A stretch of 64,000 nucleotides of DNA, taken from contig JAGQTY010000014.1 of NCBI GenBank assembly GCA_020438795.1, positions 1-64,000 on the forward strand, in the 5' to 3' direction. A program made the position numbers and the translations under genes. Shown piece by piece: positions 1-64,000 of the stretch (position 1 is its first letter; each line of letters opens with the position of its first letter). The notes below the pieces were generated by a model, which was not told where the DNA came from, did not search any database, and was given only the letters and a program-made list of their open reading frames with translations. The DNA is from Actinomycetota bacterium. GTDB lineage: Bacteria; Actinomycetota; Actinomycetes; S36-B12; GCA-2699445.

Positions 1-627
1 CTGCACGCGACCACCCGGAAGATGGACATCACCGGCATCCTCTTCGTGGCGATCTGCACCGGCGTCGGGGGCGGAGCCGTCCGGGACGTGCTGCTGGGCC
101 ACGGCGTCCCGTTCTTCCTGGTGCACAATCTGGTGGCCATGGCATTCGTGGGTGCGCTGGCCGGCTTCTTCTTCGCGCGGTTCGTCGAGCAGTTGGGTCC
201 TGCCATCTACACGATCGACACCCTGCTCGTCGGCTTCTGGGTGGTCATCGGAGCCGAGAAGGCGCTGCGGTTCGGGCTGGACCCCATGGCAGCGGTCTTC
301 CTGGGACTGACGACCGCGGTGGCCGGCGGCATCATTCGCGATGTGCTGTGCCGTGAGATACCAACTGCCCTGATGCCCGGGCAGTGGGTGGGTGCGTCGG
401 CGGCGCTGGCGTCGGTGTCGTTCGTCCTCATCTATGAACTCACCAGCTTCCCGGTCCTGGCCGAGGCGACGGCGATCTTCATGGCCACCATGCTGCGGGC
501 CCTCGGCGCCCGCTACGGCTGGTACACCACCGATGCGGTCACCATGTCCAATCAGCTCCGCCGGGCTCTGCGGCTGACTCGGCGCAAGCAGCCCGAGGAG
601 CAGACCGAGCGCGTTTCGTCCTCCTGA
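1..627 (+). CDS. TRIC/UPF0126 family membrane protein (5' truncated)
   Basis: The reading frame is open from base 1, so the true start lies outside the window and only about 208 C-terminal codons are seen. The visible protein is hydrophobic, with several membrane segments, and carries the duplicated glycine-rich signature of the UPF0126/YicG (trimeric intracellular cation channel-like) family: GGGAVRDVL near the start and AGGIIRDVL about 80 residues later. Each is followed by a membrane helix, which reflects the two-fold internal repeat. Members are small inner-membrane proteins thought to form cation or small-solute channels; the substrate here is unknown. The C-terminus is a basic, charged cytoplasmic tail. 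It converges on mnmA, with a strong inverted repeat between them. Confidence 0.85.
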   Translation: MHATTRKMDITGILFVAICTGVGGGAVRDVLLGHGVPFFLVHNLVAMAFVGALAGFFFARFVEQLGPAIYTIDTLLVGFWVVIGAEKALRFGLDPMAAVFLGLTTAVAGGIIRDVLCREIPTALMPGQWVGASAALASVSFVLIYELTSFPVLAEATAIFMATMLRALGARYGWYTTDAVTMSNQLRRALRLTRRKQPEEQTERVSSS

Positions 628-642
628 ACCTCGGCACGGACG

Positions 643-665
643 CGCCGACGAGCTGATCGTCGGCG
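643..665. terminator. Bidirectional terminator-like hairpin
   Basis: A perfect 9-bp inverted repeat (CGCCGACGA / TCGTCGGCG) with a 5-nt loop sits between the convergent ends of the TRIC-like gene and mnmA. There is no U-tract on either side, as is common for actinobacterial intrinsic-like terminators. Confidence 0.6.
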
Positions 666-690
666 AGCACTGGCAAGGTATCCGGAGTCC

Positions 691-1767
691 TCAGCCGGTG
701 TGTGTCACAGTCCCCTGACCCAGAACCACGTCGGAATCGTAAAGCACACAGGATTGCCCGGGAGCCAGCCCGAACAGGGGTTCGGCGAGCTCGACGCGGA
801 AGGATTCCTCACCCACTTCCGCCAGGCGCCCCGGCACTGGTGTGCCGTGCGCACGCACCTGAACGTGCAGCGAAGCGCCAGGAGCGGGGACCGGCCGGCA
901 CCAGGTCGGCTGCTGCGCCGTGATGGTCGCGACGGCGAGGTGCTCACGCCCGCCCACAGTGATGGTCCGGGTCTGCGGGTCGATGCCGACGACGTAGCGT
1001 GGGGACCCGTCGGCGCTCGGCCGGGACAGTGCCAGCCCCTTGCGCTGGCCGATCGTGAACCCGTAGCTGCCGGAGTGGTGCCCGAGCACCTCGCCGGAAT
1101 CCACATCGACGATGTCGCCCGGTCGGGCTCCGAGCCTGCGTTCCAGAAACCCGGCGGTGTCACCGTCGGGGATGAAACAGATATCGTGGCTGTCCGGCTT
1201 CCCGGCCACGTTCAGGCCCAGACCAGCGGCCTCGGCACGAATCTCAGGCTTGGTCGTGTCACCGACCGGGAACCAGCAGCGGGACAGGTTCTCACGTCCG
1301 AGCACTGCCAGCACATAGGACTGGTCCTTGCGCGGGTCGATCGCGCGTGAGAGGAGCGGCCCGTCGGGGTCCTGACTGATCCGCGCATAGTGACCGGTCA
1401 CCACCAGGTCGAACCCGAGCGCGACCGCCCGGTCCAGCACCGCCGCGAACTTGATGTGCTGGTTGCACCTGATGCAGGGGTTGGGGGTGCGTCCCTGTTC
1501 GTACTCACTGACGAAATCAGCCATGACGTCCTTCTGGAAGTCACCGGCGACATCCCAGACGTAGAAGGGCACTCCGACCCGGTCCGCCGCACGCCTGGCG
1601 TCGTGAGCATCCGAGATCGTGCAACATCCCCGCGCTCCGTTGCGCACCAGTTCCGGATTCGGTTGCAGGGCGAAGTGCACCGCAGTGACGTCATGGCCCG
1701 CGGCGACCGCTCGCGCCAGAGCGACAGCGGAGTCGACGCCGCCGGACACGGCCGCCAACACTTTCAT
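691..1767 (-). CDS. mnmA: tRNA-specific 2-thiouridylase MnmA
   Basis: This 358-residue protein thiolates U34 of Lys, Glu and Gln tRNAs in the cytoplasm, using ATP and a persulfide sulfur. The N-terminus has the PP-loop SGGVDS (residues 8-13). The two conserved cysteines are in the NPCIRCN segment (about C98) and in DICFIPDG (about C197), spaced as in the family. I chose the ATG at 1767 because GGAG lies 6 nt upstream; an in-frame TTG 12 nt further upstream contains that GGAG and is less likely. The gene lies 67 bp downstream of a cysteine desulfurase on the same strand, which probably supplies its sulfur. Confidence 0.96.
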
Positions 1768-1834
1768 GACCGACTCCAACCATCCTCACCCGCGCACTGC
1801 CGAAGTGGCGGCACTGCCAGGATTCGCGCGGGGA

Positions 1835-3010
1835 TCAGACGCGCCCTTCGACCGGGGTGCTCATTCCTGCCTGTCGCGCCCGTGTCACAGCCTCGGGCAG
1901 GACCTTGAGGAAGAGGTCGACGTCGTCGCCGGTGGTGGACCAACCGACACTGATGCGCAGGGAGCTCCGGGCTGTCATCGGATCGGCTCCCATGGCGCTG
2001 AGGACGTGGCTGGCGGTGGTGGCTCCCGCGTTGCACGCGGAGCCCACTGAAACCTGCACGCCGGCCGCGTCCAGCAACAGCATCAGGGAGTCCCCCTCAC
2101 AGCCGGGGAACGACAGGTGTGCCAGGCTGGGCAGACCGTTCTCGGGGTCACCGTTGATGACCACATCCGGCACGATCGCTCGCGCGCCTTCGATGATCTG
2201 ATCGCGCAGCCCCCGGTACTTCGCGATGGCTGCAGGGATGTCCGCGAAGGTCTCGTCGAAGGCAGCTGCCATGCCGACGATCCCGGGTACGTTCAGGGTG
2301 CCGGCCCGCATCTTGTTCTCCTGGCCGCCGCCCCGCAGCACCGGATCGATGGGATAGCGATTGTGATTGACGAAGATCCCGACGCCCTTGGGACCACCGA
2401 GTTTGTGGGCGCTGAGCGCGGAGGTGTTCGGCAGGTTCAGGTCCAGGCTTGCCGCTCCCACCGCCTGCACCGCATCGCTGTGGACGGGGATTCGCGCCGG
2501 GCGGCACATGGCCACGACCTCATCGATCGGCTGGATCGTGCCTACCTCGTTGTTCGCCCACATGACGGCGACGACGGCGACGCGCCCCCGGTAGATCTGC
2601 AGCAGCTCCCGCAGGTGCTCCAGTTCGATGACCCCCCGTGAATCCACCCGGATCGTCTCGACCGTGATCCCGGAACTCTCCAGCGCCCGCGCCGGATCAA
2701 GCACGGCCTTGTGCTCGATGGGCGAGGTGATCACCACGTCGCGGCGAGAATCGACGGCTCTGCGGCCCGCGACGATCCCGGTGATGCCCATGTTGTCAGC
2801 CTCGGTACCCCCGGAGACGAAACAGATCGAGTCCGGCGGAATCCCCAGGTGCGCAGCGATGCTCTCACGGGCGTCCTCGACGGCACGGCGGCCCCAGCGA
2901 CCGGCACTGTGTGTTGAGGAGGGGTTACCTTCCTGCATCGACGCGGCGGCCCAGGCGTCGACGGCCACCGGCCGGATGCGGGTGGAGGCTGCGTGATCCA
3001 GATAGGCCAT
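1835..3010 (-). CDS. Cysteine desulfurase (NifS/IscS family)
   Basis: This PLP enzyme (391 residues) converts cysteine to alanine and passes the persulfide on, probably to the downstream MnmA and possibly to Fe-S assembly. It opens with the family signature YLDHAA and has the aldimine-forming lysine in [10 protein letters not shown] (about K203). The mobile-loop cysteine is in SVGSACNAG (about C326). The length is normal. The ATG at 3010 lies exactly 6 nt after a TACCCT -10 box and has no good Shine-Dalgarno, so the transcript is probably leaderless. Actinobacteria often place this gene directly before mnmA; no scaffold genes are nearby, so a dedicated tRNA-thiolation role is likely but not proven. 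Confidence 0.95.
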
Positions 3011-3022
3011 TTCATCAGGGTA
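3008..3022 (-). promoter_or_regulatory. Leaderless -10 element for cysteine desulfurase
   Basis: TACCCT on the minus strand (3017-3022) is followed by exactly 6 nt and the ATG. This places the expected transcription start at the start codon. No clear -35 is seen. Confidence 0.6.
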
Positions 3023-3101
3023 CCGCCACCCCTGGCCGGCCCCGCAAGTCAGACAGCGCCGTTACCCGCTGTCAGGGCTCACTCCGCCGGAGGATGAAAT
3101 G

Positions 3102-3136
3102 CGTTGTGGCCGCGTGCTGAGCACGCGGCCACAACG
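3102..3136. terminator. Strong hairpin downstream of etfBA
   Basis: A perfect 16-bp inverted repeat (CGTTGTGGCCGCGTGC and its complement) with a 3-nt TGA loop starts 12 nt after the etfA stop codon. It very likely ends the etfBA transcript and insulates the cysteine desulfurase gene. It is followed on the minus strand by GCATTTC rather than a U-run. Confidence 0.8.
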
Positions 3137-3148
3137 AAAGGACTGTGA

Positions 3149-4096
3149 TCAACCCTTGCGGCTGTTGATCTCCTCGGTGAGCTGTGGCACCACCTGGAAC
3201 AGGTCGCCCACCACCCCGAAGTCGGCAAGCTCGAAGATCGGCGCTTCGGGGTCCTTGTTCACGACCACGATGGTCTTGGACGTCTGCATGCCCGCACGAT
3301 GCTGGATCGCGCCCGAGATGCCGTTGGCGATGTACAGGTTCGGCGAGACGGTCTTGCCCGTCTGGCCGACCTGGTGCTGATGCGGATACCAGCCAGCATC
3401 GGTCGCGGCACGTGAGGCTCCCACTGCGGCGCCGAGTGAATCGGCCAGTGCCTCGATGACCGCGAAGCCTTCCTCGCCACCGACGCCACGACCGCCGGAG
3501 ACCACGATGGCCGCCTCAACGAGTTCAGGGCGCTCGCCCTTCTCCTCGATCACACGGTTGGTGATCTTTGCCTTCTTGGAGGCATCCGAGACCGACACCG
3601 ATACCTGCTCCACCTCACCCGCAGCCGGAGAAGCTTCCGGCGCGACGGAGTTGGGACGCACAGTGATGATCGGCGTGCCCTCGACGATCTTGCCCTTGAC
3701 GATGATCGCACCGCCGAAGATGACCTTCGTGCAGATGCCTTCCGCATCGATCCCAACCGCGTCGGTGATGACGCCCGAATCAGTACGCAGGGCCAGACGT
3801 CCGGCAATCTCCTTACCCTCCGCGCTGGAGGGAAGCAACACGGCAGCGGGCGACTTCTCCGACACCAGCTGTGCGAGCGCGTCGACCTTGGGCGCCACCA
3901 CGTAGTCAGTAAGGTCAGCAGACTCGGCGACGTAGATCTTCGCCGCACCGTATTCAGCCAGAGGGGCCGTGTCCACACCACTGCCGATGACGACCGCGGC
4001 CGGCTCGCCGAGCTGCTGGGCGAGAGTCAGCAGTTCGAGGGTGACCTTCTTGACCTTGCCGTCCTCATGTTCGACAAGTACCAGCACTTCACTCAT
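3149..4096 (-). CDS. etfA: Electron transfer flavoprotein alpha subunit
   Basis: EtfA (315 residues) binds FAD and, as a heterodimer with EtfB, accepts electrons from acyl-CoA dehydrogenases and passes them to the quinone pool. The C-terminal FAD domain shows the expected signatures: [11 protein letters not shown], then [22 protein letters not shown] and [14 protein letters not shown] lies 6 nt before the ATG, 8 nt after the etfB stop, so the two genes are one operon. No EtfD or ETF dehydrogenase is present in the window. The upstream promoter overlaps a palindrome also found before ccrA. Confidence 0.96.
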
Positions 4097-4104
4097 GATT
4101 CTCC

Positions 4105-4872
4105 TCAGATCAGCTTCTGCTCGGCGAGGAAGTCGGCGACCTTGACGCCACCGGTTCCGTCATCCTCGATCTTCACGCCGGCTGCCTTGGGGGGACGCTC
4201 GGCGAACTCCAGGATCTCGGTCCTGGCCGAGGCCAGGCCCACAGGCTCACCCGAGGGAGCGGCAACGCTCTCGAGCGGCTTCTTCTTGGCCGCCATGATG
4301 CCCTTGAACGACGGGTACCGGGGCTCGTTGATCTTCTCGACCACACTGATGACCGCCGGGGTGCTCGCCTGCACCTCGTCGTAGCCGTAGTCGGCCTGAC
4401 GCTGAATCGTGACCGCGTCGCCGTCGACGCTGACCTTCGAGGCGAAGGTCAGCTGGGGCAGGTCGAGCAGTTCGGCGACCATGGCGGGCACGACGCTCAT
4501 GCGGGCGTCGGTGGACTCCGACCCGAAGATGATCAGGTCGTATCCCTGATCCTTCAATGTGGCGGCGAGCGTCTTCGCGGTCGCCACGGAGTCTGAACCG
4601 GCCAGGGAATCATCCACGATGTGGATGCCGGAGTCCGCTCCCATCTGGAGCGCCTTGCGGACAGTCTCCTCGGCCTTGTCGGGACCCATGCTCACGGCCA
4701 CGACCTCGCCGTCGTTCGCCTCCTTGATGAGCAGCGCCTCCTCGACGGCATACTCGTCGAGTTCGTTCATGACACCGTCGACCGACTCGCGGTCCAGCGT
4801 CTTGTCGCTGTCGGACAACTTCTTCTCGGCCCAGGTGTCCGGGACTTGTTTCACACAGACTGCGATCTTCAT
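4105..4872 (-). CDS. etfB: Electron transfer flavoprotein beta subunit
   Basis: EtfB (255 residues) is the AMP-binding partner of EtfA. The N-terminus MKIAVCVKQVPDT is the family start, and the recognition-loop region appears around PRYPSFKGIMAAKKKP. The frame is open 72 nt further upstream, but GGAGGT lies 12 nt before the ATG at 4872 and the family N-terminus begins there. It is first in the etfB-etfA operon. A TAACAT -10 element at 4943-4948 (minus strand) would give a leader of about 60 nt. Confidence 0.96.
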   Translation of the reverse strand: MKIAVCVKQVPDTWAEKKLSDSDKTLDRESVDGVMNELDEYAVEEALLIKEANDGEVVAVSMGPDKAEETVRKALQMGADSGIHIVDDSLAGSDSVATAKTLAATLKDQGYDLIIFGSESTDARMSVVPAMVAELLDLPQLTFASKVSVDGDAVTIQRQADYGYDEVQASTPAVISVVEKINEPRYPSFKGIMAAKKKPLESVAAPSGEPVGLASARTEILEFAERPPKAAGVKIEDDGTGGVKVADFLAEQKLI

Positions 4873-4942
4873 GACCGTTCCACGACCTCCAGAGTCTGGC
4901 GCGGGTTGCTTGGCTTCCTGCGCGGTGCTTCGATCTGCCACC

Positions 4943-4959
4943 ATGTTACCGGTGAGTAG
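4943..4959 (-). promoter_or_regulatory. etfBA promoter with overlapping palindrome
   Basis: A TAACAT -10 element (minus strand, 4943-4948) overlaps TTACCGGTGAGTAG (plus strand, 4946-4959). The latter has the form TTAC-N6-GTAR and resembles the TTACTCACCAGTAA found before ccrA. The placement suits a repressor operator. Confidence 0.4.
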
Positions 4960-5049
4960 CCTGCCTCGGGCACGCGCCCCCCTGCGGCATTTGTCACAAT
5001 CTGCATGCGCGCGATCTCAGAGGGCGAACCCGGACACAGGCCTCAGCGA

Positions 5050-5064
5050 TAGGGTACTCGGGTG
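5050..5064 (+). promoter_or_regulatory. Leaderless -10 element for the glycogen-synthase-like gene
   Basis: TAGGGT (5050-5055), 6 nt, then GTG. No Shine-Dalgarno lies before the GTG. Confidence 0.6.
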
Positions 5065-6348
5065 CTGATCCTGCATCTGTCGTGGGAGTACCCTCCGCTG
5101 GTCTATGGCGGTCTGGGTCGGCATGTCCATGCCCTTGCGGAGGAGCAGGCCCGTCAGGGCCACGAGGTCACGGTGGTCACGCAGACCGAGGGACCGGCGG
5201 AGACCGTCGACGTGAACGGGGTTCGGGTGATACGTGTGCCGCGCGACCCACCGATACTGCCCTTCGACGGCGTCCATCTGCTTGGTTGGGTGGCGGGTCT
5301 GGAGCATGCCTTCACCCGCGCACTGGTATCGCTGGCAGCCGACTACAACCCAGACGTCGTCCACGCCCACGACTGGCTGGTCGCTCACACGGCCATCACC
5401 TCGCAGTCGGTCTTCCGCGCTCCGGTCGTGACCACGTTGCACGCCACCGAGGCTGGCCGGCAGCTCGGGTGGCTCACCAATGAACTGTCAATTGCCATCC
5501 ACAGTGTTGAATGGTGGCTCAGCCATCACAGCACTCGCGTCATCGCGTGCTCGGCACACATGCAGTGGGAGATCAGCAGGCTGTTCGACTATCCCCGTTC
5601 ACACATCGATGTGATCCCCAACGGCATTGACCTCGTCTTCTGGCGCGCGGATCCTGAAGCGGTCGCCGAGGCGCGGCGGGACTATGCGCGGGGCGGGCCG
5701 CTGCTGGTCTATGTGGGTCGCCTGGAGTGGGAGAAGGGGGTCCACACCCTGCTGGAGGCCCTGCCCGAGGTCCTGGCCGAGCATCCCGAGGCACGCTTGG
5801 TGGTCGCGGGCAGGGGTGGCCAGGGCGAGGAACTGAAACGGCTGGCGGAGCACCTTGACCTGGGGTCGCGTGCCCTGTTCCCCGGCTATCTTCCCGAGGA
5901 GCAGATGCATGGGCTGATGGCCGCCGCCGACGTGACGGTCGTGCCCAGCCTGTACGAGCCGTTCGGACTCGTCGCCCTCGAGGCCGCCGCCCTGCGCAGC
6001 CCGGTCGTCGTGGCGGAGACCGGAGGCCTCGCGGAATTCGCGGATGGAGATCACAACGCCCTCACCTTCGGTCGTGGCGATCCCGCCGACCTCGCCCGGA
6101 CCATTCTGGAGGTGCTGGCTGACCAGCCCGCGACACAACAGCGAAGGGCAGTCGCGTACGAGGCACTGGCCACCAGATACTCCTGGCCGACGATCACCAA
6201 GCAGACGGTCGCGACGTATCAGCACGCGGTTGCCGAATGGCGCACCGCGGGGCATCGCAGACCGACGGCACCGCAGGCGCAGCCCGGTGCGGCGAATCTC
6301 CTCTATGGTGAGGCGGATCTGCGACCACCGCCGGTCACGCAGGACTGA
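5062..6348 (+). CDS. Glycogen synthase-like glycosyltransferase (GT4/GT5)
   Basis: This is a 428-residue GT-B retaining glycosyltransferase. The N-terminal WEYPPLVYGGLGRHV loop is typical of starch/glycogen synthase-like enzymes. The donor domain has VGRLEWEKG (about 218-226) and the EPFG motif with its nucleotide-sugar-binding glutamates (about 299-312). In Actinobacteria relatives act as GlgA or as GlgM, which makes maltose-1-phosphate for GlgE; glgX, glgP, glgE and glgB are all within 30 kb, so an alpha-glucan role is likely. I cannot tell the donor or acceptor from sequence. The GTG at 5062 is supported by a leaderless -10 box. It is divergent from etfBA. Confidence 0.8.
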   Translation: MLILHLSWEYPPLVYGGLGRHVHALAEEQARQGHEVTVVTQTEGPAETVDVNGVRVIRVPRDPPILPFDGVHLLGWVAGLEHAFTRALVSLAADYNPDVVHAHDWLVAHTAITSQSVFRAPVVTTLHATEAGRQLGWLTNELSIAIHSVEWWLSHHSTRVIACSAHMQWEISRLFDYPRSHIDVIPNGIDLVFWRADPEAVAEARRDYARGGPLLVYVGRLEWEKGVHTLLEALPEVLAEHPEARLVVAGRGGQGEELKRLAEHLDLGSRALFPGYLPEEQMHGLMAAADVTVVPSLYEPFGLVALEAAALRSPVVVAETGGLAEFADGDHNALTFGRGDPADLARTILEVLADQPATQQRRAVAYEALATRYSWPTITKQTVATYQHAVAEWRTAGHRRPTAPQAQPGAANLLYGEADLRPPPVTQD

Positions 6349-6390
6349 AACCTCCAGGTGCGCGGGGCGGGACCGCTGCAGGACTGCGAC

Positions 6391-7122
6391 TCAGCCCTCC
6401 ACCCAGACCCAGTCCGGCACGTCGATGCAACCGCCGTCCCTGCCGAGCATGGCAAGTCCGGCCCTGTCACCGGAGGCGTAGCCCTTCGGTGACTTGCTGG
6501 TCAAGGTGTCGTACATGAGCTCCTTCTTCGAGGAGACATGTTCCAGCCCCATCGTGTGGCCGAGCTCGTGCAGCAGCAGGTTCCCCTGGGAGGCGCCGGA
6601 CTTGAACCCATTCGTGAGCTTCGTATACGACTTGGTGTCCACCAGGACGTAGCCACGACCGGCCACGGAGTGTCCGCCATCAGATTCCCAGGTCTTGTAG
6701 ACCATGCCGCCCACGCCGTAGGCGCCTCCGCTGATCAGATCGCTGCTGTACTTCCCGGACTTCTTCACCCAGGCGACCACGATCTCCTCCTCGACACTCT
6801 GCACCCGCCACCAGTTGGCCCCATCGGGCAGCGTCTGCGTGGCACCCTCATTCACGAAGCTGATGCCGGTGGCACTCCCGAGCTGCTTGAAGGCCTTCTT
6901 GGTGTACTTCGCCGCCTTCTTCCGCAGGCTCTTGTCCAGAGCGCTGACGTTGTACTTGTACGTGACGGTCTGGCACGGGTTCCACCGGACGATCCCGTAC
7001 GGTCCCTCTGTGACCTTGTAGCTGCCCGCTGCGGAGCTGATGGACTGCACCCCCAGCAGGAGCATCGCTGCAGCTAGCAGAACGGTGAGCCCCTTTGGCA
7101 GAGCGCGCGACATCCATGGCAT
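6391..7122 (-). CDS. Secreted matrixin-type zinc metalloprotease
   Basis: The 243-residue protein has an N-terminal signal sequence (hydrophobic run LTVLLAAAMLLLGV, then an Ala-rich cleavage region). Its metzincin zinc site HELGHTMGLEH (about 185-195) has the three histidines of HExxHxxGxxH, and LMYD shortly after could be the Met-turn. It fits the M10/M57-like matrixin group: secreted, small, without a recognisable long prodomain, and ending soon after the catalytic fold. I chose the ATG at 7122 because GGGAG lies 9 nt upstream; an ATG at 7131 directly abuts the GGGAG. It converges on the glycosyltransferase and is divergent from glgX. The substrate is unknown. Confidence 0.85.
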   Translation of the reverse strand: MPWMSRALPKGLTVLLAAAMLLLGVQSISSAAGSYKVTEGPYGIVRWNPCQTVTYKYNVSALDKSLRKKAAKYTKKAFKQLGSATGISFVNEGATQTLPDGANWWRVQSVEEEIVVAWVKKSGKYSSDLISGGAYGVGGMVYKTWESDGGHSVAGRGYVLVDTKSYTKLTNGFKSGASQGNLLLHELGHTMGLEHVSSKKELMYDTLTSKSPKGYASGDRAGLAMLGRDGGCIDVPDWVWVEG

Positions 7123-7225
7123 ATTCAACATCTCCCTCGAGATAGATCGGCGCGTCAGTGGGACTGCTTGAGCCGCTTGCTCCTCCTGTGAGCCGCATCC
7201 GCGAGCCACGGCGGGCCCGGCGCGC

Positions 7226-7240
7226 TACCGTCGGAGGGTG
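7226..7240 (+). promoter_or_regulatory. Leaderless -10 element for glgX
   Basis: TACCGT (7226-7231), 6 nt, then GTG. GGAGG occurs inside the 6-nt spacer directly before the start codon, too close to act as a normal ribosome site. Confidence 0.5.
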
Positions 7241-9379
7241 AACTCCTCGTCGCCCGACACTCCCACGCTCGCCTGGCCGGGGCGCTTCTCCCCATTGGGG
7301 GTCACCTACGACGGTCTCGGCGTGAATGTGGCGCTGTGGTCCGAGGGGGCCGACGCGGTGGACTTCTGCACCTTCAACGACAAGGGCCGAGAGACCCGCT
7401 ATCGGCTCGAGGAGTCCACCTTCCACGTGCACCACGGATACGTGCCGGGCATCACCCCCGGAACCAGGTACGGCTTCCGGGTGCACGGCCCGTGGCAGCC
7501 CAAGCAGGGGCTTCGCTACAACCCGAACAAGCTGCTCATCGATCCGTACGCCCGTGCTGTTTCGGGCAGGATCGATCCGACCTTCGCCATCTACGGACAC
7601 GAGGGCCATGACGACCTCGTCATGAGCCCCGTCGACTCCGCTCCGGTGATGCCCAAAGCGGTGGTCACGCATGACGGCTTCGACTGGGCCGGTGATCGGG
7701 CCCCTGCCACACCGTGGGGGGACACGGTGATCTACGAGGCGCACGTCAAGGGCATGACACAGCGCCATCCGGACATTCCGAAGGCTCTCCGAGGGACGTA
7801 TGCGGGGATGGCGCACCCGGCAGTGATCGAGCACCTGCTGAATCTCGGCGTGACCGCCGTCGAGCTGCTGCCGATCCACCACTTCATCCCCGAGATCGAT
7901 CTGCTCGAACGGGGCCTGACCAACTACTGGGGGTACAACTCCATCGGGTACTTCGCCCCGCATGCCGCCTACTCCGCATCAGGCAGCCGCGGTCAGCAGG
8001 TGGACGAGTTCAAGGGAATGGTCAAAGCCCTGCACCGGGCCGGTCTGGAGGTGATTCTCGACGTCGTCTACAACCACACGGCCGAGGGCAATCAGTTCGG
8101 GCCCACGCTGAGCTTCCGCGGCATCGACAACGACGACTACTACCGGCTCTCGGACGGTGGACGGCACTACACCGACTACACCGGGTGCGGGAACACCCTC
8201 GACGCCTCCCGGCCGCACGTCCTGCAGCTGATCACCGACTCGCTGCGCTACTGGGTCCGAGAAATGCACGTGGACGGTTTCCGCTTCGATCTGGCCAGCG
8301 CCCTGGCACGGTCCTTCCACGACGTCGACATGCTCGGCACCTTCGTGACCACTGTGCAGCAGGACCCCATCCTGCGTACCGTGAAGCTCATCGCGGAGCC
8401 GTGGGATGTCGGAGCCGGCGGCTACCAGGTGGGCGAGTTCCCGCCGTTGTGGACGGAGTGGAACGACAAGTACCGCGATTGTGTGCGGGACTTCTGGCGG
8501 GGCAGCGCAGGCGTCGGCGAGCTGGGCTGGCGGCTGACCGGGTCGGCGGACCTGTACGCCTCAGAAGGCAGGAGACCCTACGCCTCAATCAACTTCGTGA
8601 CGGCCCACGACGGCTTCACGATGCGCGACCTGGTGACGTATCAGCACAAGCACAACGAGGCGAACGGCGAGGACAACCGCGACGGCACGAACGACAACCG
8701 CAGTGACAACTACGGAGTCGAGGGCGAGACCCGTGATCCGGAGATCAATGCCATACGGCACCGCCAGATCAAGAACATGTTCGCGACGCTGTTGCTGTCG
8801 ACCGGAGCACCCATGATCACTATGGGTGATGAGATGGGCCGTACGCAGCGGGGCAACAACAACGCCTACTGTCAGGACAACGACATCAGCTGGGTGGACT
8901 GGGACCTGGCCCCGTGGCAGAAGGAGCTCTACGACTTCTGCAAGGATGTGGTTGCGCTGCGGCGTGAGAACCGTGTCTTCCGTCAGCGATACTTCTTCCG
9001 GGGTGCCGCGGTGACCGAGGACGGACAGAAGGACGTGGCCTGGATCGGCCCGGACGGCAGGGAACTGGACGACAACGCCTGGAACTCACCTGAGACCAAC
9101 ACCATCGGTATGTTCCTCAGCGGGACGCTGCGGGGTCGCGATCAGTGGGGCCGGCCCCTGCACGGTTCCTCATTCCTCATCCTCATGCATGCTCATGAAC
9201 ACGACGTGACCTTCGTGATGCCGGGCGAACCGTGTGGTCGCTCCTACCGGAGGGTTCTGGACACCGACGGCGGCTGCCCGGAGATGAACGGCGAGGACTC
9301 CGAGCACTGCGTGGTCGCCGCCGGCGATGAGCTCCAGCTGACCGGCAGGAGCCTCGTGGTCTGGGAGGTCGTGGGCTGA
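7238..9379 (+). CDS. glgX: Glycogen debranching enzyme GlgX
   Basis: GlgX (713 residues) is a GH13 isoamylase-type enzyme that hydrolyses alpha-1,6 branches of glycogen trimmed by phosphorylase. An N-terminal CBM48-like domain (about 10-110) starts with SPLGVTYDGLGVNVALW. The (beta/alpha)8 domain carries the nucleophile in GFRFDLASAL (about D351), the acid/base in IAEPWDVG (about E387) and the third carboxylate in TAHDGF (about D458). It pairs with GlgP at 24-27 kb in glycogen breakdown. The stop codon is inside a 13-bp palindrome shared with the stop codon of the convergent subtilase gene. Confidence 0.96.
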   Translation: MNSSSPDTPTLAWPGRFSPLGVTYDGLGVNVALWSEGADAVDFCTFNDKGRETRYRLEESTFHVHHGYVPGITPGTRYGFRVHGPWQPKQGLRYNPNKLLIDPYARAVSGRIDPTFAIYGHEGHDDLVMSPVDSAPVMPKAVVTHDGFDWAGDRAPATPWGDTVIYEAHVKGMTQRHPDIPKALRGTYAGMAHPAVIEHLLNLGVTAVELLPIHHFIPEIDLLERGLTNYWGYNSIGYFAPHAAYSASGSRGQQVDEFKGMVKALHRAGLEVILDVVYNHTAEGNQFGPTLSFRGIDNDDYYRLSDGGRHYTDYTGCGNTLDASRPHVLQLITDSLRYWVREMHVDGFRFDLASALARSFHDVDMLGTFVTTVQQDPILRTVKLIAEPWDVGAGGYQVGEFPPLWTEWNDKYRDCVRDFWRGSAGVGELGWRLTGSADLYASEGRRPYASINFVTAHDGFTMRDLVTYQHKHNEANGEDNRDGTNDNRSDNYGVEGETRDPEINAIRHRQIKNMFATLLLSTGAPMITMGDEMGRTQRGNNNAYCQDNDISWVDWDLAPWQKELYDFCKDVVALRRENRVFRQRYFFRGAAVTEDGQKDVAWIGPDGRELDDNAWNSPETNTIGMFLSGTLRGRDQWGRPLHGSSFLILMHAHEHDVTFVMPGEPCGRSYRRVLDTDGGCPEMNGEDSEHCVVAAGDELQLTGRSLVVWEVVG

Positions 9380-9387
9380 GCCTCAGC
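9375..9387. terminator. Short palindrome spanning two convergent stop codons
   Basis: GCTGAG-C-CTCAGC contains the glgX TGA and the subtilase TGA on opposite strands, with only 3 bp between the two stop codons. It may act as a minimal bidirectional terminator. Confidence 0.35.
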
Positions 9388-10894
9388 GGCGGAAGCTGAC
9401 CTTCAGGGCCTTGCCCCGCCCCTGAGCGGAGTACGCCCTGATGAGCACGACGTGCTTGCCCTTCGCGAGACGCTTGAGCACGAGTCTGCGCCCGGAGACC
9501 CGGCGAGTGCTCTTCTTGCCCGTCTTCGCGCTCCTCGCCGTCACGATGTACCCGGTGGTCGTACCGGAGCTGGGTTCCCGCCAGCGGAGCACCGCTCTGC
9601 GGCCCTTCACTCTGACCTTGGGAGAAGTCGGCTGCCCGGGTTTCTGCTCAGCGACCGCCGGCGTTGGGTCCGTGGCGGCAGTGCCCGATGCCGCCCTGGG
9701 CACGTAGAGCGACCGGTTCGGCGCACCATACGAGCCCCAGGGCCCGAAGCTCACTGCCCCGGTCGTCGCCTGATCGAGCAGTTCCCGGGAGGCGGCCGAA
9801 GCCGACAGTCCGGGGCTGCGCGACCACAGCACCGCGAGCGCACCGGCAACGTGTGGCGTTGCCATCGACGTACCGTCCATGACGCTTGTACCACCGCCGT
9901 CGCGCACCGAGGTGATGGCAACGCCAGGGGCCCAGATGTCGACGCAGGAGCCGGTGTTGCTGAAGTCAGCCTCTGCATCGGTCCGGTCGAGTGCACCCAC
10001 TGTCACAGCGGAGGGTTCTGCGGCCGGTGAGTGTGAGCAGGCATCATCGCCGTCATTGCCCGCGGCCGCAACAGTGACCACCCCGGCGGCGGACAGCGCG
10101 GCAACGGCACTGTCGACGGCATCCGAACGAGCGGTGCCCAGGCTGAGGTTCACGATGGAGCGGGGGCCGGCGTGCTGGGCCACCCAATTCAGGCCGGCGA
10201 CCACCGTTGCGGTGGTTCCGGCACCGTTGCAGTCCAGGACCCGCACGGAGTGCAGGGTGGTCTGCTTGGCCACTCCGTAGGTGCTCGAGCCGACGGTTCC
10301 CGCCACGTGTGTACCGTGCCCGCTGCAGTCCCCTGGTGAATCGCCGATGGAGGCGACGTATGCGGAGCGACCGATCCTGGACCCGAACTCGGCATTGTCC
10401 AGGTCGATCCCGCTGTCAAGGACATAGACGTTGGTCCCGGTCCCATCAGCAACCGGCTGATAGCTGTGGTCCAGAGGGAGCAGGCGCTGATCGATGCGAT
10501 CAAGCCCCCACGCGGGCCCGGAAGCCTGCGACTGCACGTCGCTGCGCCCGCTGGCCAGTGCGCGCTTGCCCGGCAGCGCATCGCTCACCCGGACCGGCTC
10601 GTTGCGCTCCACATTCAGCACCCGGGGATCCGCTTCGAGGTCAGCCACGTCGCCAGCCGACAGATTGGCCAGGGCCCCGTCGAAGGCGGGCCCTGAGATG
10701 TCCGTGGCGTCCTCGCCGGTCAGTTCCCCGACCACTTCCTCAGGAGACTCACCCCCTACAGTCTCAACCAGGAAGTCGCCATCGGCGGGGGCCTCGATGA
10801 TCTGCTCGGAAGCTCCGGCCGGTCCGACCGAGAGGAGCCCCATGGCGATCACTGCGGACGCGGCAGCAGCACCTGTGCGCAACGCATTGGTCAT
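9383..10894 (-). CDS. Secreted S8 subtilisin-like protease with C-terminal FnIII-like domain
   Basis: The 503-residue preproprotein has a signal peptide (TGAAAASAVIAMGLLSVGPAGASE), then an inhibitor-I9-like propeptide (about 30-105). The S8 catalytic domain has Asp in YVLDSGID (about D160), His in SGHGTHVAG (about H193) and Ser in DGTSMATPHVAG (about S343). A Pro/Thr spacer leads to a C-terminal FnIII-like module of about 85 residues that is rich in Lys and Arg and ends in RR. I chose the ATG at 10894 because a G-rich Shine-Dalgarno (GGGGGA) lies just upstream; the frame extends further upstream without signal-peptide character. It is a proteinase-K-like extracellular protease; the substrate is unknown. 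Confidence 0.92.
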   Translation of the reverse strand: MTNALRTGAAAASAVIAMGLLSVGPAGASEQIIEAPADGDFLVETVGGESPEEVVGELTGEDATDISGPAFDGALANLSAGDVADLEADPRVLNVERNEPVRVSDALPGKRALASGRSDVQSQASGPAWGLDRIDQRLLPLDHSYQPVADGTGTNVYVLDSGIDLDNAEFGSRIGRSAYVASIGDSPGDCSGHGTHVAGTVGSSTYGVAKQTTLHSVRVLDCNGAGTTATVVAGLNWVAQHAGPRSIVNLSLGTARSDAVDSAVAALSAAGVVTVAAAGNDGDDACSHSPAAEPSAVTVGALDRTDAEADFSNTGSCVDIWAPGVAITSVRDGGGTSVMDGTSMATPHVAGALAVLWSRSPGLSASAASRELLDQATTGAVSFGPWGSYGAPNRSLYVPRAASGTAATDPTPAVAEQKPGQPTSPKVRVKGRRAVLRWREPSSGTTTGYIVTARSAKTGKKSTRRVSGRRLVLKRLAKGKHVVLIRAYSAQGRGKALKVSFRR

Positions 10895-11031
10895 ACTGTC
10901 CCCCGGCTCGATTCCAGACAACGAGCCTGGACGATCCCACCTTCCGAGTGTCCACCCTCGGCGGCCGACACCGACACCCTGACACGCTGTGACGATGCAC
11001 ACACCGTGCGATTACCGGTCAGCCGGACCGT

Positions 11032-11559
11032 TCACACCTGGACCAGCGAGGCAAGCACACGGTCATAAGCCTCCGAGTGCCGCACGAGCAGCCGCCCGGC
11101 CCCGGGGAACCGGCGTGACAGCGGCACGGTGGCCGCCACAGAGTCGCTGTCCAGCGCGATGATCCAGTCGAATGCTTCCCCTTGCCGAAGCCGCGCCCAC
11201 GCGTCGGCGGCCGAGGCGAAGGTCCGGGGCCTCAGATATGGATCGAGTTCAGTGGCCGTGCGCAGGCCGAGCTCCCCCACCGCGCGCTGGAGGCGACCGG
11301 GAGGGCCGGGACGTCTCGACTGTCGCCATCGCCGGGCCGAGTTGACCAATGGCCGGCGTCGCTGGGGCCAGGACTGCCGGTCGAACAGATCAGTCACGTT
11401 GTGCACGTTCGGACCCGGCGACCAGACACCTTCGGAGGTGAACCAGTCTCGGTTGGTGGTCAGCACTTGCGTGCGCAAACCAGCATCGAAACACCGCTGT
11501 GCGAAGGTTCGCGCCGGCTCGAGCTTGCGGCGCTGCTGCAGCAGGAGCACATCAGTCAT
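11032..11559 (-). CDS. Hypothetical protein in glycosyltransferase operon
   Basis: The family is not recognised. The 175-residue protein has no signal peptide or membrane segment, and is rich in Arg and Trp. It starts MTDVLLLQQRRK and contains a segment GEAFDWIIALDSD that could be a beta strand followed by an acidic loop, so a glycosyltransferase-like half-fold is possible but unproven. The ATG at 11559 overlaps the stop of the upstream glycosyltransferase by 8 nt, so translation is coupled. It is the last gene of a three-gene minus-strand operon. Confidence 0.6.
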   Translation of the reverse strand: MTDVLLLQQRRKLEPARTFAQRCFDAGLRTQVLTTNRDWFTSEGVWSPGPNVHNVTDLFDRQSWPQRRRPLVNSARRWRQSRRPGPPGRLQRAVGELGLRTATELDPYLRPRTFASAADAWARLRQGEAFDWIIALDSDSVAATVPLSRRFPGAGRLLVRHSEAYDRVLASLVQV

Positions 11560-12775
11560 GGGCCGCAACCAGGCCTTCCTCGTACAGGCGCAGCAGTTGC
11601 TGGGCCACGCTGCCAGGAGCATAGCGTTGCGCCACGATCGTGGCGGCCGTGCTCAGATCGAGTGCAGGGTCATCCTCGAGCTCGGCCACCGCGGCGGACA
11701 CCTGGTCTGCAGTCGGGTCCGGACCCAGCAGCCTGCCTGCCAGGGGGGCGACCTCGGCATCCATGATGTCCCGAGGGCCACCGCTGTCCGCGACGATCAC
11801 CGGCGTTCCCGCTGCGATGGCTTCGGCCGTGACGATCGAGAACGTCTCCAGCCTCGAGAGATGCACCAGCACGTCGGCCTGCCCGATCAGCCGGGAGGTC
11901 GTCTCGGGGTCCAGAGCACCGGTCAACGTGACCCGTTGCGTAAGGCCGAGTTCCTGCGCTCGTCGGGCCACCACCGGCAGTTCCTCCCCAGCCCCCACGA
12001 ACGTCAGCGTCGCATCGCCGGCAGACTCAGCGAACCGGGCGAAGCTCTCCAGGACCAGTGACGGTCGTTTGCCCTCGATGACCGCGCCCACACAGATCCA
12101 GTCGCGGATCGGACGCCCGGAGGCCGACGCGACCGCTGCAGGCGGATTCGCGAGGATGTTGGGAACCACCGAGAGCCGGTCGTGTGCGTCCGGGAAGTCC
12201 GAGAGCAGCTTGTCCCGCAACGCCGAGCTCACGGCGAGCGTCCGGAAGGACCGAGCCAGGGCCTTGCGGTACAGCCGCTTCACGCGGGGACCGAGCTTCT
12301 GACTGCTCAGCATCGCACTGTAATGCTCGGTCACCAGCAGCGGGACATCGCTCTCGAGCAGCTCGGCGGCAGCCCAGCCCGAAAGCATCCCCACATGGGC
12401 GTGTGCAACCTCAACGGGATCGAGCAGTTCCAGGCCCACCTGGGTCGCGATCGCGTGCAGCGTGGCCTGGTCGTACCGGTTGATGTGCTTGGGCCGCGGC
12501 ACGGGCACGCGAGCCAGCGGCACTGCGACATCACCCACGAGGTCGTGGCTCAGCCAGTCACCGCGCCGAGCACGCAGCCAGCGCTGCCAGCGCCCCTGGA
12601 GAGGCACGAACGAACCGTCGGCGTGCAGCCGGTCCTCACGCGTGTGGATCACCTGCACCCGCGCTCCTGCCTCGACGAGGGCGTGGACCTGGCTGCGGAC
12701 GAAGACACCGACGTGGGGTTCGGGCGCACTGGGATACCAGGGTGTGATCACCGTGACTGCTGGAGGTTGACTCAC
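11552..12775 (-). CDS. GT4 family glycosyltransferase
   Basis: A 407-residue GT-B enzyme. The N-terminal domain opens VTVITPWYPSAPEPHVGVFV, the usual phosphate/acceptor side of GT4 proteins. The C-terminal domain has the DPETTSRLIGQADVLVHLS helix and ETFSIVTAEAIAAGTPVIV, where the first Glu matches the donor-binding E-x7-E motif. The GTG at 12775 overlaps the TGA of the upstream gene (GTGA); the frame extends further upstream but only inside that gene. It is the middle gene of a coupled operon, probably for assembly of a surface polysaccharide. Donor and linkage are unknown. Confidence 0.85.
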   Translation of the reverse strand: MSQPPAVTVITPWYPSAPEPHVGVFVRSQVHALVEAGARVQVIHTREDRLHADGSFVPLQGRWQRWLRARRGDWLSHDLVGDVAVPLARVPVPRPKHINRYDQATLHAIATQVGLELLDPVEVAHAHVGMLSGWAAAELLESDVPLLVTEHYSAMLSSQKLGPRVKRLYRKALARSFRTLAVSSALRDKLLSDFPDAHDRLSVVPNILANPPAAVASASGRPIRDWICVGAVIEGKRPSLVLESFARFAESAGDATLTFVGAGEELPVVARRAQELGLTQRVTLTGALDPETTSRLIGQADVLVHLSRLETFSIVTAEAIAAGTPVIVADSGGPRDIMDAEVAPLAGRLLGPDPTADQVSAAVAELEDDPALDLSTAATIVAQRYAPGSVAQQLLRLYEEGLVAAHD

Positions 12776-14076
12776 GATCTCGACTCCAGCCGCTGCGCCC
12801 ACTGCTGTGCGAACGGAAGGACCGCAGACTCCCTGTCGAAGCTGCGGCCGTAGGCTCTGGCCGCCTGACGTTCCGCAGGCGATGCTGAGGCCGCGAGCTG
12901 CGCAGCACGTGCAAAAGCCTCGGCCAGATCGGCGGGGGCCAGTGATTCGGGCTGCACCCACAGGGGATAGTCCGACAGCTCCGCTACAGCGGCCAGCTCC
13001 GGGCTGTGGACCGAGACGATCGGCAGTCCCGTGGCCATGTACTCGTAGACCTTGCCGCCGGTGACGTACCTGCCGCCGGGTGAGGAGAAGACCAGGACAT
13101 CCAGCTCGTCGTACTTCTCATGCACCGCTGTCTTGGGAACGGCTCCGCGGTAGTGCAGGTTCGGGGGCGGGTCGCTCAGCTGGCCTTCCAGCAGGCGTCG
13201 GGTGCTGGCGAAGAATCCAAGGTGCCCGTAGATGTCCAGCGAGGCCCGGGTGCCGGAGTCCGCGAAGGGCCCCGCCATCGCGGCACGCCAGCCGTCGAGC
13301 AGTTCCCGCACGGGGTGAACCTCCGTGAGGGTCCCCACGAAACCGAACCGGATGCCATCATCCGCGGCCCGGGGCACCCGGCCCTCGGGCAGGTGATCAG
13401 CATCGAACCCGTTGCGGATCACGATCATGCGGTCGGCATCCTGCGGGTAGCGCAGCGCATACTCGGCACGCAGCCCGTCGTTGACGTGGATGATGCGTTC
13501 CGCCCCGGCCAGGCTCCATCGCTCAGCGCGCACGGGCAGGCTTCCCGGCGCGAAGAAGTCCTCCTCCGTGAACGAATTGAAGGTCCAGGGGTCGCGGTAG
13601 TCCAGCGCGTACGGGACCCGCAACCGCGTGGCGATCAGGCGCGCAGCCATGAAGGACGCGAACGGGTTGCCCGTTGCGAGCACGGCATCCACTGGTCGCC
13701 CCCGCGCCCGCCGGAGTCCGGCACGGGTCGCGGTGGCGACCCACGACGTGTAACGCTCCTTGAGGGTCCGGGAGATCAGTGTCGAGCGCGCCTTGGTGCG
13801 TAGCGCGGGCACCCAGGTGTCGACGAGACCCAGATCGTCGGGATCAGTGGTGTAGGAATACCGCTGCCAGTCGGGGCGCAGCACATCGACACCGGGAATC
13901 TCCACAGCGGTGGACGGGTCCAGGCCCGCGCTCACCGCCTCGAGATACGGCAGGGGCGCCGAGATCACACTGACCTGCCAGCCCGAGCGGGCGAACGCCG
14001 AGCAGAAGGCCCGGGGACGATGTGCGCCACTGGCCCGTGAAGGCGGGTAGAAGAAGGCCAGATACAGCAGGTGCAT
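12772..14076 (-). CDS. GT4-like glycosyltransferase, first gene of the operon
   Basis: A 434-residue GT-B protein. It starts MHLLYLAFFYPPSRASGAHRP, the classic GT4 N-terminal loop, then has a Rossmann strand with PYALDYRDPW. The donor domain contains VGTLTEVHPVRELLDGW, YDELDVLVFSSPG and TGGKVYEYMATGLPIVSV, as in capsule and O-antigen glycosyltransferases. GGAGGA lies 4 nt before the ATG at 14076; the frame is open far upstream but without this support. A TAGGTT -10 element 35 nt upstream gives a short leader. It is divergent from 14226. Confidence 0.85.
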   Translation of the reverse strand: MHLLYLAFFYPPSRASGAHRPRAFCSAFARSGWQVSVISAPLPYLEAVSAGLDPSTAVEIPGVDVLRPDWQRYSYTTDPDDLGLVDTWVPALRTKARSTLISRTLKERYTSWVATATRAGLRRARGRPVDAVLATGNPFASFMAARLIATRLRVPYALDYRDPWTFNSFTEEDFFAPGSLPVRAERWSLAGAERIIHVNDGLRAEYALRYPQDADRMIVIRNGFDADHLPEGRVPRAADDGIRFGFVGTLTEVHPVRELLDGWRAAMAGPFADSGTRASLDIYGHLGFFASTRRLLEGQLSDPPPNLHYRGAVPKTAVHEKYDELDVLVFSSPGGRYVTGGKVYEYMATGLPIVSVHSPELAAVAELSDYPLWVQPESLAPADLAEAFARAAQLAASASPAERQAARAYGRSFDRESAVLPFAQQWAQRLESRS

Positions 14077-14110
14077 CCCGTCCTCCGAACCCCACAAACG
14101 CCCAGATGAC

Positions 14111-14116
14111 AACCTA
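14111..14116 (-). promoter_or_regulatory. -10 element of the 14076-11032 glycosyltransferase operon
   Basis: TAGGTT on the minus strand would start a leader of about 28 nt that contains GGAGGA before the ATG at 14076. No convincing -35 is seen. Confidence 0.45.
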
Positions 14117-14212
14117 TCAGGGCGGCACCGCGGCATCGGCCCACGCCGCGGGCTCGGCAGCCGACGCGGGCCGCTCCGGCGAGCGGAACGTGTGGCGGTC
14201 GATGTCTGACCG

Positions 14213-14228
14213 TAGAATGCTCCTCGTG
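14213..14228 (+). promoter_or_regulatory. Leaderless -10 element for gene 14226
   Basis: TAGAAT (14213-14218), 7 nt, then GTG. This favours the GTG over in-frame ATGs at 14202 and 14217, of which the second overlaps the -10 box. Confidence 0.55.
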
Positions 14229-14834
14229 ACAGCTGCGGACCGGGTCCATCTCGGACTGATCTCGTGGGCCTGTCCCCCGCTCGACGATCCGATCGCCGAA
14301 TACGCCCGAGCGGTCGTCGCCACCCTGAACGCGAGCGGGGCGGAGCTGAGCCTGTTCCGCTGCAGCACCATCTCCTACGAGATGATCGCAGCCGACTGCG
14401 CCGGGACCGGTTGTGGCGGCGGCCGGGAACTGGAGATTCCCTTTCACACGAACCTGGCCAACCCACTGGTGAACTCGTGGGGAACGACACAGGCGACTGC
14501 ACCGAAACGCTGGCAACGTCGCCTGAGGAGGAATCAGGAGCTGCGCGGTGGGCTGGCATGGTCCAAGCGCGTGCTGGCTGAGCTGCAGCTCCTCCATCTC
14601 TCTGAGCCCCTGGACACGGTCATCGCAGTCTCGCAGCCCCGGCTGAACGTCATCGCAGCAGCGAGCTTCTCCCGCCTCACGGGTGTCCCGTTCGTGGAGT
14701 GCCAGGGCCCAGCACTGCAAGAACACCTGGCATACATGACCGACGCACCGGACATTGAGACCGGCGCCCGACCGGCAGCGGTGGTCGGTTCGGCCGCGGA
14801 CGTCGGCGCCATGATTGGCGAGGTGCTCCCATGA
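14226..14834 (+). CDS. Hypothetical protein coupled to a glycosyltransferase-like gene
   Basis: The family is not recognised. The protein (202 residues from GTG 14226) opens with VHLGLISWACPPLDDPIAEY, reminiscent of the first strand and loop of GT-B glycosyltransferases, and has a second Rossmann-like strand LDTVIAVSQPRLNVIAAAS. There is no signal peptide. Its stop overlaps the next start (ATGA), so the two proteins are made together and may form one GT-B-like unit split over two chains, or partners. In-frame ATGs at 14202 and 14217 are alternative starts. Confidence 0.6.
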   Translation: MTAADRVHLGLISWACPPLDDPIAEYARAVVATLNASGAELSLFRCSTISYEMIAADCAGTGCGGGRELEIPFHTNLANPLVNSWGTTQATAPKRWQRRLRRNQELRGGLAWSKRVLAELQLLHLSEPLDTVIAVSQPRLNVIAAASFSRLTGVPFVECQGPALQEHLAYMTDAPDIETGARPAAVVGSAADVGAMIGEVLP

Positions 14835-16534
14835 TCATCGTGGTCGGCCCCGGGGATCCGGATCTGAGCGTCCTCGGCGATCACGTCGTGGTGCGAAAGA
14901 CCGGCAAGGGGCAATACACGATAGTGCGCGGCCACAGCCAGGCTCTGCGGGGCCCACTTCGGGCTGTGGTGTCGCAGTCCCTGCGCCTCGGGGAACGGGT
15001 GCTCGTCATTGCGACAGACGCACCGAGCGCGCGCAGACTCGCCCCGCTGACCAATGAGTACCCGGAAGTGCCGGTTCTGTCCGGTGTCCATCAGGCCGCC
15101 GCCATCCTGCGACGCTGCGACGGTCGGCAGCTGCCGACCGTCGCCGAGGTGCTGTCGATCCTGGGACGATCGACGTTCGTGCCGGACACCGCGGTGTCCG
15201 ATCACTGCCGCCGGGTGCAGCTGATCGATGAACGACGCGTGGACAGGATCCGCGCCGAGCTGTCGCCCGCCAGTGATGTCGCCATCGCCTGGACCGAGGA
15301 CCGACCGGCAATGCTCGCTCTCTCGCACCGTCCGGTCCTGCAACTGGCCCGGCCGCGCCGTTCCTGGCGGGGCGGCGGGCGCCCGGACCCCTCGCAGCAG
15401 CAACAGGCGCGCGACGTCGTCAGCGAGCTCGAGGCTGCCTTCGAGCGGCCGACCGGGAACGAGATCGGCGCGGCCATGAGCAGGGGGTTGCTCATCGGCT
15501 CCCGGAACACGGCGGGCCAGGCACACGAATGGGCGCGGGCGGCCCGCGAACAAGGCCTCGAGGCGCTCTCGTTGCAGTACCTCCGCCCCGACCCCACCCA
15601 CGTCTTCGAAGCCGACATCACGACACACGAATTCGCCGCATCGCTGCCAAGACGGGTTCGTGTCGCAGCAAGCACGCTGTCCGGCAGTTGCGCAGTGCTA
15701 ATGGAGTCTCTTCAGAATCCCTTCCTCCTGCCCGACTACGACGGCGGAGCGGACGCCGGCCTTGCGCAGCTGAGAGCGTTTCGCAGATCGGACTTCCCTG
15801 CAGGGGTGGTGTTCCACGGCAGCGACGTGCGAAACCCGTCCCGTTTCGCCGCCGAGCACGCGAACAGCCCCTTCGAGGGCTGGCTGGCACCCGAGCTGCA
15901 GGAGTCACTGGAGCACAAGACGCAGAGAATGACCGCGTTGCTGCCCGAGATCACCGAACCGAAGTTCGTCACCACGCTGGACCTGATGGACCACGTGCCG
16001 GACGCGTCCTGGCTGCCCCAGGTGGTCCGGCCCGAGTTCTTCACCGCGAAGGCGCGGCCAAGCGCCGGAGCGCCCGTCGTGCTGCACGCCCCCTCAGCCG
16101 GCGGCACCAAGGGCAGTGCCGTCATCGACCCAGCGCTGACCCGGCTGGCCGATTCCGGCGTCATCCGCTACGTCCGGTGTGAGGGCGTGCCCACGGCCAT
16201 GATGCCTCGGCTGGTCGCCGCCGCCGACATCGTCGTCGACCAGATCGGGCTCTCGCTGATCAGCGTCGCTGCGATCGAGGGGATGGCAGCGGGCAAGGCG
16301 GTCGTGACCAGGTTCGATCCGGTGATCGCCGCGCGATACCCGGCCGAGGTACCGGTGCTGCCGGCCGACCCGCACACGCTGGGCGACGTCGTCGAGGCGC
16401 TGGCAAGCGACCCTGCCAGGACTGCGGAACTGGGGGCGGCGGGTGCCGCCTACGCGCGGGAGTTCCATGACGGGCGACTCTCATCGCACATTCTGGCGCA
16501 GACCTTCAGTCTTCCTCGGCGCTCCCTTGCCTGA
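14831..16534 (+). CDS. GT-B-fold glycosyltransferase-like protein
   Basis: A 567-residue protein. The N-terminal third (MIIVVGPGDPDLSVLGDHVVV onward) is not recognised and may be a Rossmann-like domain. From about residue 220 it resembles a GT-B enzyme: GLLIGSRNTAGQAHEWARA, VFHGSDVRNP, then a donor domain with VLHAPSAGGTKGSAVIDPAL, MPRLVAAADIVVDQIG and SVAAIEGMAAGKAVVTRF. The usual E-x7-E is partly altered. It is translationally coupled to 14226 by a 4-nt overlap. Its last 29 nt overlap the 3' end of the convergent glycosyltransferase gene at 16506. It is part of the surface-glycan locus; the activity is unproven. Confidence 0.7.
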   Translation: MIIVVGPGDPDLSVLGDHVVVRKTGKGQYTIVRGHSQALRGPLRAVVSQSLRLGERVLVIATDAPSARRLAPLTNEYPEVPVLSGVHQAAAILRRCDGRQLPTVAEVLSILGRSTFVPDTAVSDHCRRVQLIDERRVDRIRAELSPASDVAIAWTEDRPAMLALSHRPVLQLARPRRSWRGGGRPDPSQQQQARDVVSELEAAFERPTGNEIGAAMSRGLLIGSRNTAGQAHEWARAAREQGLEALSLQYLRPDPTHVFEADITTHEFAASLPRRVRVAASTLSGSCAVLMESLQNPFLLPDYDGGADAGLAQLRAFRRSDFPAGVVFHGSDVRNPSRFAAEHANSPFEGWLAPELQESLEHKTQRMTALLPEITEPKFVTTLDLMDHVPDASWLPQVVRPEFFTAKARPSAGAPVVLHAPSAGGTKGSAVIDPALTRLADSGVIRYVRCEGVPTAMMPRLVAAADIVVDQIGLSLISVAAIEGMAAGKAVVTRFDPVIAARYPAEVPVLPADPHTLGDVVEALASDPARTAELGAAGAAYAREFHDGRLSSHILAQTFSLPRRSLA

Positions 16535-17981
16535 TACCGAGGTCCTGATAGACGCCCATGATCGTGTCGGTTTGCGACTCCCAGGTCCATCGGTCCAGAT
16601 CGGCGCGGGTCAGGGCCGCCCGGAACTCCTGCTCACCAGCGAGGACCCGCCGCACCGCCGACGCGAAGTCCTCACTGCTCCCGGCGACAAAGGCCTCACC
16701 GAGTCCCAGCTCGCTGACCACCGACGAGAGGTACTCGACATCGCTGACCACCATCGGCAGCCCGGCGTGGGCGTAGTCGAAGAACTTGTTGGGCAGAGCG
16801 ATCTCATGGTTCGGCAGATGCACCATGGGGTGCACAGCAGCTGAGGCCGTGCGAAGGTGCTGAACAATGACTTGTCGGGGGACGTAGTCGATGACATGCA
16901 GCCTCTCGCCGACCCCGGATTCCTCGGCCGCTTCGAGCAGGAACTGTCTCGCCTCGGGCTGCGGTGGTGCGATGACCGCGAGATGCACGTCCGGCAGATG
17001 CGCCAGTCCTGCGATCGCAGTGTCGAGGCCCCGGCGCAGCGAGATCGCGCCCGAATAGACCAGTAGCGGCACCTCGGGTGCCAGCGCGCAGTCGGAGCGA
17101 ACGTCACGATCGAACTCCGGATGAGTGCGCAGCGCCCGCGCCTCGGGACAGTTGAGCACAACCTCCGGGGTCGCCATGAGGCCATGCGTACGGACGAGTA
17201 GTTCGGCCAGAGGTTGTGAGACCGTGAGCACTGCGTCGGCCGAGCCGATGTGCGTCGCCTCATAGACACATCTGCCCAGGTGCGTCGGCGTGCGGCCCTG
17301 CAGCCCGGGGACGTACTCGTGCGCGTCGTAGATGACCCGGACCTCGTACGGCTGGCGACGCGCGTGACGGACCGCTACCCCCAGGGCGACGTAATCGTGT
17401 GCGTGGATGATGCCGGGGTCGAAGTCCGCCAGAACCGGCGCCATGGCCTTCTCATACTCCAGCAGGTTGGGGTCCAGCTGCGGCCACAGGGCCTCGCCTC
17501 GCGAGAGGGTCTCTGCACGCCGTTGCGGCGGCTGCCCCAGCCAGTTGCGTGCACGGCGGAAGAGGGCCTCGTCATTTCGTTCGGTCAGGCGCTGGCGAAC
17601 CCCATGGATCCGCTCATCGAGCAACAGACTGCTGCGCCGAGCAAGCGTTCGCAGCCGCCGGTCCTGCCTGTCCGGAGCTCGGCGGTCGGTCAGCGTCCGG
17701 CGACGCCTGGCCAGCTCTCGCCGGCGCCCCCGGGCCTCTCCCCGCGTCCGGTAGGACAACCGGCCCGGCACCGGCCGAGATCCCAGCTCCCAGTCGGCGA
17801 CGTCCACCAGCGCCACCCGGAAGTCCCCTATACCCTCCGTCGGGGTCGTCGGGTCGGTCTGCACACCCAAGGCCAGGACGTCGTAGCCCTGCTCCGATAT
17901 GAACTGCGCGGTCTTGACCACTCTCGCATCGCCCGCCACCGCGGTGTCCACGAGCATGGCCACGCGATTCTGCCTCGCCAT
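16506..17981 (-). CDS. GT4 family glycosyltransferase
   Basis: A 491-residue GT-B protein starting RVAMLVDTAVAGDARVVKTA, typical of a capsular glycosyltransferase N-domain. A long, Arg-rich, probably helical insertion follows (about 80-160). The middle contains IIHAHDYVALGVAV and VIYDAHEY, and the donor domain contains VYSGAISLRRGLDTAI and ALPNKFFDYAHAGLPMVV. GGAG lies 4 nt before the ATG at 17981, and a TAGCCT -10 element lies 34 nt upstream. It is divergent from the SGNH gene at 18124. The Arg-rich insertion is unusual and might bind polyanionic glycan or membrane. Confidence 0.85.
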   Translation of the reverse strand: MARQNRVAMLVDTAVAGDARVVKTAQFISEQGYDVLALGVQTDPTTPTEGIGDFRVALVDVADWELGSRPVPGRLSYRTRGEARGRRRELARRRRTLTDRRAPDRQDRRLRTLARRSSLLLDERIHGVRQRLTERNDEALFRRARNWLGQPPQRRAETLSRGEALWPQLDPNLLEYEKAMAPVLADFDPGIIHAHDYVALGVAVRHARRQPYEVRVIYDAHEYVPGLQGRTPTHLGRCVYEATHIGSADAVLTVSQPLAELLVRTHGLMATPEVVLNCPEARALRTHPEFDRDVRSDCALAPEVPLLVYSGAISLRRGLDTAIAGLAHLPDVHLAVIAPPQPEARQFLLEAAEESGVGERLHVIDYVPRQVIVQHLRTASAAVHPMVHLPNHEIALPNKFFDYAHAGLPMVVSDVEYLSSVVSELGLGEAFVAGSSEDFASAVRRVLAGEQEFRAALTRADLDRWTWESQTDTIMGVYQDLGIRQGSAEED

Positions 17982-18014
17982 GGATCTCCAAGCAACGGGT
18001 CCTTCTCTCCTGAC

Positions 18015-18020
18015 AGGCTA
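18015..18020 (-). promoter_or_regulatory. -10 element for glycosyltransferase 17981
   Basis: TAGCCT on the minus strand gives a leader of about 27 nt with GGAG before the ATG. Confidence 0.4.
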
Positions 18021-18092
18021 CTGGGATGCCGCGCAGGACCTGACGAGGAGATAGCGCGCTTCGTGAGGCGATCCACGACGACACAGCGACGG

Positions 18093-18098
18093 TAGGCT
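18093..18098 (+). promoter_or_regulatory. -10 element for SGNH gene 18124
   Basis: TAGGCT gives a short leader with GGGAGG (18114-18119) 4 nt before the GTG. Confidence 0.45.
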
Positions 18099-18123
18099 TG
18101 ATCGAGAACGAACGGGAGGCTGT

Positions 18124-19260
18124 GTGACCGGGTCGCGGCGTACGACATCGGCGCTGGGCGCGGCCCTCGCCTTCGTGCTGACGCTGGGCCTGTTCGTTGC
18201 CGGACCCCCGCCCGCGTCCGCCTGCCACGCCCCCATCCCCGACACTTCGGCCCGGCGCTGCTGGCCCGTGAAGGGCACCCCGGACCAGCCAACAGTCGTC
18301 CTGCTGGGCGATTCCCATGCCGGACGATTGGTGTATGCGGTCGCCGAGACCGCACGGGAGCATGGCTTGCGGCTGATGCATCTGAGCAAGAGTGGCTGCC
18401 CGGCGCCCCTGATCTCGGTCTCGACCTTCAGGGGCGAGCAGTACCCGCAGTGCGACAGCTGGCGGGAGTCCGCACTTCGCCTCATCGAGTCTGTACGCCC
18501 CGCGGTCGTGGTGACCCACTCCTACTACGAGTACGGGACCTATGACCTGCTGTTCGACGAATCGGGACAGCAGGTGCCCGATGCACAGGAGCCGCAAGCC
18601 TGGGAGCGCGGATTCTCGGCGACTCTGGATCGAATCGCCGGGTCCGGTGCAACGGCCCTGGTGGTCCGAGGCATCCCCACACTGAGGCGAGACCTCCGAA
18701 CGTGCCTCCAGCGGGCGCGGGACCGGGATTCCTGTGGATGGGACCTCGACGAGGCGATTTCGCAGTCCGCCCTGGACATCTGGCGCGCTGAGTCGACGCA
18801 GGCCCAGGATCGCGGGTGGCCGACCCTGGACCTGACCAGCAGGTTCTGCACCAAGGGCTTCTGCTCGCCCTACGCGGGCAGGAGGATGCCACGCTTCCTC
18901 GAGGACGGCTCGCACATGACTCAGGAATTCGCGACCACCCTGTACGTGCCCCTCGCCCGCAGGCTGGCCGAAGTCCTGCCACTGGCCCCTGCCCCGGTCC
19001 GCAGACTGCGCGTGTCCAGCACCCACAGACGGACAGTGGTGCGCTGGCAGCGACCCAAGGTCCACGGATCAGCCAGGATCACCGGCTACGAGGTTCTGCT
19101 CGCGCCGGGGCGAAAGCGCCGCGGCGCTCCGGCGCGCTGCCAGACGGCCACCACTCGATGCAGGATCGCCGAGCCCCTGCACGGGAAGTACCGGATCCGG
19201 GTCGTGGCTCGGTCGACCGCGGGCACCTCCGTTCCTGCCACGGCGCAGCGCCGCCTATGA
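18124..19260 (+). CDS. Secreted stand-alone SGNH domain protein with FnIII-like tail
   Basis: The 378-residue protein has a signal peptide (GAALAFVLTLGLFVAGPPPASA), then an SGNH hydrolase domain of the type fused to membrane acyltransferase-3 proteins. The block I serine is in VVLLGDSHAG (about S64), SGCPAP follows, and the C-terminal catalytic Asp/His is in EDGSHMT. Several paired cysteines fit an extracytoplasmic fold. The last 85 residues form a basic FnIII-like module beginning APVRRLRVSS. There is no membrane acyltransferase domain, so acyl groups would have to come from a partner such as the acyltransferase at 20621, or the protein may be a deacylase. It is convergent with a paralogue at 19276. 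Confidence 0.82.
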   Translation: MTGSRRTTSALGAALAFVLTLGLFVAGPPPASACHAPIPDTSARRCWPVKGTPDQPTVVLLGDSHAGRLVYAVAETAREHGLRLMHLSKSGCPAPLISVSTFRGEQYPQCDSWRESALRLIESVRPAVVVTHSYYEYGTYDLLFDESGQQVPDAQEPQAWERGFSATLDRIAGSGATALVVRGIPTLRRDLRTCLQRARDRDSCGWDLDEAISQSALDIWRAESTQAQDRGWPTLDLTSRFCTKGFCSPYAGRRMPRFLEDGSHMTQEFATTLYVPLARRLAEVLPLAPAPVRRLRVSSTHRRTVVRWQRPKVHGSARITGYEVLLAPGRKRRGAPARCQTATTRCRIAEPLHGKYRIRVVARSTAGTSVPATAQRRL

Positions 19261-19275
19261 GGGCCGATCAGCTGA

Positions 19276-20469
19276 TCAGCGACCCGTGCGGGATCGGGCA
19301 GGCGGGGAGACTCCCACCTCGCTGACGGCTGTGACGCTGATCTTGTACGTGGCCCGAGCCGGCACCTTTCCCGAACGGCACGACAACGCGCGGCCTGAGC
19401 ATGAGATGGTCTGCGCCCCACGCTTGCGCCACTTTCCGGTGGGGCGCAGTGTCGTCCGGTAGCTCACGGCACTGGCGCTGCCCGGGTGTCCGCGCTTCCA
19501 CCTGACCAGCCAGCCGGCGCGGGAGTACTGTGCCTTGACCCGCTCCGGGCTGCTCGGCGGCAGCGCGAGTGTGCCGGCCAGGGACTGCGACAGCCTTCGC
19601 CACAGCGAGGCGGAGAACCGCGGGGTGAAGTGGTCGGTGTCGGCATAGCGGGGCGTCCCGCCGGGGTCCACTGGGGAGCAGAAGGACTTTTGGCATACCG
19701 CTGTAGTCAGCTCCAGTTCCTGCGTGAACGGCCTGCCTCGGCTGGCGCCCGCTTCGATGGACCAGATGGCACGGTGCGTCGGGTCGAGCGCCCGGCCCTG
19801 GGACCAGCCACAGGTCTTCCGGCGAGCGCCCCTCTCGCGAGCCAGGCACCGGGGCAGGCTCTCCGAGAACAGCGGCGTGTCCCGCACCAGCACCATTCCG
19901 ATGCCAGCCAGTGATTGCAGCGTCTGCTCGAACCCGGCACGCCAGGTCTCGCGATAGTCATCACCCACGTGGGATCCGGACTCCTTGGTCAGCAGCAGGT
20001 CCTTGTAGTGGGAGGACGATGCCAGCACCACTGAGTCGGGCTGGAGTTTCTGGATCAGGTCCAGCGCCGACTCCCGCCAGGAGAAGCATTGCGGGTGAGG
20101 ATCACCCGCCCCCGTCGTCGTGTGTACGACCGGAGCCGGGCAACCGGACTTGGTCAGCTGGAGCAGCCGCAGATCGTGTTTGGCGGCCACGCGCGCCAGG
20201 CCGGGGCTCAGATGGTTGGCATGCGAATCCCCGAAAAGGACCACCAACGGTCGCGAGGCCTTGCCCCGGCGCACCCAGCAGACCCTCGCCCGCGTGACCG
20301 GAACCCCCTCATGGCAGCTCTGTGCCGCAAGAGCGACGGTCGTTCCCCTGACCTGCGGGCCCTCCTGGGCCAGGCCCACCGGGATCACTGCGAACAGCAT
20401 CGCAACCACCATGCTGGCAGTCAGGACAACGACTCTGCGCGGCGATCCCACCGCTGACCTCCGGAACAT
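19276..20469 (-). CDS. Secreted stand-alone SGNH domain protein, paralogue of 18124
   Basis: The 397-residue protein has a signal peptide (VVVLTASMVVAMLFAVIPVGLA). Its SGNH domain has Ser in VVLFGDSHAN (about S82), the SGCPAP segment and Asp/His in DTDHFTP. Its C-terminal module, starting SSPERVKAQYSRAGWLVRW, is basic and FnIII-like. Architecture and length match 18124, with moderate sequence identity, so the two arose by duplication and now face each other tail to tail 15 bp apart. The ATG at 20469 follows a TAGGCT -10 box by 6 nt; an in-frame GTG at 20475 is less likely. It probably works on the exported polysaccharide; the direction of the reaction is unknown. Confidence 0.82.
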   Translation of the reverse strand: MFRRSAVGSPRRVVVLTASMVVAMLFAVIPVGLAQEGPQVRGTTVALAAQSCHEGVPVTRARVCWVRRGKASRPLVVLFGDSHANHLSPGLARVAAKHDLRLLQLTKSGCPAPVVHTTTGAGDPHPQCFSWRESALDLIQKLQPDSVVLASSSHYKDLLLTKESGSHVGDDYRETWRAGFEQTLQSLAGIGMVLVRDTPLFSESLPRCLARERGARRKTCGWSQGRALDPTHRAIWSIEAGASRGRPFTQELELTTAVCQKSFCSPVDPGGTPRYADTDHFTPRFSASLWRRLSQSLAGTLALPPSSPERVKAQYSRAGWLVRWKRGHPGSASAVSYRTTLRPTGKWRKRGAQTISCSGRALSCRSGKVPARATYKISVTAVSEVGVSPPARSRTGR

Positions 20470-20481
20470 CCGCACAGCCTA
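20467..20481 (-). promoter_or_regulatory. Leaderless -10 element for SGNH gene 20469
   Basis: TAGGCT on the minus strand (20476-20481), 6 nt, then ATG. Confidence 0.55.
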
Positions 20482-20620
20482 CCTCAACCGGGGACGCGGT
20501 CTGGGGTCAAAAGCTGGCCGCAGTGCGGGGCAGCCCCGGCGGACCCCGCGTACAGTGGTAGCGCGATCAGGTGGCCTGGCATGGGCCAGAACGTCACTGT
20601 CCCAGACGCAGGGGGTCGAG

Positions 20621-22678
20621 TTGCCTGAAGTGATTGCCGCCAGGGGGCCAACCACGCCCTCGGCACCGGCCTCGTCACTGCGCTACCGTCCCGATGTCGA
20701 GGGACTGCGGGCGCTCGCGGTCGGCGGAGTGCTGCTCTTCCACGCGGGCTGGCCCTTCGTGCTCGGTGGCTACGTCGGGGTCGACGTCTTCTTCGTGATC
20801 TCCGGTTTCCTGATGACCGGCCTGATCCTGAAGGAGCGCACCAGGACCGGCCGTTTCAGCTTCGGCGCCTTCTACGCCCGACGGGTGCGCCGGATCCTGC
20901 CGGCGGCCACGGTCGTGCTTGCGGTGAGCGCCGGACTCTCCCTCTGGCTGCTGCCCTGGGTGGAGTGGAGCAGGACCGGCTGGGACATCGGCTCGGCAGG
21001 TCTGTTCGTGTCCAACTTCCGGTTCGCGTTCGAAGCGACCGACTACCTGAACGCGGAACTGGGCGCATCTCCCGTCCTCAACTACTGGTCGCTGAGCGTC
21101 GAGGAGCAGTTCTACCTCGTCTGGCCCCTGTTGCTCGTGGCGGCGCTGGCCCTCGGGCGCGTACGCATCGCGACCGGGCTACTGGGGCTCACGGCAGTAG
21201 CGTCCTTCCTGCTGAGTCTTCAGTGGACGGCCACTGCACAGCCGTATGCCTTCTTCATGATGCCTGCGAGGGCATGGGAGTTCGCTCTTGGCGGTCTGGT
21301 CGCCATCGCGCTGGCCCGTCGACGACTGATCCCCGCAAGAGCCGCCCTCTGGCTGGGCTGGCTCGGGGCAGGACTGATCGTGGCCACGATGCTGCTGCTG
21401 ACTCGCGCAACCCTGTTTCCGGGTTGGGTGGTCCTGCTTCCCGTGATGGGGACCGCAGCCATCATCTGGTCCGGAGCCTCCAGCGCAGGCAGAGGTTCCG
21501 TGGGGAGCGTGCTCTCCACGGGTCCGATGCGAGCGGTCGGACGTGTCTCCTACTCCTGGTATCTGTGGCATTTCCCCCTGCTCGTCATACTCCCCATCGG
21601 CCTGGACCTCGAGCCATCGGTCTGGACGGGAACCGTCATCGTGGCGCTGGCGTGGTTGCCGGCATATGCGACCTATCGTCTGGTGGAGACACCGATCCGC
21701 ACAGCAGGAGGAGCCATGCGAACAGGCCGAGCGGCTGCGATCATCCTGGCAGGGTGCGTGGGCCTCGCCATTGCAGTCGCCGCAGCACTGCTCCTGTGGC
21801 CCCGCCCCGAACTGACACTGCAACCCGAGCAGGCACGTGGTGCCACCGCAGCCACCGTACCCGCGCCGGCTGCCTCACTGACTCCGGGCGTGAGCGAAGC
21901 ACGCGACGACCTGCCGGCGATCTACGATGACGGCTGCCATGGTGATGTCACCGACACCCGGGTGTCCGACTGCACCTATGGAGTCAAGAACTCCGGCACA
22001 TCGGTGGTGCTGCTCGGTGATTCCCACGCGGCTCAGTGGCAACCACCGCTCGCAGCCCTGGCCGAAGAACGTGGCTGGACGCTGCATTCCTGGACGAAGT
22101 CGTCGTGCGCTCCGGGCTCGGGATCGTCGCTCCTGCCCGACCCGTGGTCCCGGCCCTACGAGGAATGCGACCAGTGGCTGAATGACGTCGTCAAGGAGCT
22201 CAAGGACCTGCGCCCGGCTCTGGTCATCGCGTCGGGGTGGCAACCGACACAGCTGCTCATGGACGGCCAGCAGGCGACCGGGCGGGCAGCTGGCGAGCAG
22301 TACCGACAGAGCCTCTCGAAGGACGTCGCAGCTATACAGGACATCGGCGTCCCGCTGGTGTGGCTGCAGGACACACCGTGGCAGGGCAAGGACGTCCCCA
22401 CGTGCCTGTCCAAGCGCAACAACGCCGAGGCGTGCAATGCGAGGCTCGCAGACGTCGAGGCTTCACCCGAGGCCGCCGCGGTGATGGAAAGCAGCGGTGT
22501 CCCCACGATCGACCTCACGGGAGCCATCTGCGGAGCCGAGGAGTGTGAGGCGATCCGCGGCAACAGGATCGTCTGGCGCGATGAGCACCACCTCACCGCC
22601 AGCTACGCCGAAGCACTCCTGCCTCTGCTGGCGGCGGACCTCTCTGAGACGGGACTCCTGCCCGCTTCGACACCCTGA
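20621..22678 (+). CDS. Membrane acyltransferase-3 fused to SGNH domain (OafA/YrhL type)
   Basis: A 685-residue polysaccharide O-acyltransferase. The N-terminal acyltransferase-3 domain (about 25-370) has the family motif RYRPDVEGLRALAV, a membrane histidine in LLFHAGWPF, then GGYVGVDVFFVISGFLMTG and about ten hydrophobic segments. A Pro/Ala linker leads to a periplasm-side SGNH domain with Ser in LLGDSHAAQW (about S468) and DEHHLT near the end. The TTG at 20621 is chosen because AGGGGGT precedes it at suitable spacing; a GTG at 20630 is an alternative. The frame is open further upstream without protein character. It very likely acylates the polysaccharide made by the neighbouring glycosyltransferases. 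Confidence 0.9.
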   Translation: MPEVIAARGPTTPSAPASSLRYRPDVEGLRALAVGGVLLFHAGWPFVLGGYVGVDVFFVISGFLMTGLILKERTRTGRFSFGAFYARRVRRILPAATVVLAVSAGLSLWLLPWVEWSRTGWDIGSAGLFVSNFRFAFEATDYLNAELGASPVLNYWSLSVEEQFYLVWPLLLVAALALGRVRIATGLLGLTAVASFLLSLQWTATAQPYAFFMMPARAWEFALGGLVAIALARRRLIPARAALWLGWLGAGLIVATMLLLTRATLFPGWVVLLPVMGTAAIIWSGASSAGRGSVGSVLSTGPMRAVGRVSYSWYLWHFPLLVILPIGLDLEPSVWTGTVIVALAWLPAYATYRLVETPIRTAGGAMRTGRAAAIILAGCVGLAIAVAAALLLWPRPELTLQPEQARGATAATVPAPAASLTPGVSEARDDLPAIYDDGCHGDVTDTRVSDCTYGVKNSGTSVVLLGDSHAAQWQPPLAALAEERGWTLHSWTKSSCAPGSGSSLLPDPWSRPYEECDQWLNDVVKELKDLRPALVIASGWQPTQLLMDGQQATGRAAGEQYRQSLSKDVAAIQDIGVPLVWLQDTPWQGKDVPTCLSKRNNAEACNARLADVEASPEAAAVMESSGVPTIDLTGAICGAEECEAIRGNRIVWRDEHHLTASYAEALLPLLAADLSETGLLPASTP

Positions 22679-22726
22679 TGGGGCGGTCCGGAGCGCGGCG
22701 GTTCCGGAGCTGACCGGTCCGAGATC

Positions 22727-23869
22727 TCAGCCGTGGTAGTTGCCCGCGAATGACGCCTCGGTCACCGAGGTGACTGCGTCAGGCATCACGCCGAGCCGAT
22801 TGGCGATCCCGCAGTCGTTGATCCGGTCGATGAGTCGCCGTACCGCCCCATAGCTGCGCCGGGTGTGGGTGAAGGCGATCCTCGGCAACCATTCGAACTC
22901 CTGCTCCTGCGGGTACGCCTCGCACTGTTCGATGCTCCCGTCGACCACCAGTCCGCCGAATTCCTCGTTGATGAGTTCCAGCTGCACCGGTGTCAGCTCC
23001 GTCCGGATGCGGATCACCAGGTCGTCGCCCACGTATCGCTGGGAGTGATAGTTGGCGTAGAAGCGTCCGATGTGCTCGGCAGCATCGAGCGGACTGTCCG
23101 CCAGATGGAACAGTCCCAGATCCTCCGGGCTGATGAACCCACCGCTGAGCAGTTCCCCGCGGATGTTGCGTTCCCAATGCCGCCAGTAGTCGCTGTCGCG
23201 TCCGGCGATCAGGACCACCGGGATCACCGGGCTCTTCCCGGTCTGGATCATGGTGAGCGTCTCGAGCAACTCGTCATGCGTACCGAACCCACCGGGGAAG
23301 GATGCCACGGCATGACACTGGCTCAGGAACATCAGCTTTCGGGTGAAGAAGTAGCGGAAGTGCACGAGCTTGTCGTCACCGTCGATCACCGAGTTCGCCG
23401 TGGTCTCGAACGGCAGCCTGATCGCCAGCCCGAAGGAACCTGCCGCGCCGGGCCCCTCGTGCCCCGCCTTCATGATGCCGTCGCCGGCCCCTGTGATGGA
23501 CAGCCAGCCGCGTTCGGCCATCAGCCGGGAGAACTGGACAGCCGCGTGGTAGTCCGGATGCTCGGGTGGGGTTCTGGCCGATCCGAAGATGCTGACCATG
23601 TGCTGGCCGCGATAGCGCGCGAAGACTCGCATCGCGTGGCGGATCTCCTTGAATGAGTGCGTGAGCAGCTTCAGTTCTCCGGTGTCCCGCTCGTCGGTGA
23701 TCAGTTTCAGGGCAGTGACGATGACGTCGGCGACCAGTCGCCCGTCCCTTGACTGTGGGTCGCCGCCACAGGCAGCCACGAGGTCAAGAACCTCCTGGCG
23801 CGCCGTCGGCTGATCGATGTGCCTGTGGCCGGGGACGATCATCAACTCGGTCCCGTTCGCGGTGTCCAT
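22727..23869 (-). CDS. LOG family (Rossmann-like nucleotide-binding) protein
   Basis: A 380-residue cytoplasmic protein with the LOG/TIGR00730 core: SIFGSARTPP (first strand), GAGDGIMKAGHEG and PGGFGTHDE (about 192-200), the catalytic or nucleotide-binding loop of cytokinin-activating phosphoribohydrolases. It is longer than classic LOG enzymes, with an extra C-terminal domain of about 110 residues as in the actinobacterial/proteobacterial type II branch. The likely reaction is cleavage of nucleoside monophosphates at the ribose-base bond; the substrate is not evident. AAAGGA lies 7 nt before the ATG at 23869. It is convergent with the acyltransferase gene. Confidence 0.82.
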   Translation of the reverse strand: MDTANGTELMIVPGHRHIDQPTARQEVLDLVAACGGDPQSRDGRLVADVIVTALKLITDERDTGELKLLTHSFKEIRHAMRVFARYRGQHMVSIFGSARTPPEHPDYHAAVQFSRLMAERGWLSITGAGDGIMKAGHEGPGAAGSFGLAIRLPFETTANSVIDGDDKLVHFRYFFTRKLMFLSQCHAVASFPGGFGTHDELLETLTMIQTGKSPVIPVVLIAGRDSDYWRHWERNIRGELLSGGFISPEDLGLFHLADSPLDAAEHIGRFYANYHSQRYVGDDLVIRIRTELTPVQLELINEEFGGLVVDGSIEQCEAYPQEQEFEWLPRIAFTHTRRSYGAVRRLIDRINDCGIANRLGVMPDAVTSVTEASFAGNYHG

Positions 23870-24012
23870 GTCCGCATCCTTTCGAGCGCGCCTGAACGCA
23901 GGGGTTCACGGAGGTGACGTGTTGTGGATGCCCCGATGAAGTCTGGAGTCCACGGCGTCTTCCGCACTTGCGAACGCGAGGTCGAGCCCTCGACCGCCGC
24001 GTTGTCAGGGCC

Positions 24013-24027
24013 TACCCTGGAGCCATG
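24013..24027 (+). promoter_or_regulatory. Leaderless -10 element for gene 24025
   Basis: TACCCT (24013-24018), 6 nt, then ATG. Confidence 0.6.
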
Positions 24028-24276
24028 GGACTACTTCTGATGCTGCTGGGTGCACTGCTGCTGGTGGCTGGACTGTTCATGCTGTGGCAGGGCGATGCCA
24101 AGCGCAGCTACGCCAAGGAGTTCGGCGGCGCGACGGCCCTGTTCGGTCTCGGCTTCGTCTGCTTCGGCCTGGGGTCCGCACTTCTGGTGCTCCTGGGCCT
24201 GGTGAGCATGGTCGGGGCCGCGGCCATCTACTTCACCATCTACAGCAAGCGGAAGAACAAGGCGATCGGCCGCTGA
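24025..24276 (+). CDS. Small two-helix membrane protein
   Basis: An 83-residue protein, family not recognised. The first segment LLLMLLGALLLVAGLFMLW and a second hydrophobic stretch (about 36-70) are separated by a short charged loop. The C-terminus is basic (KRKNKAIGR). The start is set by a -10 box 6 nt upstream. It shares a terminator hairpin with the convergent glgP gene, but nothing links it functionally. Confidence 0.7.
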   Translation: MGLLLMLLGALLLVAGLFMLWQGDAKRSYAKEFGGATALFGLGFVCFGLGSALLVLLGLVSMVGAAAIYFTIYSKRKNKAIGR

Positions 24277-24279
24277 TTT

Positions 24280-24312
24280 CTGCTCAGCCGACACCGGATG
24301 CCAGCTGAGCAG
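24280..24312. terminator. Bidirectional terminator-like hairpin between 24025 and glgP
   Basis: A perfect 9-bp inverted repeat (CTGCTCAGC / GCTGAGCAG) with a 15-nt loop lies between the two convergent genes, just before the glgP stop codon on the far side. Confidence 0.55.
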
Positions 24313-24315
24313 TGA

Positions 24316-26919
24316 TCAGCGCAGGTCACCCTCTGTGAGCGCGGCGGTCTCAGCCGGCAGCGCCACCAGGCCCATCTCCGCCGCCGAGGCCAGTCCGGTG
24401 TGCCTCGGCACGATCCGCACCGTGTAGCCGAACGGACCCGAGCGATCCAGCGGCACCCTACCCGTGAACAGGTAACGACTGCCCCCGAAATCCTCTGCCA
24501 CGTCGAGATCACTGTGATGCTCATCGGCCAGGAGGTCGCCGGCGTCCACCCTCCCGTGGATCGCCTGCACGGCCACATCCGGCGGCGCCAGTCCGCCGAG
24601 GTTCGCATAGACCCTGACCTCGATCGTGTTGCCGACCAGCGGCTCGTCACCGATCCCATCAGTCTCGATGTGTTCGATGGTCACGTTCGGCCAGGCAGCC
24701 TGCACCTTGGCCTTCCACTGGGCGAGGTCCTTGGCCAGCGCATAGTCGTCGGCTCCGACCTCACGACCGGCGACAGCGGCGGGCCTGTACAGCTTCTGGA
24801 CGTAGTCGTGGAGCATCCGGCTGGCCAGTACCTTGGGGCCGGTGAACTCGAGGGTCTTGCGCGTCATCTCGAGCCAGCGCAACGGCAGGCCGTCGTCGTC
24901 GCGGTCGTAGAAGCACGCGGCGACCGAGTTCGCCATCAGGTCGTAGAGCGCCGCTGCCTCGAGTTCGTCCCGCCGGTTCGGGTCCTCGATGCCGTCGGCG
25001 GTCGGGATCGCCCAGCCGTTGTCACCGTCGTACCACTCGTCCCACCAGCCGTCGAGCACGCTGAGGTTGAGCGCTCCGTTCAGGGCGGCCTTCATCCCTG
25101 AGGTGCCACAGGCCTCCAGTGGCCGCAGTGGGTTGTTCAGCCAGACGTCACAGCCCGGATAGAGGTGCTCAGCCAGAGCGATGTCGTAGTCCGGCAGGAA
25201 AATGATGCGGTGACGGACCTCCGGGTCATCGGCGAACCGCACCAGTTCCTGGATGAGTCGCTTGCCCCCGTCGTCCGCGGGGTGCGCCTTGCCCGCGATC
25301 ACCATCTGAATCGGGCGCTCCGCGTCGAGAAGCAGCTCCTTGAGACGATCGGGCTCGCGCAGCATCAGGGTCAGCCGCTTGTAGGAGGGCACGCGCCGGG
25401 CGAAGCCGATGGTCAGGATGTCCGGGTCGAGGATGTCGTCGATCCAGCCGAGTTCAGCCGGGCTGGCGCCCCGTTGCAGCCACGACTCCCGGACGCGCTG
25501 GCGAGCATCGGCGACCAGGGTCTCACGCATCTGCCGCTTGACCGACCAGATCTCCTCATTGCTGATGTTGTGGATCGACTCCCAGCCGCGGGCCTCCTCG
25601 ACCAGGGTCCCCTCGCTGGCCCGCGAGGCCAGGTCCAGCACCCGGTAGTCGACCCAAGTGGGCGCATGCACCCCGTTGGTGATCGACGTGATCGGCACCT
25701 CGTCCGCGTCGAAGCCGGGCCACAGCCCGGCGAACATGCGACGACTGACGCGCCCGTGCAACTTGCTGACACCGTTGGCGCGTTGCGCCAGCCGGAGCCC
25801 CATGACCGCCATGTTGAAGACATTGTGGTCGCCGCCCTCATACGTCTCCTCACCCAGGGCGACGATACGGTCCAGGGGCACCCCCGGCAGCGCAGCGTCG
25901 CCGCCGAAGTGGGCGTAGATGATGTCCTTGCTGAACCGGTCGATCCCCGCCGGCACCGGGGTGTGGGTCGTGAACACCGTGCCTGCTCGGACATCCTGCA
26001 GCGCCTCGTCGAACGACAGCCCCGGACCGTCCATCAGTTCCCTGATGCGTTCGAGGCCGAGGAAGCCGGCGTGACCCTCGTTGGTGTGGAACACCTCCGG
26101 CGCCGGGAAGCCGGAGATCCTGCTGAACGCACGAATCGCGCGCACTCCGCCGATGCCCAGCACCATCTCCTGGAGCAGCCGGTGCTCGGATCCGCCGCCG
26201 TAGAGGCGGTCGGTCACGTTCCGGTCTGCGGGCGTGTTCTCCTCGACATCGCAGTCCAGCAGCAGCAGCGGCACCCGGCCGACATCGGCACGCCAGACCC
26301 GCGCACGCAGCGTGCGCTCCCCCGGCAGGTCGATGGAGACGCGCACGGCGTCGCCGTTGTCCTCGCGCAGCAGCGTCAGGGGCATGTTGTCGGGATCCAG
26401 CACAGGGTAGCGTTCCTGCTGCCAGGCCTCGAGCGACAGGGACTGCTTGAAGTAGCCGGACCGGTAGAACAGTCCGACACCCACGATCGGGATGCCGAGG
26501 TCGGAGGCCGCCTTCAGATGATCGCCAGCCAGGATCCCCAGGCCACCCGAGTACTGGGGCAGTGCAGCAGTGACCCCGAACTCGGGACTGAAGTAGCCGA
26601 TCGAGGCCGGCTTGTCGCCCTGAAGCGACTGGTACCAGCGATCGGAGGTGAGATACGCCTGGAGTTCGGCGTTGCGCGCCACCGCCCGGTCCACGAACTC
26701 CGGATCGTCGGCGAGCTCGTCGAGCCGCGCGCGGGGGACCTCCCCGAGCAACCGCATCGGATCGTGGTCGACCGCGTCCCAGGTCTGGGGATCGATGGAG
26801 GCGAACAGCTCCTGGGTCTCGTGGTCCCAGCACCACTTGAGGTTGTGGGCCAGTTCGGAGAGAACCTGAAGCCGCTCGGGCAGGACAACACGGACTGTGA
26901 ACCGTCTGAATGCTTTCAC
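24316..26919 (-). CDS. glgP: Alpha-glucan phosphorylase GlgP (actinobacterial type)
   Basis: This GT35 enzyme (867 residues) releases glucose-1-phosphate from alpha-1,4-glucan ends using PLP. It belongs to the longer alpha-glucan phosphorylase branch common in Actinobacteria. The N-terminal domain is followed by IGYFSPEFGV and GGLGILAGDHLKAASDLG; the PLP lysine is in TSGMKAALNGALN (about K610), next to LNVLDGWWDEW-like sequence. The GTG at 26919 lies 6 nt after a TAGCGT -10 box. It is divergent from glgE, so glycogen breakdown and synthesis share a 216-bp control region. The enzyme needs GlgX to pass branch points. Confidence 0.95.
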   Translation of the reverse strand: MKAFRRFTVRVVLPERLQVLSELAHNLKWCWDHETQELFASIDPQTWDAVDHDPMRLLGEVPRARLDELADDPEFVDRAVARNAELQAYLTSDRWYQSLQGDKPASIGYFSPEFGVTAALPQYSGGLGILAGDHLKAASDLGIPIVGVGLFYRSGYFKQSLSLEAWQQERYPVLDPDNMPLTLLREDNGDAVRVSIDLPGERTLRARVWRADVGRVPLLLLDCDVEENTPADRNVTDRLYGGGSEHRLLQEMVLGIGGVRAIRAFSRISGFPAPEVFHTNEGHAGFLGLERIRELMDGPGLSFDEALQDVRAGTVFTTHTPVPAGIDRFSKDIIYAHFGGDAALPGVPLDRIVALGEETYEGGDHNVFNMAVMGLRLAQRANGVSKLHGRVSRRMFAGLWPGFDADEVPITSITNGVHAPTWVDYRVLDLASRASEGTLVEEARGWESIHNISNEEIWSVKRQMRETLVADARQRVRESWLQRGASPAELGWIDDILDPDILTIGFARRVPSYKRLTLMLREPDRLKELLLDAERPIQMVIAGKAHPADDGGKRLIQELVRFADDPEVRHRIIFLPDYDIALAEHLYPGCDVWLNNPLRPLEACGTSGMKAALNGALNLSVLDGWWDEWYDGDNGWAIPTADGIEDPNRRDELEAAALYDLMANSVAACFYDRDDDGLPLRWLEMTRKTLEFTGPKVLASRMLHDYVQKLYRPAAVAGREVGADDYALAKDLAQWKAKVQAAWPNVTIEHIETDGIGDEPLVGNTIEVRVYANLGGLAPPDVAVQAIHGRVDAGDLLADEHHSDLDVAEDFGGSRYLFTGRVPLDRSGPFGYTVRIVPRHTGLASAAEMGLVALPAETAALTEGDLR

Positions 26920-26931
26920 AGGACAACGCTA
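26917..26931 (-). promoter_or_regulatory. Leaderless -10 element for glgP
   Basis: TAGCGT on the minus strand (26926-26931), 6 nt, then GTG. Confidence 0.6.
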
Positions 26932-27122
26932 GCGACACTTGCCGCTGATGCAGCAGTCAGTATCGTGAAACGGTCCGGATTGCTCCGATTGCTTGAACCT
27001 GCACCCCGACGGGAGCAGAGAACCTGCCCGTCCGCGAGGGCAGTCGCGACCGCCCCGGACCGCCACCACCGGTTGGAGTCTCCGCATGAGTGATCCAGCC
27101 GGTAACCGTGCCCGAGTGCCAC

Positions 27123-27138
27123 TATGGTGCTGACTGTG
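27123..27138 (+). promoter_or_regulatory. Leaderless -10 element for glgE
   Basis: TATGGT (27123-27128), 7 nt, then GTG at 27136. This argues against the ATG at 27124, which lies within the -10 box. Confidence 0.55.
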
Positions 27139-29133
27139 AGCAAGTCAGCAGGCTTTCTGAAGCCAGGCGGATTGAAGCCCCCGCCAACCCTGTCCGGTCG
27201 ATTCGGCATCACGGATGTGTCGCCGAGCGTCGAAGGAGGCAGGCGTCCGGTCAAAGCGGTGCAGGGCGAGGATGTCACGATCGAGGCCACGGTCTTCCGC
27301 GAGGGCCATGACGAACTCGGCGTCGACGCGGTCCTCACCGACCCGCATGGTGAATCCTTCACTGTGCCCATGTGGGAGGCCGACGGCATCGATCGCTGGG
27401 CCACGACCTTCCGGTTCATGGAGAAGGGAGACTGGTCCCTGGCCATCCAGGCCTGGCACGACCCGGTGGCGACATGGCGACACAAGGCCGAGATCAAGAT
27501 TCCGGCGGATGTGGACACCGAACTCGAACTCGAGGAGGGCGCCCTGGTCCTGGAACGGGTCAAGGAGCAATTGCCGGATGAGTCGAGTCACGCCGAGGAG
27601 ATCCTCACCGAGGCGATCGCGGCGCTGCGCGACACCCGACGCCCCGGAGCGGCACGTCTCGCCGTAGCCCTGGCCTCGGACGTCGAGGAACTGCTCGCCG
27701 CGCATCCACTGCGCGACTACGTCTCCGACAGTGCAGGATGGCCGATCCGCGTCGACCGGCGGCGTGCACTGTACGGGTCCTGGTACGAGTTCTTCCCCCG
27801 CAGCGAGGGCGCCACGAGCCGGAAGTCCGGAACCTTCAAGCACGCGCAGAAGCGGCTGCGGGCCGTGGCTGACATGGGCTTCGATGTGGTCTACCTGCCC
27901 CCGATCCATCCCATCGGGACTGTCAACCGCAAGGGCCGCAACAACACACTCGACCCGCAGCCGGACGATCCCGGATCACCGTGGGCGATCGGCTCTGCGG
28001 CAGGCGGACACGACACCATCCATCCCGACCTGGGGAGCATGGCGGACTTCGACGACTTCGTCGCTGCCTGCGCCGACCTCGACATGGAGGTCGCCCTCGA
28101 TCTGGCCCTCCAGGCCGCGCCGGATCACCCATGGGCCACAGAACACCCCGAATGGTTCACCAGACGCGCCGACGGCAGCATCGCCTACGCAGAGAATCCG
28201 CCCAAGAAGTACCAGGACATCTATCCGCTGAACTTCGACAACGATCCCGAGGGCCTCTACCAGGAGGTACTTCGGATCGTGCGACTGTGGATCAGTCATG
28301 GCGTGCGGATCTTCCGGGTGGACAATCCCCACACCAAGCCGCTGTGGGTCTGGGACAGACTCACAGCCGACATCGGGGAAACCGACCCGGATGTGCTCTT
28401 CCTGGCGGAGGCTTTCACGCTGCCGCCCATGATGCGAGCGCTCGCCTCGGTGGGGTTCAGCCAGTCCTACACCTACTTCACGTGGCGCAACCAGAAGTAC
28501 GAGATCACCGAGTACCTGACCGAACTGAGCCGGACCGCCTCGGCATACATGCGACCCAACTTCTTCGTGAACACACCCGACATCCTGCACGAGTACCTGC
28601 AGCACGGCGGCCCGGCCGCCTTCGCGATCCGGGCCACGCTGGCCGCGACCCTGTCGCCGAGCTGGGGTGTGTACAGCGGCTTCGAGCTGTTCGAGGGATT
28701 GCCGGTCCGACCGGGCAGCGAAGAGTACCTGGACAGCGAGAAGTATCAGTACCGGCCGCGGGACTGGGCCGCTGCCGAGCGCGAGGGACACACGCTCACC
28801 CCGTACCTGACCCTGCTGAACCGGATCCGCTCGGCCCAGCCTGCGCTGCAGCAACTGCGGGACATCACCTTCCACCACGTGGACGATGAGAACATCATCG
28901 CGTTCTCCAAGAAGGACGGCGAGAACCGGGTACTGGTGATCTGCACCCTGGACCCGTTCAACACCAGGGAGACCACGATGTGGCTGGACATGCCCGCCCT
29001 GGGCCGGGAGTGGCACGACAGCATCAACGTGCACGACGAGGTCACCGGCGCGGACTGGAACTGGCATCAGAACGTGTACGTGCGCCTCGACCCCCAGGTG
29101 CACGTGGCTCACATCGTGACCATCCCCGACTGA
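27136..29133 (+). CDS. glgE: Alpha-1,4-glucan: maltose-1-phosphate maltosyltransferase GlgE
   Basis: GlgE (665 residues) transfers maltosyl units from maltose-1-phosphate to glycogen. It is a GH13_3 enzyme with an N-terminal beta domain (GRFGITDVSPSVEGGRRPVK), a helical segment, and the catalytic barrel. The nucleophile is in IFRVDNPHTKP (about D396) and the acid/base in LFLAEAFTLP (about E425), close to the positions in the Streptomyces enzyme. ALYGSWYEFFPRS and PPIHPIGTVNRKGRNN are strong family signatures. glgB follows after two other genes. TreS/Pep2 are not in the window, so maltose-1-phosphate may come from a GlgM-type synthase such as 5062. Confidence 0.97.
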   Translation: MSKSAGFLKPGGLKPPPTLSGRFGITDVSPSVEGGRRPVKAVQGEDVTIEATVFREGHDELGVDAVLTDPHGESFTVPMWEADGIDRWATTFRFMEKGDWSLAIQAWHDPVATWRHKAEIKIPADVDTELELEEGALVLERVKEQLPDESSHAEEILTEAIAALRDTRRPGAARLAVALASDVEELLAAHPLRDYVSDSAGWPIRVDRRRALYGSWYEFFPRSEGATSRKSGTFKHAQKRLRAVADMGFDVVYLPPIHPIGTVNRKGRNNTLDPQPDDPGSPWAIGSAAGGHDTIHPDLGSMADFDDFVAACADLDMEVALDLALQAAPDHPWATEHPEWFTRRADGSIAYAENPPKKYQDIYPLNFDNDPEGLYQEVLRIVRLWISHGVRIFRVDNPHTKPLWVWDRLTADIGETDPDVLFLAEAFTLPPMMRALASVGFSQSYTYFTWRNQKYEITEYLTELSRTASAYMRPNFFVNTPDILHEYLQHGGPAAFAIRATLAATLSPSWGVYSGFELFEGLPVRPGSEEYLDSEKYQYRPRDWAAAEREGHTLTPYLTLLNRIRSAQPALQQLRDITFHHVDDENIIAFSKKDGENRVLVICTLDPFNTRETTMWLDMPALGREWHDSINVHDEVTGADWNWHQNVYVRLDPQVHVAHIVTIPD

Positions 29134-29243
29134 CAACCGGGCTATGGGGCAGGTGCCGGTACACCCATTCGGGTGAATGCCGCCGGGAATGCGTTGGGTT
29201 CACCCAGCACAGCTCGTCTCCACTGTGAGACCGGAGGTGCGTC

Positions 29244-30506
29244 ATGGGGATCCGACGAGCAGGAATCATGGGGATCGGAGTCGCTGCGCTTGCGGCCACG
29301 GCACTGGTGGCGCCGACGGCGCTGGCGGGCGAGAACGGGGGGATCGCCTGGGTGCAGATCGATGGCGACGCCGACCTGTTCATCTTCGACCCCCGCACGG
29401 GGACGGGAGGCACGGTGCAGCGCCTCGGCCGCGATTTCAGTCCCGACTGGTCGCCGGTGGCTCACCGGATCGCATACGAATCCGACGCCACGGGCGCCGG
29501 TTTCGACTTCAAGGAGATCTACGTCCTCGATGGCAATGGCGTGGTCAATCAGCTGACCAATGACCGCCGCGCCGACGAGGACCCTGAGTTCAGTCCCGAC
29601 GGCGAGCTGCTCGCCTTCACCGACCACGACCTGACCCGCAAGCCACAGATCAGCGTGATGACCGAAGAGGGCACCGGCTTGCGGACCCTCACCTCACAAG
29701 GGACCAATCGCTACCCCAACTGGTCACCGGACGGTAGCAGGATCGTGTTCGTCAGCACACGCCTGGGCGGTTCGGCCATCTACACCATGCGGAGCGACGG
29801 GACCGACCAGAGGGTCCTGTACTCCTCGAACGAGCCTGTCACTGAGCCGAGCTACTCCCCTGACGGCCGCTGGATCCTCTTCAGTGAGGAGGATGCGGCC
29901 GGACAACGCGATCTCTTCAGGATCGATGCCACAGCTCCGGCTGCCAGGACGCGGTTGACCGACACAGCGGGCCTGCACGAGCGGGAGGCCACGTACTCCC
30001 CGGACGGATCGCAACTGCTGTTCTCCGCCAGCGACGGGCTCGGCAACAGCCACATCTTCACCAGCGCGACCGACGGCACGGCGCGGCGCATGATCTCCGC
30101 ACCAGGCTCCTACGCGGTCCAGCCGGACTGGCAGGACGTCGCTGCGTTCAACGCAGGTCCGGTGATCACCATGAAGGGTCGCCCGAAGGCGGGTAGCAAG
30201 TACCCGGCCCGGAAGGTGAAGCGGCTGAGAGGCTCGGTGACGGATGTCAGCGGTGTGGCGATCGTGAAGCTGGGGATGCGCTCGGTCGGGCGTGAGTGCC
30301 GGCACCTGAAGCGCAACGGCGGGCTCTCCAAGCCGCGCACCAGTTGCCGGATGCGGATGTACACCGCGGCGGAGCAACCCGATGCCTCCTCGTTCGACGT
30401 CAGGATCCGCAAGAGGCTACCCTCGGGCCGCTACCGGGTGAGGGTCACCGCCACAGACCTCGGCGGGAATGCCGCGACAGAGAACCTCCGCTTCCGGATC
30501 CGCTGA
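29244..30506 (+). CDS. Secreted TolB-like beta-propeller protein
   Basis: A 420-residue exported protein. The signal peptide (IGVAALAATALVAPTALAG) is followed by at least five PD40/WD40-like repeats with the phrase SPDG: FSPDGELLAFTD, WSPDGSRIVFVS, YSPDGRWILFSEE and YSPDGSQLLFSAS. The last about 110 residues form a separate, basic Ig-like domain ending TENLRFRIR. No catalytic site is seen; such propellers usually bind proteins or glycans. GGAGGT lies 5 nt before the ATG. It starts 110 bp after glgE on the same strand and could be cotranscribed, but a role in glycogen metabolism is unlikely for a secreted protein. Confidence 0.85.
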   Translation: MGIRRAGIMGIGVAALAATALVAPTALAGENGGIAWVQIDGDADLFIFDPRTGTGGTVQRLGRDFSPDWSPVAHRIAYESDATGAGFDFKEIYVLDGNGVVNQLTNDRRADEDPEFSPDGELLAFTDHDLTRKPQISVMTEEGTGLRTLTSQGTNRYPNWSPDGSRIVFVSTRLGGSAIYTMRSDGTDQRVLYSSNEPVTEPSYSPDGRWILFSEEDAAGQRDLFRIDATAPAARTRLTDTAGLHEREATYSPDGSQLLFSASDGLGNSHIFTSATDGTARRMISAPGSYAVQPDWQDVAAFNAGPVITMKGRPKAGSKYPARKVKRLRGSVTDVSGVAIVKLGMRSVGRECRHLKRNGGLSKPRTSCRMRMYTAAEQPDASSFDVRIRKRLPSGRYRVRVTATDLGGNAATENLRFRIR

Positions 30507-30573
30507 TCCAAAGGGTCGTGTTCCACCGCCTGACGAGTGGCAACAGTGGTCACCTGCCCACGATCATGGGGCA

Positions 30574-32763
30574 ATGGAGGACCACACCTACAGCCAGCTG
30601 GCCGGTCGCGTGTCCTTCTACAATCTCGACGAGCCGACCCGGCTGAGCAGCCGTGCCCGGGCGACGTTGTGGCTGGGGCTGTTCGGGTATCTGTTCCTGA
30701 TCGGTCTGCTGCTGCTGCGCGCGAGCCAGCCCTGGCTGGAGCTCCCCTGGGTACCCATCGGCTGGTCGATCGGGATGCTGATCATTTACGGGATGCTCGC
30801 GCTGATCCTGTACGGCCTGGCGTGGGCGACCTACCGCAAGGGCTACATGTACCTGGCAAACGCCTCGCTGTGCTCGGCATTGCTGTTCGGCTATACCCCG
30901 TTGGCCTGGCCCTACGTGCTGAACGAGCCCGCCCCCCTGCTGGGTAGCGCGCAGACCAGCGCCTTTCTGGTCACCTCCGGGGCGTTGGTGCTGCTGGCCG
31001 GCTACGCGTTCGCCGCCGGGAATCTCGCCCCGAGTGACGGCACCCTGCCCATCGCGGGGCGCCGGCTCGTTGCCAACGTCGCTGCAGCCGTGCTGCTGGC
31101 CGTCCTGATCGCAGGCTTCCTGACGCTTGCCTCGGACCTGCTGCCCCAGACCTTCTCCGGCGAGGGACACTACGGCACGGCGCAGTACCTGATCGTGGGT
31201 GGCCTCGCATTCGTGACCCTGGGCGTGACGGTCTACACCGGCCGGCAGGTGATCCGCGTGCACTCGGTGATCCTCATGTGGCTGATGGCGACCATGGTGC
31301 TGTTCCTGGGGGCCCTGATCGTCAGCCTGGTATCGGATCGCTGGACCGTCGGATGGCATCTCACGAGGCTGATCACGCTGCTCGGCAGCGCACTGCTGCT
31401 GTCGGTGTTCATGGTGCAGCTGGGGCGACTGGGCTACAACAATCTCATCCTGGCGCGGACAGATCCGCTCACCGGTCTGGCCAGTCGCGCCACGCTGATC
31501 AACCGGGTCGTTCGCGGTCTGCAGCAGGGTCAGGCCGTGAGCCTGATCTGGATCGACGTGGACGGCTTCAAGAGACTCAACAACGAACTCGGCCACGTGG
31601 TCGGTGACGAACTGCTGCGGACCCTGGCCGGTCGTATGCCGCTGGGACGACACAACCTGGTGGCTGCCAGGACTGGCGCCGACGAGTTCGGGATCGTCCT
31701 GACCCACCAGGGACCGGCGGAGGAACAGCAGGCCCAGACGGTGACGCTCGCAGGCGAGATCCTGACCCGGATCCGCGAACCGATACAACTGGACGGTTCG
31801 CAGCAGCGCCTCACCGCGTCCGCGGGCGTGGCCTACTGGAACCGAACCGCTGACAACGGGAACTGGACCGACCTGGCCAGAGGCGCGAATCTGGCCCTGC
31901 AGGAGGCCAAGAACCTCGGTGGGGACAGGGTGGTCGTGTACTCCGAATCCCTGGGCAGAGAGGCCCATGAAGAGGCACAGCTGCGCCAGGAGATCGCAGA
32001 CGCGGTCGCCGCTCGACGCTTCGATGTCGACTTCCAGCCGATCGTGACCGCCGGCGAGCATCGATTGGCCGGCGTGGAAGTACTCGTGCGCTGGCTGCGC
32101 GGACGGGAGCGGATCGAAGCGGGTTCCTTCATCCCCTTCGCAGAGCGCAACCGCCAATTGCTGGGGATCACGCTCGTCGCGCTCGATCGTCTGGCCGAGA
32201 AGCTCGACGAGGTTCTCGCGCTCCTGCCAGCCGACGGTTTCATCACTCTGAACGCCTCGGTGCAGGACCTCGCTGACGCCCGCTTCGTGCACAGGCTCTG
32301 CCAACAGCCCTTCACCGCGCACGCCGACCGGTTGATCGTCGAGGTCACGGAATCACTGGAGCTCTATGAGAGTCCCGAGGCAACGAACCGGCTGCGAGAA
32401 CTCTCCGAAGCAGGATTCCGTATGGCGATCGACGACTTCGGTACGGGCTACTCGAATCTGGCGAGCCTGACCGCGATCCGGCCATCACTGCTCAAACTCG
32501 ACCGCAGTCTCATCGTCGCCGCCGGTCGCGGCGATGCGACCCTCGCGAGAGCGGCCGATTCGGTCGGCCACTTCTTCTCGTGCGAAACCGTGGGCGAAGG
32601 AGTGGAGACCCTGATGGAGCTGCAAGCAGCCGAGGCGATCCCGCTGCGCTACCTCCAGGGATACGCCATTGCCCGGCCACTCCCTCTGGATGGGCTGCGC
32701 GCCTACCGGGCCAATCAGTCGACCTCACCGATCCCGCTGCAGCCCGACGCCGAGTCCCGCTGA
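30574..32763 (+). CDS. Membrane GGDEF/EAL protein, likely c-di-GMP phosphodiesterase
   Basis: A 729-residue protein with an N-terminal membrane region (about 25-275, seven or eight helices), a GGDEF domain and an EAL domain. The GGDEF site reads RTGADEF (G368-A369-D370-E371-F372): one glycine is replaced by alanine, so cyclase activity is doubtful. The EAL motif reads EVLVRW (E502), and the other metal and catalytic residues are present: Asn in LNASVQD, Glu in VEVTESLE, IDDFGTGYSNL, LKLDRSL, GEGVET and YLQGYAIARP. I therefore infer phosphodiesterase activity. The ATG at 30574 fits a GATCAT box 6 nt upstream. It lies between glgE and glgB. Confidence 0.88.
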   Translation: MEDHTYSQLAGRVSFYNLDEPTRLSSRARATLWLGLFGYLFLIGLLLLRASQPWLELPWVPIGWSIGMLIIYGMLALILYGLAWATYRKGYMYLANASLCSALLFGYTPLAWPYVLNEPAPLLGSAQTSAFLVTSGALVLLAGYAFAAGNLAPSDGTLPIAGRRLVANVAAAVLLAVLIAGFLTLASDLLPQTFSGEGHYGTAQYLIVGGLAFVTLGVTVYTGRQVIRVHSVILMWLMATMVLFLGALIVSLVSDRWTVGWHLTRLITLLGSALLLSVFMVQLGRLGYNNLILARTDPLTGLASRATLINRVVRGLQQGQAVSLIWIDVDGFKRLNNELGHVVGDELLRTLAGRMPLGRHNLVAARTGADEFGIVLTHQGPAEEQQAQTVTLAGEILTRIREPIQLDGSQQRLTASAGVAYWNRTADNGNWTDLARGANLALQEAKNLGGDRVVVYSESLGREAHEEAQLRQEIADAVAARRFDVDFQPIVTAGEHRLAGVEVLVRWLRGRERIEAGSFIPFAERNRQLLGITLVALDRLAEKLDEVLALLPADGFITLNASVQDLADARFVHRLCQQPFTAHADRLIVEVTESLELYESPEATNRLRELSEAGFRMAIDDFGTGYSNLASLTAIRPSLLKLDRSLIVAAGRGDATLARAADSVGHFFSCETVGEGVETLMELQAAEAIPLRYLQGYAIARPLPLDGLRAYRANQSTSPIPLQPDAESR

Positions 32764-32850
32764 TCGGGGAGCCGACGCAGTGCCGGATCGATGCGCCCCC
32801 ATATGGTTGGCCGTGTCGCATCCTGGGACCTGCCTCGCCATGATGTTCCC

Positions 32851-35025
32851 ATGGCAAAAACTCCGGTACCGGTAGATCAGGCGCAACTGGATCAGCTGAT
32901 AGATGGCAGCTGGGCTGCTCCTCACGACATCCTGGGTCCCCATGTACACAAGGGGGCGGTGACGATCCGGGTGCTGCGGCCGATGGCCGAGAGCGTCTCG
33001 GTCGTGGTGGGCGACAAGAAGTACCCGATGGATCACGAATACCGGGGCGTGTGGTCGGTGGCCCTGCCCATGAAGGAGGTCCCCGACTACCACCTCGACG
33101 TCAGCTATCCCGGCAGTGATGCGCCCGCGGAGGACCCCTACCGGTTCCTGCCCACCCTGGGCGAACTCGACCAGCATCTGATCAGCGAGGGCCGGCACGA
33201 GCAGCTGTGGGAGGTTCTGGGCGCGCACGAACACATCTACGAGAGCGAGCACGGGCCGGTCGCAGGGACCTCCTTCGCAGTCTGGGCCCCCAGCGCCAAG
33301 GGTGTCCGGGTCGTCGGGGACTTCAACTACTGGGACGGCGCAGGCACACCCATGCGGGCACTGGGCACCACCGGGGTGTGGGAGCTCTTCATTCCGGGGG
33401 TCGGCGACGGCACCAAGTACAAGTTCTCGATCCTTGGCGCCGACTTCGTCTGGCGCGACAAGGCCGACCCGGTAGCATTCGCGACCGAGGTGCCACCTCA
33501 AAGCGCCTCGGTGGTCTTCACATCCCACTACGAGTGGCAGGACACACAGTGGATGGACGAGCGGCGGCAGCGCAACCCGCATGACGGGCCCATGAGTATC
33601 TACGAGGTGCACCTCGGCTCCTGGCGCAAGGGGCTGTCCTACAGCCAGCTCGCCGATGAGCTCACTGACTATGTGGTCGAGAACGGCTTCACCCACGTCG
33701 AGTTCCTGCCGGTGACCGAGCACCCGTTCGAACCCTCCTGGGGCTATCAGGTCACCTCGTACTTCGCACCGACGAGCCGCTTCGGCAACCCCGATGACTT
33801 CCGCTACCTGATCGACCGGCTGCACCAGGCCGGTATCGGCGTGCTGATGGACTGGGTCCCGGCGCACTTCCCGAAGGACGACTGGGCGCTCGGACGGTTC
33901 GACGGTACGCCACTGTATGAGCACCCGGATCCCCGCCGCGGCGAACAGCCCGACTGGGGCACGTTCGTGTTCAACTTCGGCCGTACCGAAGTCCGCAACT
34001 TCCTGGTCGCCAATGCCGTTTACTGGCTGGAGCAGTTCCACATCGACGGACTGCGGGTGGATGCCGTGGCGTCCATGTTGTACCTGGACTACTCCCGCGA
34101 GGAGGGCGAGTGGATTCCCAATGAGTTCGGCGGCCGCGAGAACCTGGAAGCCGTCACGTTCCTGCAGGAGATGAACGCCACCGTCTACAAGCGGTGCCCC
34201 GGCATCATCACGGTGGCTGAGGAATCCACCTCGTGGCCGGGCGTCACGAGACCAACGCATCTGGGCGGACTCGGTTTCGGCTTCAAGTGGAACATGGGCT
34301 GGATGCACGACTCGCTGGACTACATGCACCATGAGCCCATCTACCGGCAGTACCACCACTCGGAGATGACGTTCTCCATGATGTACGCCTACACCGAGCA
34401 GTTCGTGCTGCCGCTGAGCCACGACGAGGTGGTGCACGGCAAGGGCTCACTGATCAACAAGATGCCGGGCGACCGCTGGCAGCAGTTCGCCAATCTGCGT
34501 GCCTATCTCGCCTACATGTGGGCCCATCCCGGCAAGCAACTGCTGTTCATGGGTGGTGAGATCGCACAGGGTGCGGAGTGGAGCGAGGCACGCTCGATCG
34601 ACTGGTGGCTGCTGGACAATCCGGAACACGCGGGCATGCAGGCCTGCGTGCGGGACATGAACCGCGTCTACCACGAGAACACAGCGATGTGGGAGCTGGA
34701 CAACAAGCCCGAGGGCTTCGAGTGGATCGACGCCAACGACGCCGCCGACAACGTCTTCTCATGGCTACGCCACGACGGACACGGACAGACCATCGCCGTG
34801 GTCTCCAACATGTCCCCGGTGGTGCGCAGCACCTACAAACTGGGTCTGCCCAGCAGCGGGGTCTGGTCGGAGGTGCTCAACACCGACGCCACCGGCTACG
34901 GTGGCTCAGGCGTGGGCAACCTCGGCGCAGTGGAGGCCGAGGACTCCGAATGGCACGGGCGTCCCGCCTCAGCGGAGATCACGCTGCCCCCACTGGCCAC
35001 CGTGTGGTTCCGATACGAGGACTGA
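32851..35025 (+). CDS. glgB: 1,4-alpha-glucan branching enzyme GlgB
   Basis: GlgB (724 residues) introduces alpha-1,6 branches into glycogen. It has an extra N-terminal beta domain, a CBM48 domain ([20 protein letters not shown]) and the GH13_9 barrel. The nucleophile is in LRVDAVASM (about D404), the acid/base in [10 protein letters not shown] (about E457) and the third acid in [10 protein letters not shown] (about D525); these match the E. coli enzyme to within a residue. The C-terminal beta domain is complete. The ATG at 32851 lies 6 nt after CATGAT, possibly leaderless. It acts downstream of GlgE. Confidence 0.97.
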
Positions 35026-35108
35026 TCTCACGAAACCGTCTGACGGTAATCGTCCGCCGGTTCTGAACAACGAGGAACTGGCCAGTCGACGTGTGCCACC
35101 ATGTGGGG

Positions 35109-35693
35109 ATGAGAACTCGGCTGCCCCGCAAGCCCGTGGCAATCAGCGTCATAGCCCTTGCTGTGGGCAGCCTCGCGCTCGTGGGCTGTTCTCCGAGCGA
35201 CGCCGCCGTGACCACCCCGCAAGCCTCTGCAAGTACTGCGGTTCCCGACGATGCGCAGCAGGTGGAGTTCGAGGCCGGGCTGTCCTCAGCGTCGAGCACG
35301 ACCTACCAGGTCGGCAAGGCCGACAGTCAGGTCTTCGGCGTCAATATCCTGGAGGGCAACACCACCATCAACGGCGAATCCGTCAAGGTCCAGATCCTCG
35401 GAACCGTCAACTACGAAAGCGGCAGCGGGCCCTTCGGGAGTTTCCTGGCTCTGCAATGGCCGGATGGGACCGTCCTCGGGCTGGAACTCGATGGCCAGGC
35501 CACCAAGGATGCCGAATCGGGGGCTACTGACTTCACCGCCCAGCTACAGGTGATCAACGGCAGCGGGGAAGCCGAGGGGATCACCGGTGGCGGCGATTTC
35601 ACCGGATCACGTACCGGGCCTCTGGCCACCGAGATCACCATCAAAGTCAAGCTGGACCTCGTGGACGCCCCAGAGACGATCACCGGCTCCTGA
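35109..35693 (+). CDS. Predicted lipoprotein of unknown function
   Basis: A 194-residue protein with a basic N-terminus, a hydrophobic stretch and the lipobox LALVGC (Cys about 27), so it should be lipid-anchored on the outer face of the membrane. The mature part is acidic, rich in Gly, Thr and beta-strand-like segments, with no recognised domain. The ATG at 35109 is preferred over a GTG 18 nt upstream because the basic signal start is intact and a CACCAT box lies 6 nt upstream. It sits 83 bp after glgB but has its own putative promoter. Confidence 0.72.
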   Translation: MRTRLPRKPVAISVIALAVGSLALVGCSPSDAAVTTPQASASTAVPDDAQQVEFEAGLSSASSTTYQVGKADSQVFGVNILEGNTTINGESVKVQILGTVNYESGSGPFGSFLALQWPDGTVLGLELDGQATKDAESGATDFTAQLQVINGSGEAEGITGGGDFTGSRTGPLATEITIKVKLDLVDAPETITGS

Positions 35694-35705
35694 GCACGCA
35701 CCTGG

Positions 35706-35722
35706 CTGAGTCCCGGGCTCAG
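35706..35722. terminator. Short inverted repeat between convergent genes
   Basis: CTGAG-TCCCGGG-CTCAG lies 12 bp after the lipoprotein stop codon. It is the only palindrome in this 103-bp convergent gap and may be a weak terminator. Confidence 0.3.
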
Positions 35723-35796
35723 ACCCGTTGGATTCGGGACCGTGGCCGTTTGCCCCGGACAGAACAGGCAAGAGTTGCAGGGTCAACTCAACTGAC

Positions 35797-36387
35797 TCAG
35801 GAGCGCTCGGACCAGGCCACCATCGCGTCGATGTTCTGCTGCACCACCTGTGACGCAGTGGTGTCCGCGCCCTTGGTCATGATGGCGAACTTGATGGAGC
35901 CGACGTCCTTCTTGACCGGGCATGAGGACAGGGCATAAGCCACGGCGTCCTCCTTGAGCAGCCAGCCGCCGAGGTTGTACTCGGTGCGGAACCCGTTCTT
36001 CTTGTCCAGGGCCATCGTCCGTTCGTCGTCCTGATTCCAGGCCACCACCCGGTAGCCATTCATCTCGCCGTAGTCGGCGATGTGCAGGACGGTCTGCACC
36101 TTGCCGAGCAGCGGCAACGACATGCGCTGGATGTAGGTGAACTCGGTGTCGGAGTCCTTCTGGAGAATCTCGCAGCCCTCAACGAAGCGCACGTTGTCCG
36201 CGTAGGCCTCCACGTTCAGAATGCAGTCGACCATGGTGTCCACGTCCACCGCTTTGGGCGACTGGCCCACCCCCTCACCGGTGGGCCGGTTGGCGTACTT
36301 CCACGAGGCGTAGCTGTACTTGTCAGGGTTCAGGGATCCGATGTGCTCGAAGATCCGGTCCAGGAACTCCTCTGCAGTGTCTGACAC
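35797..36387 (-). CDS. Hypothetical cytoplasmic protein, possibly START/SRPBCC-like
   Basis: A 196-residue protein with no signal peptide. Alternating beta-strand segments (TYIQRMSLPLLGKVQTVLHIA, YRVVAWNQDDERT) and a long C-terminal helix with SIKFAIMTKGADTTASQVV hint at a helix-grip (SRPBCC) fold, but I see no diagnostic motif. The GTG at 36387 is supported by GGAGGT 7 nt upstream, and this GGAGGT is also the last codons of the GH16 gene, whose TGA is 2 nt before. The two genes are therefore translationally coupled although one product is secreted and this one is not. Confidence 0.6.
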   Translation of the reverse strand: MSDTAEEFLDRIFEHIGSLNPDKYSYASWKYANRPTGEGVGQSPKAVDVDTMVDCILNVEAYADNVRFVEGCEILQKDSDTEFTYIQRMSLPLLGKVQTVLHIADYGEMNGYRVVAWNQDDERTMALDKKNGFRTEYNLGGWLLKEDAVAYALSSCPVKKDVGSIKFAIMTKGADTTASQVVQQNIDAMVAWSERS

Positions 36388-36389
36388 GC

Positions 36390-39300
36390 TCAACCTCCGG
36401 CTGCTGGGTACTCTCCTGGAGCAGCGTACCAACCGTTGGGCCAGGTCTCGGCGACCCAGGCATCGTTCGGCTCATTGAAGGGCGTGATCTCGACCCGGTC
36501 GATCTCCAGCACCGTGGTGTCGAAGTCGGGATCGCCGGCCCAGCCCACACGATCCACGTATTCCCCGTTCAGCCGCTCCTTGTAGCCGGAGGCTGGGAAC
36601 CAGATGCCGATCCAGAAACGAGCCGCGCGATACGGGATGTTGTCCTGGCCGTATTCAGCTCCCTCGTGACGGTAGACCTCCTGCCCGTCCAGGGTCCAGA
36701 TCACCCTCGGCACATCACCGTTGCCACCGGAATGCCATTCGATACCGAAGTCATGGAATTGACCGTCGGCGAGATCTCGGCCGAAGTCCACCCTGCCCGG
36801 GTGGTGAGCGCCCTCGCCTCCGTACTTGCCGCCCCAGGTGTTGGCCCTGCCGTGATCGAAGCCGATCGGGTCATGGGAGGAGTCATCGGCAAGATCGGTC
36901 GGGAATTCCCAGTCGATCTCGGTGTTGCGGATGCGGCTGGGCTCCTGCCAGTACTGCGGCTCGCCGGGGAAGTGCTCGATGTAGTGGAAACTCCAGAAGG
37001 CTGACACTGCACCCAGATCCGGGGGCAGCTTGGCGCGCACCACGTACTTGCCGGATGCGTAGTAATCACGAGAGGCGATCCCTGCGCCCACCCGTGTGGT
37101 GCGACCGCCGTGACCCTGCTGAGCACCGAGGTAGTCGTCACCGTGGGCCTCTAGCTTCAGAACCCCATCAGACACGGCAACGTTCTCCGGGATCAGACCA
37201 CCGTTGTCGCCGCCCCAGGCTCGATCCACAATCAGCCACTTGGCTGGGTCGACGCCATCGGTGAAGTCCTCCACCAGGGTCTGCGTTGTCTGCAGCGGCG
37301 TCGCATTCGGGGTGTCGAGCCACTCACCGCCCTGGGCCGTCATCGAGACCGAGTCGACTTCGAGTGTGCCCGGATCGCCCTTCCACCGCTCGAGGTGGAC
37401 CTTGCCCTCGAGCTGACTGTCCGGGGTCCGGAAGCGAACCTCGTAGTCGCGCCATTGATCATCAGTGACCTGCACATGATGGAACTGCTCGCCGATCTTG
37501 AACCCGACAGTCGGGGCACCACCACTGGCACGCGCTCGAACGTTGAGCGTGTACTCCCGCTGGGCCGCCAACAGGATTCCGGTGTCCTGGACCGCGCGAG
37601 CGGTACTGTCCTGGGTCGACTGGAGCGTGAGCACCCCATCGATCACCCCGCCGCTGTCGACGACCCAGAGATCTGTGCCATCGGCGAAGTCAGCGTTGCG
37701 CACGATGTCGCCACCGGGTCCGGGCAACGACGGGTTCACAGGTGCGGTGGGCCAGGCCTGACCCGGAGCCGGCTGCGGGATCGGCAGCTCCTCGGCGGTG
37801 ATCCTCACGTCATCGAAGAAGACCGAACCCGCCACATCGGTCTGATAGGCCTGCAGGTAGAGCGTCACCTCACGGTCGTCCTGCCCCGTGTAGAAGTCGA
37901 AGCGCTTCTCCGACCAGTCACTCTCACGCACCGAGTTCGACTTCGGGGTCTGGACGCCCCGCTCGATCCCGAAGGAGGACCAGACCTCGCCGGTGGTCCT
38001 GGTCCGCAGTGCCAGGGTGTACTTCGATCGTGGTTCCAGGCCGCCGACCCGTTGGCTCACACGCACAGTCCCCCGAGGCGCGGGGTCCATCCGGAGCGCT
38101 GCGCTGCCCTGCGCAGCCTCAGTGACAGTCACTGGTGAGCCCGACTCGACGGTCCAGCCGGCGAGTCCCTCCTCGAATCCCCCGTTGTCGACCCCCAGGT
38201 CGGCAGGGGTGGTCGGTGCGGGGGCGGTCACCGATGGACTGGGCTCGCCCGGCGTGGCGGTCGGGCTGGGAGTCGCAGAGACGGAAGGAGCGGGACTCGT
38301 CGCCGGAGGCTGGGCCACTTCACCCTCGACCATGCTCAGCCCTTCCACGTTCGCCTGTCCCTGCTGCCCCTTCCAGGCATGCACGGAGACGGCCACCTCG
38401 CCGATTCCCGAACCGGTCGTGAAGACCAGTCGGTTCTGATGCTCGGCCTCGCTCCACCTGCCCTGATACCCGCTCACCTTGACGTACGCGGTGGCCGAAC
38501 CCGGCGGCTCGGCCCGCTGCAGGAAGACCGTGTAGGTCGTCTCCGGCTCGACCGTGACGCTCTGGGTGACCCTCGCGGTACTCGACAACTCCGGGTCGAG
38601 CGTGAGTACCCCGCCCACCACGGTCGCGGTTGCGCCGGGGTCGCTGAGGTTGTCCCAGAATGTCAGGCCGTCGTCGAAATCCGGATTGCGCAGACCTCCG
38701 GCCGGAGCCTCACTCGGTGTGGACGTTGTAGACGGCGTCGGTGTGGGTGTGGGTATCGGAGTCGGGGTCGGGGTGGGTGTGGGCGTCAGTGTAGGAGTCG
38801 GTGTGGGTGTGGGCGTCGGAGTCGGTGTGGGTTTGGGCGTCGGAGTCGGTGTGGGCGTCGGAGTAGGAGTGGGGGCAGTGGCGTCAGTGAGCGTCACGTT
38901 GTCGACCACGACACTCCCACTTTGATGCTTCCAGGCCTGGACATAGACCTCGATCTCGGTGACTTCCGGTCCGGTAGTGAACCGGACCGGGAATGTGGCT
39001 GACTCCAGCTGCGTCCATCTGCCGCGCTGGCCCTTGACCCCGACGACCGCCACTGCGCCTGCTGTCTCGATTTCGGCACCCAGCGCGTAATCGGTGGCTG
39101 GGTTCACCGTGACCGTCTGCACCAATGCGGCCTTACCCCCTGCGGTCGGCCGGAGCCTGATCGCATGATTCCCGGCTTCATCAACGAGGTCGACGCCAGC
39201 GTTCGCGGAGGAATCATCGACCCAAGGGGCGAGCCCCGCGTCCTCGAAGTCCCCGTTCTGCAGCCCACCGGCAACGGACTGACCGACGACCGCAGCCGCC

Positions 39301-39401
39301 GGCACGGGAACTGCCCCCGCGGATGCCGCGACCAGCGTCCCCGCGCAGAGCACAAAGCCGAGTGTCCCCACAGCCGAAGCACCTGCAGCAGACACCCTCA
39401 T
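36390..39401 (-). CDS. Secreted multimodular GH16 family glycoside hydrolase
   Basis: A 1003-residue exported enzyme. After a signal peptide it has about four jelly-roll-like binding modules, each opening with an N-x-x-F-E/D motif ([37 protein letters not shown]). A Thr-Pro linker (about 174-224) separates the first two, and a shorter Pro/Ser linker follows the second. The C-terminal GH16 domain (about 690-1003) has TEIDWEFP with catalytic E828, D830 and E832, the bulge-less ExDxE form seen in licheninase/agarase-like GH16 members. It probably cleaves a beta-glucan or galactan; substrate unknown. GGAGGGG lies 3 nt before the ATG. A leader of about 250 nt precedes it. Confidence 0.92.
38730..38880. 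repeat. Thr-Pro coding repeat in the GH16 gene
   Basis: A degenerate tandem array of hexamers and variants (GTCGGT, GTGGGC and similar on the plus strand) encodes an alternating Thr-Pro linker of about 50 residues with a few Leu, Ile and Lys replacements. Being imperfect, it looks older than the perfect array at 50375. Confidence 0.85.
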
Positions 39402-39663
39402 GAACCCCTCCTCGCCCGCTCCACCTACGACGTGGTGACGCAAGTATCGGTTCGCGAAAGGGACACAATGACCGGAACGGACGAATTTCCCTCGAACGTG
39501 TTGTGGCAGGGGAATCAGCGATACCAGCAGAGGTGACGCCGTCCCCCTACGGGGAAGGAACCCAGCCAGTAGCGCCGGTGTGCTGTGTTGCAGGCCGCAC
39601 AGGGGCGGAGCGGGGAACGTAGGCCGGGGAACGACGAGCTTCTCCTGACCGCGTACGAGCCTA
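39402..39663 (-). promoter_or_regulatory. Putative promoter and long structured leader of the GH16 gene
   Basis: A TAGGCT -10 element (minus strand, 39658-39663) would start an untranslated leader of about 250 nt. Within it CCTACG (minus strand, 39623-39618) can pair with CGTAGG (39551-39546), extended by flanking C and G runs. The same CGTAGG region can instead form a local hairpin, TCCCC-GTA-GGGGA. The two pairings exclude each other, as in regulated leaders. No known riboswitch class is recognised. The rest of this gap holds no convincing gene. Confidence 0.3.
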
Positions 39664-39675
39664 TGATGTGGCGGT

Positions 39676-39858
39676 TCATGATCCGGCCTCTCCCGCACTC
39701 CTCGCATCCGGGGATGCAGCGGTTGCTCCGGTCAGGTCGCCGGAGTCCGTCGACGCGGAACCGGCGGAGACCGCCGTGAGCGTGAGAAGGAAGGCGAAGA
39801 TCAGCAGAGCGGCAGCTCCGCATCGCCAGATCGCATTGTCCGAGGAGTGGGTGAGCAT
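39676..39858 (-). CDS. Small exported or membrane peptide
   Basis: A 60-residue frame with an excellent ribosome-binding site (AGGAGG, 4 nt, ATG). The N-terminal half contains a hydrophobic helix ([18 protein letters not shown]), then SAGSAS as a possible cleavage site, and a short acidic/Ala-rich tail with no domain. It lies upstream of the GH16 leader on the same strand. It could be a secreted peptide or a single-span protein. The main support is the Shine-Dalgarno and the signal-like sequence; there is no homology evidence. Confidence 0.5.
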
Positions 39859-39939
39859 GATTCCTCCTTCTCGACGCCTTGTTCGCGTTCGTAGGAGAGA
39901 TGATCCGGGGCGCCCTGAGGCAACAACTACGCGTCGACG

Positions 39940-39992
39940 TTCACCCGCTTGGAGTATCGAAGCCGGGGTGAAGGGTCCGCTCTCGTGGGACC
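39940..39992. other. Two adjacent inverted repeats in the 39859-40137 gap
   Basis: The 279-bp gap holds a long hairpin, TTCACCC-GCTT ... AAGC-CG-GGGTGAA (39940-39972), directly followed by GGTCC ... GGACC (39974-39992). They may terminate the upstream ybbN-like gene or structure the leader of the small gene at 39858. I see no coding sequence in the gap. Confidence 0.5.
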
Positions 39993-40137
39993 GAAGACCG
40001 GTGGGCGTCTAGCTGAACACGCACGGTTTCCATGCCGGAGGCCGCTGACCGCGTGCGCACGATTCCGTTCGAGGGAATCCAGACCCCAGTCCTGGCCTGC
40101 CCTGCGGTCTCCTCCAGTGGAACGACGCCCCCTGCCG

Positions 40138-41058
40138 TCAGAACAGGGCGTTCGCCAGACTCACGCGCGCCTTGGCCACATCCGGGTGCTCCGGTCCGCA
40201 GACCTCGAAGAGCTCCAGCAACCGGTCGCGCACCGCGGCCCGATCGTCGCCCTGCGTCCGCCGGATGACGTCGATCAGCCTCGCGAACGCCGCTTCGTAG
40301 TCACCGTTGATGGCCTGCCAGTCCGCAGCCTGGATCTGGACCTCGGCGGAGTCGTCCTTGTCGGCGGCGTCAAGCACAACCAGCGGGTCCAGGTCTCCGA
40401 CCCGCCGATAGGTCTTCGCCGTCGCCACGCCGATCTTGGCCCCAGCGTCGCCTGGATCGCGTGCAAGCACCTTGTTGAAGGCTGACTCGGCAGCGTCCCA
40501 GTCACCTGCCTCCATCGCGTCATAGGCGGCATCGATGTCTGGGTCACTGGCAATGCCTGGTTCCTCGTCGGGTTCTGGTGCCTCAGCGCCACCGACACGG
40601 CCGTCGACCCCGTTCTTGGCTGCCTCCGCCAGGAGCGCGTCGATGACCTGTTTCACCTGATCCTTGGGCAGCGCCCCCTGGAACAGCGGCACGGGCTGGC
40701 CCTTGATCACACCGAACACCGATGGGATGGACTGCACCTGGAAGGCGGCACCGATCTGCTGCTCGGCATCGACGTCCACCTTGGCCAGCACGAACCGTCC
40801 GCCGTACTCTGCGGCCAGGGACTCCAGCACCGGCGACAGGGTCTTGCACGGGCCGCACCAGGTGGCCCACAGGTCGATGACGACGGGGACGGTCATGGAC
40901 TGCTGAATGACATCGGCCTCGAACGAAGCGGTGGTCACGTCCTTGACGAGCCCCGGCGGTGCCGAGGCAGCCGCCTGTTCGGCCTCACGCTGAGCAGCGA
41001 GTGCGCCCAGATCGACCGCGCCCCGGGGAATGCTGACTGAAGGTTTGGAGTCGCTCAC
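40138..41058 (-). CDS. YbbN/CnoX-like thioredoxin-TPR protein
   Basis: A 306-residue cytoplasmic protein with an N-terminal thioredoxin domain containing WATWCGPC (CGPC about 68-71), so unlike the E. coli protein it keeps both redox cysteines. A linker rich in acidic residues and Pro (EAPEPDEEPG) leads to TPR-like repeats (AYDAMEAGDWDAAESAFNKV and following). The family acts as a chaperone-linked thiol protein (chaperedoxin). The GTG at 41058 follows CAGAAT by 6 nt and begins 16 bp after the cutC stop, so it can be transcribed alone or with cutC. Confidence 0.9.
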   Translation of the reverse strand: MSDSKPSVSIPRGAVDLGALAAQREAEQAAASAPPGLVKDVTTASFEADVIQQSMTVPVVIDLWATWCGPCKTLSPVLESLAAEYGGRFVLAKVDVDAEQQIGAAFQVQSIPSVFGVIKGQPVPLFQGALPKDQVKQVIDALLAEAAKNGVDGRVGGAEAPEPDEEPGIASDPDIDAAYDAMEAGDWDAAESAFNKVLARDPGDAGAKIGVATAKTYRRVGDLDPLVVLDAADKDDSAEVQIQAADWQAINGDYEAAFARLIDVIRRTQGDDRAAVRDRLLELFEVCGPEHPDVAKARVSLANALF

Positions 41059-41070
41059 AACCCCATTCTG
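41056..41070 (-). promoter_or_regulatory. Leaderless -10 element for the thioredoxin-TPR gene
   Basis: CAGAAT on the minus strand (41065-41070), 6 nt, then GTG. Confidence 0.5.
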
Positions 41071-41074
41071 CCAA

Positions 41075-41833
41075 CTACCGTCTGGCAGGACCAAGAACAC
41101 CCCTGATGGCGGCCACTCCACCCTCGTCCGGGACCGGCCAACTGGCCGCGGGCCAGTCGGGAAGCGGACCGAGCGGCATGTCCAGGGCGATACTGGTGTC
41201 GGCGCTGGTCCGCACTGAGGCATGCACCTGGTTGACCCCAGTCAGCTCGAGCACCTGCGCCACATTGGCTGCTGTGATCCCACCTGCAGCGATCAGACCC
41301 TGCGGCTGCGGCGCCCATCGGCGCAGTTCCGCAAGCACCGCTGCTCCGGCCAGGGCTGAGGGTGCCCCGCCGGAGGAGAGCACCGCGTCGCAGCCGCACT
41401 CCCAGGCGGCACGAGCCGCACTGATCACGTCGGCGCTGACATCGACGGCACGATGGAAGGTGGTTCTGACCCCGGCGGCATCGACCAGCCTGGTGGTGGC
41501 GTTGCGGTCGACCTCACCCTCGGGGGTGAGTAGGCCGAACACCACCCCGGTGACGCCGAGTGCCACCACCTGTTCGATGTCGGCCCGCATGACGTCGAGT
41601 TCCTCGGAGCTGTAGACGAAGTGCCCGCCCCGCGGCCGGATCATCACCATCAGGTCGACCCCGGCCGCGCTCGTGCGGCGCAGCGCTTCGCGGACCAGTC
41701 CGATGGACGGCGTCGTGCCTCCAGCGGGCATGTCCTGGCAGAGCTCCACCCGGTCCGCACCGGCGCCCACGGCAAGGGCCACGCCATCGACAGAGGTGGC
41801 CATCACCTCCAGCTGCACCGCGCCGTCATCCAC
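41075..41833 (-). CDS. cutC: CutC family protein
   Basis: A 252-residue TIM-barrel protein with the family segments GADRVELCQDMPAGGTTPS, VMIRPRGGHFVYS, VFGLLTPEGEVD, TFHRAVDVS and AAGGI near the C-terminus. CutC has been linked to copper homeostasis, but its biochemical role is unsettled. The frame opens at 41857; I chose the GTG at 41833 because GGGAG lies 5 nt upstream. It lies 54 bp after the MFS transporter gene on the same strand. Confidence 0.92.
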   Translation of the reverse strand: MDDGAVQLEVMATSVDGVALAVGAGADRVELCQDMPAGGTTPSIGLVREALRRTSAAGVDLMVMIRPRGGHFVYSSEELDVMRADIEQVVALGVTGVVFGLLTPEGEVDRNATTRLVDAAGVRTTFHRAVDVSADVISAARAAWECGCDAVLSSGGAPSALAGAAVLAELRRWAPQPQGLIAAGGITAANVAQVLELTGVNQVHASVRTSADTSIALDMPLGPLPDWPAASWPVPDEGGVAAIRGVLGPARR

Positions 41834-41887
41834 AAGCTCTCCCTGCATCCGGGACACCGACCCCGCACAGCAAGGCGGAAGGACAGG

Positions 41888-43366
41888 TCAGGCGTTCATC
41901 TCGGTCTCGACAGCTGCCGACAGCGGCGTCGCGACGTCCTCCAGCGACTGGCCCTCGGCGTTGATGCCGAAGAGAATCTCGATCACACCGCCGATCATCA
42001 TGATGCCGGCACCGATCAGATAGCCGATGAACATCGGCGTCCGATCCAGGCCGTCCCCGATGAGCCACCCGTAGAACAACGGACCGAACGCGCCGACACC
42101 CATGCCGATGGAGAAGAAGACCGCGATCGCCTTGGCACGGACCTCGATCGGGAAGATCTCGCTGACCGTGAGGTAGGCCGAACTGGCGCCGGCGGAGGCG
42201 AAGAAGAAGATGACGCACCACGCGATCGTCTGAGTGGTGGCGTTGAAGGCCCCGATCTCGAACAACCACGCGCTGATCACCAGGAGCACACCCGACAGGA
42301 TGTAGGTGCCCGAGATCATGAACTTGCGCCCGATCGTGTCGAAGTACCGTCCCAGAAGCAGAGGACCTGCCAGGTTCCCGATGGCGAAGAAGATGAGGAA
42401 GAGCGGGGCAGTGGTGACGCTGATCCCGTAGAAGTTGGTCAGGACCAGCACGTAGGTGAAGAAGATGGCGTTGTACAGGAACGACTGGGTGATCATCAGC
42501 GAGGCGCTGAGCACAGCCCGTTGGGGATACGTCTTGAAGAGCACCCTGGTCAGCGCCCAGTAGCCGTAGTTCGTACCGGGTTTGAGGACGATCGCCTCCT
42601 CCTCGCCGACAGGCCTGATCTCGCGTCCGGAAGCGCGGACCCGGTTCTCGATGTCGGTGATCGCTTCTTCCGCCTCGGCTTCACGCCCGTGCATCATCAA
42701 CCAGCGGGGGCTCTCCGGCAGGCCTCTGCGCATGAGGATGATGGCGATCCCCAGGATCGGGCCGACCAGGAAGGCGACGCGCCATCCCCAGTCGGGGTAG
42801 GAGATGAACAGGTTCAGCATGCCGGTGGCGACCAGCGTGCCGATGATCGCACCCAGCCAGTAGGTGCCGTTGATGCCGATGTCGACACGGCCCCGGTACC
42901 TGGCCGGCATCATCTCGTCGATGGCCGCGTTGATGGCTGCGTATTCGCCGCCGATGCCCAGGCCGGCGATGAACCGCGTCAGGTACAGGAACACGACCCA
43001 GCCGGGGCCGCTGCCCCAGGTGAAGAAGGTCAGGCCACTGCCGATCATGTAGACGCTCAGCGTGATCATGAAGAGATTGCGGCGGCCCAGCTTGTCGGAC
43101 ATCGCGCCGAAGAAGAGCGCCCCGACCACCTCACCGAGGAGATAGACCGTGGCGAGGCCGCCCGCGGCGGTCGTGGACAGGCCCAGGGTCAAGGGACTGG
43201 TCAGTTCCCCCACGACAGAGCTGGCGATTGTGATCTCGATGCCATCAAGCACCCAGGCAACCCCGAGCGCGATGATCATGCGGGTGTGGAAGGGCGACCA
43301 GGGCAGGCGGTCCAGCCGGGCCGGGATTGTGCTCGCGACGGCCTTGAGCGTTGCTCCGGAACTCAT
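41888..43366 (-). CDS. MFS transporter, sugar/metabolite:H+ symporter type
   Basis: A 492-residue protein with 12 predicted membrane helices. The first cytoplasmic loop carries motif A, GAMSDKLGRRN; helix 4 contains RFIAGLGIGGEYAA, and MMPARYRGR follows, which is typical of the SP/metabolite-symporter branch. A long central loop holds ESPRWLMMHGREAEAEEAI. The substrate cannot be deduced; organic acids, aromatics or sugars are possible. The ATG at 43366 is preferred over the upstream frame; CAGTGT lies 6 nt before it and no Shine-Dalgarno is present. Confidence 0.9.
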   Translation of the reverse strand: MSSGATLKAVASTIPARLDRLPWSPFHTRMIIALGVAWVLDGIEITIASSVVGELTSPLTLGLSTTAAGGLATVYLLGEVVGALFFGAMSDKLGRRNLFMITLSVYMIGSGLTFFTWGSGPGWVVFLYLTRFIAGLGIGGEYAAINAAIDEMMPARYRGRVDIGINGTYWLGAIIGTLVATGMLNLFISYPDWGWRVAFLVGPILGIAIILMRRGLPESPRWLMMHGREAEAEEAITDIENRVRASGREIRPVGEEEAIVLKPGTNYGYWALTRVLFKTYPQRAVLSASLMITQSFLYNAIFFTYVLVLTNFYGISVTTAPLFLIFFAIGNLAGPLLLGRYFDTIGRKFMISGTYILSGVLLVISAWLFEIGAFNATTQTIAWCVIFFFASAGASSAYLTVSEIFPIEVRAKAIAVFFSIGMGVGAFGPLFYGWLIGDGLDRTPMFIGYLIGAGIMMIGGVIEILFGINAEGQSLEDVATPLSAAVETEMNA

Positions 43367-43483
43367 GGCTGCACACTGGCAAAGCGCCCCGTGGGTAGCA
43401 ACCGCAGTCACTCGCCGGACACGACTGCGCTGGCGGACACATGGGGCTTTTGCGGATCAAAGCGACAGCAGGCCCGTGAAGAG

Positions 43484-44173
43484 CTACTCCCGGCAGTCAC
43501 GCACCACCTGAGCCCAGACGCCGGGGTCCGAGGCATGATCGGTCATCGTGGCGCGGGCGGCGGACATACGCACGATCAACTGGTCGAGCTCAGCCATCTT
43601 GTCCGCGGACTGATCCATGTTCTCGGTTCGCTGCAATTCCTGCTGCGTGATACCGACGGTCTCGATAAGATCGGCGATCGCACGGTCGGCGGCCTGTTCC
43701 GCCTCGCCTTCGGGAGCGCTCAGCAACTGCGCACGCAGCTCCTGCAGTTCGACCGCCACGCCTGTCCCCGGTGCCCCATCGAGGAGGGTGACGTAATCGC
43801 GGGTGAAGTCGGGCAGAGCGCGCCTGGATCGCACCCCGAGAATGATGGCTCCGCCCACCCCGACCACGAAGACGATGCCACCGGCCAGATACAGCCAGCG
43901 TGCCACGACCGTCCATGCGCTCGGGCCCGCATCAACCGAGAGGGTGGTGGCATCGGCGGGTGAGTCATTGAAGGAGCCGAGAAGGCTGCACAACACGGCC
44001 AGGACCAGCACTGCAATACCAGCCACGGTGATCCTGGTGAAGACCGTGGTCACCCGCCTGTCGCGGTTTGCAGCATCCCGGTACTGCCGCAGCTGTTCCC
44101 TGTGTTGTGGCGGGGCAGCCGCCCAGACGCCCTGCGGCACGGGCTCCTCCTGAGAGTCCGATGTCCCAGCCAC
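43484..44173 (-). CDS. Hypothetical protein with two membrane helices
   Basis: A 229-residue protein, family not recognised. A charged N-terminus (about 40 residues) precedes helix 1 (ITVAGIAVLVLAVLCSLLG) and helix 2 (WLYLAGGIVFVVGVGGAIIL); the C-terminal about 110 residues are acidic and likely coiled-coil (ELQELRAQLL, QQELQRTENMDQSADKMAEL). It begins with GTG 18 nt after the gene at 44192 on the same strand and is probably cotranscribed with it. Confidence 0.7.
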   Translation of the reverse strand: MAGTSDSQEEPVPQGVWAAAPPQHREQLRQYRDAANRDRRVTTVFTRITVAGIAVLVLAVLCSLLGSFNDSPADATTLSVDAGPSAWTVVARWLYLAGGIVFVVGVGGAIILGVRSRRALPDFTRDYVTLLDGAPGTGVAVELQELRAQLLSAPEGEAEQAADRAIADLIETVGITQQELQRTENMDQSADKMAELDQLIVRMSAARATMTDHASDPGVWAQVVRDCRE

Positions 44174-44191
44174 GATCGGTCCTCGCGCCCG

Positions 44192-44725
44192 CTATTCCTG
44201 CGCCAGGGACTGGAATTCCCGGATCGCCTCGCTCGAGACGCGCCCGCCACCCTTGCTCTTGGAGCCGGAGGCCTGACCGGAGCTCTTCTTCTCCTCCGGC
44301 TTGGCCTTCTGTGCCTTCTTGTCGTCAGGCTCGTCCTCGACGAGGCCGGGCACCGACTGCAGATGCCCCGGGACGTCGGCCTTGGCAAGGATCTCCTCCA
44401 CCGTGGCGCCCTTCGGCCGCTCTTCATCGACGAGCTTCGGCACTTTCTGTTTGCCGGGTATTTCAACGATGTCGGCGTGCAGCCACGCCATCACGTCCGC
44501 GTCCGGTTGCTCGTCGGTCACGAGCATGATGTCGCGGCCCATGGCTGAGACCGAAGTGATGAGCCGAGCAGCCAGAGTGGTCACCTGAGCCGTGTCCGCC
44601 ACCACGACCACAGGTTCGCCGGTGGGGTTGAGATTCGGCAGTTCGGCGACCCCAATGACGAATGCGTCGTGCCAACCGCGCTCACCGGTGATGCGGCCGG
44701 CGATGAACATCAGGTTGGGGTTCAT
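44192..44725 (-). CDS. Hypothetical protein with Rossmann-like N-domain and charged tail
   Basis: A 177-residue protein, family not recognised. The first about 90 residues alternate strands and helices (MFIAGRITG, DAFVIGVAELP, VVVVADTAQVTT, IMLVTDEQPDADVMAWL) as in a small alpha/beta fold. The remaining part is highly charged and low complexity (DDKKAQKAKPEEKKSSG) and probably disordered, ending in a helix. The ATG at 44725 follows a CACCAT box by 6 nt. It forms a likely operon with the membrane protein at 43484. Confidence 0.68.
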   Translation of the reverse strand: MNPNLMFIAGRITGERGWHDAFVIGVAELPNLNPTGEPVVVVADTAQVTTLAARLITSVSAMGRDIMLVTDEQPDADVMAWLHADIVEIPGKQKVPKLVDEERPKGATVEEILAKADVPGHLQSVPGLVEDEPDDKKAQKAKPEEKKSSGQASGSKSKGGGRVSSEAIREFQSLAQE

Positions 44726-44838
44726 GTCTTGATGGTGACACCGCACCGGTGCGGAAGTCAGCGCGGACGGACGCGAATGACACAATTGTCGGTCTTGGTA
44801 CCGGCGGTGGCCCCGGCACAGGTCAGACGTGATCCGGA

Positions 44839-45789
44839 TCAGCCCAGCTCGGCGACCAGGGCATCAGCCGCAGCGTACGGGTCACGTTGCCCGCGCAGCA
44901 CTTCTTGCGCCAGAGACGTCGCGGATGCCCCACCGCTGTCGAGGCGTGAGCGCCACAGTTCAGTGGCGATGGTCATGACTTCGGCCCTGGCGCGTTCGAG
45001 ACGCCGCTCGGCCAACCGACCCGTCCTCCTCGCGGTGGCGTGGTGATCGGCGATCGCCTGCGCCAGTCCCTCGATTCCGGTGCCAGCCGTGGCTACCACA
45101 GGCAGCACCGGCGGGCGCCAGGGTGCCGCCACGCCATACTGGCCCGCAAGCATCGCTCGCAGGTCGCGTTGGGTGTCACGGGCCCCTTCACGATCGGCCT
45201 TGTTCACGACGAAGACGTCACCGATCTCCAGGATTCCGGCTTTGGCGGCCTGGATACCGTCCCCCATGCCCGGAGCCATCAGGATCACCACGGTGTCGGC
45301 GTACTGGACGACTTCCACTTCACTCTGACCAACGCCGACGGTCTCCACCAGGACGATGTCGAAGCCACAGCCATCAAGCACCCTCACCACGGCCGGCGTG
45401 GCCTCAGCGAGTCCCCCCAGGTGCCCGCGCGAGGCCATCGACCTGACGTAGACTCCGGTATCGGTGCCGTGCTCGGCCATCCTGATCCGGTCACCGAGCA
45501 GCGCCCCGCCCGTGAATGGCGAGGATGGGTCGACAGCAACCACACCGACCGTGTAGCCATGCCGGCGCCACTGGCCGATCAGGGCAGACGTCGTGGTCGA
45601 TTTGCCGACTCCCGGCGGCCCGGTCACACCCACGATCTGGGCATGTCCACGCGGCAGGAGCGCTGAGATCTCCCGGGAATCGGGGGAACGGTCCTCGAAC
45701 GCTGAGATCAGCCGGGCCAGGGCTCGCCTGTCCCCCGCCCTGGCTGCGGAGACCTCCTCGGCTCTTGAGCGTGACGCGGTGCGTGACAT
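44839..45789 (-). CDS. meaB: Methylmalonyl-CoA mutase-associated GTPase MeaB
   Basis: A 316-residue G3E GTPase that protects and reloads B12-dependent acyl-CoA mutases. It has Walker A GPPGVGKS (about 57-64), Asp/Gly switch regions with VETVGVGQSEVEV and the guanine-specificity motif NKAD. The length is normal. AGGG lies 4 nt before the ATG. The mutase itself is not in the window, but methylmalonyl-CoA epimerase and ccrA are, which supports a methylmalonyl-CoA or ethylmalonyl-CoA mutase client. Confidence 0.95.
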   Translation of the reverse strand: MSRTASRSRAEEVSAARAGDRRALARLISAFEDRSPDSREISALLPRGHAQIVGVTGPPGVGKSTTTSALIGQWRRHGYTVGVVAVDPSSPFTGGALLGDRIRMAEHGTDTGVYVRSMASRGHLGGLAEATPAVVRVLDGCGFDIVLVETVGVGQSEVEVVQYADTVVILMAPGMGDGIQAAKAGILEIGDVFVVNKADREGARDTQRDLRAMLAGQYGVAAPWRPPVLPVVATAGTGIEGLAQAIADHHATARRTGRLAERRLERARAEVMTIATELWRSRLDSGGASATSLAQEVLRGQRDPYAAADALVAELG

Positions 45790-45819
45790 CCCGCCCTCAC
45801 ATCCTCGAGCGATACGCAG

Positions 45820-45852
45820 CGGGTCCGGTGGCAGATAGCGCCACCGGACCCG
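45820..45852. terminator. Hairpin downstream of thiolase gene
   Basis: A 13-bp perfect inverted repeat (CGGGTCCGGTGGC and its complement) with a 7-nt loop begins 12 nt after the thiolase stop codon and separates it from meaB. Confidence 0.75.
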
Positions 45853-45864
45853 AGCGATCAGCTT

Positions 45865-47055
45865 CTAGTTCTCGGCCGGAACCCGGATGATCAGGGCATC
45901 GCCCTGACCGCCACCGCCACAGAGCGCAGCAGCTCCGATACCACCGCCGCGGCGCTTCAGTTCGTTCGCCAGGTGCAGCACGATCCGGGCACCGGACATC
46001 CCGACGGGATGGCCCATAGCTATGGCGCCACCGTTGACGTTCACGATCTCCTCGTCGAGTCCGAGCTTGCGGGTCGAAACGATACCGACAGCGGCGAATG
46101 CCTCGTTGAGTTCAGCCAGATCCAGATCGCCGGGCTCGATGCCCTCCTTCTCACAGGCCTTGAGAATCGCGTTCGCGGGCTGTTCCTGCAGCGAGGCGTC
46201 GGGACCGGCAACCACACCGTGGGCCCCGATCTCAGCCAGGTAGTCGATACCGAGTTCCTCTGCCTTGTCCTTGCTCATGACGACCACGGCGGCGGCACCG
46301 TCCGAGATCTGCGATGCGGACCCGGCGGTGATGGTGCCTTCCTTCGCGAACGCGGGACGCAGGCGGCTCAGAGTCTCGGTGGTGGTGTCGGCACGGACAC
46401 CCTCGTCCACCTCGAAGAGGATCGGATCGCTCTTGCGCTGCGGGATCTCGACCGCCACGATCTCCTCGTCGAAGAGCCCGTTCTTCTGAGCCTCTGCGGC
46501 GCGCTGATGGCTGCGCGCGGCAAAAGCGTCCTGCTCCTCGCGAGTGAGGTCGTACTTGGCATTGTGACCCTCGGTGGACTCTCCCATCGCCACCTGGTCG
46601 AAGGCGCAGGTGAGAGCATCCAGCGCGGTGGCATCCTGCAGAGCCACATCACCGTACTTGAAGCCGGAGCGGCTGGCGGGCAGCAGGTGCGGGCCCTGAG
46701 TCATCGACTCCATCCCGCCGGCGACGACGACGTCATACTCGCCGGCCCGGATGAGCTGGTCGGCCAGAGCGATCGCGTTGATGCCGGACAGGCAGACCTT
46801 GTTGATGGTCATCGCCGGCACATCCATGCCGATGCCTGCCTTGACCGAGGCCTGGCGAGCCGGATTCTGTCCTGAACCGGCCTGAATGACCTGACCCATG
46901 ATGACGTAGTCAACGTCCTCTGCGGAGACTCCGGCCTTCTCCAGGGCGCCCCGGATGGCGATTGCGCCGAGGTCGGCTGCCGAGAAACCCTTGAGGGAAC
47001 CGAGCAAGCGGCCCATTGGGGTGCGTGCACCCGAAACAATGACAGAACCAGACAT
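45865..47055 (-). CDS. Acetyl-CoA C-acetyltransferase (thiolase)
   Basis: A 396-residue thiolase of normal length. It has the acyl-accepting cysteine in NKVCLSG (about C88), the family segment [14 protein letters not shown], the [16 protein letters not shown] histidine loop and the second active cysteine in [12 protein letters not shown]. It condenses or cleaves acetoacetyl-CoA, or longer acyl-CoAs. The ATG at 47055 has GGAG 4 nt upstream and a TATCCT -10 element 21 nt upstream; the frame continues upstream without support. It is divergent from the epimerase gene, and with ccrA would feed acetyl-CoA into an ethylmalonyl-CoA-type route. Confidence 0.95.
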
Positions 47056-47076
47056 GAGTCTCCAATCGTTCCAACA

Positions 47077-47082
47077 AGGATA
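47077..47082 (-). promoter_or_regulatory. -10 element for thiolase
   Basis: TATCCT on the minus strand gives a leader of about 15 nt containing GGAG. Confidence 0.45.
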
Positions 47083-47155
47083 CCGCGGGGAGCCTTGCGG
47101 GGTGAAGCTCGGCTTCCGTGGTGCAATGGAGGGACAGAGCGCAGAAAGGGCGAGC

Positions 47156-47584
47156 ATGAACGCGGTTCCGGAGCACCTGATCACACGGATCGACCATGTC
47201 GGGATCGCGGTCCCCGACCTCGACGAGGCGATCGCCTGGTACGGGCGGGCCTTCTCACTCAAGGTCACCCACGAGGAGGTCAACGAGGAGCAGGGAGTCA
47301 GGGAGGCCATGCTGGGAGTCGGGGATTCGGAATCGAGCATTCAGTTGCTGGCACCGCTGAGCGACGACAGCCCGATCGGCAAGTTCCTCGCAAGGATGGG
47401 CCCCGGCATCCAGCAGGTCGCCTACGGGGTCTCGGACATCGACGCAGTGTGCGATCACCTGCGCGCAGAGGGAATCCGGGTGCTCTATGACACACCCAAG
47501 ACGGGCACCGCCGGATCCCGGGTCAACTTCCTGCATCCGAAGGACGCCGGCGGCGTACTTGTGGAGCTCGTGGAGTCAGCATGA
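47156..47584 (+). CDS. mce: Methylmalonyl-CoA epimerase
   Basis: A 142-residue vicinal-oxygen-chelate enzyme that interconverts (S)- and (R)-methylmalonyl-CoA, and often ethylmalonyl-CoA. The metal histidine is in [12 protein letters not shown]; the family core continues with [28 protein letters not shown] and the C-terminal metal glutamate in VLVELVE. An AAAGGG sequence precedes the ATG. It is divergent from thiolase and overlaps the next gene by 4 nt. Confidence 0.95.
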
Positions 47585-47811
47585 CGCTGTGGCAGCTACT
47601 CGCCGCCAAAGGACCGAACGTCACGGTTGCGGCCGACCAGATCAGTGGCTGGCAGATCCTCATCCTGGTCGGCCTCACTGTGCTGCTCGTGTTCGCTGTG
47701 GTCAAGAAGCTGGCCAAGACCGCGCTGCTGCTGGCACTGATCGTCGGTGTGGGAGCGCTGGTGGTCTACGGGAACTCTGCCGGCTGGTTCGATCAGTTCA
47801 ACGGCGCCTGA
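47581..47811 (+). CDS. Small membrane protein coupled to methylmalonyl-CoA epimerase
   Basis: A 76-residue protein. An amphipathic N-terminus is followed by two hydrophobic segments (WQILILVGLTVLLVFAVV and ALLLALIVGVGALVVYG) separated by KKLAKT. Family not recognised. The start overlaps the epimerase stop (ATGA), so expression is coupled, but nothing shows a shared function. Confidence 0.75.
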   Translation: MTLWQLLAAKGPNVTVAADQISGWQILILVGLTVLLVFAVVKKLAKTALLLALIVGVGALVVYGNSAGWFDQFNGA

Positions 47812-47814
47812 CCG

Positions 47815-47903
47815 GGACAACACCAGCCCCATCGGGCGTGTGTTGTCCGTCGGCCTGACTCCGAGGCGCCCCACGGGCGCCCGGTGAGCGGCGACGCCGC
47901 TCA
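47815..47903. terminator. Cluster of three hairpins after the epimerase operon
   Basis: Three consecutive perfect inverted repeats: GGACAACAC/GTGTTGTCC (47815-47848), GGCGCCC/GGGCGCC with a 3-nt loop (47865-47881) and TGAGCGGCG/CGCCGCTCA with a 1-nt loop (47885-47903). The first begins 4 nt after a stop codon and is the likely terminator. The others may extend it or form part of the leader of the patatin operon. Confidence 0.65.
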
Positions 47904-47995
47904 GGAAGCCACAGCCGAACAGACCGGCGATACTGGGACCGCAGTACTGACCAGCGCCGTCAATCGACGGACCAAGGAACAGGAGGGCCGCTCTC

Positions 47996-48934
47996 ATGCC
48001 AGAGGCGCCGGCCCTGTATGTTCCCGGTCCTCGCGACCGGAATGTGCGGGCACTCGGGGCGGCACTCCCCCTGGCTCGGCGACTCCCCACTCCGGTGACG
48101 TTCGTGATGAGTGGCGGCGGTTCACACGGGGCGGTTCAGTGGGGCAGCCTGCAGGCCCTGTCCGAGACCGACATCCGCCCGGACAGCATCATCGGCACTT
48201 CTGCGGGCGCACTGTCCGGCAGCGTCTATGCCGAGGACCCGGTGTGCGGCCTCAACCGGCTGTCCTACGTCTGGGCGCAGATGAACGAGCGCTACCTGGT
48301 CGGGGACGGCTCGCTCACGCGCAAGCTCATCTCCAACGCCCGGTCCTCCGCGCTGTTCGACAATGACGCCGAACTGCAGACGCTGGAGTCGATCTACCAC
48401 GCCCGCAGCTTCGAGGAACTGGCCCTGCCGTTCGCGGCGGTGGCCACGGATCTCGCGACAGGAAGGGCCAAGGTGTTCGACTCGGGCGCACTGCTTCCGG
48501 CGCTGCTCGCGACCTCAGCGATCCCCGGGATGCTCCCACCGGTCCGCATCGATGAGCGGTGGTACTGCGACGGCCTGGCCAGTGCCAACGTGCCCGCGAT
48601 ACCGGCCCTGGAACGGGGAGCGGGCTCCCTGATCGTGCTGGACACCGGCGATCGCGACTGGGGTTCTGTGTCGTCGGCCCCCACCAAGGTGGCCACCCGC
48701 GTGGCCGCGACTCTGCGGGATCACAGCCGCAATCGTCAGCTCAAGGAGGCGGCGAAGGAGGTGCCGGTCCTGGTACTTCCCACCCCTGTCGATCTGGGCG
48801 CAACCATGGACTTCTCCGAGTCGAGTCGGGCCGGTGCCCACTCCTACAGCATGGCCAGGCAGTATCTGACCGAGATGGCCCTATCCGGATCCTCCGAGCT
48901 CCCGCCCGGGCTGTACCGGGGCGCGAAGTCGTGA
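47996..48934 (+). CDS. Patatin-like phospholipase
   Basis: A 312-residue cytoplasmic protein with the patatin Ser-Asp dyad: oxyanion loop MSGGGSHGAVQWG, nucleophile elbow IGTSAGALSG (about S69) and Asp in YCDGLAS (about D192). The family hydrolyses acyl esters of phospholipids or galactolipids. The N-terminal about 30 residues are an extension without signal-peptide character. AGGAGG lies upstream of the ATG. It overlaps a second patatin-like gene by 4 nt, so the pair is an operon. Confidence 0.9.
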   Translation: MPEAPALYVPGPRDRNVRALGAALPLARRLPTPVTFVMSGGGSHGAVQWGSLQALSETDIRPDSIIGTSAGALSGSVYAEDPVCGLNRLSYVWAQMNERYLVGDGSLTRKLISNARSSALFDNDAELQTLESIYHARSFEELALPFAAVATDLATGRAKVFDSGALLPALLATSAIPGMLPPVRIDERWYCDGLASANVPAIPALERGAGSLIVLDTGDRDWGSVSSAPTKVATRVAATLRDHSRNRQLKEAAKEVPVLVLPTPVDLGATMDFSESSRAGAHSYSMARQYLTEMALSGSSELPPGLYRGAKS

Positions 48935-49854
48935 TCACACTACCCCGTCCATCCGCTGTGGTCTTCTCCGCTGGCGGTGCCCGCTGCGCCGCGCAGGTCG
49001 GAATGCTCGATGTGTTGCAGGAAGCGGGATACGTGCCGGACCTGTCGGTGGGCTGTTCCTTCGGCGCGCTGAATGCCGCTGCTGCGGCGGTGCCGGGCAC
49101 CGGGCAGGTGGCTGACCTGAGTGACATGTGGCATGCCATCGCTGGCGATTCCCCGTTCAGCTCCCCGACCCAGGCGATCGTGCGCCAGCTCGGCCGCCGG
49201 ACCGCGAAGTCCACCGCCGAATGGCGGGAGACCATTGCCGTCGGCGTCCCGGCGGCACACTTCGATGAGCTGACTCACCCCGTGCATGTGGTCGCCTCCG
49301 ACCTCGAAGCGGGCGAGACCACAATGCTGCACGGCGGGTCGCTACCGGCGGCCCTGGCCGCGGCCACTGCGATGCCGCTTATCCTGCCGCCGGTGGAGCA
49401 CGACAAGCGTCTGCTTGTCGACGGCAGTTTCACCGAGGGGATGCCCGTTCATCGCGCCCTGGCGCTGGGGGCGCGAAGCATTGTGGTCCTGGACGTGGGC
49501 GGCACCACGGTTCCCGAGCCCGAGGTCGGAGATCTTCGCTGGTGGCAGGTCGGTGCGACCGCATACTCCCACCTTGTCCGGGCACAGGTCGGGCCGGACG
49601 TCACCGAGTCCGCCAGCCAGGTTCCGATCGTGGTCCTGAGCACCGACGCCGGCAACATCCTCGACTTCTCCGATCCGGAGGCGATGTTCGACGCCGGCCG
49701 AGTGGCAGCTGGTGCCATCGCCTCGCTGGCTGACACCGAAGAGGCCGGCCTGTACGGCATCCCGGTCGGGTTCGAGGAGTATCCCCCCTTCGAGCCGCTG
49801 GTCCGCCAGCATCTGAAGCCTGCCGCGATGCCTTCCTCCCCGCAGGGGGAGTAG
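48931..49854 (+). CDS. Second patatin-like phospholipase, coupled
   Basis: A 307-residue patatin-like protein that starts with GTG inside the stop of its neighbour (GTGA). It keeps the dyad: oxyanion loop FSAGGARCAAQVG, elbow VGCSFGALNA (about S43) and VDGSF (about D164). The two proteins are only distantly alike, so they are an old duplication. A heterodimer, or one lipase and one regulator, is possible. A hairpin follows the stop codon. Confidence 0.9.
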   Translation: MITLPRPSAVVFSAGGARCAAQVGMLDVLQEAGYVPDLSVGCSFGALNAAAAAVPGTGQVADLSDMWHAIAGDSPFSSPTQAIVRQLGRRTAKSTAEWRETIAVGVPAAHFDELTHPVHVVASDLEAGETTMLHGGSLPAALAAATAMPLILPPVEHDKRLLVDGSFTEGMPVHRALALGARSIVVLDVGGTTVPEPEVGDLRWWQVGATAYSHLVRAQVGPDVTESASQVPIVVLSTDAGNILDFSDPEAMFDAGRVAAGAIASLADTEEAGLYGIPVGFEEYPPFEPLVRQHLKPAAMPSSPQGE

Positions 49855-49859
49855 CGATC

Positions 49860-49892
49860 CCGACGAAGCCGGAACCCGGCCTGAATCGTCGG
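49860..49892. terminator. Hairpin after the patatin pair
   Basis: CCGACGA/TCGTCGG (7 bp) encloses an inner GCCGG/CCGGC stem. It begins 6 nt after the patatin stop codon and has no U-tract. It separates the lipases from the CBM2 gene. Confidence 0.5.
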
Positions 49893-49910
49893 ATGGGGTG
49901 CCAATACCGC

Positions 49911-49934
49911 AAACATGTTGCTTTCCTCATGTTT
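49911..49934 (+). promoter_or_regulatory. AAACATG-N10-CATGTTT operator-like palindrome
   Basis: A 7-bp inverted repeat with a 10-bp spacer in the only AT-rich stretch of this region lies 32 bp before the ATG of the CBM2 gene. It overlaps a plausible promoter (TTGCTT, 17 bp, TTAGCT). Confidence 0.35.
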
Positions 49935-49965
49935 TTTGGCTTAGCTGTTCGGGGAGGACCCCGAC

Positions 49966-51936
<1,971 letters not shown>

Positions 51937-52014
51937 GTCGGGTACACCCACATCAGGGCGAGCGGGCGCAGGCGAGACAACGGGTTGAGCCGCTCCCGAT
52001 CCAGCGGGGCTTGC

Positions 52015-52941
52015 TCAGTCCGCGCGTACATCCAGGACAACACCGGTCTCCGCCTCGGAGATCGCCCAGAGGTTCTCGATGGCGGCGTCGGTTCCGGGTC
52101 GCAGCACGGGCAGCTTCACCGCGGGCCCGTTGTTCACGAACCGGGGCCCGTAGAACTCCCCGCCCCTCTCAGCCGGATCCGTCGCAGCGCGGATCTGGGG
52201 CATAGCCCCCTTCTCGGGCGGCATTCCGGTGTACTTGGCGAGCCAGGCCCAGAACGGCGCCGAGACACCACCCCCGCCCTCAGCGACTGTGCGCACCTGC
52301 AGGTCACTGTGCGACAGGCCGGGGTGAGCGAGCAGACTCTGGGCGGGCAATCCCGCCTTGTCGAACTCCCGCTGCAGCCCCAGTGCGAAGTGATAGTTGG
52401 CGAGCTTGGACTGCCCGTAGGCCTGCCAGGGCCCGTACTTCCCCTGGAGATGCGGGTTCTCGGGATCGACATTGCGTCCCATGTGGTGAGCCGTGCTCGT
52501 CACGGTCACCACTCGGGCCGCGGGAGCTCGCAGCAGCGCAGGCATCAGCAGGGCCGTCAGCGTCCAGTGGCCGAGATGATTGACCCCGAACTGCATCTCG
52601 TAGCCGTCCTCGGTATGTCGTTCCGGCATGGCCATGAGACCCGCGTTGTTGACAAGAATGTCGATCGTGTCGTGGTCAGCCAGGATCTGCGCGGCCGCTG
52701 CCCGGATGGAGCCCTGGGAACCGAGATCGAGTTCCACCAGCTCCAGGGAGGCGTCGGGGGTGGCCGCCAGTATGTCGGCACGAGCCGCGGTCGCCTTCTC
52801 CTGATTCCGCACCGCCATCACTACGTGGGCTCCCTTGGCGGCCATCACCTTCGCCGTCTCGAGACCCAGTCCCCCGTTCGCGCCGGTGATGACGACGGTC
52901 TTTGCGCTCAGGTCGGGCACGGATTCGACTGTGAACGCCAT
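52015..52941 (-). CDS. Short-chain dehydrogenase/reductase (retinol dehydrogenase-like)
   Basis: A 308-residue SDR. It has the cofactor motif GANGGLGLE, NNAG, catalytic Ser in TSTAHHMG and the YxxxK pair in QAYGQSK. The extended C-terminal part (HPGLSHSDL onward) resembles the oxidoreductases related to retinol dehydrogenases and protochlorophyllide reductase. The R after VMAV (AVRNQEK) suggests NADP(H). The ATG at 52941 has AAGGAG 6 nt upstream; an in-frame ATG at 52956 is less likely. The substrate is unknown. Confidence 0.9.
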   Translation of the reverse strand: MAFTVESVPDLSAKTVVITGANGGLGLETAKVMAAKGAHVVMAVRNQEKATAARADILAATPDASLELVELDLGSQGSIRAAAAQILADHDTIDILVNNAGLMAMPERHTEDGYEMQFGVNHLGHWTLTALLMPALLRAPAARVVTVTSTAHHMGRNVDPENPHLQGKYGPWQAYGQSKLANYHFALGLQREFDKAGLPAQSLLAHPGLSHSDLQVRTVAEGGGGVSAPFWAWLAKYTGMPPEKGAMPQIRAATDPAERGGEFYGPRFVNNGPAVKLPVLRPGTDAAIENLWAISEAETGVVLDVRAD

Positions 52942-53041
52942 CTCGGACTCCTTCATCAGCGGGCACGCACCCAGCTACTGCCACGGTATCCGATCCCACC
53001 GCGGACCAGCAGTGCCCGCGGGCCGGGGGCCATCGAAGGGA

Positions 53042-54433
53042 TCAGTCGTCACCGGTTCGCAGGCTGAGCGAAGTTGCCGGCCCACGGAAGTCGGAGTTCA
53101 TGGGCTGCACCACAACCCGACCGCGTACCGTGTCGAGCTGCACCCGTCGCAGAGTCGTTCTGCTCCACTGCGTCGACCCGCTGCGCCGTTCGATGCGCCA
53201 GCGATAGCTCAACTGGTCGCGACCGCGTGGTCCGGGCCGGGACCAGCGGACCAGGGTGCCTTCCGAGGCGGGCGTCACCCGCAATCGCTTCACCGGCCCC
53301 GGTCGGGTGGGGAACGCCACGAAGACCAGGGCGTCGGTGGTCTCGGGCGGCAGCTGCGACAACCTGCCGGTCGTCGCGTGATCGAGGATCCCGCGCGTGA
53401 CCCGCGGCCCCGATCGCCCCTTGTGCAGTGCCCAGTAGATGGCGGACGCGGCTGCCACGTGCGGCACAGCCATGGAGGTGCCGCTCTCCTTCTTGGCCCC
53501 GGTGGCCGAGCGCCAGTCGGTCGAAACGATGCCCACGCCCGGGGCACTGATGTCCACACAGCTGCCACCGTTGCTGACGTCCCAGTACTCGCCACGCCGA
53601 GTGGTCGCCCCGACCGTGAGTGCCTCGGACACGCGTGCTGGGGAGTAGTCGCAGGCGTCACCACCGGCGTTCCCGGCTGCCGTGACGACCACGGCGCCCG
53701 CAGCCACAAGCTCCCGGACTCCGCGATCGAGGGCCGACGAGCCGTCTCCTGTGAGACTGAGCGTCACCACCGATCGGCGCGTCATATGCTCGCGAACCCA
53801 TTGCAGGCCCGCCAGTACACCCTTGTACGTGCCGCTGCCCTGGCAGTCGAGCACCCGGACCGGATGGATGCGGACCCCGGGCGCGGCACCGAAGCGCTGG
53901 GAGGCGAGTATCCCCGTCACATGCGTCCCGTGACCGTTGCAGTCCTCAGTCGTGTCACCGGTCTCCGGCCACACGTAACCCTCGCCGGTGCTGCCGAAGT
54001 CGGGATGGCCCGGTGTGAGGCCGGAGTCGACGACGAACACGTCCACCCCTCGCCCCGTCTCCGACGGGCGATATCTGTTGTTCAGTTCGGTACGCCGCTG
54101 ATCGATCCGGTCCAGGCCCCAGGGCGGCTTCCGCTCGGTGATGCCCGCCATCTGGACCGGGCCGTCGTTCTCAACAGAGATGACGTCCGGGTCCGCCTGC
54201 AGCTCCCGGACCTCTCGGTCGGTGAGTTGCGCTGCCACGGTCTTCGTGGTTCTGTCCTGCGCCAGTGACTGCGTCCGGTTGGTCCTGCCGAGCTGCTGGA
54301 TCGAGGTGTCACGGGCGAGCACGACAATACGAGCGGCTTCAGTCCCGGAGTCATCGGCCAGAGCCGGGAAGGCATCTGAGAGTAGTACCAGCGCCAGGAC
54401 CAGGCCCACGACGAACGTCCGCCTCTGCCACAT
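53042..54433 (-). CDS. Secreted S8 subtilisin-like protease with FnIII-like C-terminus
   Basis: A 463-residue preproprotein with signal peptide (VVGLVLALVLLSDAFPALA), inhibitor-like propeptide (about 25-100) and S8 domain with Asp in FVVDSGLTPGH (about D136), His in GHGTHVTG (about H168) and Ser in SGTSMAVPHVA (about S320). A C-terminal FnIII-like module of about 85 residues starts GPVKRLRVTPASEG. Domain order matches the subtilase at 9383. The start follows TAGATT by 6 nt at the second of two adjacent ATGs (54433). Confidence 0.92.
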   Translation of the reverse strand: MWQRRTFVVGLVLALVLLSDAFPALADDSGTEAARIVVLARDTSIQQLGRTNRTQSLAQDRTTKTVAAQLTDREVRELQADPDVISVENDGPVQMAGITERKPPWGLDRIDQRRTELNNRYRPSETGRGVDVFVVDSGLTPGHPDFGSTGEGYVWPETGDTTEDCNGHGTHVTGILASQRFGAAPGVRIHPVRVLDCQGSGTYKGVLAGLQWVREHMTRRSVVTLSLTGDGSSALDRGVRELVAAGAVVVTAAGNAGGDACDYSPARVSEALTVGATTRRGEYWDVSNGGSCVDISAPGVGIVSTDWRSATGAKKESGTSMAVPHVAAASAIYWALHKGRSGPRVTRGILDHATTGRLSQLPPETTDALVFVAFPTRPGPVKRLRVTPASEGTLVRWSRPGPRGRDQLSYRWRIERRSGSTQWSRTTLRRVQLDTVRGRVVVQPMNSDFRGPATSLSLRTGDD

Positions 54434-54445
54434 CATCCCAATCTA
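54431..54445 (-). promoter_or_regulatory. Leaderless -10 element for subtilase 54433
   Basis: TAGATT on the minus strand (54440-54445), 6 nt, then ATG. Confidence 0.6.
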
Positions 54446-54568
54446 ACCCGGAAGTCCATCACAGAACGAGGACCGAGGTCCCGCGATCAAGCGGACGATG
54501 CCAGCTGGATCCGCGTCAGCCGGAGGCCCGCGGCACGGATTCCCCAACGCCGGAGCAGCGCCGGACAG

Positions 54569-55498
54569 CTACCAGCGCTCCCAGGGCCACATCAGTGTGA
54601 GCAGCCAGGTGAGTTTCGGGATGGCCCCGCCGGGGACTGCGAAGGGGTAGGGGTCGTCGGTGCCCATGGAGCGGTTGAGCTCATTCATTGAGGTGGCCAC
54701 CTGATCCCAGATCGCCAGCAACTCCTCAGCATTGCTGCCTCTGGCAGGGATGAAATCCGCCGCCACGCAGGTCTCCACGGTGTCATGGATGTGCAGCGCA
54801 TGGGCGAACGTCTCGGCGTAGTCCTCCCAAGGATGGGCGCTCGCATAGTGCGAGAGGAACTGGCCCTGCCCGTCGGACTGCCTGGGATCGATCGCGTAAT
54901 GCCGTTCCAGCGCCGCCTGATAGTCCTCACTCTCATCCCCGAACAGTTCGTGGAAGCGCATGTAGCGCTGAAGATCGGGGAGAATGAAGGTCTGCCAATG
55001 CCAGTGGCCGAGTTCGTGCCGGACATGTCCGAGCACTGTCCGGTAGCGTTCATGCAGCTGCGTGCGCAACGCCTCCCTGACCGATGGGTCGCTCTCCTTG
55101 GCGTCGAGCGTGATCACGCCGTTGGAGTGCCCGATGATCACCGGTTCGGTCTCACCGTCGGGGATCCGGAACCGTACGGACGGCAGCGGGTTGTCGGTCA
55201 ACGCGCCGGCTAGGGCCAGCTGGCGAAGCGCCCGGCGTATCGCGGAATAGTAGGGCCTGGCAACCTCGGGGCCGATGCTGGCTCCCCGCTCCACGACCAC
55301 GCAGGCCGTGCACAGATAGCCGGGCTGCTCGGCGGCCCAGTTGCAGCCGACGCCGGTGCCGCGCGCCAGACAGGCCGGGGCGTTCAGTTCGTAGCGGTCG
55401 TGCTCCCAGGAGTAGTAGAGCTGAGTGCCGCAGCGCGTGCACTGTTCGTCCTCGTAGAAGACCCGCAGCGCGCACGAGGGACATCTGAAGCGTTTCAT
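54569..55498 (-). CDS. Zinc-ribbon metallopeptidase (Peptidase_Mx type)
   Basis: A 309-residue cytoplasmic protein. An N-terminal zinc ribbon (FRCPSCALRVFYEDEQCTRCG) and further Cys pairs are followed by a helical domain with the gluzincin-like HExxH site in HVRHELGHWHW; the downstream HPWEDYAETFAH segment could provide further ligands. This architecture matches the putative zinc-binding metallopeptidases of PF15887. GGAAGG lies 5 nt before the ATG at 55498; an upstream in-frame ATG at 55576 with its own CxxC lacks a ribosome site. The substrate is unknown. Confidence 0.82.
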   Translation of the reverse strand: MKRFRCPSCALRVFYEDEQCTRCGTQLYYSWEHDRYELNAPACLARGTGVGCNWAAEQPGYLCTACVVVERGASIGPEVARPYYSAIRRALRQLALAGALTDNPLPSVRFRIPDGETEPVIIGHSNGVITLDAKESDPSVREALRTQLHERYRTVLGHVRHELGHWHWQTFILPDLQRYMRFHELFGDESEDYQAALERHYAIDPRQSDGQGQFLSHYASAHPWEDYAETFAHALHIHDTVETCVAADFIPARGSNAEELLAIWDQVATSMNELNRSMGTDDPYPFAVPGGAIPKLTWLLTLMWPWERW

Positions 55499-55673
55499 GG
55501 ATGCCTTCCGTCGCTGCGGGACCGGGCGAGTCCGCGCCAGTCTATTGATCTGCGCGCCGCAGTGTCCACAGGGCATGGTTGCTGGGCCCCGGCGACGCCT
55601 TCGCGGCGGCGAGGTCGTCTGCCTCAAGCCCGGCCGCCCGGAAACACCGCCTCTGGGACCCTCCTGCACGTTG

Positions 55674-55687
55674 TTACTCACCAGTAA
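55674..55687. promoter_or_regulatory. TTACTCACCAGTAA palindrome upstream of ccrA
   Basis: A 5-bp inverted repeat TTACT-CACC-AGTAA lies 33 bp before the ccrA GTG. It resembles TTACCGGTGAGTAG at the etfBA promoter. Its size and position suit a TetR-type repressor of acyl-CoA genes. Confidence 0.45.
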
Positions 55688-55720
55688 GGCAGAATTGCTC
55701 TATTCATCCAGGAGGTAGTA

Positions 55721-57058
55721 GTGGATCAGATTCGTGACGCAATCCAAGCCGGAGACACCCCCGCCGAGGACTTCGCAAACATGCCGTTGCCCGAGTCCAT
55801 GAAGGCCATCACCATCCACAAGGACGAGGAGACGATCTTCGAGGGCGTCGACTCGAAGGACAAGGATCCCCGCAAGACGCTGCATCTGGATGATGTGCCT
55901 CTGCCCGAACTCGGTCCCGGTGAGGCATATGTGGCCGTCATGGCCAGTGCGATCAACTACAACACCGTCTGGTCGTCGATCTTCGAGCCGGTGAGCACCT
56001 TCGGGTTCCTCAAGCGTTACGGCAAGGTCAGCGACCTGACCGCGCGGCACGACCTGCCCTATCACATCCTGGGTTCCGACCTCTCGGGCGTGGTGCTGCG
56101 TACCGGAGCCGGCGTGCACGCCTGGAAGCCGGGTGACGAAGTGGTCGCCCACTGCCTGAGCGTCGAACTCGAGGACCCGGCCGGGCACAACGACACCATG
56201 ATGGACTCCGAGCAGCGCATCTGGGGCTTCGAGACCAACTTCGGTGGCCTGGCGCAGATCGCACTGGTCAAGAGCAACCAGCTGCTGCCCAAGCCAGCCC
56301 ACCTGACCTGGGAGGAGGCTGCCTCCCCCGGCCTGGTGAACTCCACGGCATACCGTCAGCTCGTCTCTGGCAACGGCGGCGGCATGAAGCAGGGCGACGT
56401 GGTGCTGATCTGGGGCGCTTCGGGCGGCCTCGGCTCATATGCGACCCAGTACGCGCTCAATGGCGGCGCGATCCCCGTCTGCGTCGTGTCCAGCGAGGAC
56501 AAGGCTGACATCTGCCGATCCATGGGCGCGGAGCTCATCATCAACCGGCGTGAGGAGGACTACCGGTTCTGGAAGGACGAGACGACACAGGACCCGAAGG
56601 AGTGGCTGCGGTTCGGTAAGCGCATCCGGGAACTCACCGGCGGCGAGGACATCGACATCGTGTTCGAGCATCCGGGCCGCGAGACCTTCGGAGCTTCGGT
56701 CTTCGTCACCCGCCGTGGCGGCAAGATCGTCACCTGCGCCTCGACCAGCGGTTTCGTGCACGAGTACGACAACCGCTACCTGTGGATGAACCTCAAGCGC
56801 ATCATCGGCTCGCACTTCGCGAACTACCGCGAGTCCTTCGAGGCCAACCGCCTGATCGACAAGGGCATGATCCATCCCACCCTGTCGCAGGTCTTCCCGC
56901 TGGAGGAGACGGGCGAGGCCGCCTTCCACGTGCACCGCAACCTGCATCAGGGCAAGGTGGGCGTGCTGGTCCTGGCTGAGGCCGAGGGTCTGGGCGTGCG
57001 CGACACCGACAAGCGCGACAAGTACATCAACGAGATCAACCGCTTCCGCGGCATCTGA
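55721..57058 (+). CDS. ccrA: Crotonyl-CoA carboxylase/reductase
   Basis: Ccr (445 residues) reductively carboxylates crotonyl-CoA to ethylmalonyl-CoA with NADPH and CO2. It is an MDR-family enzyme with a long N-terminal extension, the family segments ASAINYNTVWSSIFEPVSTF and ILGSDLSGVVLRTGAGVHAW, a nucleotide-binding motif GASGGLGSYATQ, and IWGFETNFGG and GSHFANY that fit the CO2-binding pocket region of characterised enzymes. AGGAGG lies 5 nt before the GTG. It is monocistronic and followed by a strong terminator. It supplies the ethylmalonyl-CoA pathway, or ethylmalonyl-CoA for biosynthesis, with Mce and MeaB at 45-47 kb. Confidence 0.96.
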   Translation: MDQIRDAIQAGDTPAEDFANMPLPESMKAITIHKDEETIFEGVDSKDKDPRKTLHLDDVPLPELGPGEAYVAVMASAINYNTVWSSIFEPVSTFGFLKRYGKVSDLTARHDLPYHILGSDLSGVVLRTGAGVHAWKPGDEVVAHCLSVELEDPAGHNDTMMDSEQRIWGFETNFGGLAQIALVKSNQLLPKPAHLTWEEAASPGLVNSTAYRQLVSGNGGGMKQGDVVLIWGASGGLGSYATQYALNGGAIPVCVVSSEDKADICRSMGAELIINRREEDYRFWKDETTQDPKEWLRFGKRIRELTGGEDIDIVFEHPGRETFGASVFVTRRGGKIVTCASTSGFVHEYDNRYLWMNLKRIIGSHFANYRESFEANRLIDKGMIHPTLSQVFPLEETGEAAFHVHRNLHQGKVGVLVLAEAEGLGVRDTDKRDKYINEINRFRGI

Positions 57059-57063
57059 GTTCA

Positions 57064-57110
57064 ACGCAGCTGTGCCGGGCCGTCCCAGACGGTCCGGCAC
57101 AGCTGCGTTA
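57064..57110. terminator. Strong terminator hairpin after ccrA
   Basis: A perfect 16-bp inverted repeat (AACGCAGCTGTGCCGG / CCGGCACAGCTGCGTT) with inner CCGT/ACGG pairing lies 5 nt after the ccrA stop. Confidence 0.9.
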
Positions 57111-57260
57111 ACCCACCGTTCACCGGGACGTCTCCAGGCCCCCAGCCGGCCTGCGGCGGACGCCAGAACTCGCACTCCGCTCGGGCGCGTCGCGACGGAA
57201 TCGTCCGGATCCCTCCATAGACTGACGGCGAGATAACGAACTGGTCAAGTGGGAGGGCCG

Positions 57261-59255
57261 GTGAGCGACACCATCGGCAACACCGCAACGCTGCCCGCGA
57301 AGGACAGTGGTGCAGACACGGCCCAGACAAGCGCTGCCGCCACCAGTGGTCGGCTCCGGGGCGGACGTCGAGGGCTGCCCTATCTGCCTGCCCTCGACGG
57401 TGTGCGAGCCATCGCCGTCCTGGCGGTCATGTTCTACCACGCCGATGTGCCCTGGCTGCCCGGCGGCTTCCTCGGTGTCGACATCTTCTTCGTGCTGAGC
57501 GGGTTCCTGATCACCTCACTGATCCTCACCGAACTCGAACGCAGCGACCGGCTCTCCTTCAGGAACTTCTACGTGCGCCGAGCCAGGCGCCTGCTGCCCG
57601 CGCTCGTGCTGGTGCTGGCAGGTGCGGCCTTCATCGGGGCGTTCCTGGCGACCGATGCTGCCGCAGCGCTGAGACGCGACATCCCGGCGGCGCTGACCTA
57701 TGTCACCAACTGGGCGTATGTGTTCGCCGACCTCTCCTACTTCGACGTGATCGGGCGCCCGCCCCTGCTGCAGCACCTGTGGTCGCTGGCGGTGGAGGAG
57801 CAGTTCTACCTGATCTGGCCGGCCGTGGTGTATCTCGCCTTCAGGCGTGGCCAGCGCAGCAGTGTCCGCTCACCCCGAGAGACGGTCCGGCGCTGGGCCA
57901 TGATCGGCGCACTCGGCTCGACCGGCATCATGATCGTGCTCTCGCTCATGGGCGGCTACCCGGAGCCCAACGACGGCAGCCGTGCCTACTTCGGTACCGA
58001 CGCCCACGCCATGGGGCTGCTGATCGGTGCGGCGCTGGCGACCTTCTGGCTGCCACAGTATGTCCGCAAGACCGTCAACTCCGCCAAGTACGTCATCAAC
58101 GCGACGGCCGCGGTGACCCTGCTGCTCCTGCTGTGGATCATGATGGGCACCCACAGCACCTCTGCCTGGCTCTACCGCGGCGGGTTCCTGGTCTTCGCTG
58201 TACTTGTGGCGATCATGCTGGTGGCGGTCACTCATCCCGAGTCAGCGCTCGGACGCGTCCTGGGGCGCCAACCCTTCCGCTACATCGGCGAACGCTCCTA
58301 CGGCCTCTACCTGTGGCATTGGCCGGTCTTCCTCATCCTGCGTCCCGGCCTAGACGTCCCTCTGGAGGGCTTCGCCAATCTGGTGCTGCGCTTCGCCGTC
58401 ACGTTCGGCCTGGCGGAACTCTCCTACCGGTATGTGGAGACGCCCATCAGAAGGGACGGGTTCAAGGCCACCTGGGCCCGCGTACGGCAGGCACTCACGC
58501 CGTCTGCGAACCCTCGCGCGCGGACCTACCTGGCCGTCGTGGCCGCCCTGGGCCTGCTCGCGACTCTGATGACGTTCCGGGTCGTCACGATCCCCGAAGA
58601 GCAGGCGGACTACCTCGGCGGAGCCACCGAGGTCTCCGCACTGCCAGCCGAACCGGCTGATCCCCATAAGGTCGACCCCGTGACGGGCGAGATCGTCGCC
58701 AACGACCAGGCAGCGGCGCTGAAACCGGGCGTGCTGGCCATCGGGGAGTCGGTGATGCTCGGGGCCCGCACCGGACTGAGTGACCGGATCAAGTCCACGT
58801 CCGTGGACGCCGCGGTGGGAAGACAGGCTGCTGACGTGCTGTCCCGAATCCGCCAGCTCAAGGCTGCAGGGGCGTTCCGTGAGACTGTCGTGCTCCATGT
58901 CGGTTCGAACGGCTATGTGACCAAGGAGCAGATGGACTCCATCATGAAGGAACTCTCCGGGGTCCCGCGTCTGGTCCTGGTGAATGTGTCGGTGCCCAGG
59001 GTCTGGCAGGACCCGAACAACGCCCTCATCGAGGAGGCGGTGCGCACGCACCCCAACACGATCCTGGCGGACTGGCACACGGTGGGCTCCGAAGGTTCCG
59101 GCCTCAAGGTCAGTGATGGCGTCCATCTGACGACCAAGGGCATCAAGGACTACTCCAAGACGATCAAGGACGCGATCGTGTCCATCACCGAGGCGCAGGA
59201 AGCACTCGCACCCCCGGTTGAGGAAGGCTCCGAGGAGTCTGCGCCGACCGAATAG
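57261..59255 (+). CDS. Membrane acyltransferase-3 fused to SGNH-like domain
   Basis: A 664-residue protein. After a polar N-terminus of about 40 residues comes the acyltransferase-3 motif YLPALDGVRAIAVL with a membrane His in MFYHADVPW, GFLGVDIFFVLSGFLI and about ten membrane helices (to about residue 440). The C-terminal SGNH-like domain has GES instead of GDS (AIGESVMLGA, about S497) and DGVHLT near the end, as in O-acetyltransferases of the peptidoglycan/teichoic-acid type. The GTG at 57261 has GGGAGG 4 nt upstream; a GTG at 57249 is less likely. It probably acylates a cell-surface polymer. Confidence 0.9.
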   Translation: MSDTIGNTATLPAKDSGADTAQTSAAATSGRLRGGRRGLPYLPALDGVRAIAVLAVMFYHADVPWLPGGFLGVDIFFVLSGFLITSLILTELERSDRLSFRNFYVRRARRLLPALVLVLAGAAFIGAFLATDAAAALRRDIPAALTYVTNWAYVFADLSYFDVIGRPPLLQHLWSLAVEEQFYLIWPAVVYLAFRRGQRSSVRSPRETVRRWAMIGALGSTGIMIVLSLMGGYPEPNDGSRAYFGTDAHAMGLLIGAALATFWLPQYVRKTVNSAKYVINATAAVTLLLLLWIMMGTHSTSAWLYRGGFLVFAVLVAIMLVAVTHPESALGRVLGRQPFRYIGERSYGLYLWHWPVFLILRPGLDVPLEGFANLVLRFAVTFGLAELSYRYVETPIRRDGFKATWARVRQALTPSANPRARTYLAVVAALGLLATLMTFRVVTIPEEQADYLGGATEVSALPAEPADPHKVDPVTGEIVANDQAAALKPGVLAIGESVMLGARTGLSDRIKSTSVDAAVGRQAADVLSRIRQLKAAGAFRETVVLHVGSNGYVTKEQMDSIMKELSGVPRLVLVNVSVPRVWQDPNNALIEEAVRTHPNTILADWHTVGSEGSGLKVSDGVHLTTKGIKDYSKTIKDAIVSITEAQEALAPPVEEGSEESAPTE

Positions 59256-59328
59256 CAGGATGCGACGGCGCTGCGACCACGTTGCCGGGTCTTTTCTTCC
59301 AGCCCCACGAGATGCAGGGCCGCCGCGG

Positions 59329-60087
59329 CTACATGTTCGCGGCGAGTCCCCCGTCAACGATCAGGCTCTGACCGGTCATGAAAGAACTGTCGTCCGAACC
59401 CAGGAAGATCGCAGCCTTGGCGATCTCCTCAGGCCTCCCCCACCGGTGCATCGGCACCCTGGACAGCACCATCTCCTCGGTCTGGCCGCCGTCGCGCAGG
59501 AACTCGGTCAGATCGGTGTCGATCCAGCCCGGCAGCAGGGTGTTGACCCGCACCCCCCGGGATGCCGACTCCACCGCAAGCGTCTGCGTCAGGGACACGA
59601 CCGCGGCCTTGGCGGCACCATAATGGGCCATGAAGGGTGAGGAACGCAGCCCTGCGATGCTGGACAGATTGATGACACTGCCCGAGCCCTGCTCGATCAT
59701 GTCGGGCAGCAACTCCTGGCAGGCGTGCACGACGGAGTCCAGATTCAGCTTGATGGTCTTCTCCCAGCCCGAGTAGCGCGTCTGCACCAACGGGGTCGAG
59801 AAGGAGTTGCCACCGGCGTTGTTGACCAGGACGTCGACGCCGCCGAGCGCATCCGCTGCCTCTCGCAGGGTCGCCCGGAAGGCATCCGCGTCGAGGACAT
59901 CCGCGGTCCCGACCACAGCCTTGCGTCCCTTCGCCTCGATGGCCGCGGCAACCTCGGCGAGCAGTTCCTCATTGCGGGCCAGGATAGCCACATCCGCACC
60001 GGCGTCCGCGTAGGCCTCCGCGATCGCGCGGCCGATACCGCGCGAAGCGCCGGTGACGATGGCTCGTTTGTCCTGCATGCTGCTCAT
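59329..60087 (-). CDS. Short-chain dehydrogenase/reductase (classical)
   Basis: A 252-residue SDR with TGASRGIGRA, NNAGG, Ser in NLSSIAG and YGAAK. The C-terminal RWGRPEEIAKA and GQSLIVDGG segments are typical of glucose-dehydrogenase/3-oxoacyl reductase-like enzymes. The R in LARNEE favours NADP(H). GGAG lies 6 nt before the ATG, which overlaps the stop of the upstream hydrolase gene (ATGA), so they form an operon. The substrate is unknown. Confidence 0.92.
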   Translation of the reverse strand: MSSMQDKRAIVTGASRGIGRAIAEAYADAGADVAILARNEELLAEVAAAIEAKGRKAVVGTADVLDADAFRATLREAADALGGVDVLVNNAGGNSFSTPLVQTRYSGWEKTIKLNLDSVVHACQELLPDMIEQGSGSVINLSSIAGLRSSPFMAHYGAAKAAVVSLTQTLAVESASRGVRVNTLLPGWIDTDLTEFLRDGGQTEEMVLSRVPMHRWGRPEEIAKAAIFLGSDDSSFMTGQSLIVDGGLAANM

Positions 60088-60821
60088 AGATCGCTCCAAC
60101 GTTGCATGGGTCCGTTCCAGTCGGTGGCAAGTGGATATGCCACGGGTGCCACCTCCCCCACGATCTCATTGAGCACGAAACTGCTGTAGGCCTCCCCCAC
60201 CCAGAGGTGCCTTGCGCCCTGGCCGGCAACGATTCTTGCCTGCGGGAGGGTCGCGAACGCCTGACGTGCGGCGTCCGGACGCAGATAGTCATCGAACTCG
60301 GGTACCAGAGCGAGCACCGAGCGCCCGGAATCCGCCCAGGAAGCGAGGTCGTGCTCATCGGCGAACCGGAGCGGTGGTGAGATCAGGATGGCGCCCTGCA
60401 CGGGATCCCGGTTCCCGAACTTGAGGATCACATCGGTCCCGAAGGACCAGCCGACCAGCCACGGTTCAGGCAGATTCTCCCGTTGCACGAAGGCGAGCAC
60501 TGCCCCCAGATCAAGCCCTTCCCCGGTCGCGGCCTCGAACTCGCCGCCGCTGTGCCTCGCGCCAGTGCCAGCCCCGCGCATGTTGAACCGAAGCACCGCC
60601 AGCCCGGCCAGGGCGGGCAACCGCCAGCCCGCCTTGCGGAACAGGTGCGAATCCATCGATCCGCCCTCGGTGGTCAGCGGATGCACACACACCAGCGTCG
60701 CGACCGGTTCACCCGATTCCGGGGTCGCAAGCTCACCGTAGAGGCGCAGGCCGTCCGCGGTGCGCAGGGACAGTTCCCGCCGGTGCGCGGGCAGGACACT
60801 GTTGGCGACGATCGGCGGCAC
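60084..60821 (-). CDS. Alpha/beta hydrolase
   Basis: A 245-residue alpha/beta hydrolase of the short dienelactone-hydrolase/COG2945-like group. It has the HP-containing oxyanion loop VCVHPLTTEGG, FNMRGAGTG, nucleophile elbow VGWSFGTDV and a C-terminal His in QGARHLWVG. It has no signal peptide. The GTG at 60821 has GGGAG 9 nt upstream. It is the first gene of an operon with the SDR at 60087. The substrate is unknown. Confidence 0.85.
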   Translation of the reverse strand: MPPIVANSVLPAHRRELSLRTADGLRLYGELATPESGEPVATLVCVHPLTTEGGSMDSHLFRKAGWRLPALAGLAVLRFNMRGAGTGARHSGGEFEAATGEGLDLGAVLAFVQRENLPEPWLVGWSFGTDVILKFGNRDPVQGAILISPPLRFADEHDLASWADSGRSVLALVPEFDDYLRPDAARQAFATLPQARIVAGQGARHLWVGEAYSSFVLNEIVGEVAPVAYPLATDWNGPMQRWSDL

Positions 60822-60854
60822 GTGTGCAGTCTCCCACAACCACCGCCGGGGCCG

Positions 60855-61118
60855 TCATCGGAAGCGGTGCCAGCAGGCTGTGTGCCAATGCCGACGTTCG
60901 GCAACACCGTCGGGGTCATCGGCCGGCCACGCCACGATGTGAGCAGCGCCGACCGGGATGTCCGCAAGACAGCGGGGACACGTGTACACCTTCACCGCAC
61001 TCTGTCCCGGGATCGACCGGAAGGCCCAGCGCTCTCCCCGCTTCTCGACCTCCTGTTCGGGCCCGGAGACTGACGCGACTGGCCTGTGATCGGCGGCCCT
61101 GCGTCTGCGTCGCGACAT
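60855..61118 (-). CDS. Small conserved zinc-ribbon protein
   Basis: An 87-residue basic protein. MSRRRRR opens an Arg-rich N-terminus; the C-terminal half has a zinc-binding arrangement YTCPRCLADIPVGAAHIVAW followed by ERRHWHTACW. Proteins of this form occur widely in Actinobacteria, often annotated loosely as ATP/GTP-binding, which nothing in the sequence supports. GGGAG lies 5 nt before the ATG. It is the same direction as the hydrolase gene, 33 bp upstream of it. Nucleic-acid binding is plausible. Confidence 0.75.
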   Translation of the reverse strand: MSRRRRRAADHRPVASVSGPEQEVEKRGERWAFRSIPGQSAVKVYTCPRCLADIPVGAAHIVAWPADDPDGVAERRHWHTACWHRFR

Positions 61119-61215
61119 GGCCACTCCCTGCTGCTGTCTCGAGCAGACCCTACTGCCACTCGGTGCGCCTTGCTGCGCCCAGGGTCCGAAGCTGCGATAT
61201 CGCACCCGATAGGAC

Positions 61216-61230
61216 TACCCTGCCGATGTG
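61216..61230 (+). promoter_or_regulatory. Leaderless -10 element for the AAA ATPase
   Basis: TACCCT (61216-61221), 6 nt, then GTG. Confidence 0.6.
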
Positions 61231-62700
61231 GCTGGCGACGCAGACGAACTGAGGGCCCTGCTGGCTTCTCGCCACGGACTGATCTTCGCCCATTCACGCG
61301 GCGAGACCAGACTCCTGGAGACGATCGGAGCAGCGGCCGCGGCCGCACACGTGCCCGTCTGGACCTGGAGTGCGGCCTCAGGACTACGGGCGGCGGGCCA
61401 GCCACAGGCGCAGATGAACACCGACCAGCCCAAGCTTGCCGTCTCGTTCATCCGCGACCTGAACCGGCCCATGGTGGCGGTGTTCCTCGACGCCGCTCCC
61501 ATCCTGGAGGACCCGGTCACGATGCGGATCCTCAAGGAGATTGCGACCAACGCCGTCACGAACCAGACCGTGATCCTCACCGGTGTTCCGGGGCCCGTGC
61601 CCGATGAACTGTCCGGTACAGCGGTGACCTGGCACCTTCGGCCGCCGAGCCGTGAAGAGGTCCAGGAACATGTGGAACGGGTCGTGGCTGGGCTGGGACG
61701 ATCCGTGAAGGTCAGCGACCCGGACATACCACGGCTGGTGGACGCAGTCCTGGGTCTGTCCAAAGCCGAGGCCGAGCGGCTCATCGTGCGAGAAGCCGTC
61801 AATGACGGTGAACTCTCCAGCGACGATGCTCACCGGATCCATCGAGCGAAGGCGGAGATCCTGTCCGACGACAGCCCCTTGGACCTGATGGACGCGAACG
61901 CGACCCTTGATGATGTCGGCGGACTGGACCATCTGAAGAAGTGGCTGAAGATCCGAGGCCGGGGGTTCGAGAAGGAAGCGGCCGACTACGGGCTGGAGGC
62001 CCCGAAGGGCGTTCTGCTCGTCGGGGTGCCCGGTTGCGGCAAGAGCCTGGTGGCCAGGGCGCTGGCAGGCAGCTGGGGGATGGCCCTGGCAGCGCTCGAC
62101 ACCGGCCGGATGCACGGCTCATACGTCGGGGAGTCGGAGAAGCGGATTCAGCGTGCGCTTGACGCCGCCGAGGTGATGGCTCCGGTGGTGCTCTGGATCG
62201 ATGAGATCGAGAAGGCGTTCGGTGGCGGCGGAGACAGTGACAGTGGCGCGTCGTCGCGAGTCATGTCGGTGCTGCTGCGCTGGCTGCAGGAACGTCCCGA
62301 CGGGGTGTTCATCGTCGCGACCAGCAACGACGTCACGAAACTCCCACCTGAGATGACCCGCCGCGGCCGGTTCGACGAGGTCTTCTTCGTGGACCTGCCG
62401 AACACCAAGGAGCGGCTGTCCATCATGGCCCACCACCTGCGGCAGAAGAATCGCGACCCCCGGAACTTCGATGCCCGCGAGCTGGCACTGGCCACCGAAG
62501 GCTTCTCCGGAGCCGAGATCGAGAGCGCGCTGACTGCAGCCATGTATCTGGCTTTCGCCGAGGACGAGCCGCTCACCACGGAACGGCTCGTGGCAGAGAT
62601 GGCCGACACCGTACCGCTGTCGCGGATGCGGCCCCAGGACGTCTCCGAACTGCGGCAGTGGGGCAAGAGCCATGCTCGTCCCGCCAGCCCGGTCGACTGA
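61228..62700 (+). CDS. AAA+ ATPase, Ycf46-like
   Basis: A 490-residue protein with a degenerate N-terminal domain (about 1-220, AAA-like without a P-loop) and a C-terminal AAA+ module. The module has Walker A GVPGCGKS (about 266-273), Walker B VLWIDEIEK (D325, E326), sensor 1 ATSN, the arginine finger region RRGRFDEVF and a lid domain with EGFSGAEIESAL. The layout matches Ycf46, found in cyanobacteria, plastids and many bacteria, where it is linked to photosynthesis/CO2 responses or is of unknown role. It is not a full FtsH or Cdc48. Confidence 0.85.
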   Translation: MAGDADELRALLASRHGLIFAHSRGETRLLETIGAAAAAAHVPVWTWSAASGLRAAGQPQAQMNTDQPKLAVSFIRDLNRPMVAVFLDAAPILEDPVTMRILKEIATNAVTNQTVILTGVPGPVPDELSGTAVTWHLRPPSREEVQEHVERVVAGLGRSVKVSDPDIPRLVDAVLGLSKAEAERLIVREAVNDGELSSDDAHRIHRAKAEILSDDSPLDLMDANATLDDVGGLDHLKKWLKIRGRGFEKEAADYGLEAPKGVLLVGVPGCGKSLVARALAGSWGMALAALDTGRMHGSYVGESEKRIQRALDAAEVMAPVVLWIDEIEKAFGGGGDSDSGASSRVMSVLLRWLQERPDGVFIVATSNDVTKLPPEMTRRGRFDEVFFVDLPNTKERLSIMAHHLRQKNRDPRNFDARELALATEGFSGAEIESALTAAMYLAFAEDEPLTTERLVAEMADTVPLSRMRPQDVSELRQWGKSHARPASPVD

Positions 62701-62737
62701 GCCGGGACGGCAGTCCATCCGACACCCAGCGGCCTGA

Positions 62738-62752
62738 GACAATCGTCTGGTG
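62738..62752 (+). promoter_or_regulatory. Leaderless -10 element for rnhA
   Basis: GACAAT (62738-62743), 6 nt, then GTG. Confidence 0.5.
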
Positions 62753-63178
62753 GCGACAGTGACGATCTACACCGACGGTGCCTGCAAGGGCAATCCCGGT
62801 CCGGGCGGTTGGGGGGCCCTGCTGGTCTCCGGTGAGCATGAACGACCACTGAGTGGCGGGGAGAGGCAGACCACCAACAATCGCATGGAGCTGACCGCAG
62901 TCATCGAAGGGCTCAACGCCCTGAATCAGCCGTGCGAGGTCACCATCGTCACCGATTCCACCTACGTGAAGGACGGCATCACGTCCTGGATCCACGGCTG
63001 GAAGCGCAACGGCTGGCGCACGTCCGCCAAGAAGCCCGTCAAGAACGTGGATCTGTGGCAGGCGCTCGACGAAGCACTCACGCCTCATCAGGTGCGGTGG
63101 GAGTGGGTCAAGGGCCATGCGGGACACCCCGGCAATGAGCGGGCCGACGAGCTGGCGAACGAGGGTGTGCCTGTCTGA
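62750..63178 (+). CDS. rnhA: Ribonuclease HI
   Basis: A 142-residue RNase HI that degrades RNA in RNA-DNA hybrids. The catalytic set is complete: D9 in [14 protein letters not shown]47 in NRMELTA, D69 in TDSTYV, H123 in KGHAGHPGN and D133 in RADELA. This matches the E. coli enzyme within one residue. It has no extra N-terminal hybrid-binding or C-terminal phosphatase domain. The GTG start is supported by a -10 box 6 nt upstream. Confidence 0.97.
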
Positions 63179-63304
63179 AGGCCGGCCTCGCGGTATGACT
63201 CATCAGGACACGGTGGTCGCCGCGACCTAGACTCCCCCTACGACGATCAGCCGGCAGCTGACCTCGACCGATGGCTTGAACTGCTGGCTGCGGAGGTCAG
63301 GAAC

Positions 63305-64000
63305 ATGACGAGGCTCGGCACGAGAGCTGTCATCGCCATGATCCTCCCGGGACTTCTGCTCAGCCTGCTGGCACCGGCATCCGCATCCGCCAGCACTCCG
63401 ATCGAACAGGATCGCGCCCCATACCTGCAGACGACGCAGGTCGCTGACCTGCAACCGCACGTCGCCACTGCAAAGGGTGCGTCGTCGCTGCCGGTACGGC
63501 TCGGCCCGGGCGGGGCCGCGACCTGGCTGGGCATCTGGTGGGACCAGGGGTCCGCGAGTGCGTCACTCAGGATTGCCGGCCTGCCGAACGGTGTGTCAGT
63601 TGAGGGTGGAGATGTGCCCGGACTGGTGTCGGGCGACAAACGGGCGGGGCCGGTGTCGGGTTGCTCAGGAGACAGTTCTGCCACCGTTTGTGACGTGACT
63701 CGAGGGGACGGCTCAGGCGAGCTGACGCCGTTCGTCTCAGCGCTGCGATTCGAGGCCGACCGTGGCGCCGCGGAGGGCTCTGCCACGGTGCGGGTGTCCC
63801 TGTTGAGTGGTGGCGCGGAAGTCGTAACGACGGAGGTAGGGCTGGTTGTCGGCGATCGGACGCCGCTGACCTGGGCGCTGGGCCGGTCCGGGGCGGAGAT
63901 GATTCGTTCCGGTGAGCCACAGCAGGTGGAGTATCACCCGTACCTCTTGTCCGGGCCGTTGCACGGTGAACGCACCTCGAAGCTCAGTATCAGACAGGGT
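63305..64000 (+). CDS. Secreted protein of unknown function (3' truncated)
   Basis: The frame is open from the ATG at 63305 to the end of the window (232 codons), so the C-terminus is missing. GGAGGT lies 7 nt before the ATG. A signal peptide (VIAMILPGLLLSLLAPASASAS) is followed by beta-strand-rich, Gly/Ser-rich sequence with one Cys pair (SGCSGDSSATVC) and an Ig-like or jelly-roll look (LPVRLGPGGAATWLGIWWDQ, SGSAT-like repeats). I do not recognise a family. It may be the first part of a large surface protein. Confidence 0.7.
   Translation, partial: MTRLGTRAVIAMILPGLLLSLLAPASASASTPIEQDRAPYLQTTQVADLQPHVATAKGASSLPVRLGPGGAATWLGIWWDQGSASASLRIAGLPNGVSVEGGDVPGLVSGDKRAGPVSGCSGDSSATVCDVTRGDGSGELTPFVSALRFEADRGAAEGSATVRVSLLSGGAEVVTTEVGLVVGDRTPLTWALGRSGAEMIRSGEPQQVEYHPYLLSGPLHGERTSKLSIRQG

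Follow-up and report, generated by a model that had tools for sequence, protein, structure and literature searches.

Free SGNH proteins of the AT3-fused class beside an AT3-SGNH enzyme: possible second-step O-acyltransferases acting in trans

The window, the whole 64,000-nucleotide stretch of DNA from an uncultured actinobacterium analyzed here, encodes two free SGNH proteins, SGNH1 and SGNH2, next to an enzyme in which a domain of the same family is fused to an acyltransferase-3 (AT3) membrane domain (Table 1). Quite possibly, as tentatively read from sequence, the two are stand-alone, exported second-step O-acyltransferases of the SGNH-AT3 family that work in trans with AT3. The first-pass annotation had proposed either transacylases or esterases that edit the product of the membrane enzyme; both readings survive, with the transferase slightly favored.

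PF19040, the Pfam SGNH family described as "fused to AT3 domains", matches SGNH1 (E 4.3e-27, 95.8 bits) and SGNH2 (E 2e-30, 106.8 bits) over its cut-off of 27 bits, in agreement with the class first assigned to them. They had also been described as detached from AT3, and profile searches find no AT3 domain in frame with SGNH1, SGNH2, or their four paralogues. The positions originally given for the three genes hold, as does the tail-to-tail arrangement: SGNH1 and SGNH2 are convergent, and SGNH2 lies head-to-head with the fused gene. The catalytic serine of SGNH1 is residue 64 as first numbered, and that of SGNH2 is residue 84 from the GTG at 20475, becoming the annotated residue 82 only from an ATG two codons in. 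Glycosyltransferases had been placed beside the pair; three of the four ORFs tested to the left of SGNH1 pass Pfam glycosyltransferase cut-offs, and the fourth (14831-16534) falls under them.

Table 1. Features of the SGNH locus, in window coordinates
Feature	Coordinates	Strand	Basis
SGNH1, free SGNH protein, exported-looking, C-terminal FN3, 378 aa	18124..19260	+	
PF19040 SGNH domain within SGNH1; Ser64, Asp261, His264; eight conserved Cys	18253..18936	+	
SGNH1 FN3 tail, basic	18967..19257	+	Pfam fn3, tail alignment, charge count
SGNH2, free SGNH protein, exported-looking, C-terminal FN3-like tail, 399 aa	19276..20475	-	
PF19040 SGNH domain within SGNH2	19603..20289	-	
SGNH2 FN3-like tail, basic	19279..19575	-	Tail alignment, charge count; Pfam fn3 under cut-off
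Intergenic stretch between SGNH2 and fused gene, divergent, 145 bp	20476..20620		
Fused AT3-SGNH acyltransferase gene	20621..22678	+	Pfam; nearest NCBIfam model SucT
AT3 (PF01757) domain of fused enzyme	20693..21655	+	PF01757 search; motifs by eye
PF19040 SGNH domain of fused enzyme	21935..22633	+	
GT4-type glycosyltransferase, divergent from SGNH1	16506..17981	-	Pfam
GT4-type glycosyltransferase	12772..14559	-	Pfam
GT4-type glycosyltransferase	11552..12961	-	Pfam

Both free proteins look exported, as had been suggested, from putative signal-peptide-like N-termini read by eye. Their "binding tail" is a single FN3 domain, FN3-like in SGNH2, with a pI of about 12, and the last 95 residues hold 22 (SGNH1) and 20 (SGNH2) Lys/Arg against 2 Asp/Glu. 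The Pfam fn3 model (PF00041, cut-off 25 bits) recognizes SGNH1 (E 6.6e-06, 26.7 bits) and stays under its cut-off in SGNH2 (E 0.026, 15.2 bits), whose tail nonetheless aligns with those of the other copies. FN3 tails are common on secreted bacterial hydrolases. Lipoprotein anchoring of SGNH1 through Cys34, directly after the signal, was considered and rejected; because the domain opens with the same cysteine in 94% of 134 fused rows, Cys34 is probably not a lipobox residue.

In the neighboring enzyme, PF01757 (E 5.9e-27) and PF19040 (E 1.2e-31) lie in one frame, bearing out its description as an SGNH domain on an AT3 protein, and the AT3 motifs R-X10-H, RxxR, and FFxISG, as defined in an excerpt of PMC7448272, can be seen by eye. 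Its nearest NCBIfam model is SucT (NF058601), at 247.3 bits, which falls well short of the 1275-bit equivalog cut-off. SucT, the succinyltransferase of mycobacterial arabinogalactan and lipoarabinomannan, is one fused protein, unlike SGNH1 and SGNH2; it is also the nearest NCBIfam model of both free proteins, which match its C-terminal part and miss the same cut-off (35 and 48.4 bits). A tblastn search of phages with the fused protein gave 70 records, three of the five listed being annotated as O-antigen acetylase, and a plasmid tblastn search gave 48 records with no place covering 80% of SGNH1.

The predicted structure of SGNH1 (AF2; pLDDT 88.8, pTM 0.86) matches PatB and OafB best, both O-acetyltransferases. 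In VIA-align the top match is Campylobacter jejuni PatB (8tlb; Z 19.1, rmsd 2.7 over 195 residues, 14% identity), then 8gr2 (Z 19.0), which its depositors title a GDSL-family esterase (Cj0610c) and which we take to be PatB. OafB (6se1, Z 18.6) and Neisseria gonorrhoeae PatB (Z 17.4-17.5) come next, and the remaining rows, esterases included, lie at Z 15.9 or lower, with the peptidoglycan O-acetylesterase 4k3u at 13.9. Foldseek also ranks 6se1 first, but with an rmsd of 9.5. At the profile level, the best solved relative of the family is again the OafB SGNH domain 6SE1 (E 9.4e-7, positions 14-236 of 237), whereas 4k3u reaches only E 0.059 over positions 72-145; with SGNH1 alone, phmmer finds 12 matches among solved chains, all on the FN3 part. 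Since the fused class has the same fold, the fold match speaks for the family and not for the reaction of SGNH1.

The proposed arrangement resembles PatA/PatB in its free extracytoplasmic SGNH protein of the same fold (Z 17.4-19.1, a fold common to the whole superfamily) and in the membrane acyl donor proposed here. The donor of PatA/PatB, however, is an MBOAT, and the FN3 tail belongs to the free proteins described here. PatB also falls in a different sequence family, DUF459/PatB as against PF19040 (PMC9487903, excerpt), and Pfam searches of the free proteins at E up to 1 return only PF19040, fn3, and (in SGNH1) Tissue_fac, with no PatB/DUF459 model. OafA and OafB are fused AT3-SGNH O-antigen acetyltransferases of Gram-negative bacteria, whereas the FN3 tail is found only in the proteins here. 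Ape1-type peptidoglycan O-acetylesterases are likewise SGNH proteins coded beside transferase genes (PMC12148441, excerpt), but match less well in structure and only weakly and partially in profile.

All six free copies in this genome retain Gly62-Asp63-Ser64, Asp261, His264, and eight domain cysteines in alignment, the Ser-Asp-His triad lying in GDS and DxxH motifs; one conserved cysteine pair presumably corresponds to the OafA linker disulfide. The GxND block III is absent from these copies. OafA and OafB share the triad and also lack GxND (PMC7448272, excerpt). Position 91, read from the profile alignment as the equivalent of OafB Asn459 in block II, is Gly in all six copies as opposed to Ser in the neighboring fused enzyme. 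Glycine there is what most SGNH hydrolases have (PMC12148441, excerpt), but it also occurs in 53 of 134 fused rows and so does not decide between transferase and esterase; as a discriminator the residue was discarded, being mixed in both groups. The six copies have further lost Trp69 (W in 25/25 other free rows and 104/134 fused rows) and the Arg preceding the catalytic Asp (R in 98/134 fused rows), so their site has shifted.

SGNH1 and SGNH2 are two members of a larger family. PF19040 matches seven domains in the genome (G000), spread over four loci, and all but the fused one are free and tailed; both copies of the annotated pair are real, and their number had been understated. The two genes are indeed adjacent and convergent, but their products are only 38% identical and split over two paralogous groups of the six-member family. 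For each, a gene on a different contig is the nearer relative, which argues against the pair as a unit of its own, and both group with their paralogues rather than with the fused domain, which argues against recent duplication of the neighboring enzyme. Seven AT3 proteins pass the cut-off in this genome, only one with PF19040 in frame. For two of the four loci, the contigs (114 and 173 kb) give no PF01757 match, and by eye no GT4 lies within 20 kb.

Across the order, at least 19 intact free SGNH proteins (six of them in G000) occur in 11 of 86 genomes. This count is a lower bound: it omits contig-end pieces (G339:C371, G338:C274, G357:C79), a copy without block V (G343:C104), a copy with a GDSVP motif (G343:C140), a match under cut-off in G034, and unread rows (G373:C18, G343:C146, G337:C5, G339:C307, G359:C270, and short G344 matches). 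One candidate survey scored at most six candidates per genome. No intact tailed copy was found outside G000; untailed free copies were, along with a decayed tailed copy in a sister genus (G006).

In the order, proximity of free SGNH genes to AT3 genes exceeds chance, an association that the first-pass annotation had proposed checking. Four of 11 collapsed loci are within 5 kb of AT3 against 0.27 expected (P about 1e-4, with groups chosen after the data were seen and AT3 counts rounded). An earlier version gave 5/13 (P 1.2e-5), after which two G343 loci, one near AT3 and one not, were dropped on reading; omitting the C127 pair leaves 3/10 (P 1.5e-3). Distances were taken from PF01757 searches because a profile that had the fused enzyme as its seed overlooked AT3-only genes, the one on C127 among them. 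The association recurs in two other genera, with a different gene order in each: free and fused genes lie head-to-head in one (G013, G336, and G338), and in the other a free gene precedes a fused gene that it overlaps by 4 bp, ATGA (G024 and G036). Ten of the 19 intact proteins have no AT3 within 5 kb, some on short contigs (G017:C72, 9 kb; G337:C208, 3.9 kb). Free SGNH genes in a genome lacking any AT3 gene had been named as evidence against the idea; AT3 is present in 11/11 of the order's genomes that carry intact free copies and in 22/22 searched, a weak test since 10 of 14 control genomes hold AT3 too. Among the 11 genomes that hold intact free SGNH, nine, including G000, gave no MBOAT match; the operon genomes G024 and G036 have one each.

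The free proteins of the order possibly form one old lineage, with weak branch support. Searches found 169 distinct SGNH domains, 133 with AT3 in frame and 36 without, and 165 entered the tree, which omitted the decayed L179 and short domains and scored L069, L131, L123, and L116 (at a contig edge or with AT3 outside the matched frame) as fused; over these rows, free versus fused requires nine changes. A more careful tree took the rows of the order, the remaining free rows, and 25 fused rows picked at random, and left out five long-branch rows. Its best topology gives the order's free proteins a single origin by one change (support 42/0; 36% of 200 bootstrap trees). A topology test on 17 rows does not reject a single origin (p-AU 0.90, the constrained tree scoring higher).

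In the favored mechanism, an AT3 membrane domain would use acyl-CoA to acylate a tyrosine on the external face of the membrane, a step shown for OatA and assumed here. The free SGNH protein would accept this acyl group on Ser64 or Ser84 and transfer it to a wall or surface glycan at one of its hydroxyls, while the basic FN3 tail would bind the enzyme to an anionic envelope polymer, putting it farther out than a membrane-tethered SGNH domain can reach. Peptide mimics have served in studies of the SGNH parts of both types of pathway (PMC12148441, excerpt). The donor might be the neighboring fused enzyme or one of the AT3 proteins without a PF19040 domain; an MBOAT donor was set aside, since no PF03062 match was found in the 88% complete assembly, and a transferase would therefore need AT3. 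A precedent for an AT3 protein supplying a soluble SGNH partner in trans is the AT3-only WecH, which can replace PatA and work with PatB in Escherichia coli, a laboratory-made pairing in contrast to the natural pair proposed here (PMC9558356, excerpt). Family membership, the kept catalytic residues and cysteines, the PatB/OafB-like fold, the AT3 association, and the lack of a detected MBOAT all support a transferase. Against it stand the AT3-less loci, the MBOATs of G024 and G036, the Gly at position 91, the losses at position 69 and before the catalytic Asp, the frequency of FN3 tails among secreted hydrolases, and an adjacent AT3 that, with an SGNH domain built in, requires no partner.

That last point lends weight to a serious, if still doubtful, alternative, in which the free proteins are esterases that remove acyl groups added by the AT3-SGNH enzyme, as Ape1 does beside PatA/PatB, so that one locus sets glycan acylation both ways. 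With an SGNH domain already part of the neighboring AT3, a free protein of opposite activity would not be redundant. The genes for PatA, PatB, and the de-O-acetylase Ape1 lie in one operon (PMC12148441, excerpt), and a 2010 proposal for this class placed an acyltransferase and an opposing esterase activity in a single protein (PMC2824669, excerpt). Gly91, the lost Trp and Arg, and the orphan copies without AT3 on their contigs fit such editing as well, whereas the missing GxND block, the closer fold match to PatB and OafB than to 4k3u, and the weak, partial profile match of 4k3u do not. OatA, OafA, and OafB are said not to be functional acetylesterases (PMC9487903, excerpt), but this point is not clean, since their domains, once isolated, act as esterases in vitro (PMC9558356, PMC7448272, excerpts), including hydrolysis of pNP-acetate by those of OafA and OafB (PMC7448272, excerpt).

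The AT3-less loci would also suit scavenging or accessory hydrolases whose targets are glycans of extracellular origin or a substrate unrelated to the products of AT3, with the AT3 neighborhood in the window incidental, as would FN3-tail profile matches elsewhere in the genome and in all eight family genomes searched. The recurrence of the AT3 association in other genera and the acyltransferase-like family and fold make this unlikely. Decay of fused genes into non-functional fragments has examples in the tailed copy of G006 and in the duplicate without block V that adjoins a fused gene in G343; it is very improbable for the six copies here, which are intact in catalytic residues, eight cysteines, signal-like N-terminus, and tail, and the order's free copies cluster on the best trees.

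No paper on stand-alone SGNH-AT3-family proteins was found in a literature search that covered mainly open-access papers. If the transferase reading holds, a broader and rather doubtful extension is that the genome carries a natural two-protein AT3 system, an AT3 counterpart of PatA/PatB, in which six diffusible, exported transferases would have acquired a basic FN3 tail fixing them to wall polymer, letting a few AT3 proteins supply several acceptor-specific enzymes. Natural free proteins of this family, some in operons with a 4-bp overlap or head-to-head with AT3, provide material for testing whether the two halves work as separate proteins; should they prove to be esterases, their role would be to edit what AT3 makes.

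Two free SGNH proteins, each carrying PF19040 without an acyltransferase-3 (AT3) domain in frame, lie beside a fused AT3-SGNH enzyme. The first-pass annotation described the pair as exported, tailed, convergent and adjoined by glycosyltransferases, a description borne out by Pfam, with signals judged by eye: the 3' ends of the two genes face each other, and three of the four ORFs tested left of SGNH1 pass glycosyltransferase cut-offs. SGNH2 and the fused gene are divergent, with 145 bp between their starts, and the fused enzyme has the R-X10-H, RxxR and FFxISG motifs (by eye). The tails are strongly basic (pI ~12), with 22 (SGNH1) and 20 (SGNH2) Lys/Arg against 2 Asp/Glu in the last 95 residues, and share two invariant cysteines in the alignment. 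The fn3 match of SGNH2 falls under the curated Pfam cut-off; its tail nonetheless aligns with the others. Exported proteins of this family may share a basic C-terminal beta domain as a module for retention in the wall.

Coordinates of the SGNH and AT3 genes and of neighboring or related features
Feature	Location	Strand	Annotation
SGNH1	window 18124-19260	+	Signal-peptide-like start (by eye), PF19040 SGNH domain, C-terminal fibronectin-III (FN3) domain (Pfam)
SGNH2	window 19276-20475	-	Signal-peptide-like start (by eye), PF19040 SGNH domain, FN3 tail
Fused enzyme	window 20621-22678	+	AT3 (PF01757) and PF19040 in a single frame (Pfam)
Glycogen/maltosyl metabolism genes	window 5062-9379 and 24316-35025		Flank the glycosyltransferase/SGNH cluster; glycogen synthase, debranching, phosphorylase, GlgE and branching types (by eye)
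Subtilase	window 9383-11002		Pfam; C-terminal tail basic, beta-rich-looking (by eye)
Subtilase	window 53042-54436		Pfam; weak FN3-tail profile match (E 3.7e-4)
Glycosyltransferase-like ORF	window 14831-16534		Below all Pfam cut-offs; weak NCBIfam MSMEG_0565 match
Second AT3 protein	window 57249-59255		668 aa, without PF19040; GES and DGVH motifs in C-terminal third, OatA-type-SGNH-like (by eye), no Pfam match there
AMP-binding-AT3 fusion	L022 (G000:C132:8855-12625)		AMP-binding domain then AT3, one frame
Exported-looking, repeat-like proteins	L052 2389-4158 and 4275-6518		Near the C127 SGNH pair; C termini very basic, Cys-containing (by eye)
Tailed SGNH remnant	L188 (G006:C6:107177-107731)		Sister genus; decayed C-terminal remnant of FN3-tailed SGNH gene
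Untailed free SGNH proteins	L058 (G017:C72:4437-6231)		In tandem, contig of 9 kb
Free SGNH proteins	L190 9070-10251, L193 7890-9014, L157		Lipobox-like starts, Thr/Ser-rich linkers (by eye); own clade (99), outside the order
SGNH duplicate	L228 8339-9316 (G343:C104)		Without AT3 and block V; same strand, directly upstream of fused gene; looks decayed

A profile search of the source assembly (3.58 Mb, 212 contigs, 88% complete; the window is contig C55) recovers seven PF19040 domains, of which only the one in the window's fused gene shares its frame with AT3. Of the six free copies, two are the window pair, two lie in tandem on C127, and C190 and C146 hold one each, the C146 copy adjoining a gene for an FN3-domain protein; all six carry the FN3 tail. 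SGNH1 and SGNH2 are 38% identical, and the tree groups SGNH1 with the C127 pair (support 99), SGNH2 with the C190 and C146 proteins (96) and all six together (99). The six are paralogues of some age rather than recent duplicates of the neighboring fused domain.

The family profile matches 38 of 296 sampled genomes of the phylum, source genome included, with up to six candidates per genome scored. No intact tailed copy was found outside the source genome in this sample, where uninterrupted matches end by position 309 of 399. Across eight genomes of the family (own included), a sister genus (G006) holds a decayed C-terminal remnant and the remaining matches outside the source genome cover the FN3 part only. 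PF19040 itself passes its cut-off in 51 of 86 genomes searched from the order (source genome included), and 11 genomes hold at least 19 intact free proteins between them; the 13 beyond the source genome's six have at most 22 residues past the SGNH domain and hence are untailed. Beyond the order, other actinobacteria and one Chloroflexi record also hold free PF19040 proteins, whose starts resemble signal peptides or lipoboxes by eye. In a careful tree of 85 rows, the order's 19 free proteins all fall on one side of a single branch, though with weak support (42/0), and a single clade for 17 of them is compatible with a topology test (p-AU 0.90). Several have motifs of blocks III and V in common (SSWxFHQ-like, KDDNH) that did not appear in the five fused rows compared with them.

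Co-occurrence of free SGNH genes with AT3 is recovered at the level of loci: 4 of the order's 11 independent (collapsed) loci lie within 5 kb of AT3 against 0.27 expected (P ~1e-4, the groups having been chosen after the data were seen), and 3 of 10 without the C127 pair (P 1.5e-3). Head-to-head free and fused genes occur in the window and also in G013, G336 and G338, which belong to one genus. In G024 and G036 a 4-bp overlap joins the stop of the free gene to the start of the fused one, and in G048, outside the order, a free gene comes after a fused one in the same orientation. The stronger idea, that free genes do not occur without AT3, stands only for whole genomes. AT3 is present in 22 of 22 genomes searched, which says little because 10 of 14 controls hold it too, and while 9 of the order's 19 free proteins have an AT3 gene within 5 kb, 10 do not. 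The source genome has seven AT3 genes over the cut-off; an AT3-only gene lies 2.7 and 3.9 kb from the C127 pair, and the PF01757 search found no AT3 match on C190 and C146 (114 and 173 kb).

We tentatively read the free SGNH proteins as detached transferases, with confidence a little short of even. By VIA-align, the good AF2 model of SGNH1 is structurally closest to PatB (C. jejuni, N. gonorrhoeae) and to the SGNH domain of OafB (Z 17.4-19.1), although the depositors of one of these entries, 8gr2, call it an esterase. The rows that follow, esterases included, score 15.9 or lower, and the peptidoglycan O-acetylesterase 4k3u reaches 13.9. By sequence, OafB is also the closest solved relative of the family profile. 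The nearest NCBIfam model is SucT, which the free proteins match in its C-terminal part, with every score far below cut-off; SucT attaches succinyl groups to mycobacterial arabinan (PMC10503756). Several points count against detached transferases: the neighboring enzyme is complete, some loci are orphans, Gly91 is present, and the tailed copies have lost Trp69 as well as the Arg preceding Asp261. An esterase that edits the acylated product is a real but lesser possibility; Gly91 is of the hydrolase type, yet is not decisive, as 53 of 134 fused rows also have Gly there. An unrelated hydrolase is unlikely. Decay is very improbable; all six copies keep the catalytic triad (Ser, Asp, His) and the eight domain cysteines. 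An esterase assay alone cannot separate these readings because isolated OafA and OafB SGNH domains hydrolyse pNP-acetate in vitro (PMC7448272).

Detached transferases would receive acyl groups in trans from an AT3 donor, in contrast to the known PatA/PatB system, in which the donor is an MBOAT (PF03062) paired with a separate SGNH protein. Of the 11 genomes that hold intact free SGNH proteins, nine gave no MBOAT match, the source genome among them, while G024 and G036 gave one each; a PatB-like transferase in the source genome would therefore depend on AT3 as its donor, provided that no MBOAT lies in the missing 12%. Precedent comes from WecH, an AT3-only protein that could substitute for PatA and operate with PatB (PMC9558356), and within OatA a Tyr is loaded by the AT3 domain before the SGNH Ser takes over (PMC12148441). 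Elsewhere in the source genome, the AMP-binding-AT3 fusion suggests a dedicated acyl donor.

PF19040, AT3-SGNH enzymes and two-protein MBOAT/SGNH systems are already known. Pfam describes PF19040 as "SGNH domain (fused to AT3 domains)", and a review bases its definition of the SGNH-AT3 family on the appended AT3 domain (PMC9487903). In the open-access literature searched, which takes in few subscription papers, no report was found of stand-alone family members tied to AT3 genes. The arrangement bears on the question of whether partner SGNH proteins serve AT3 proteins.
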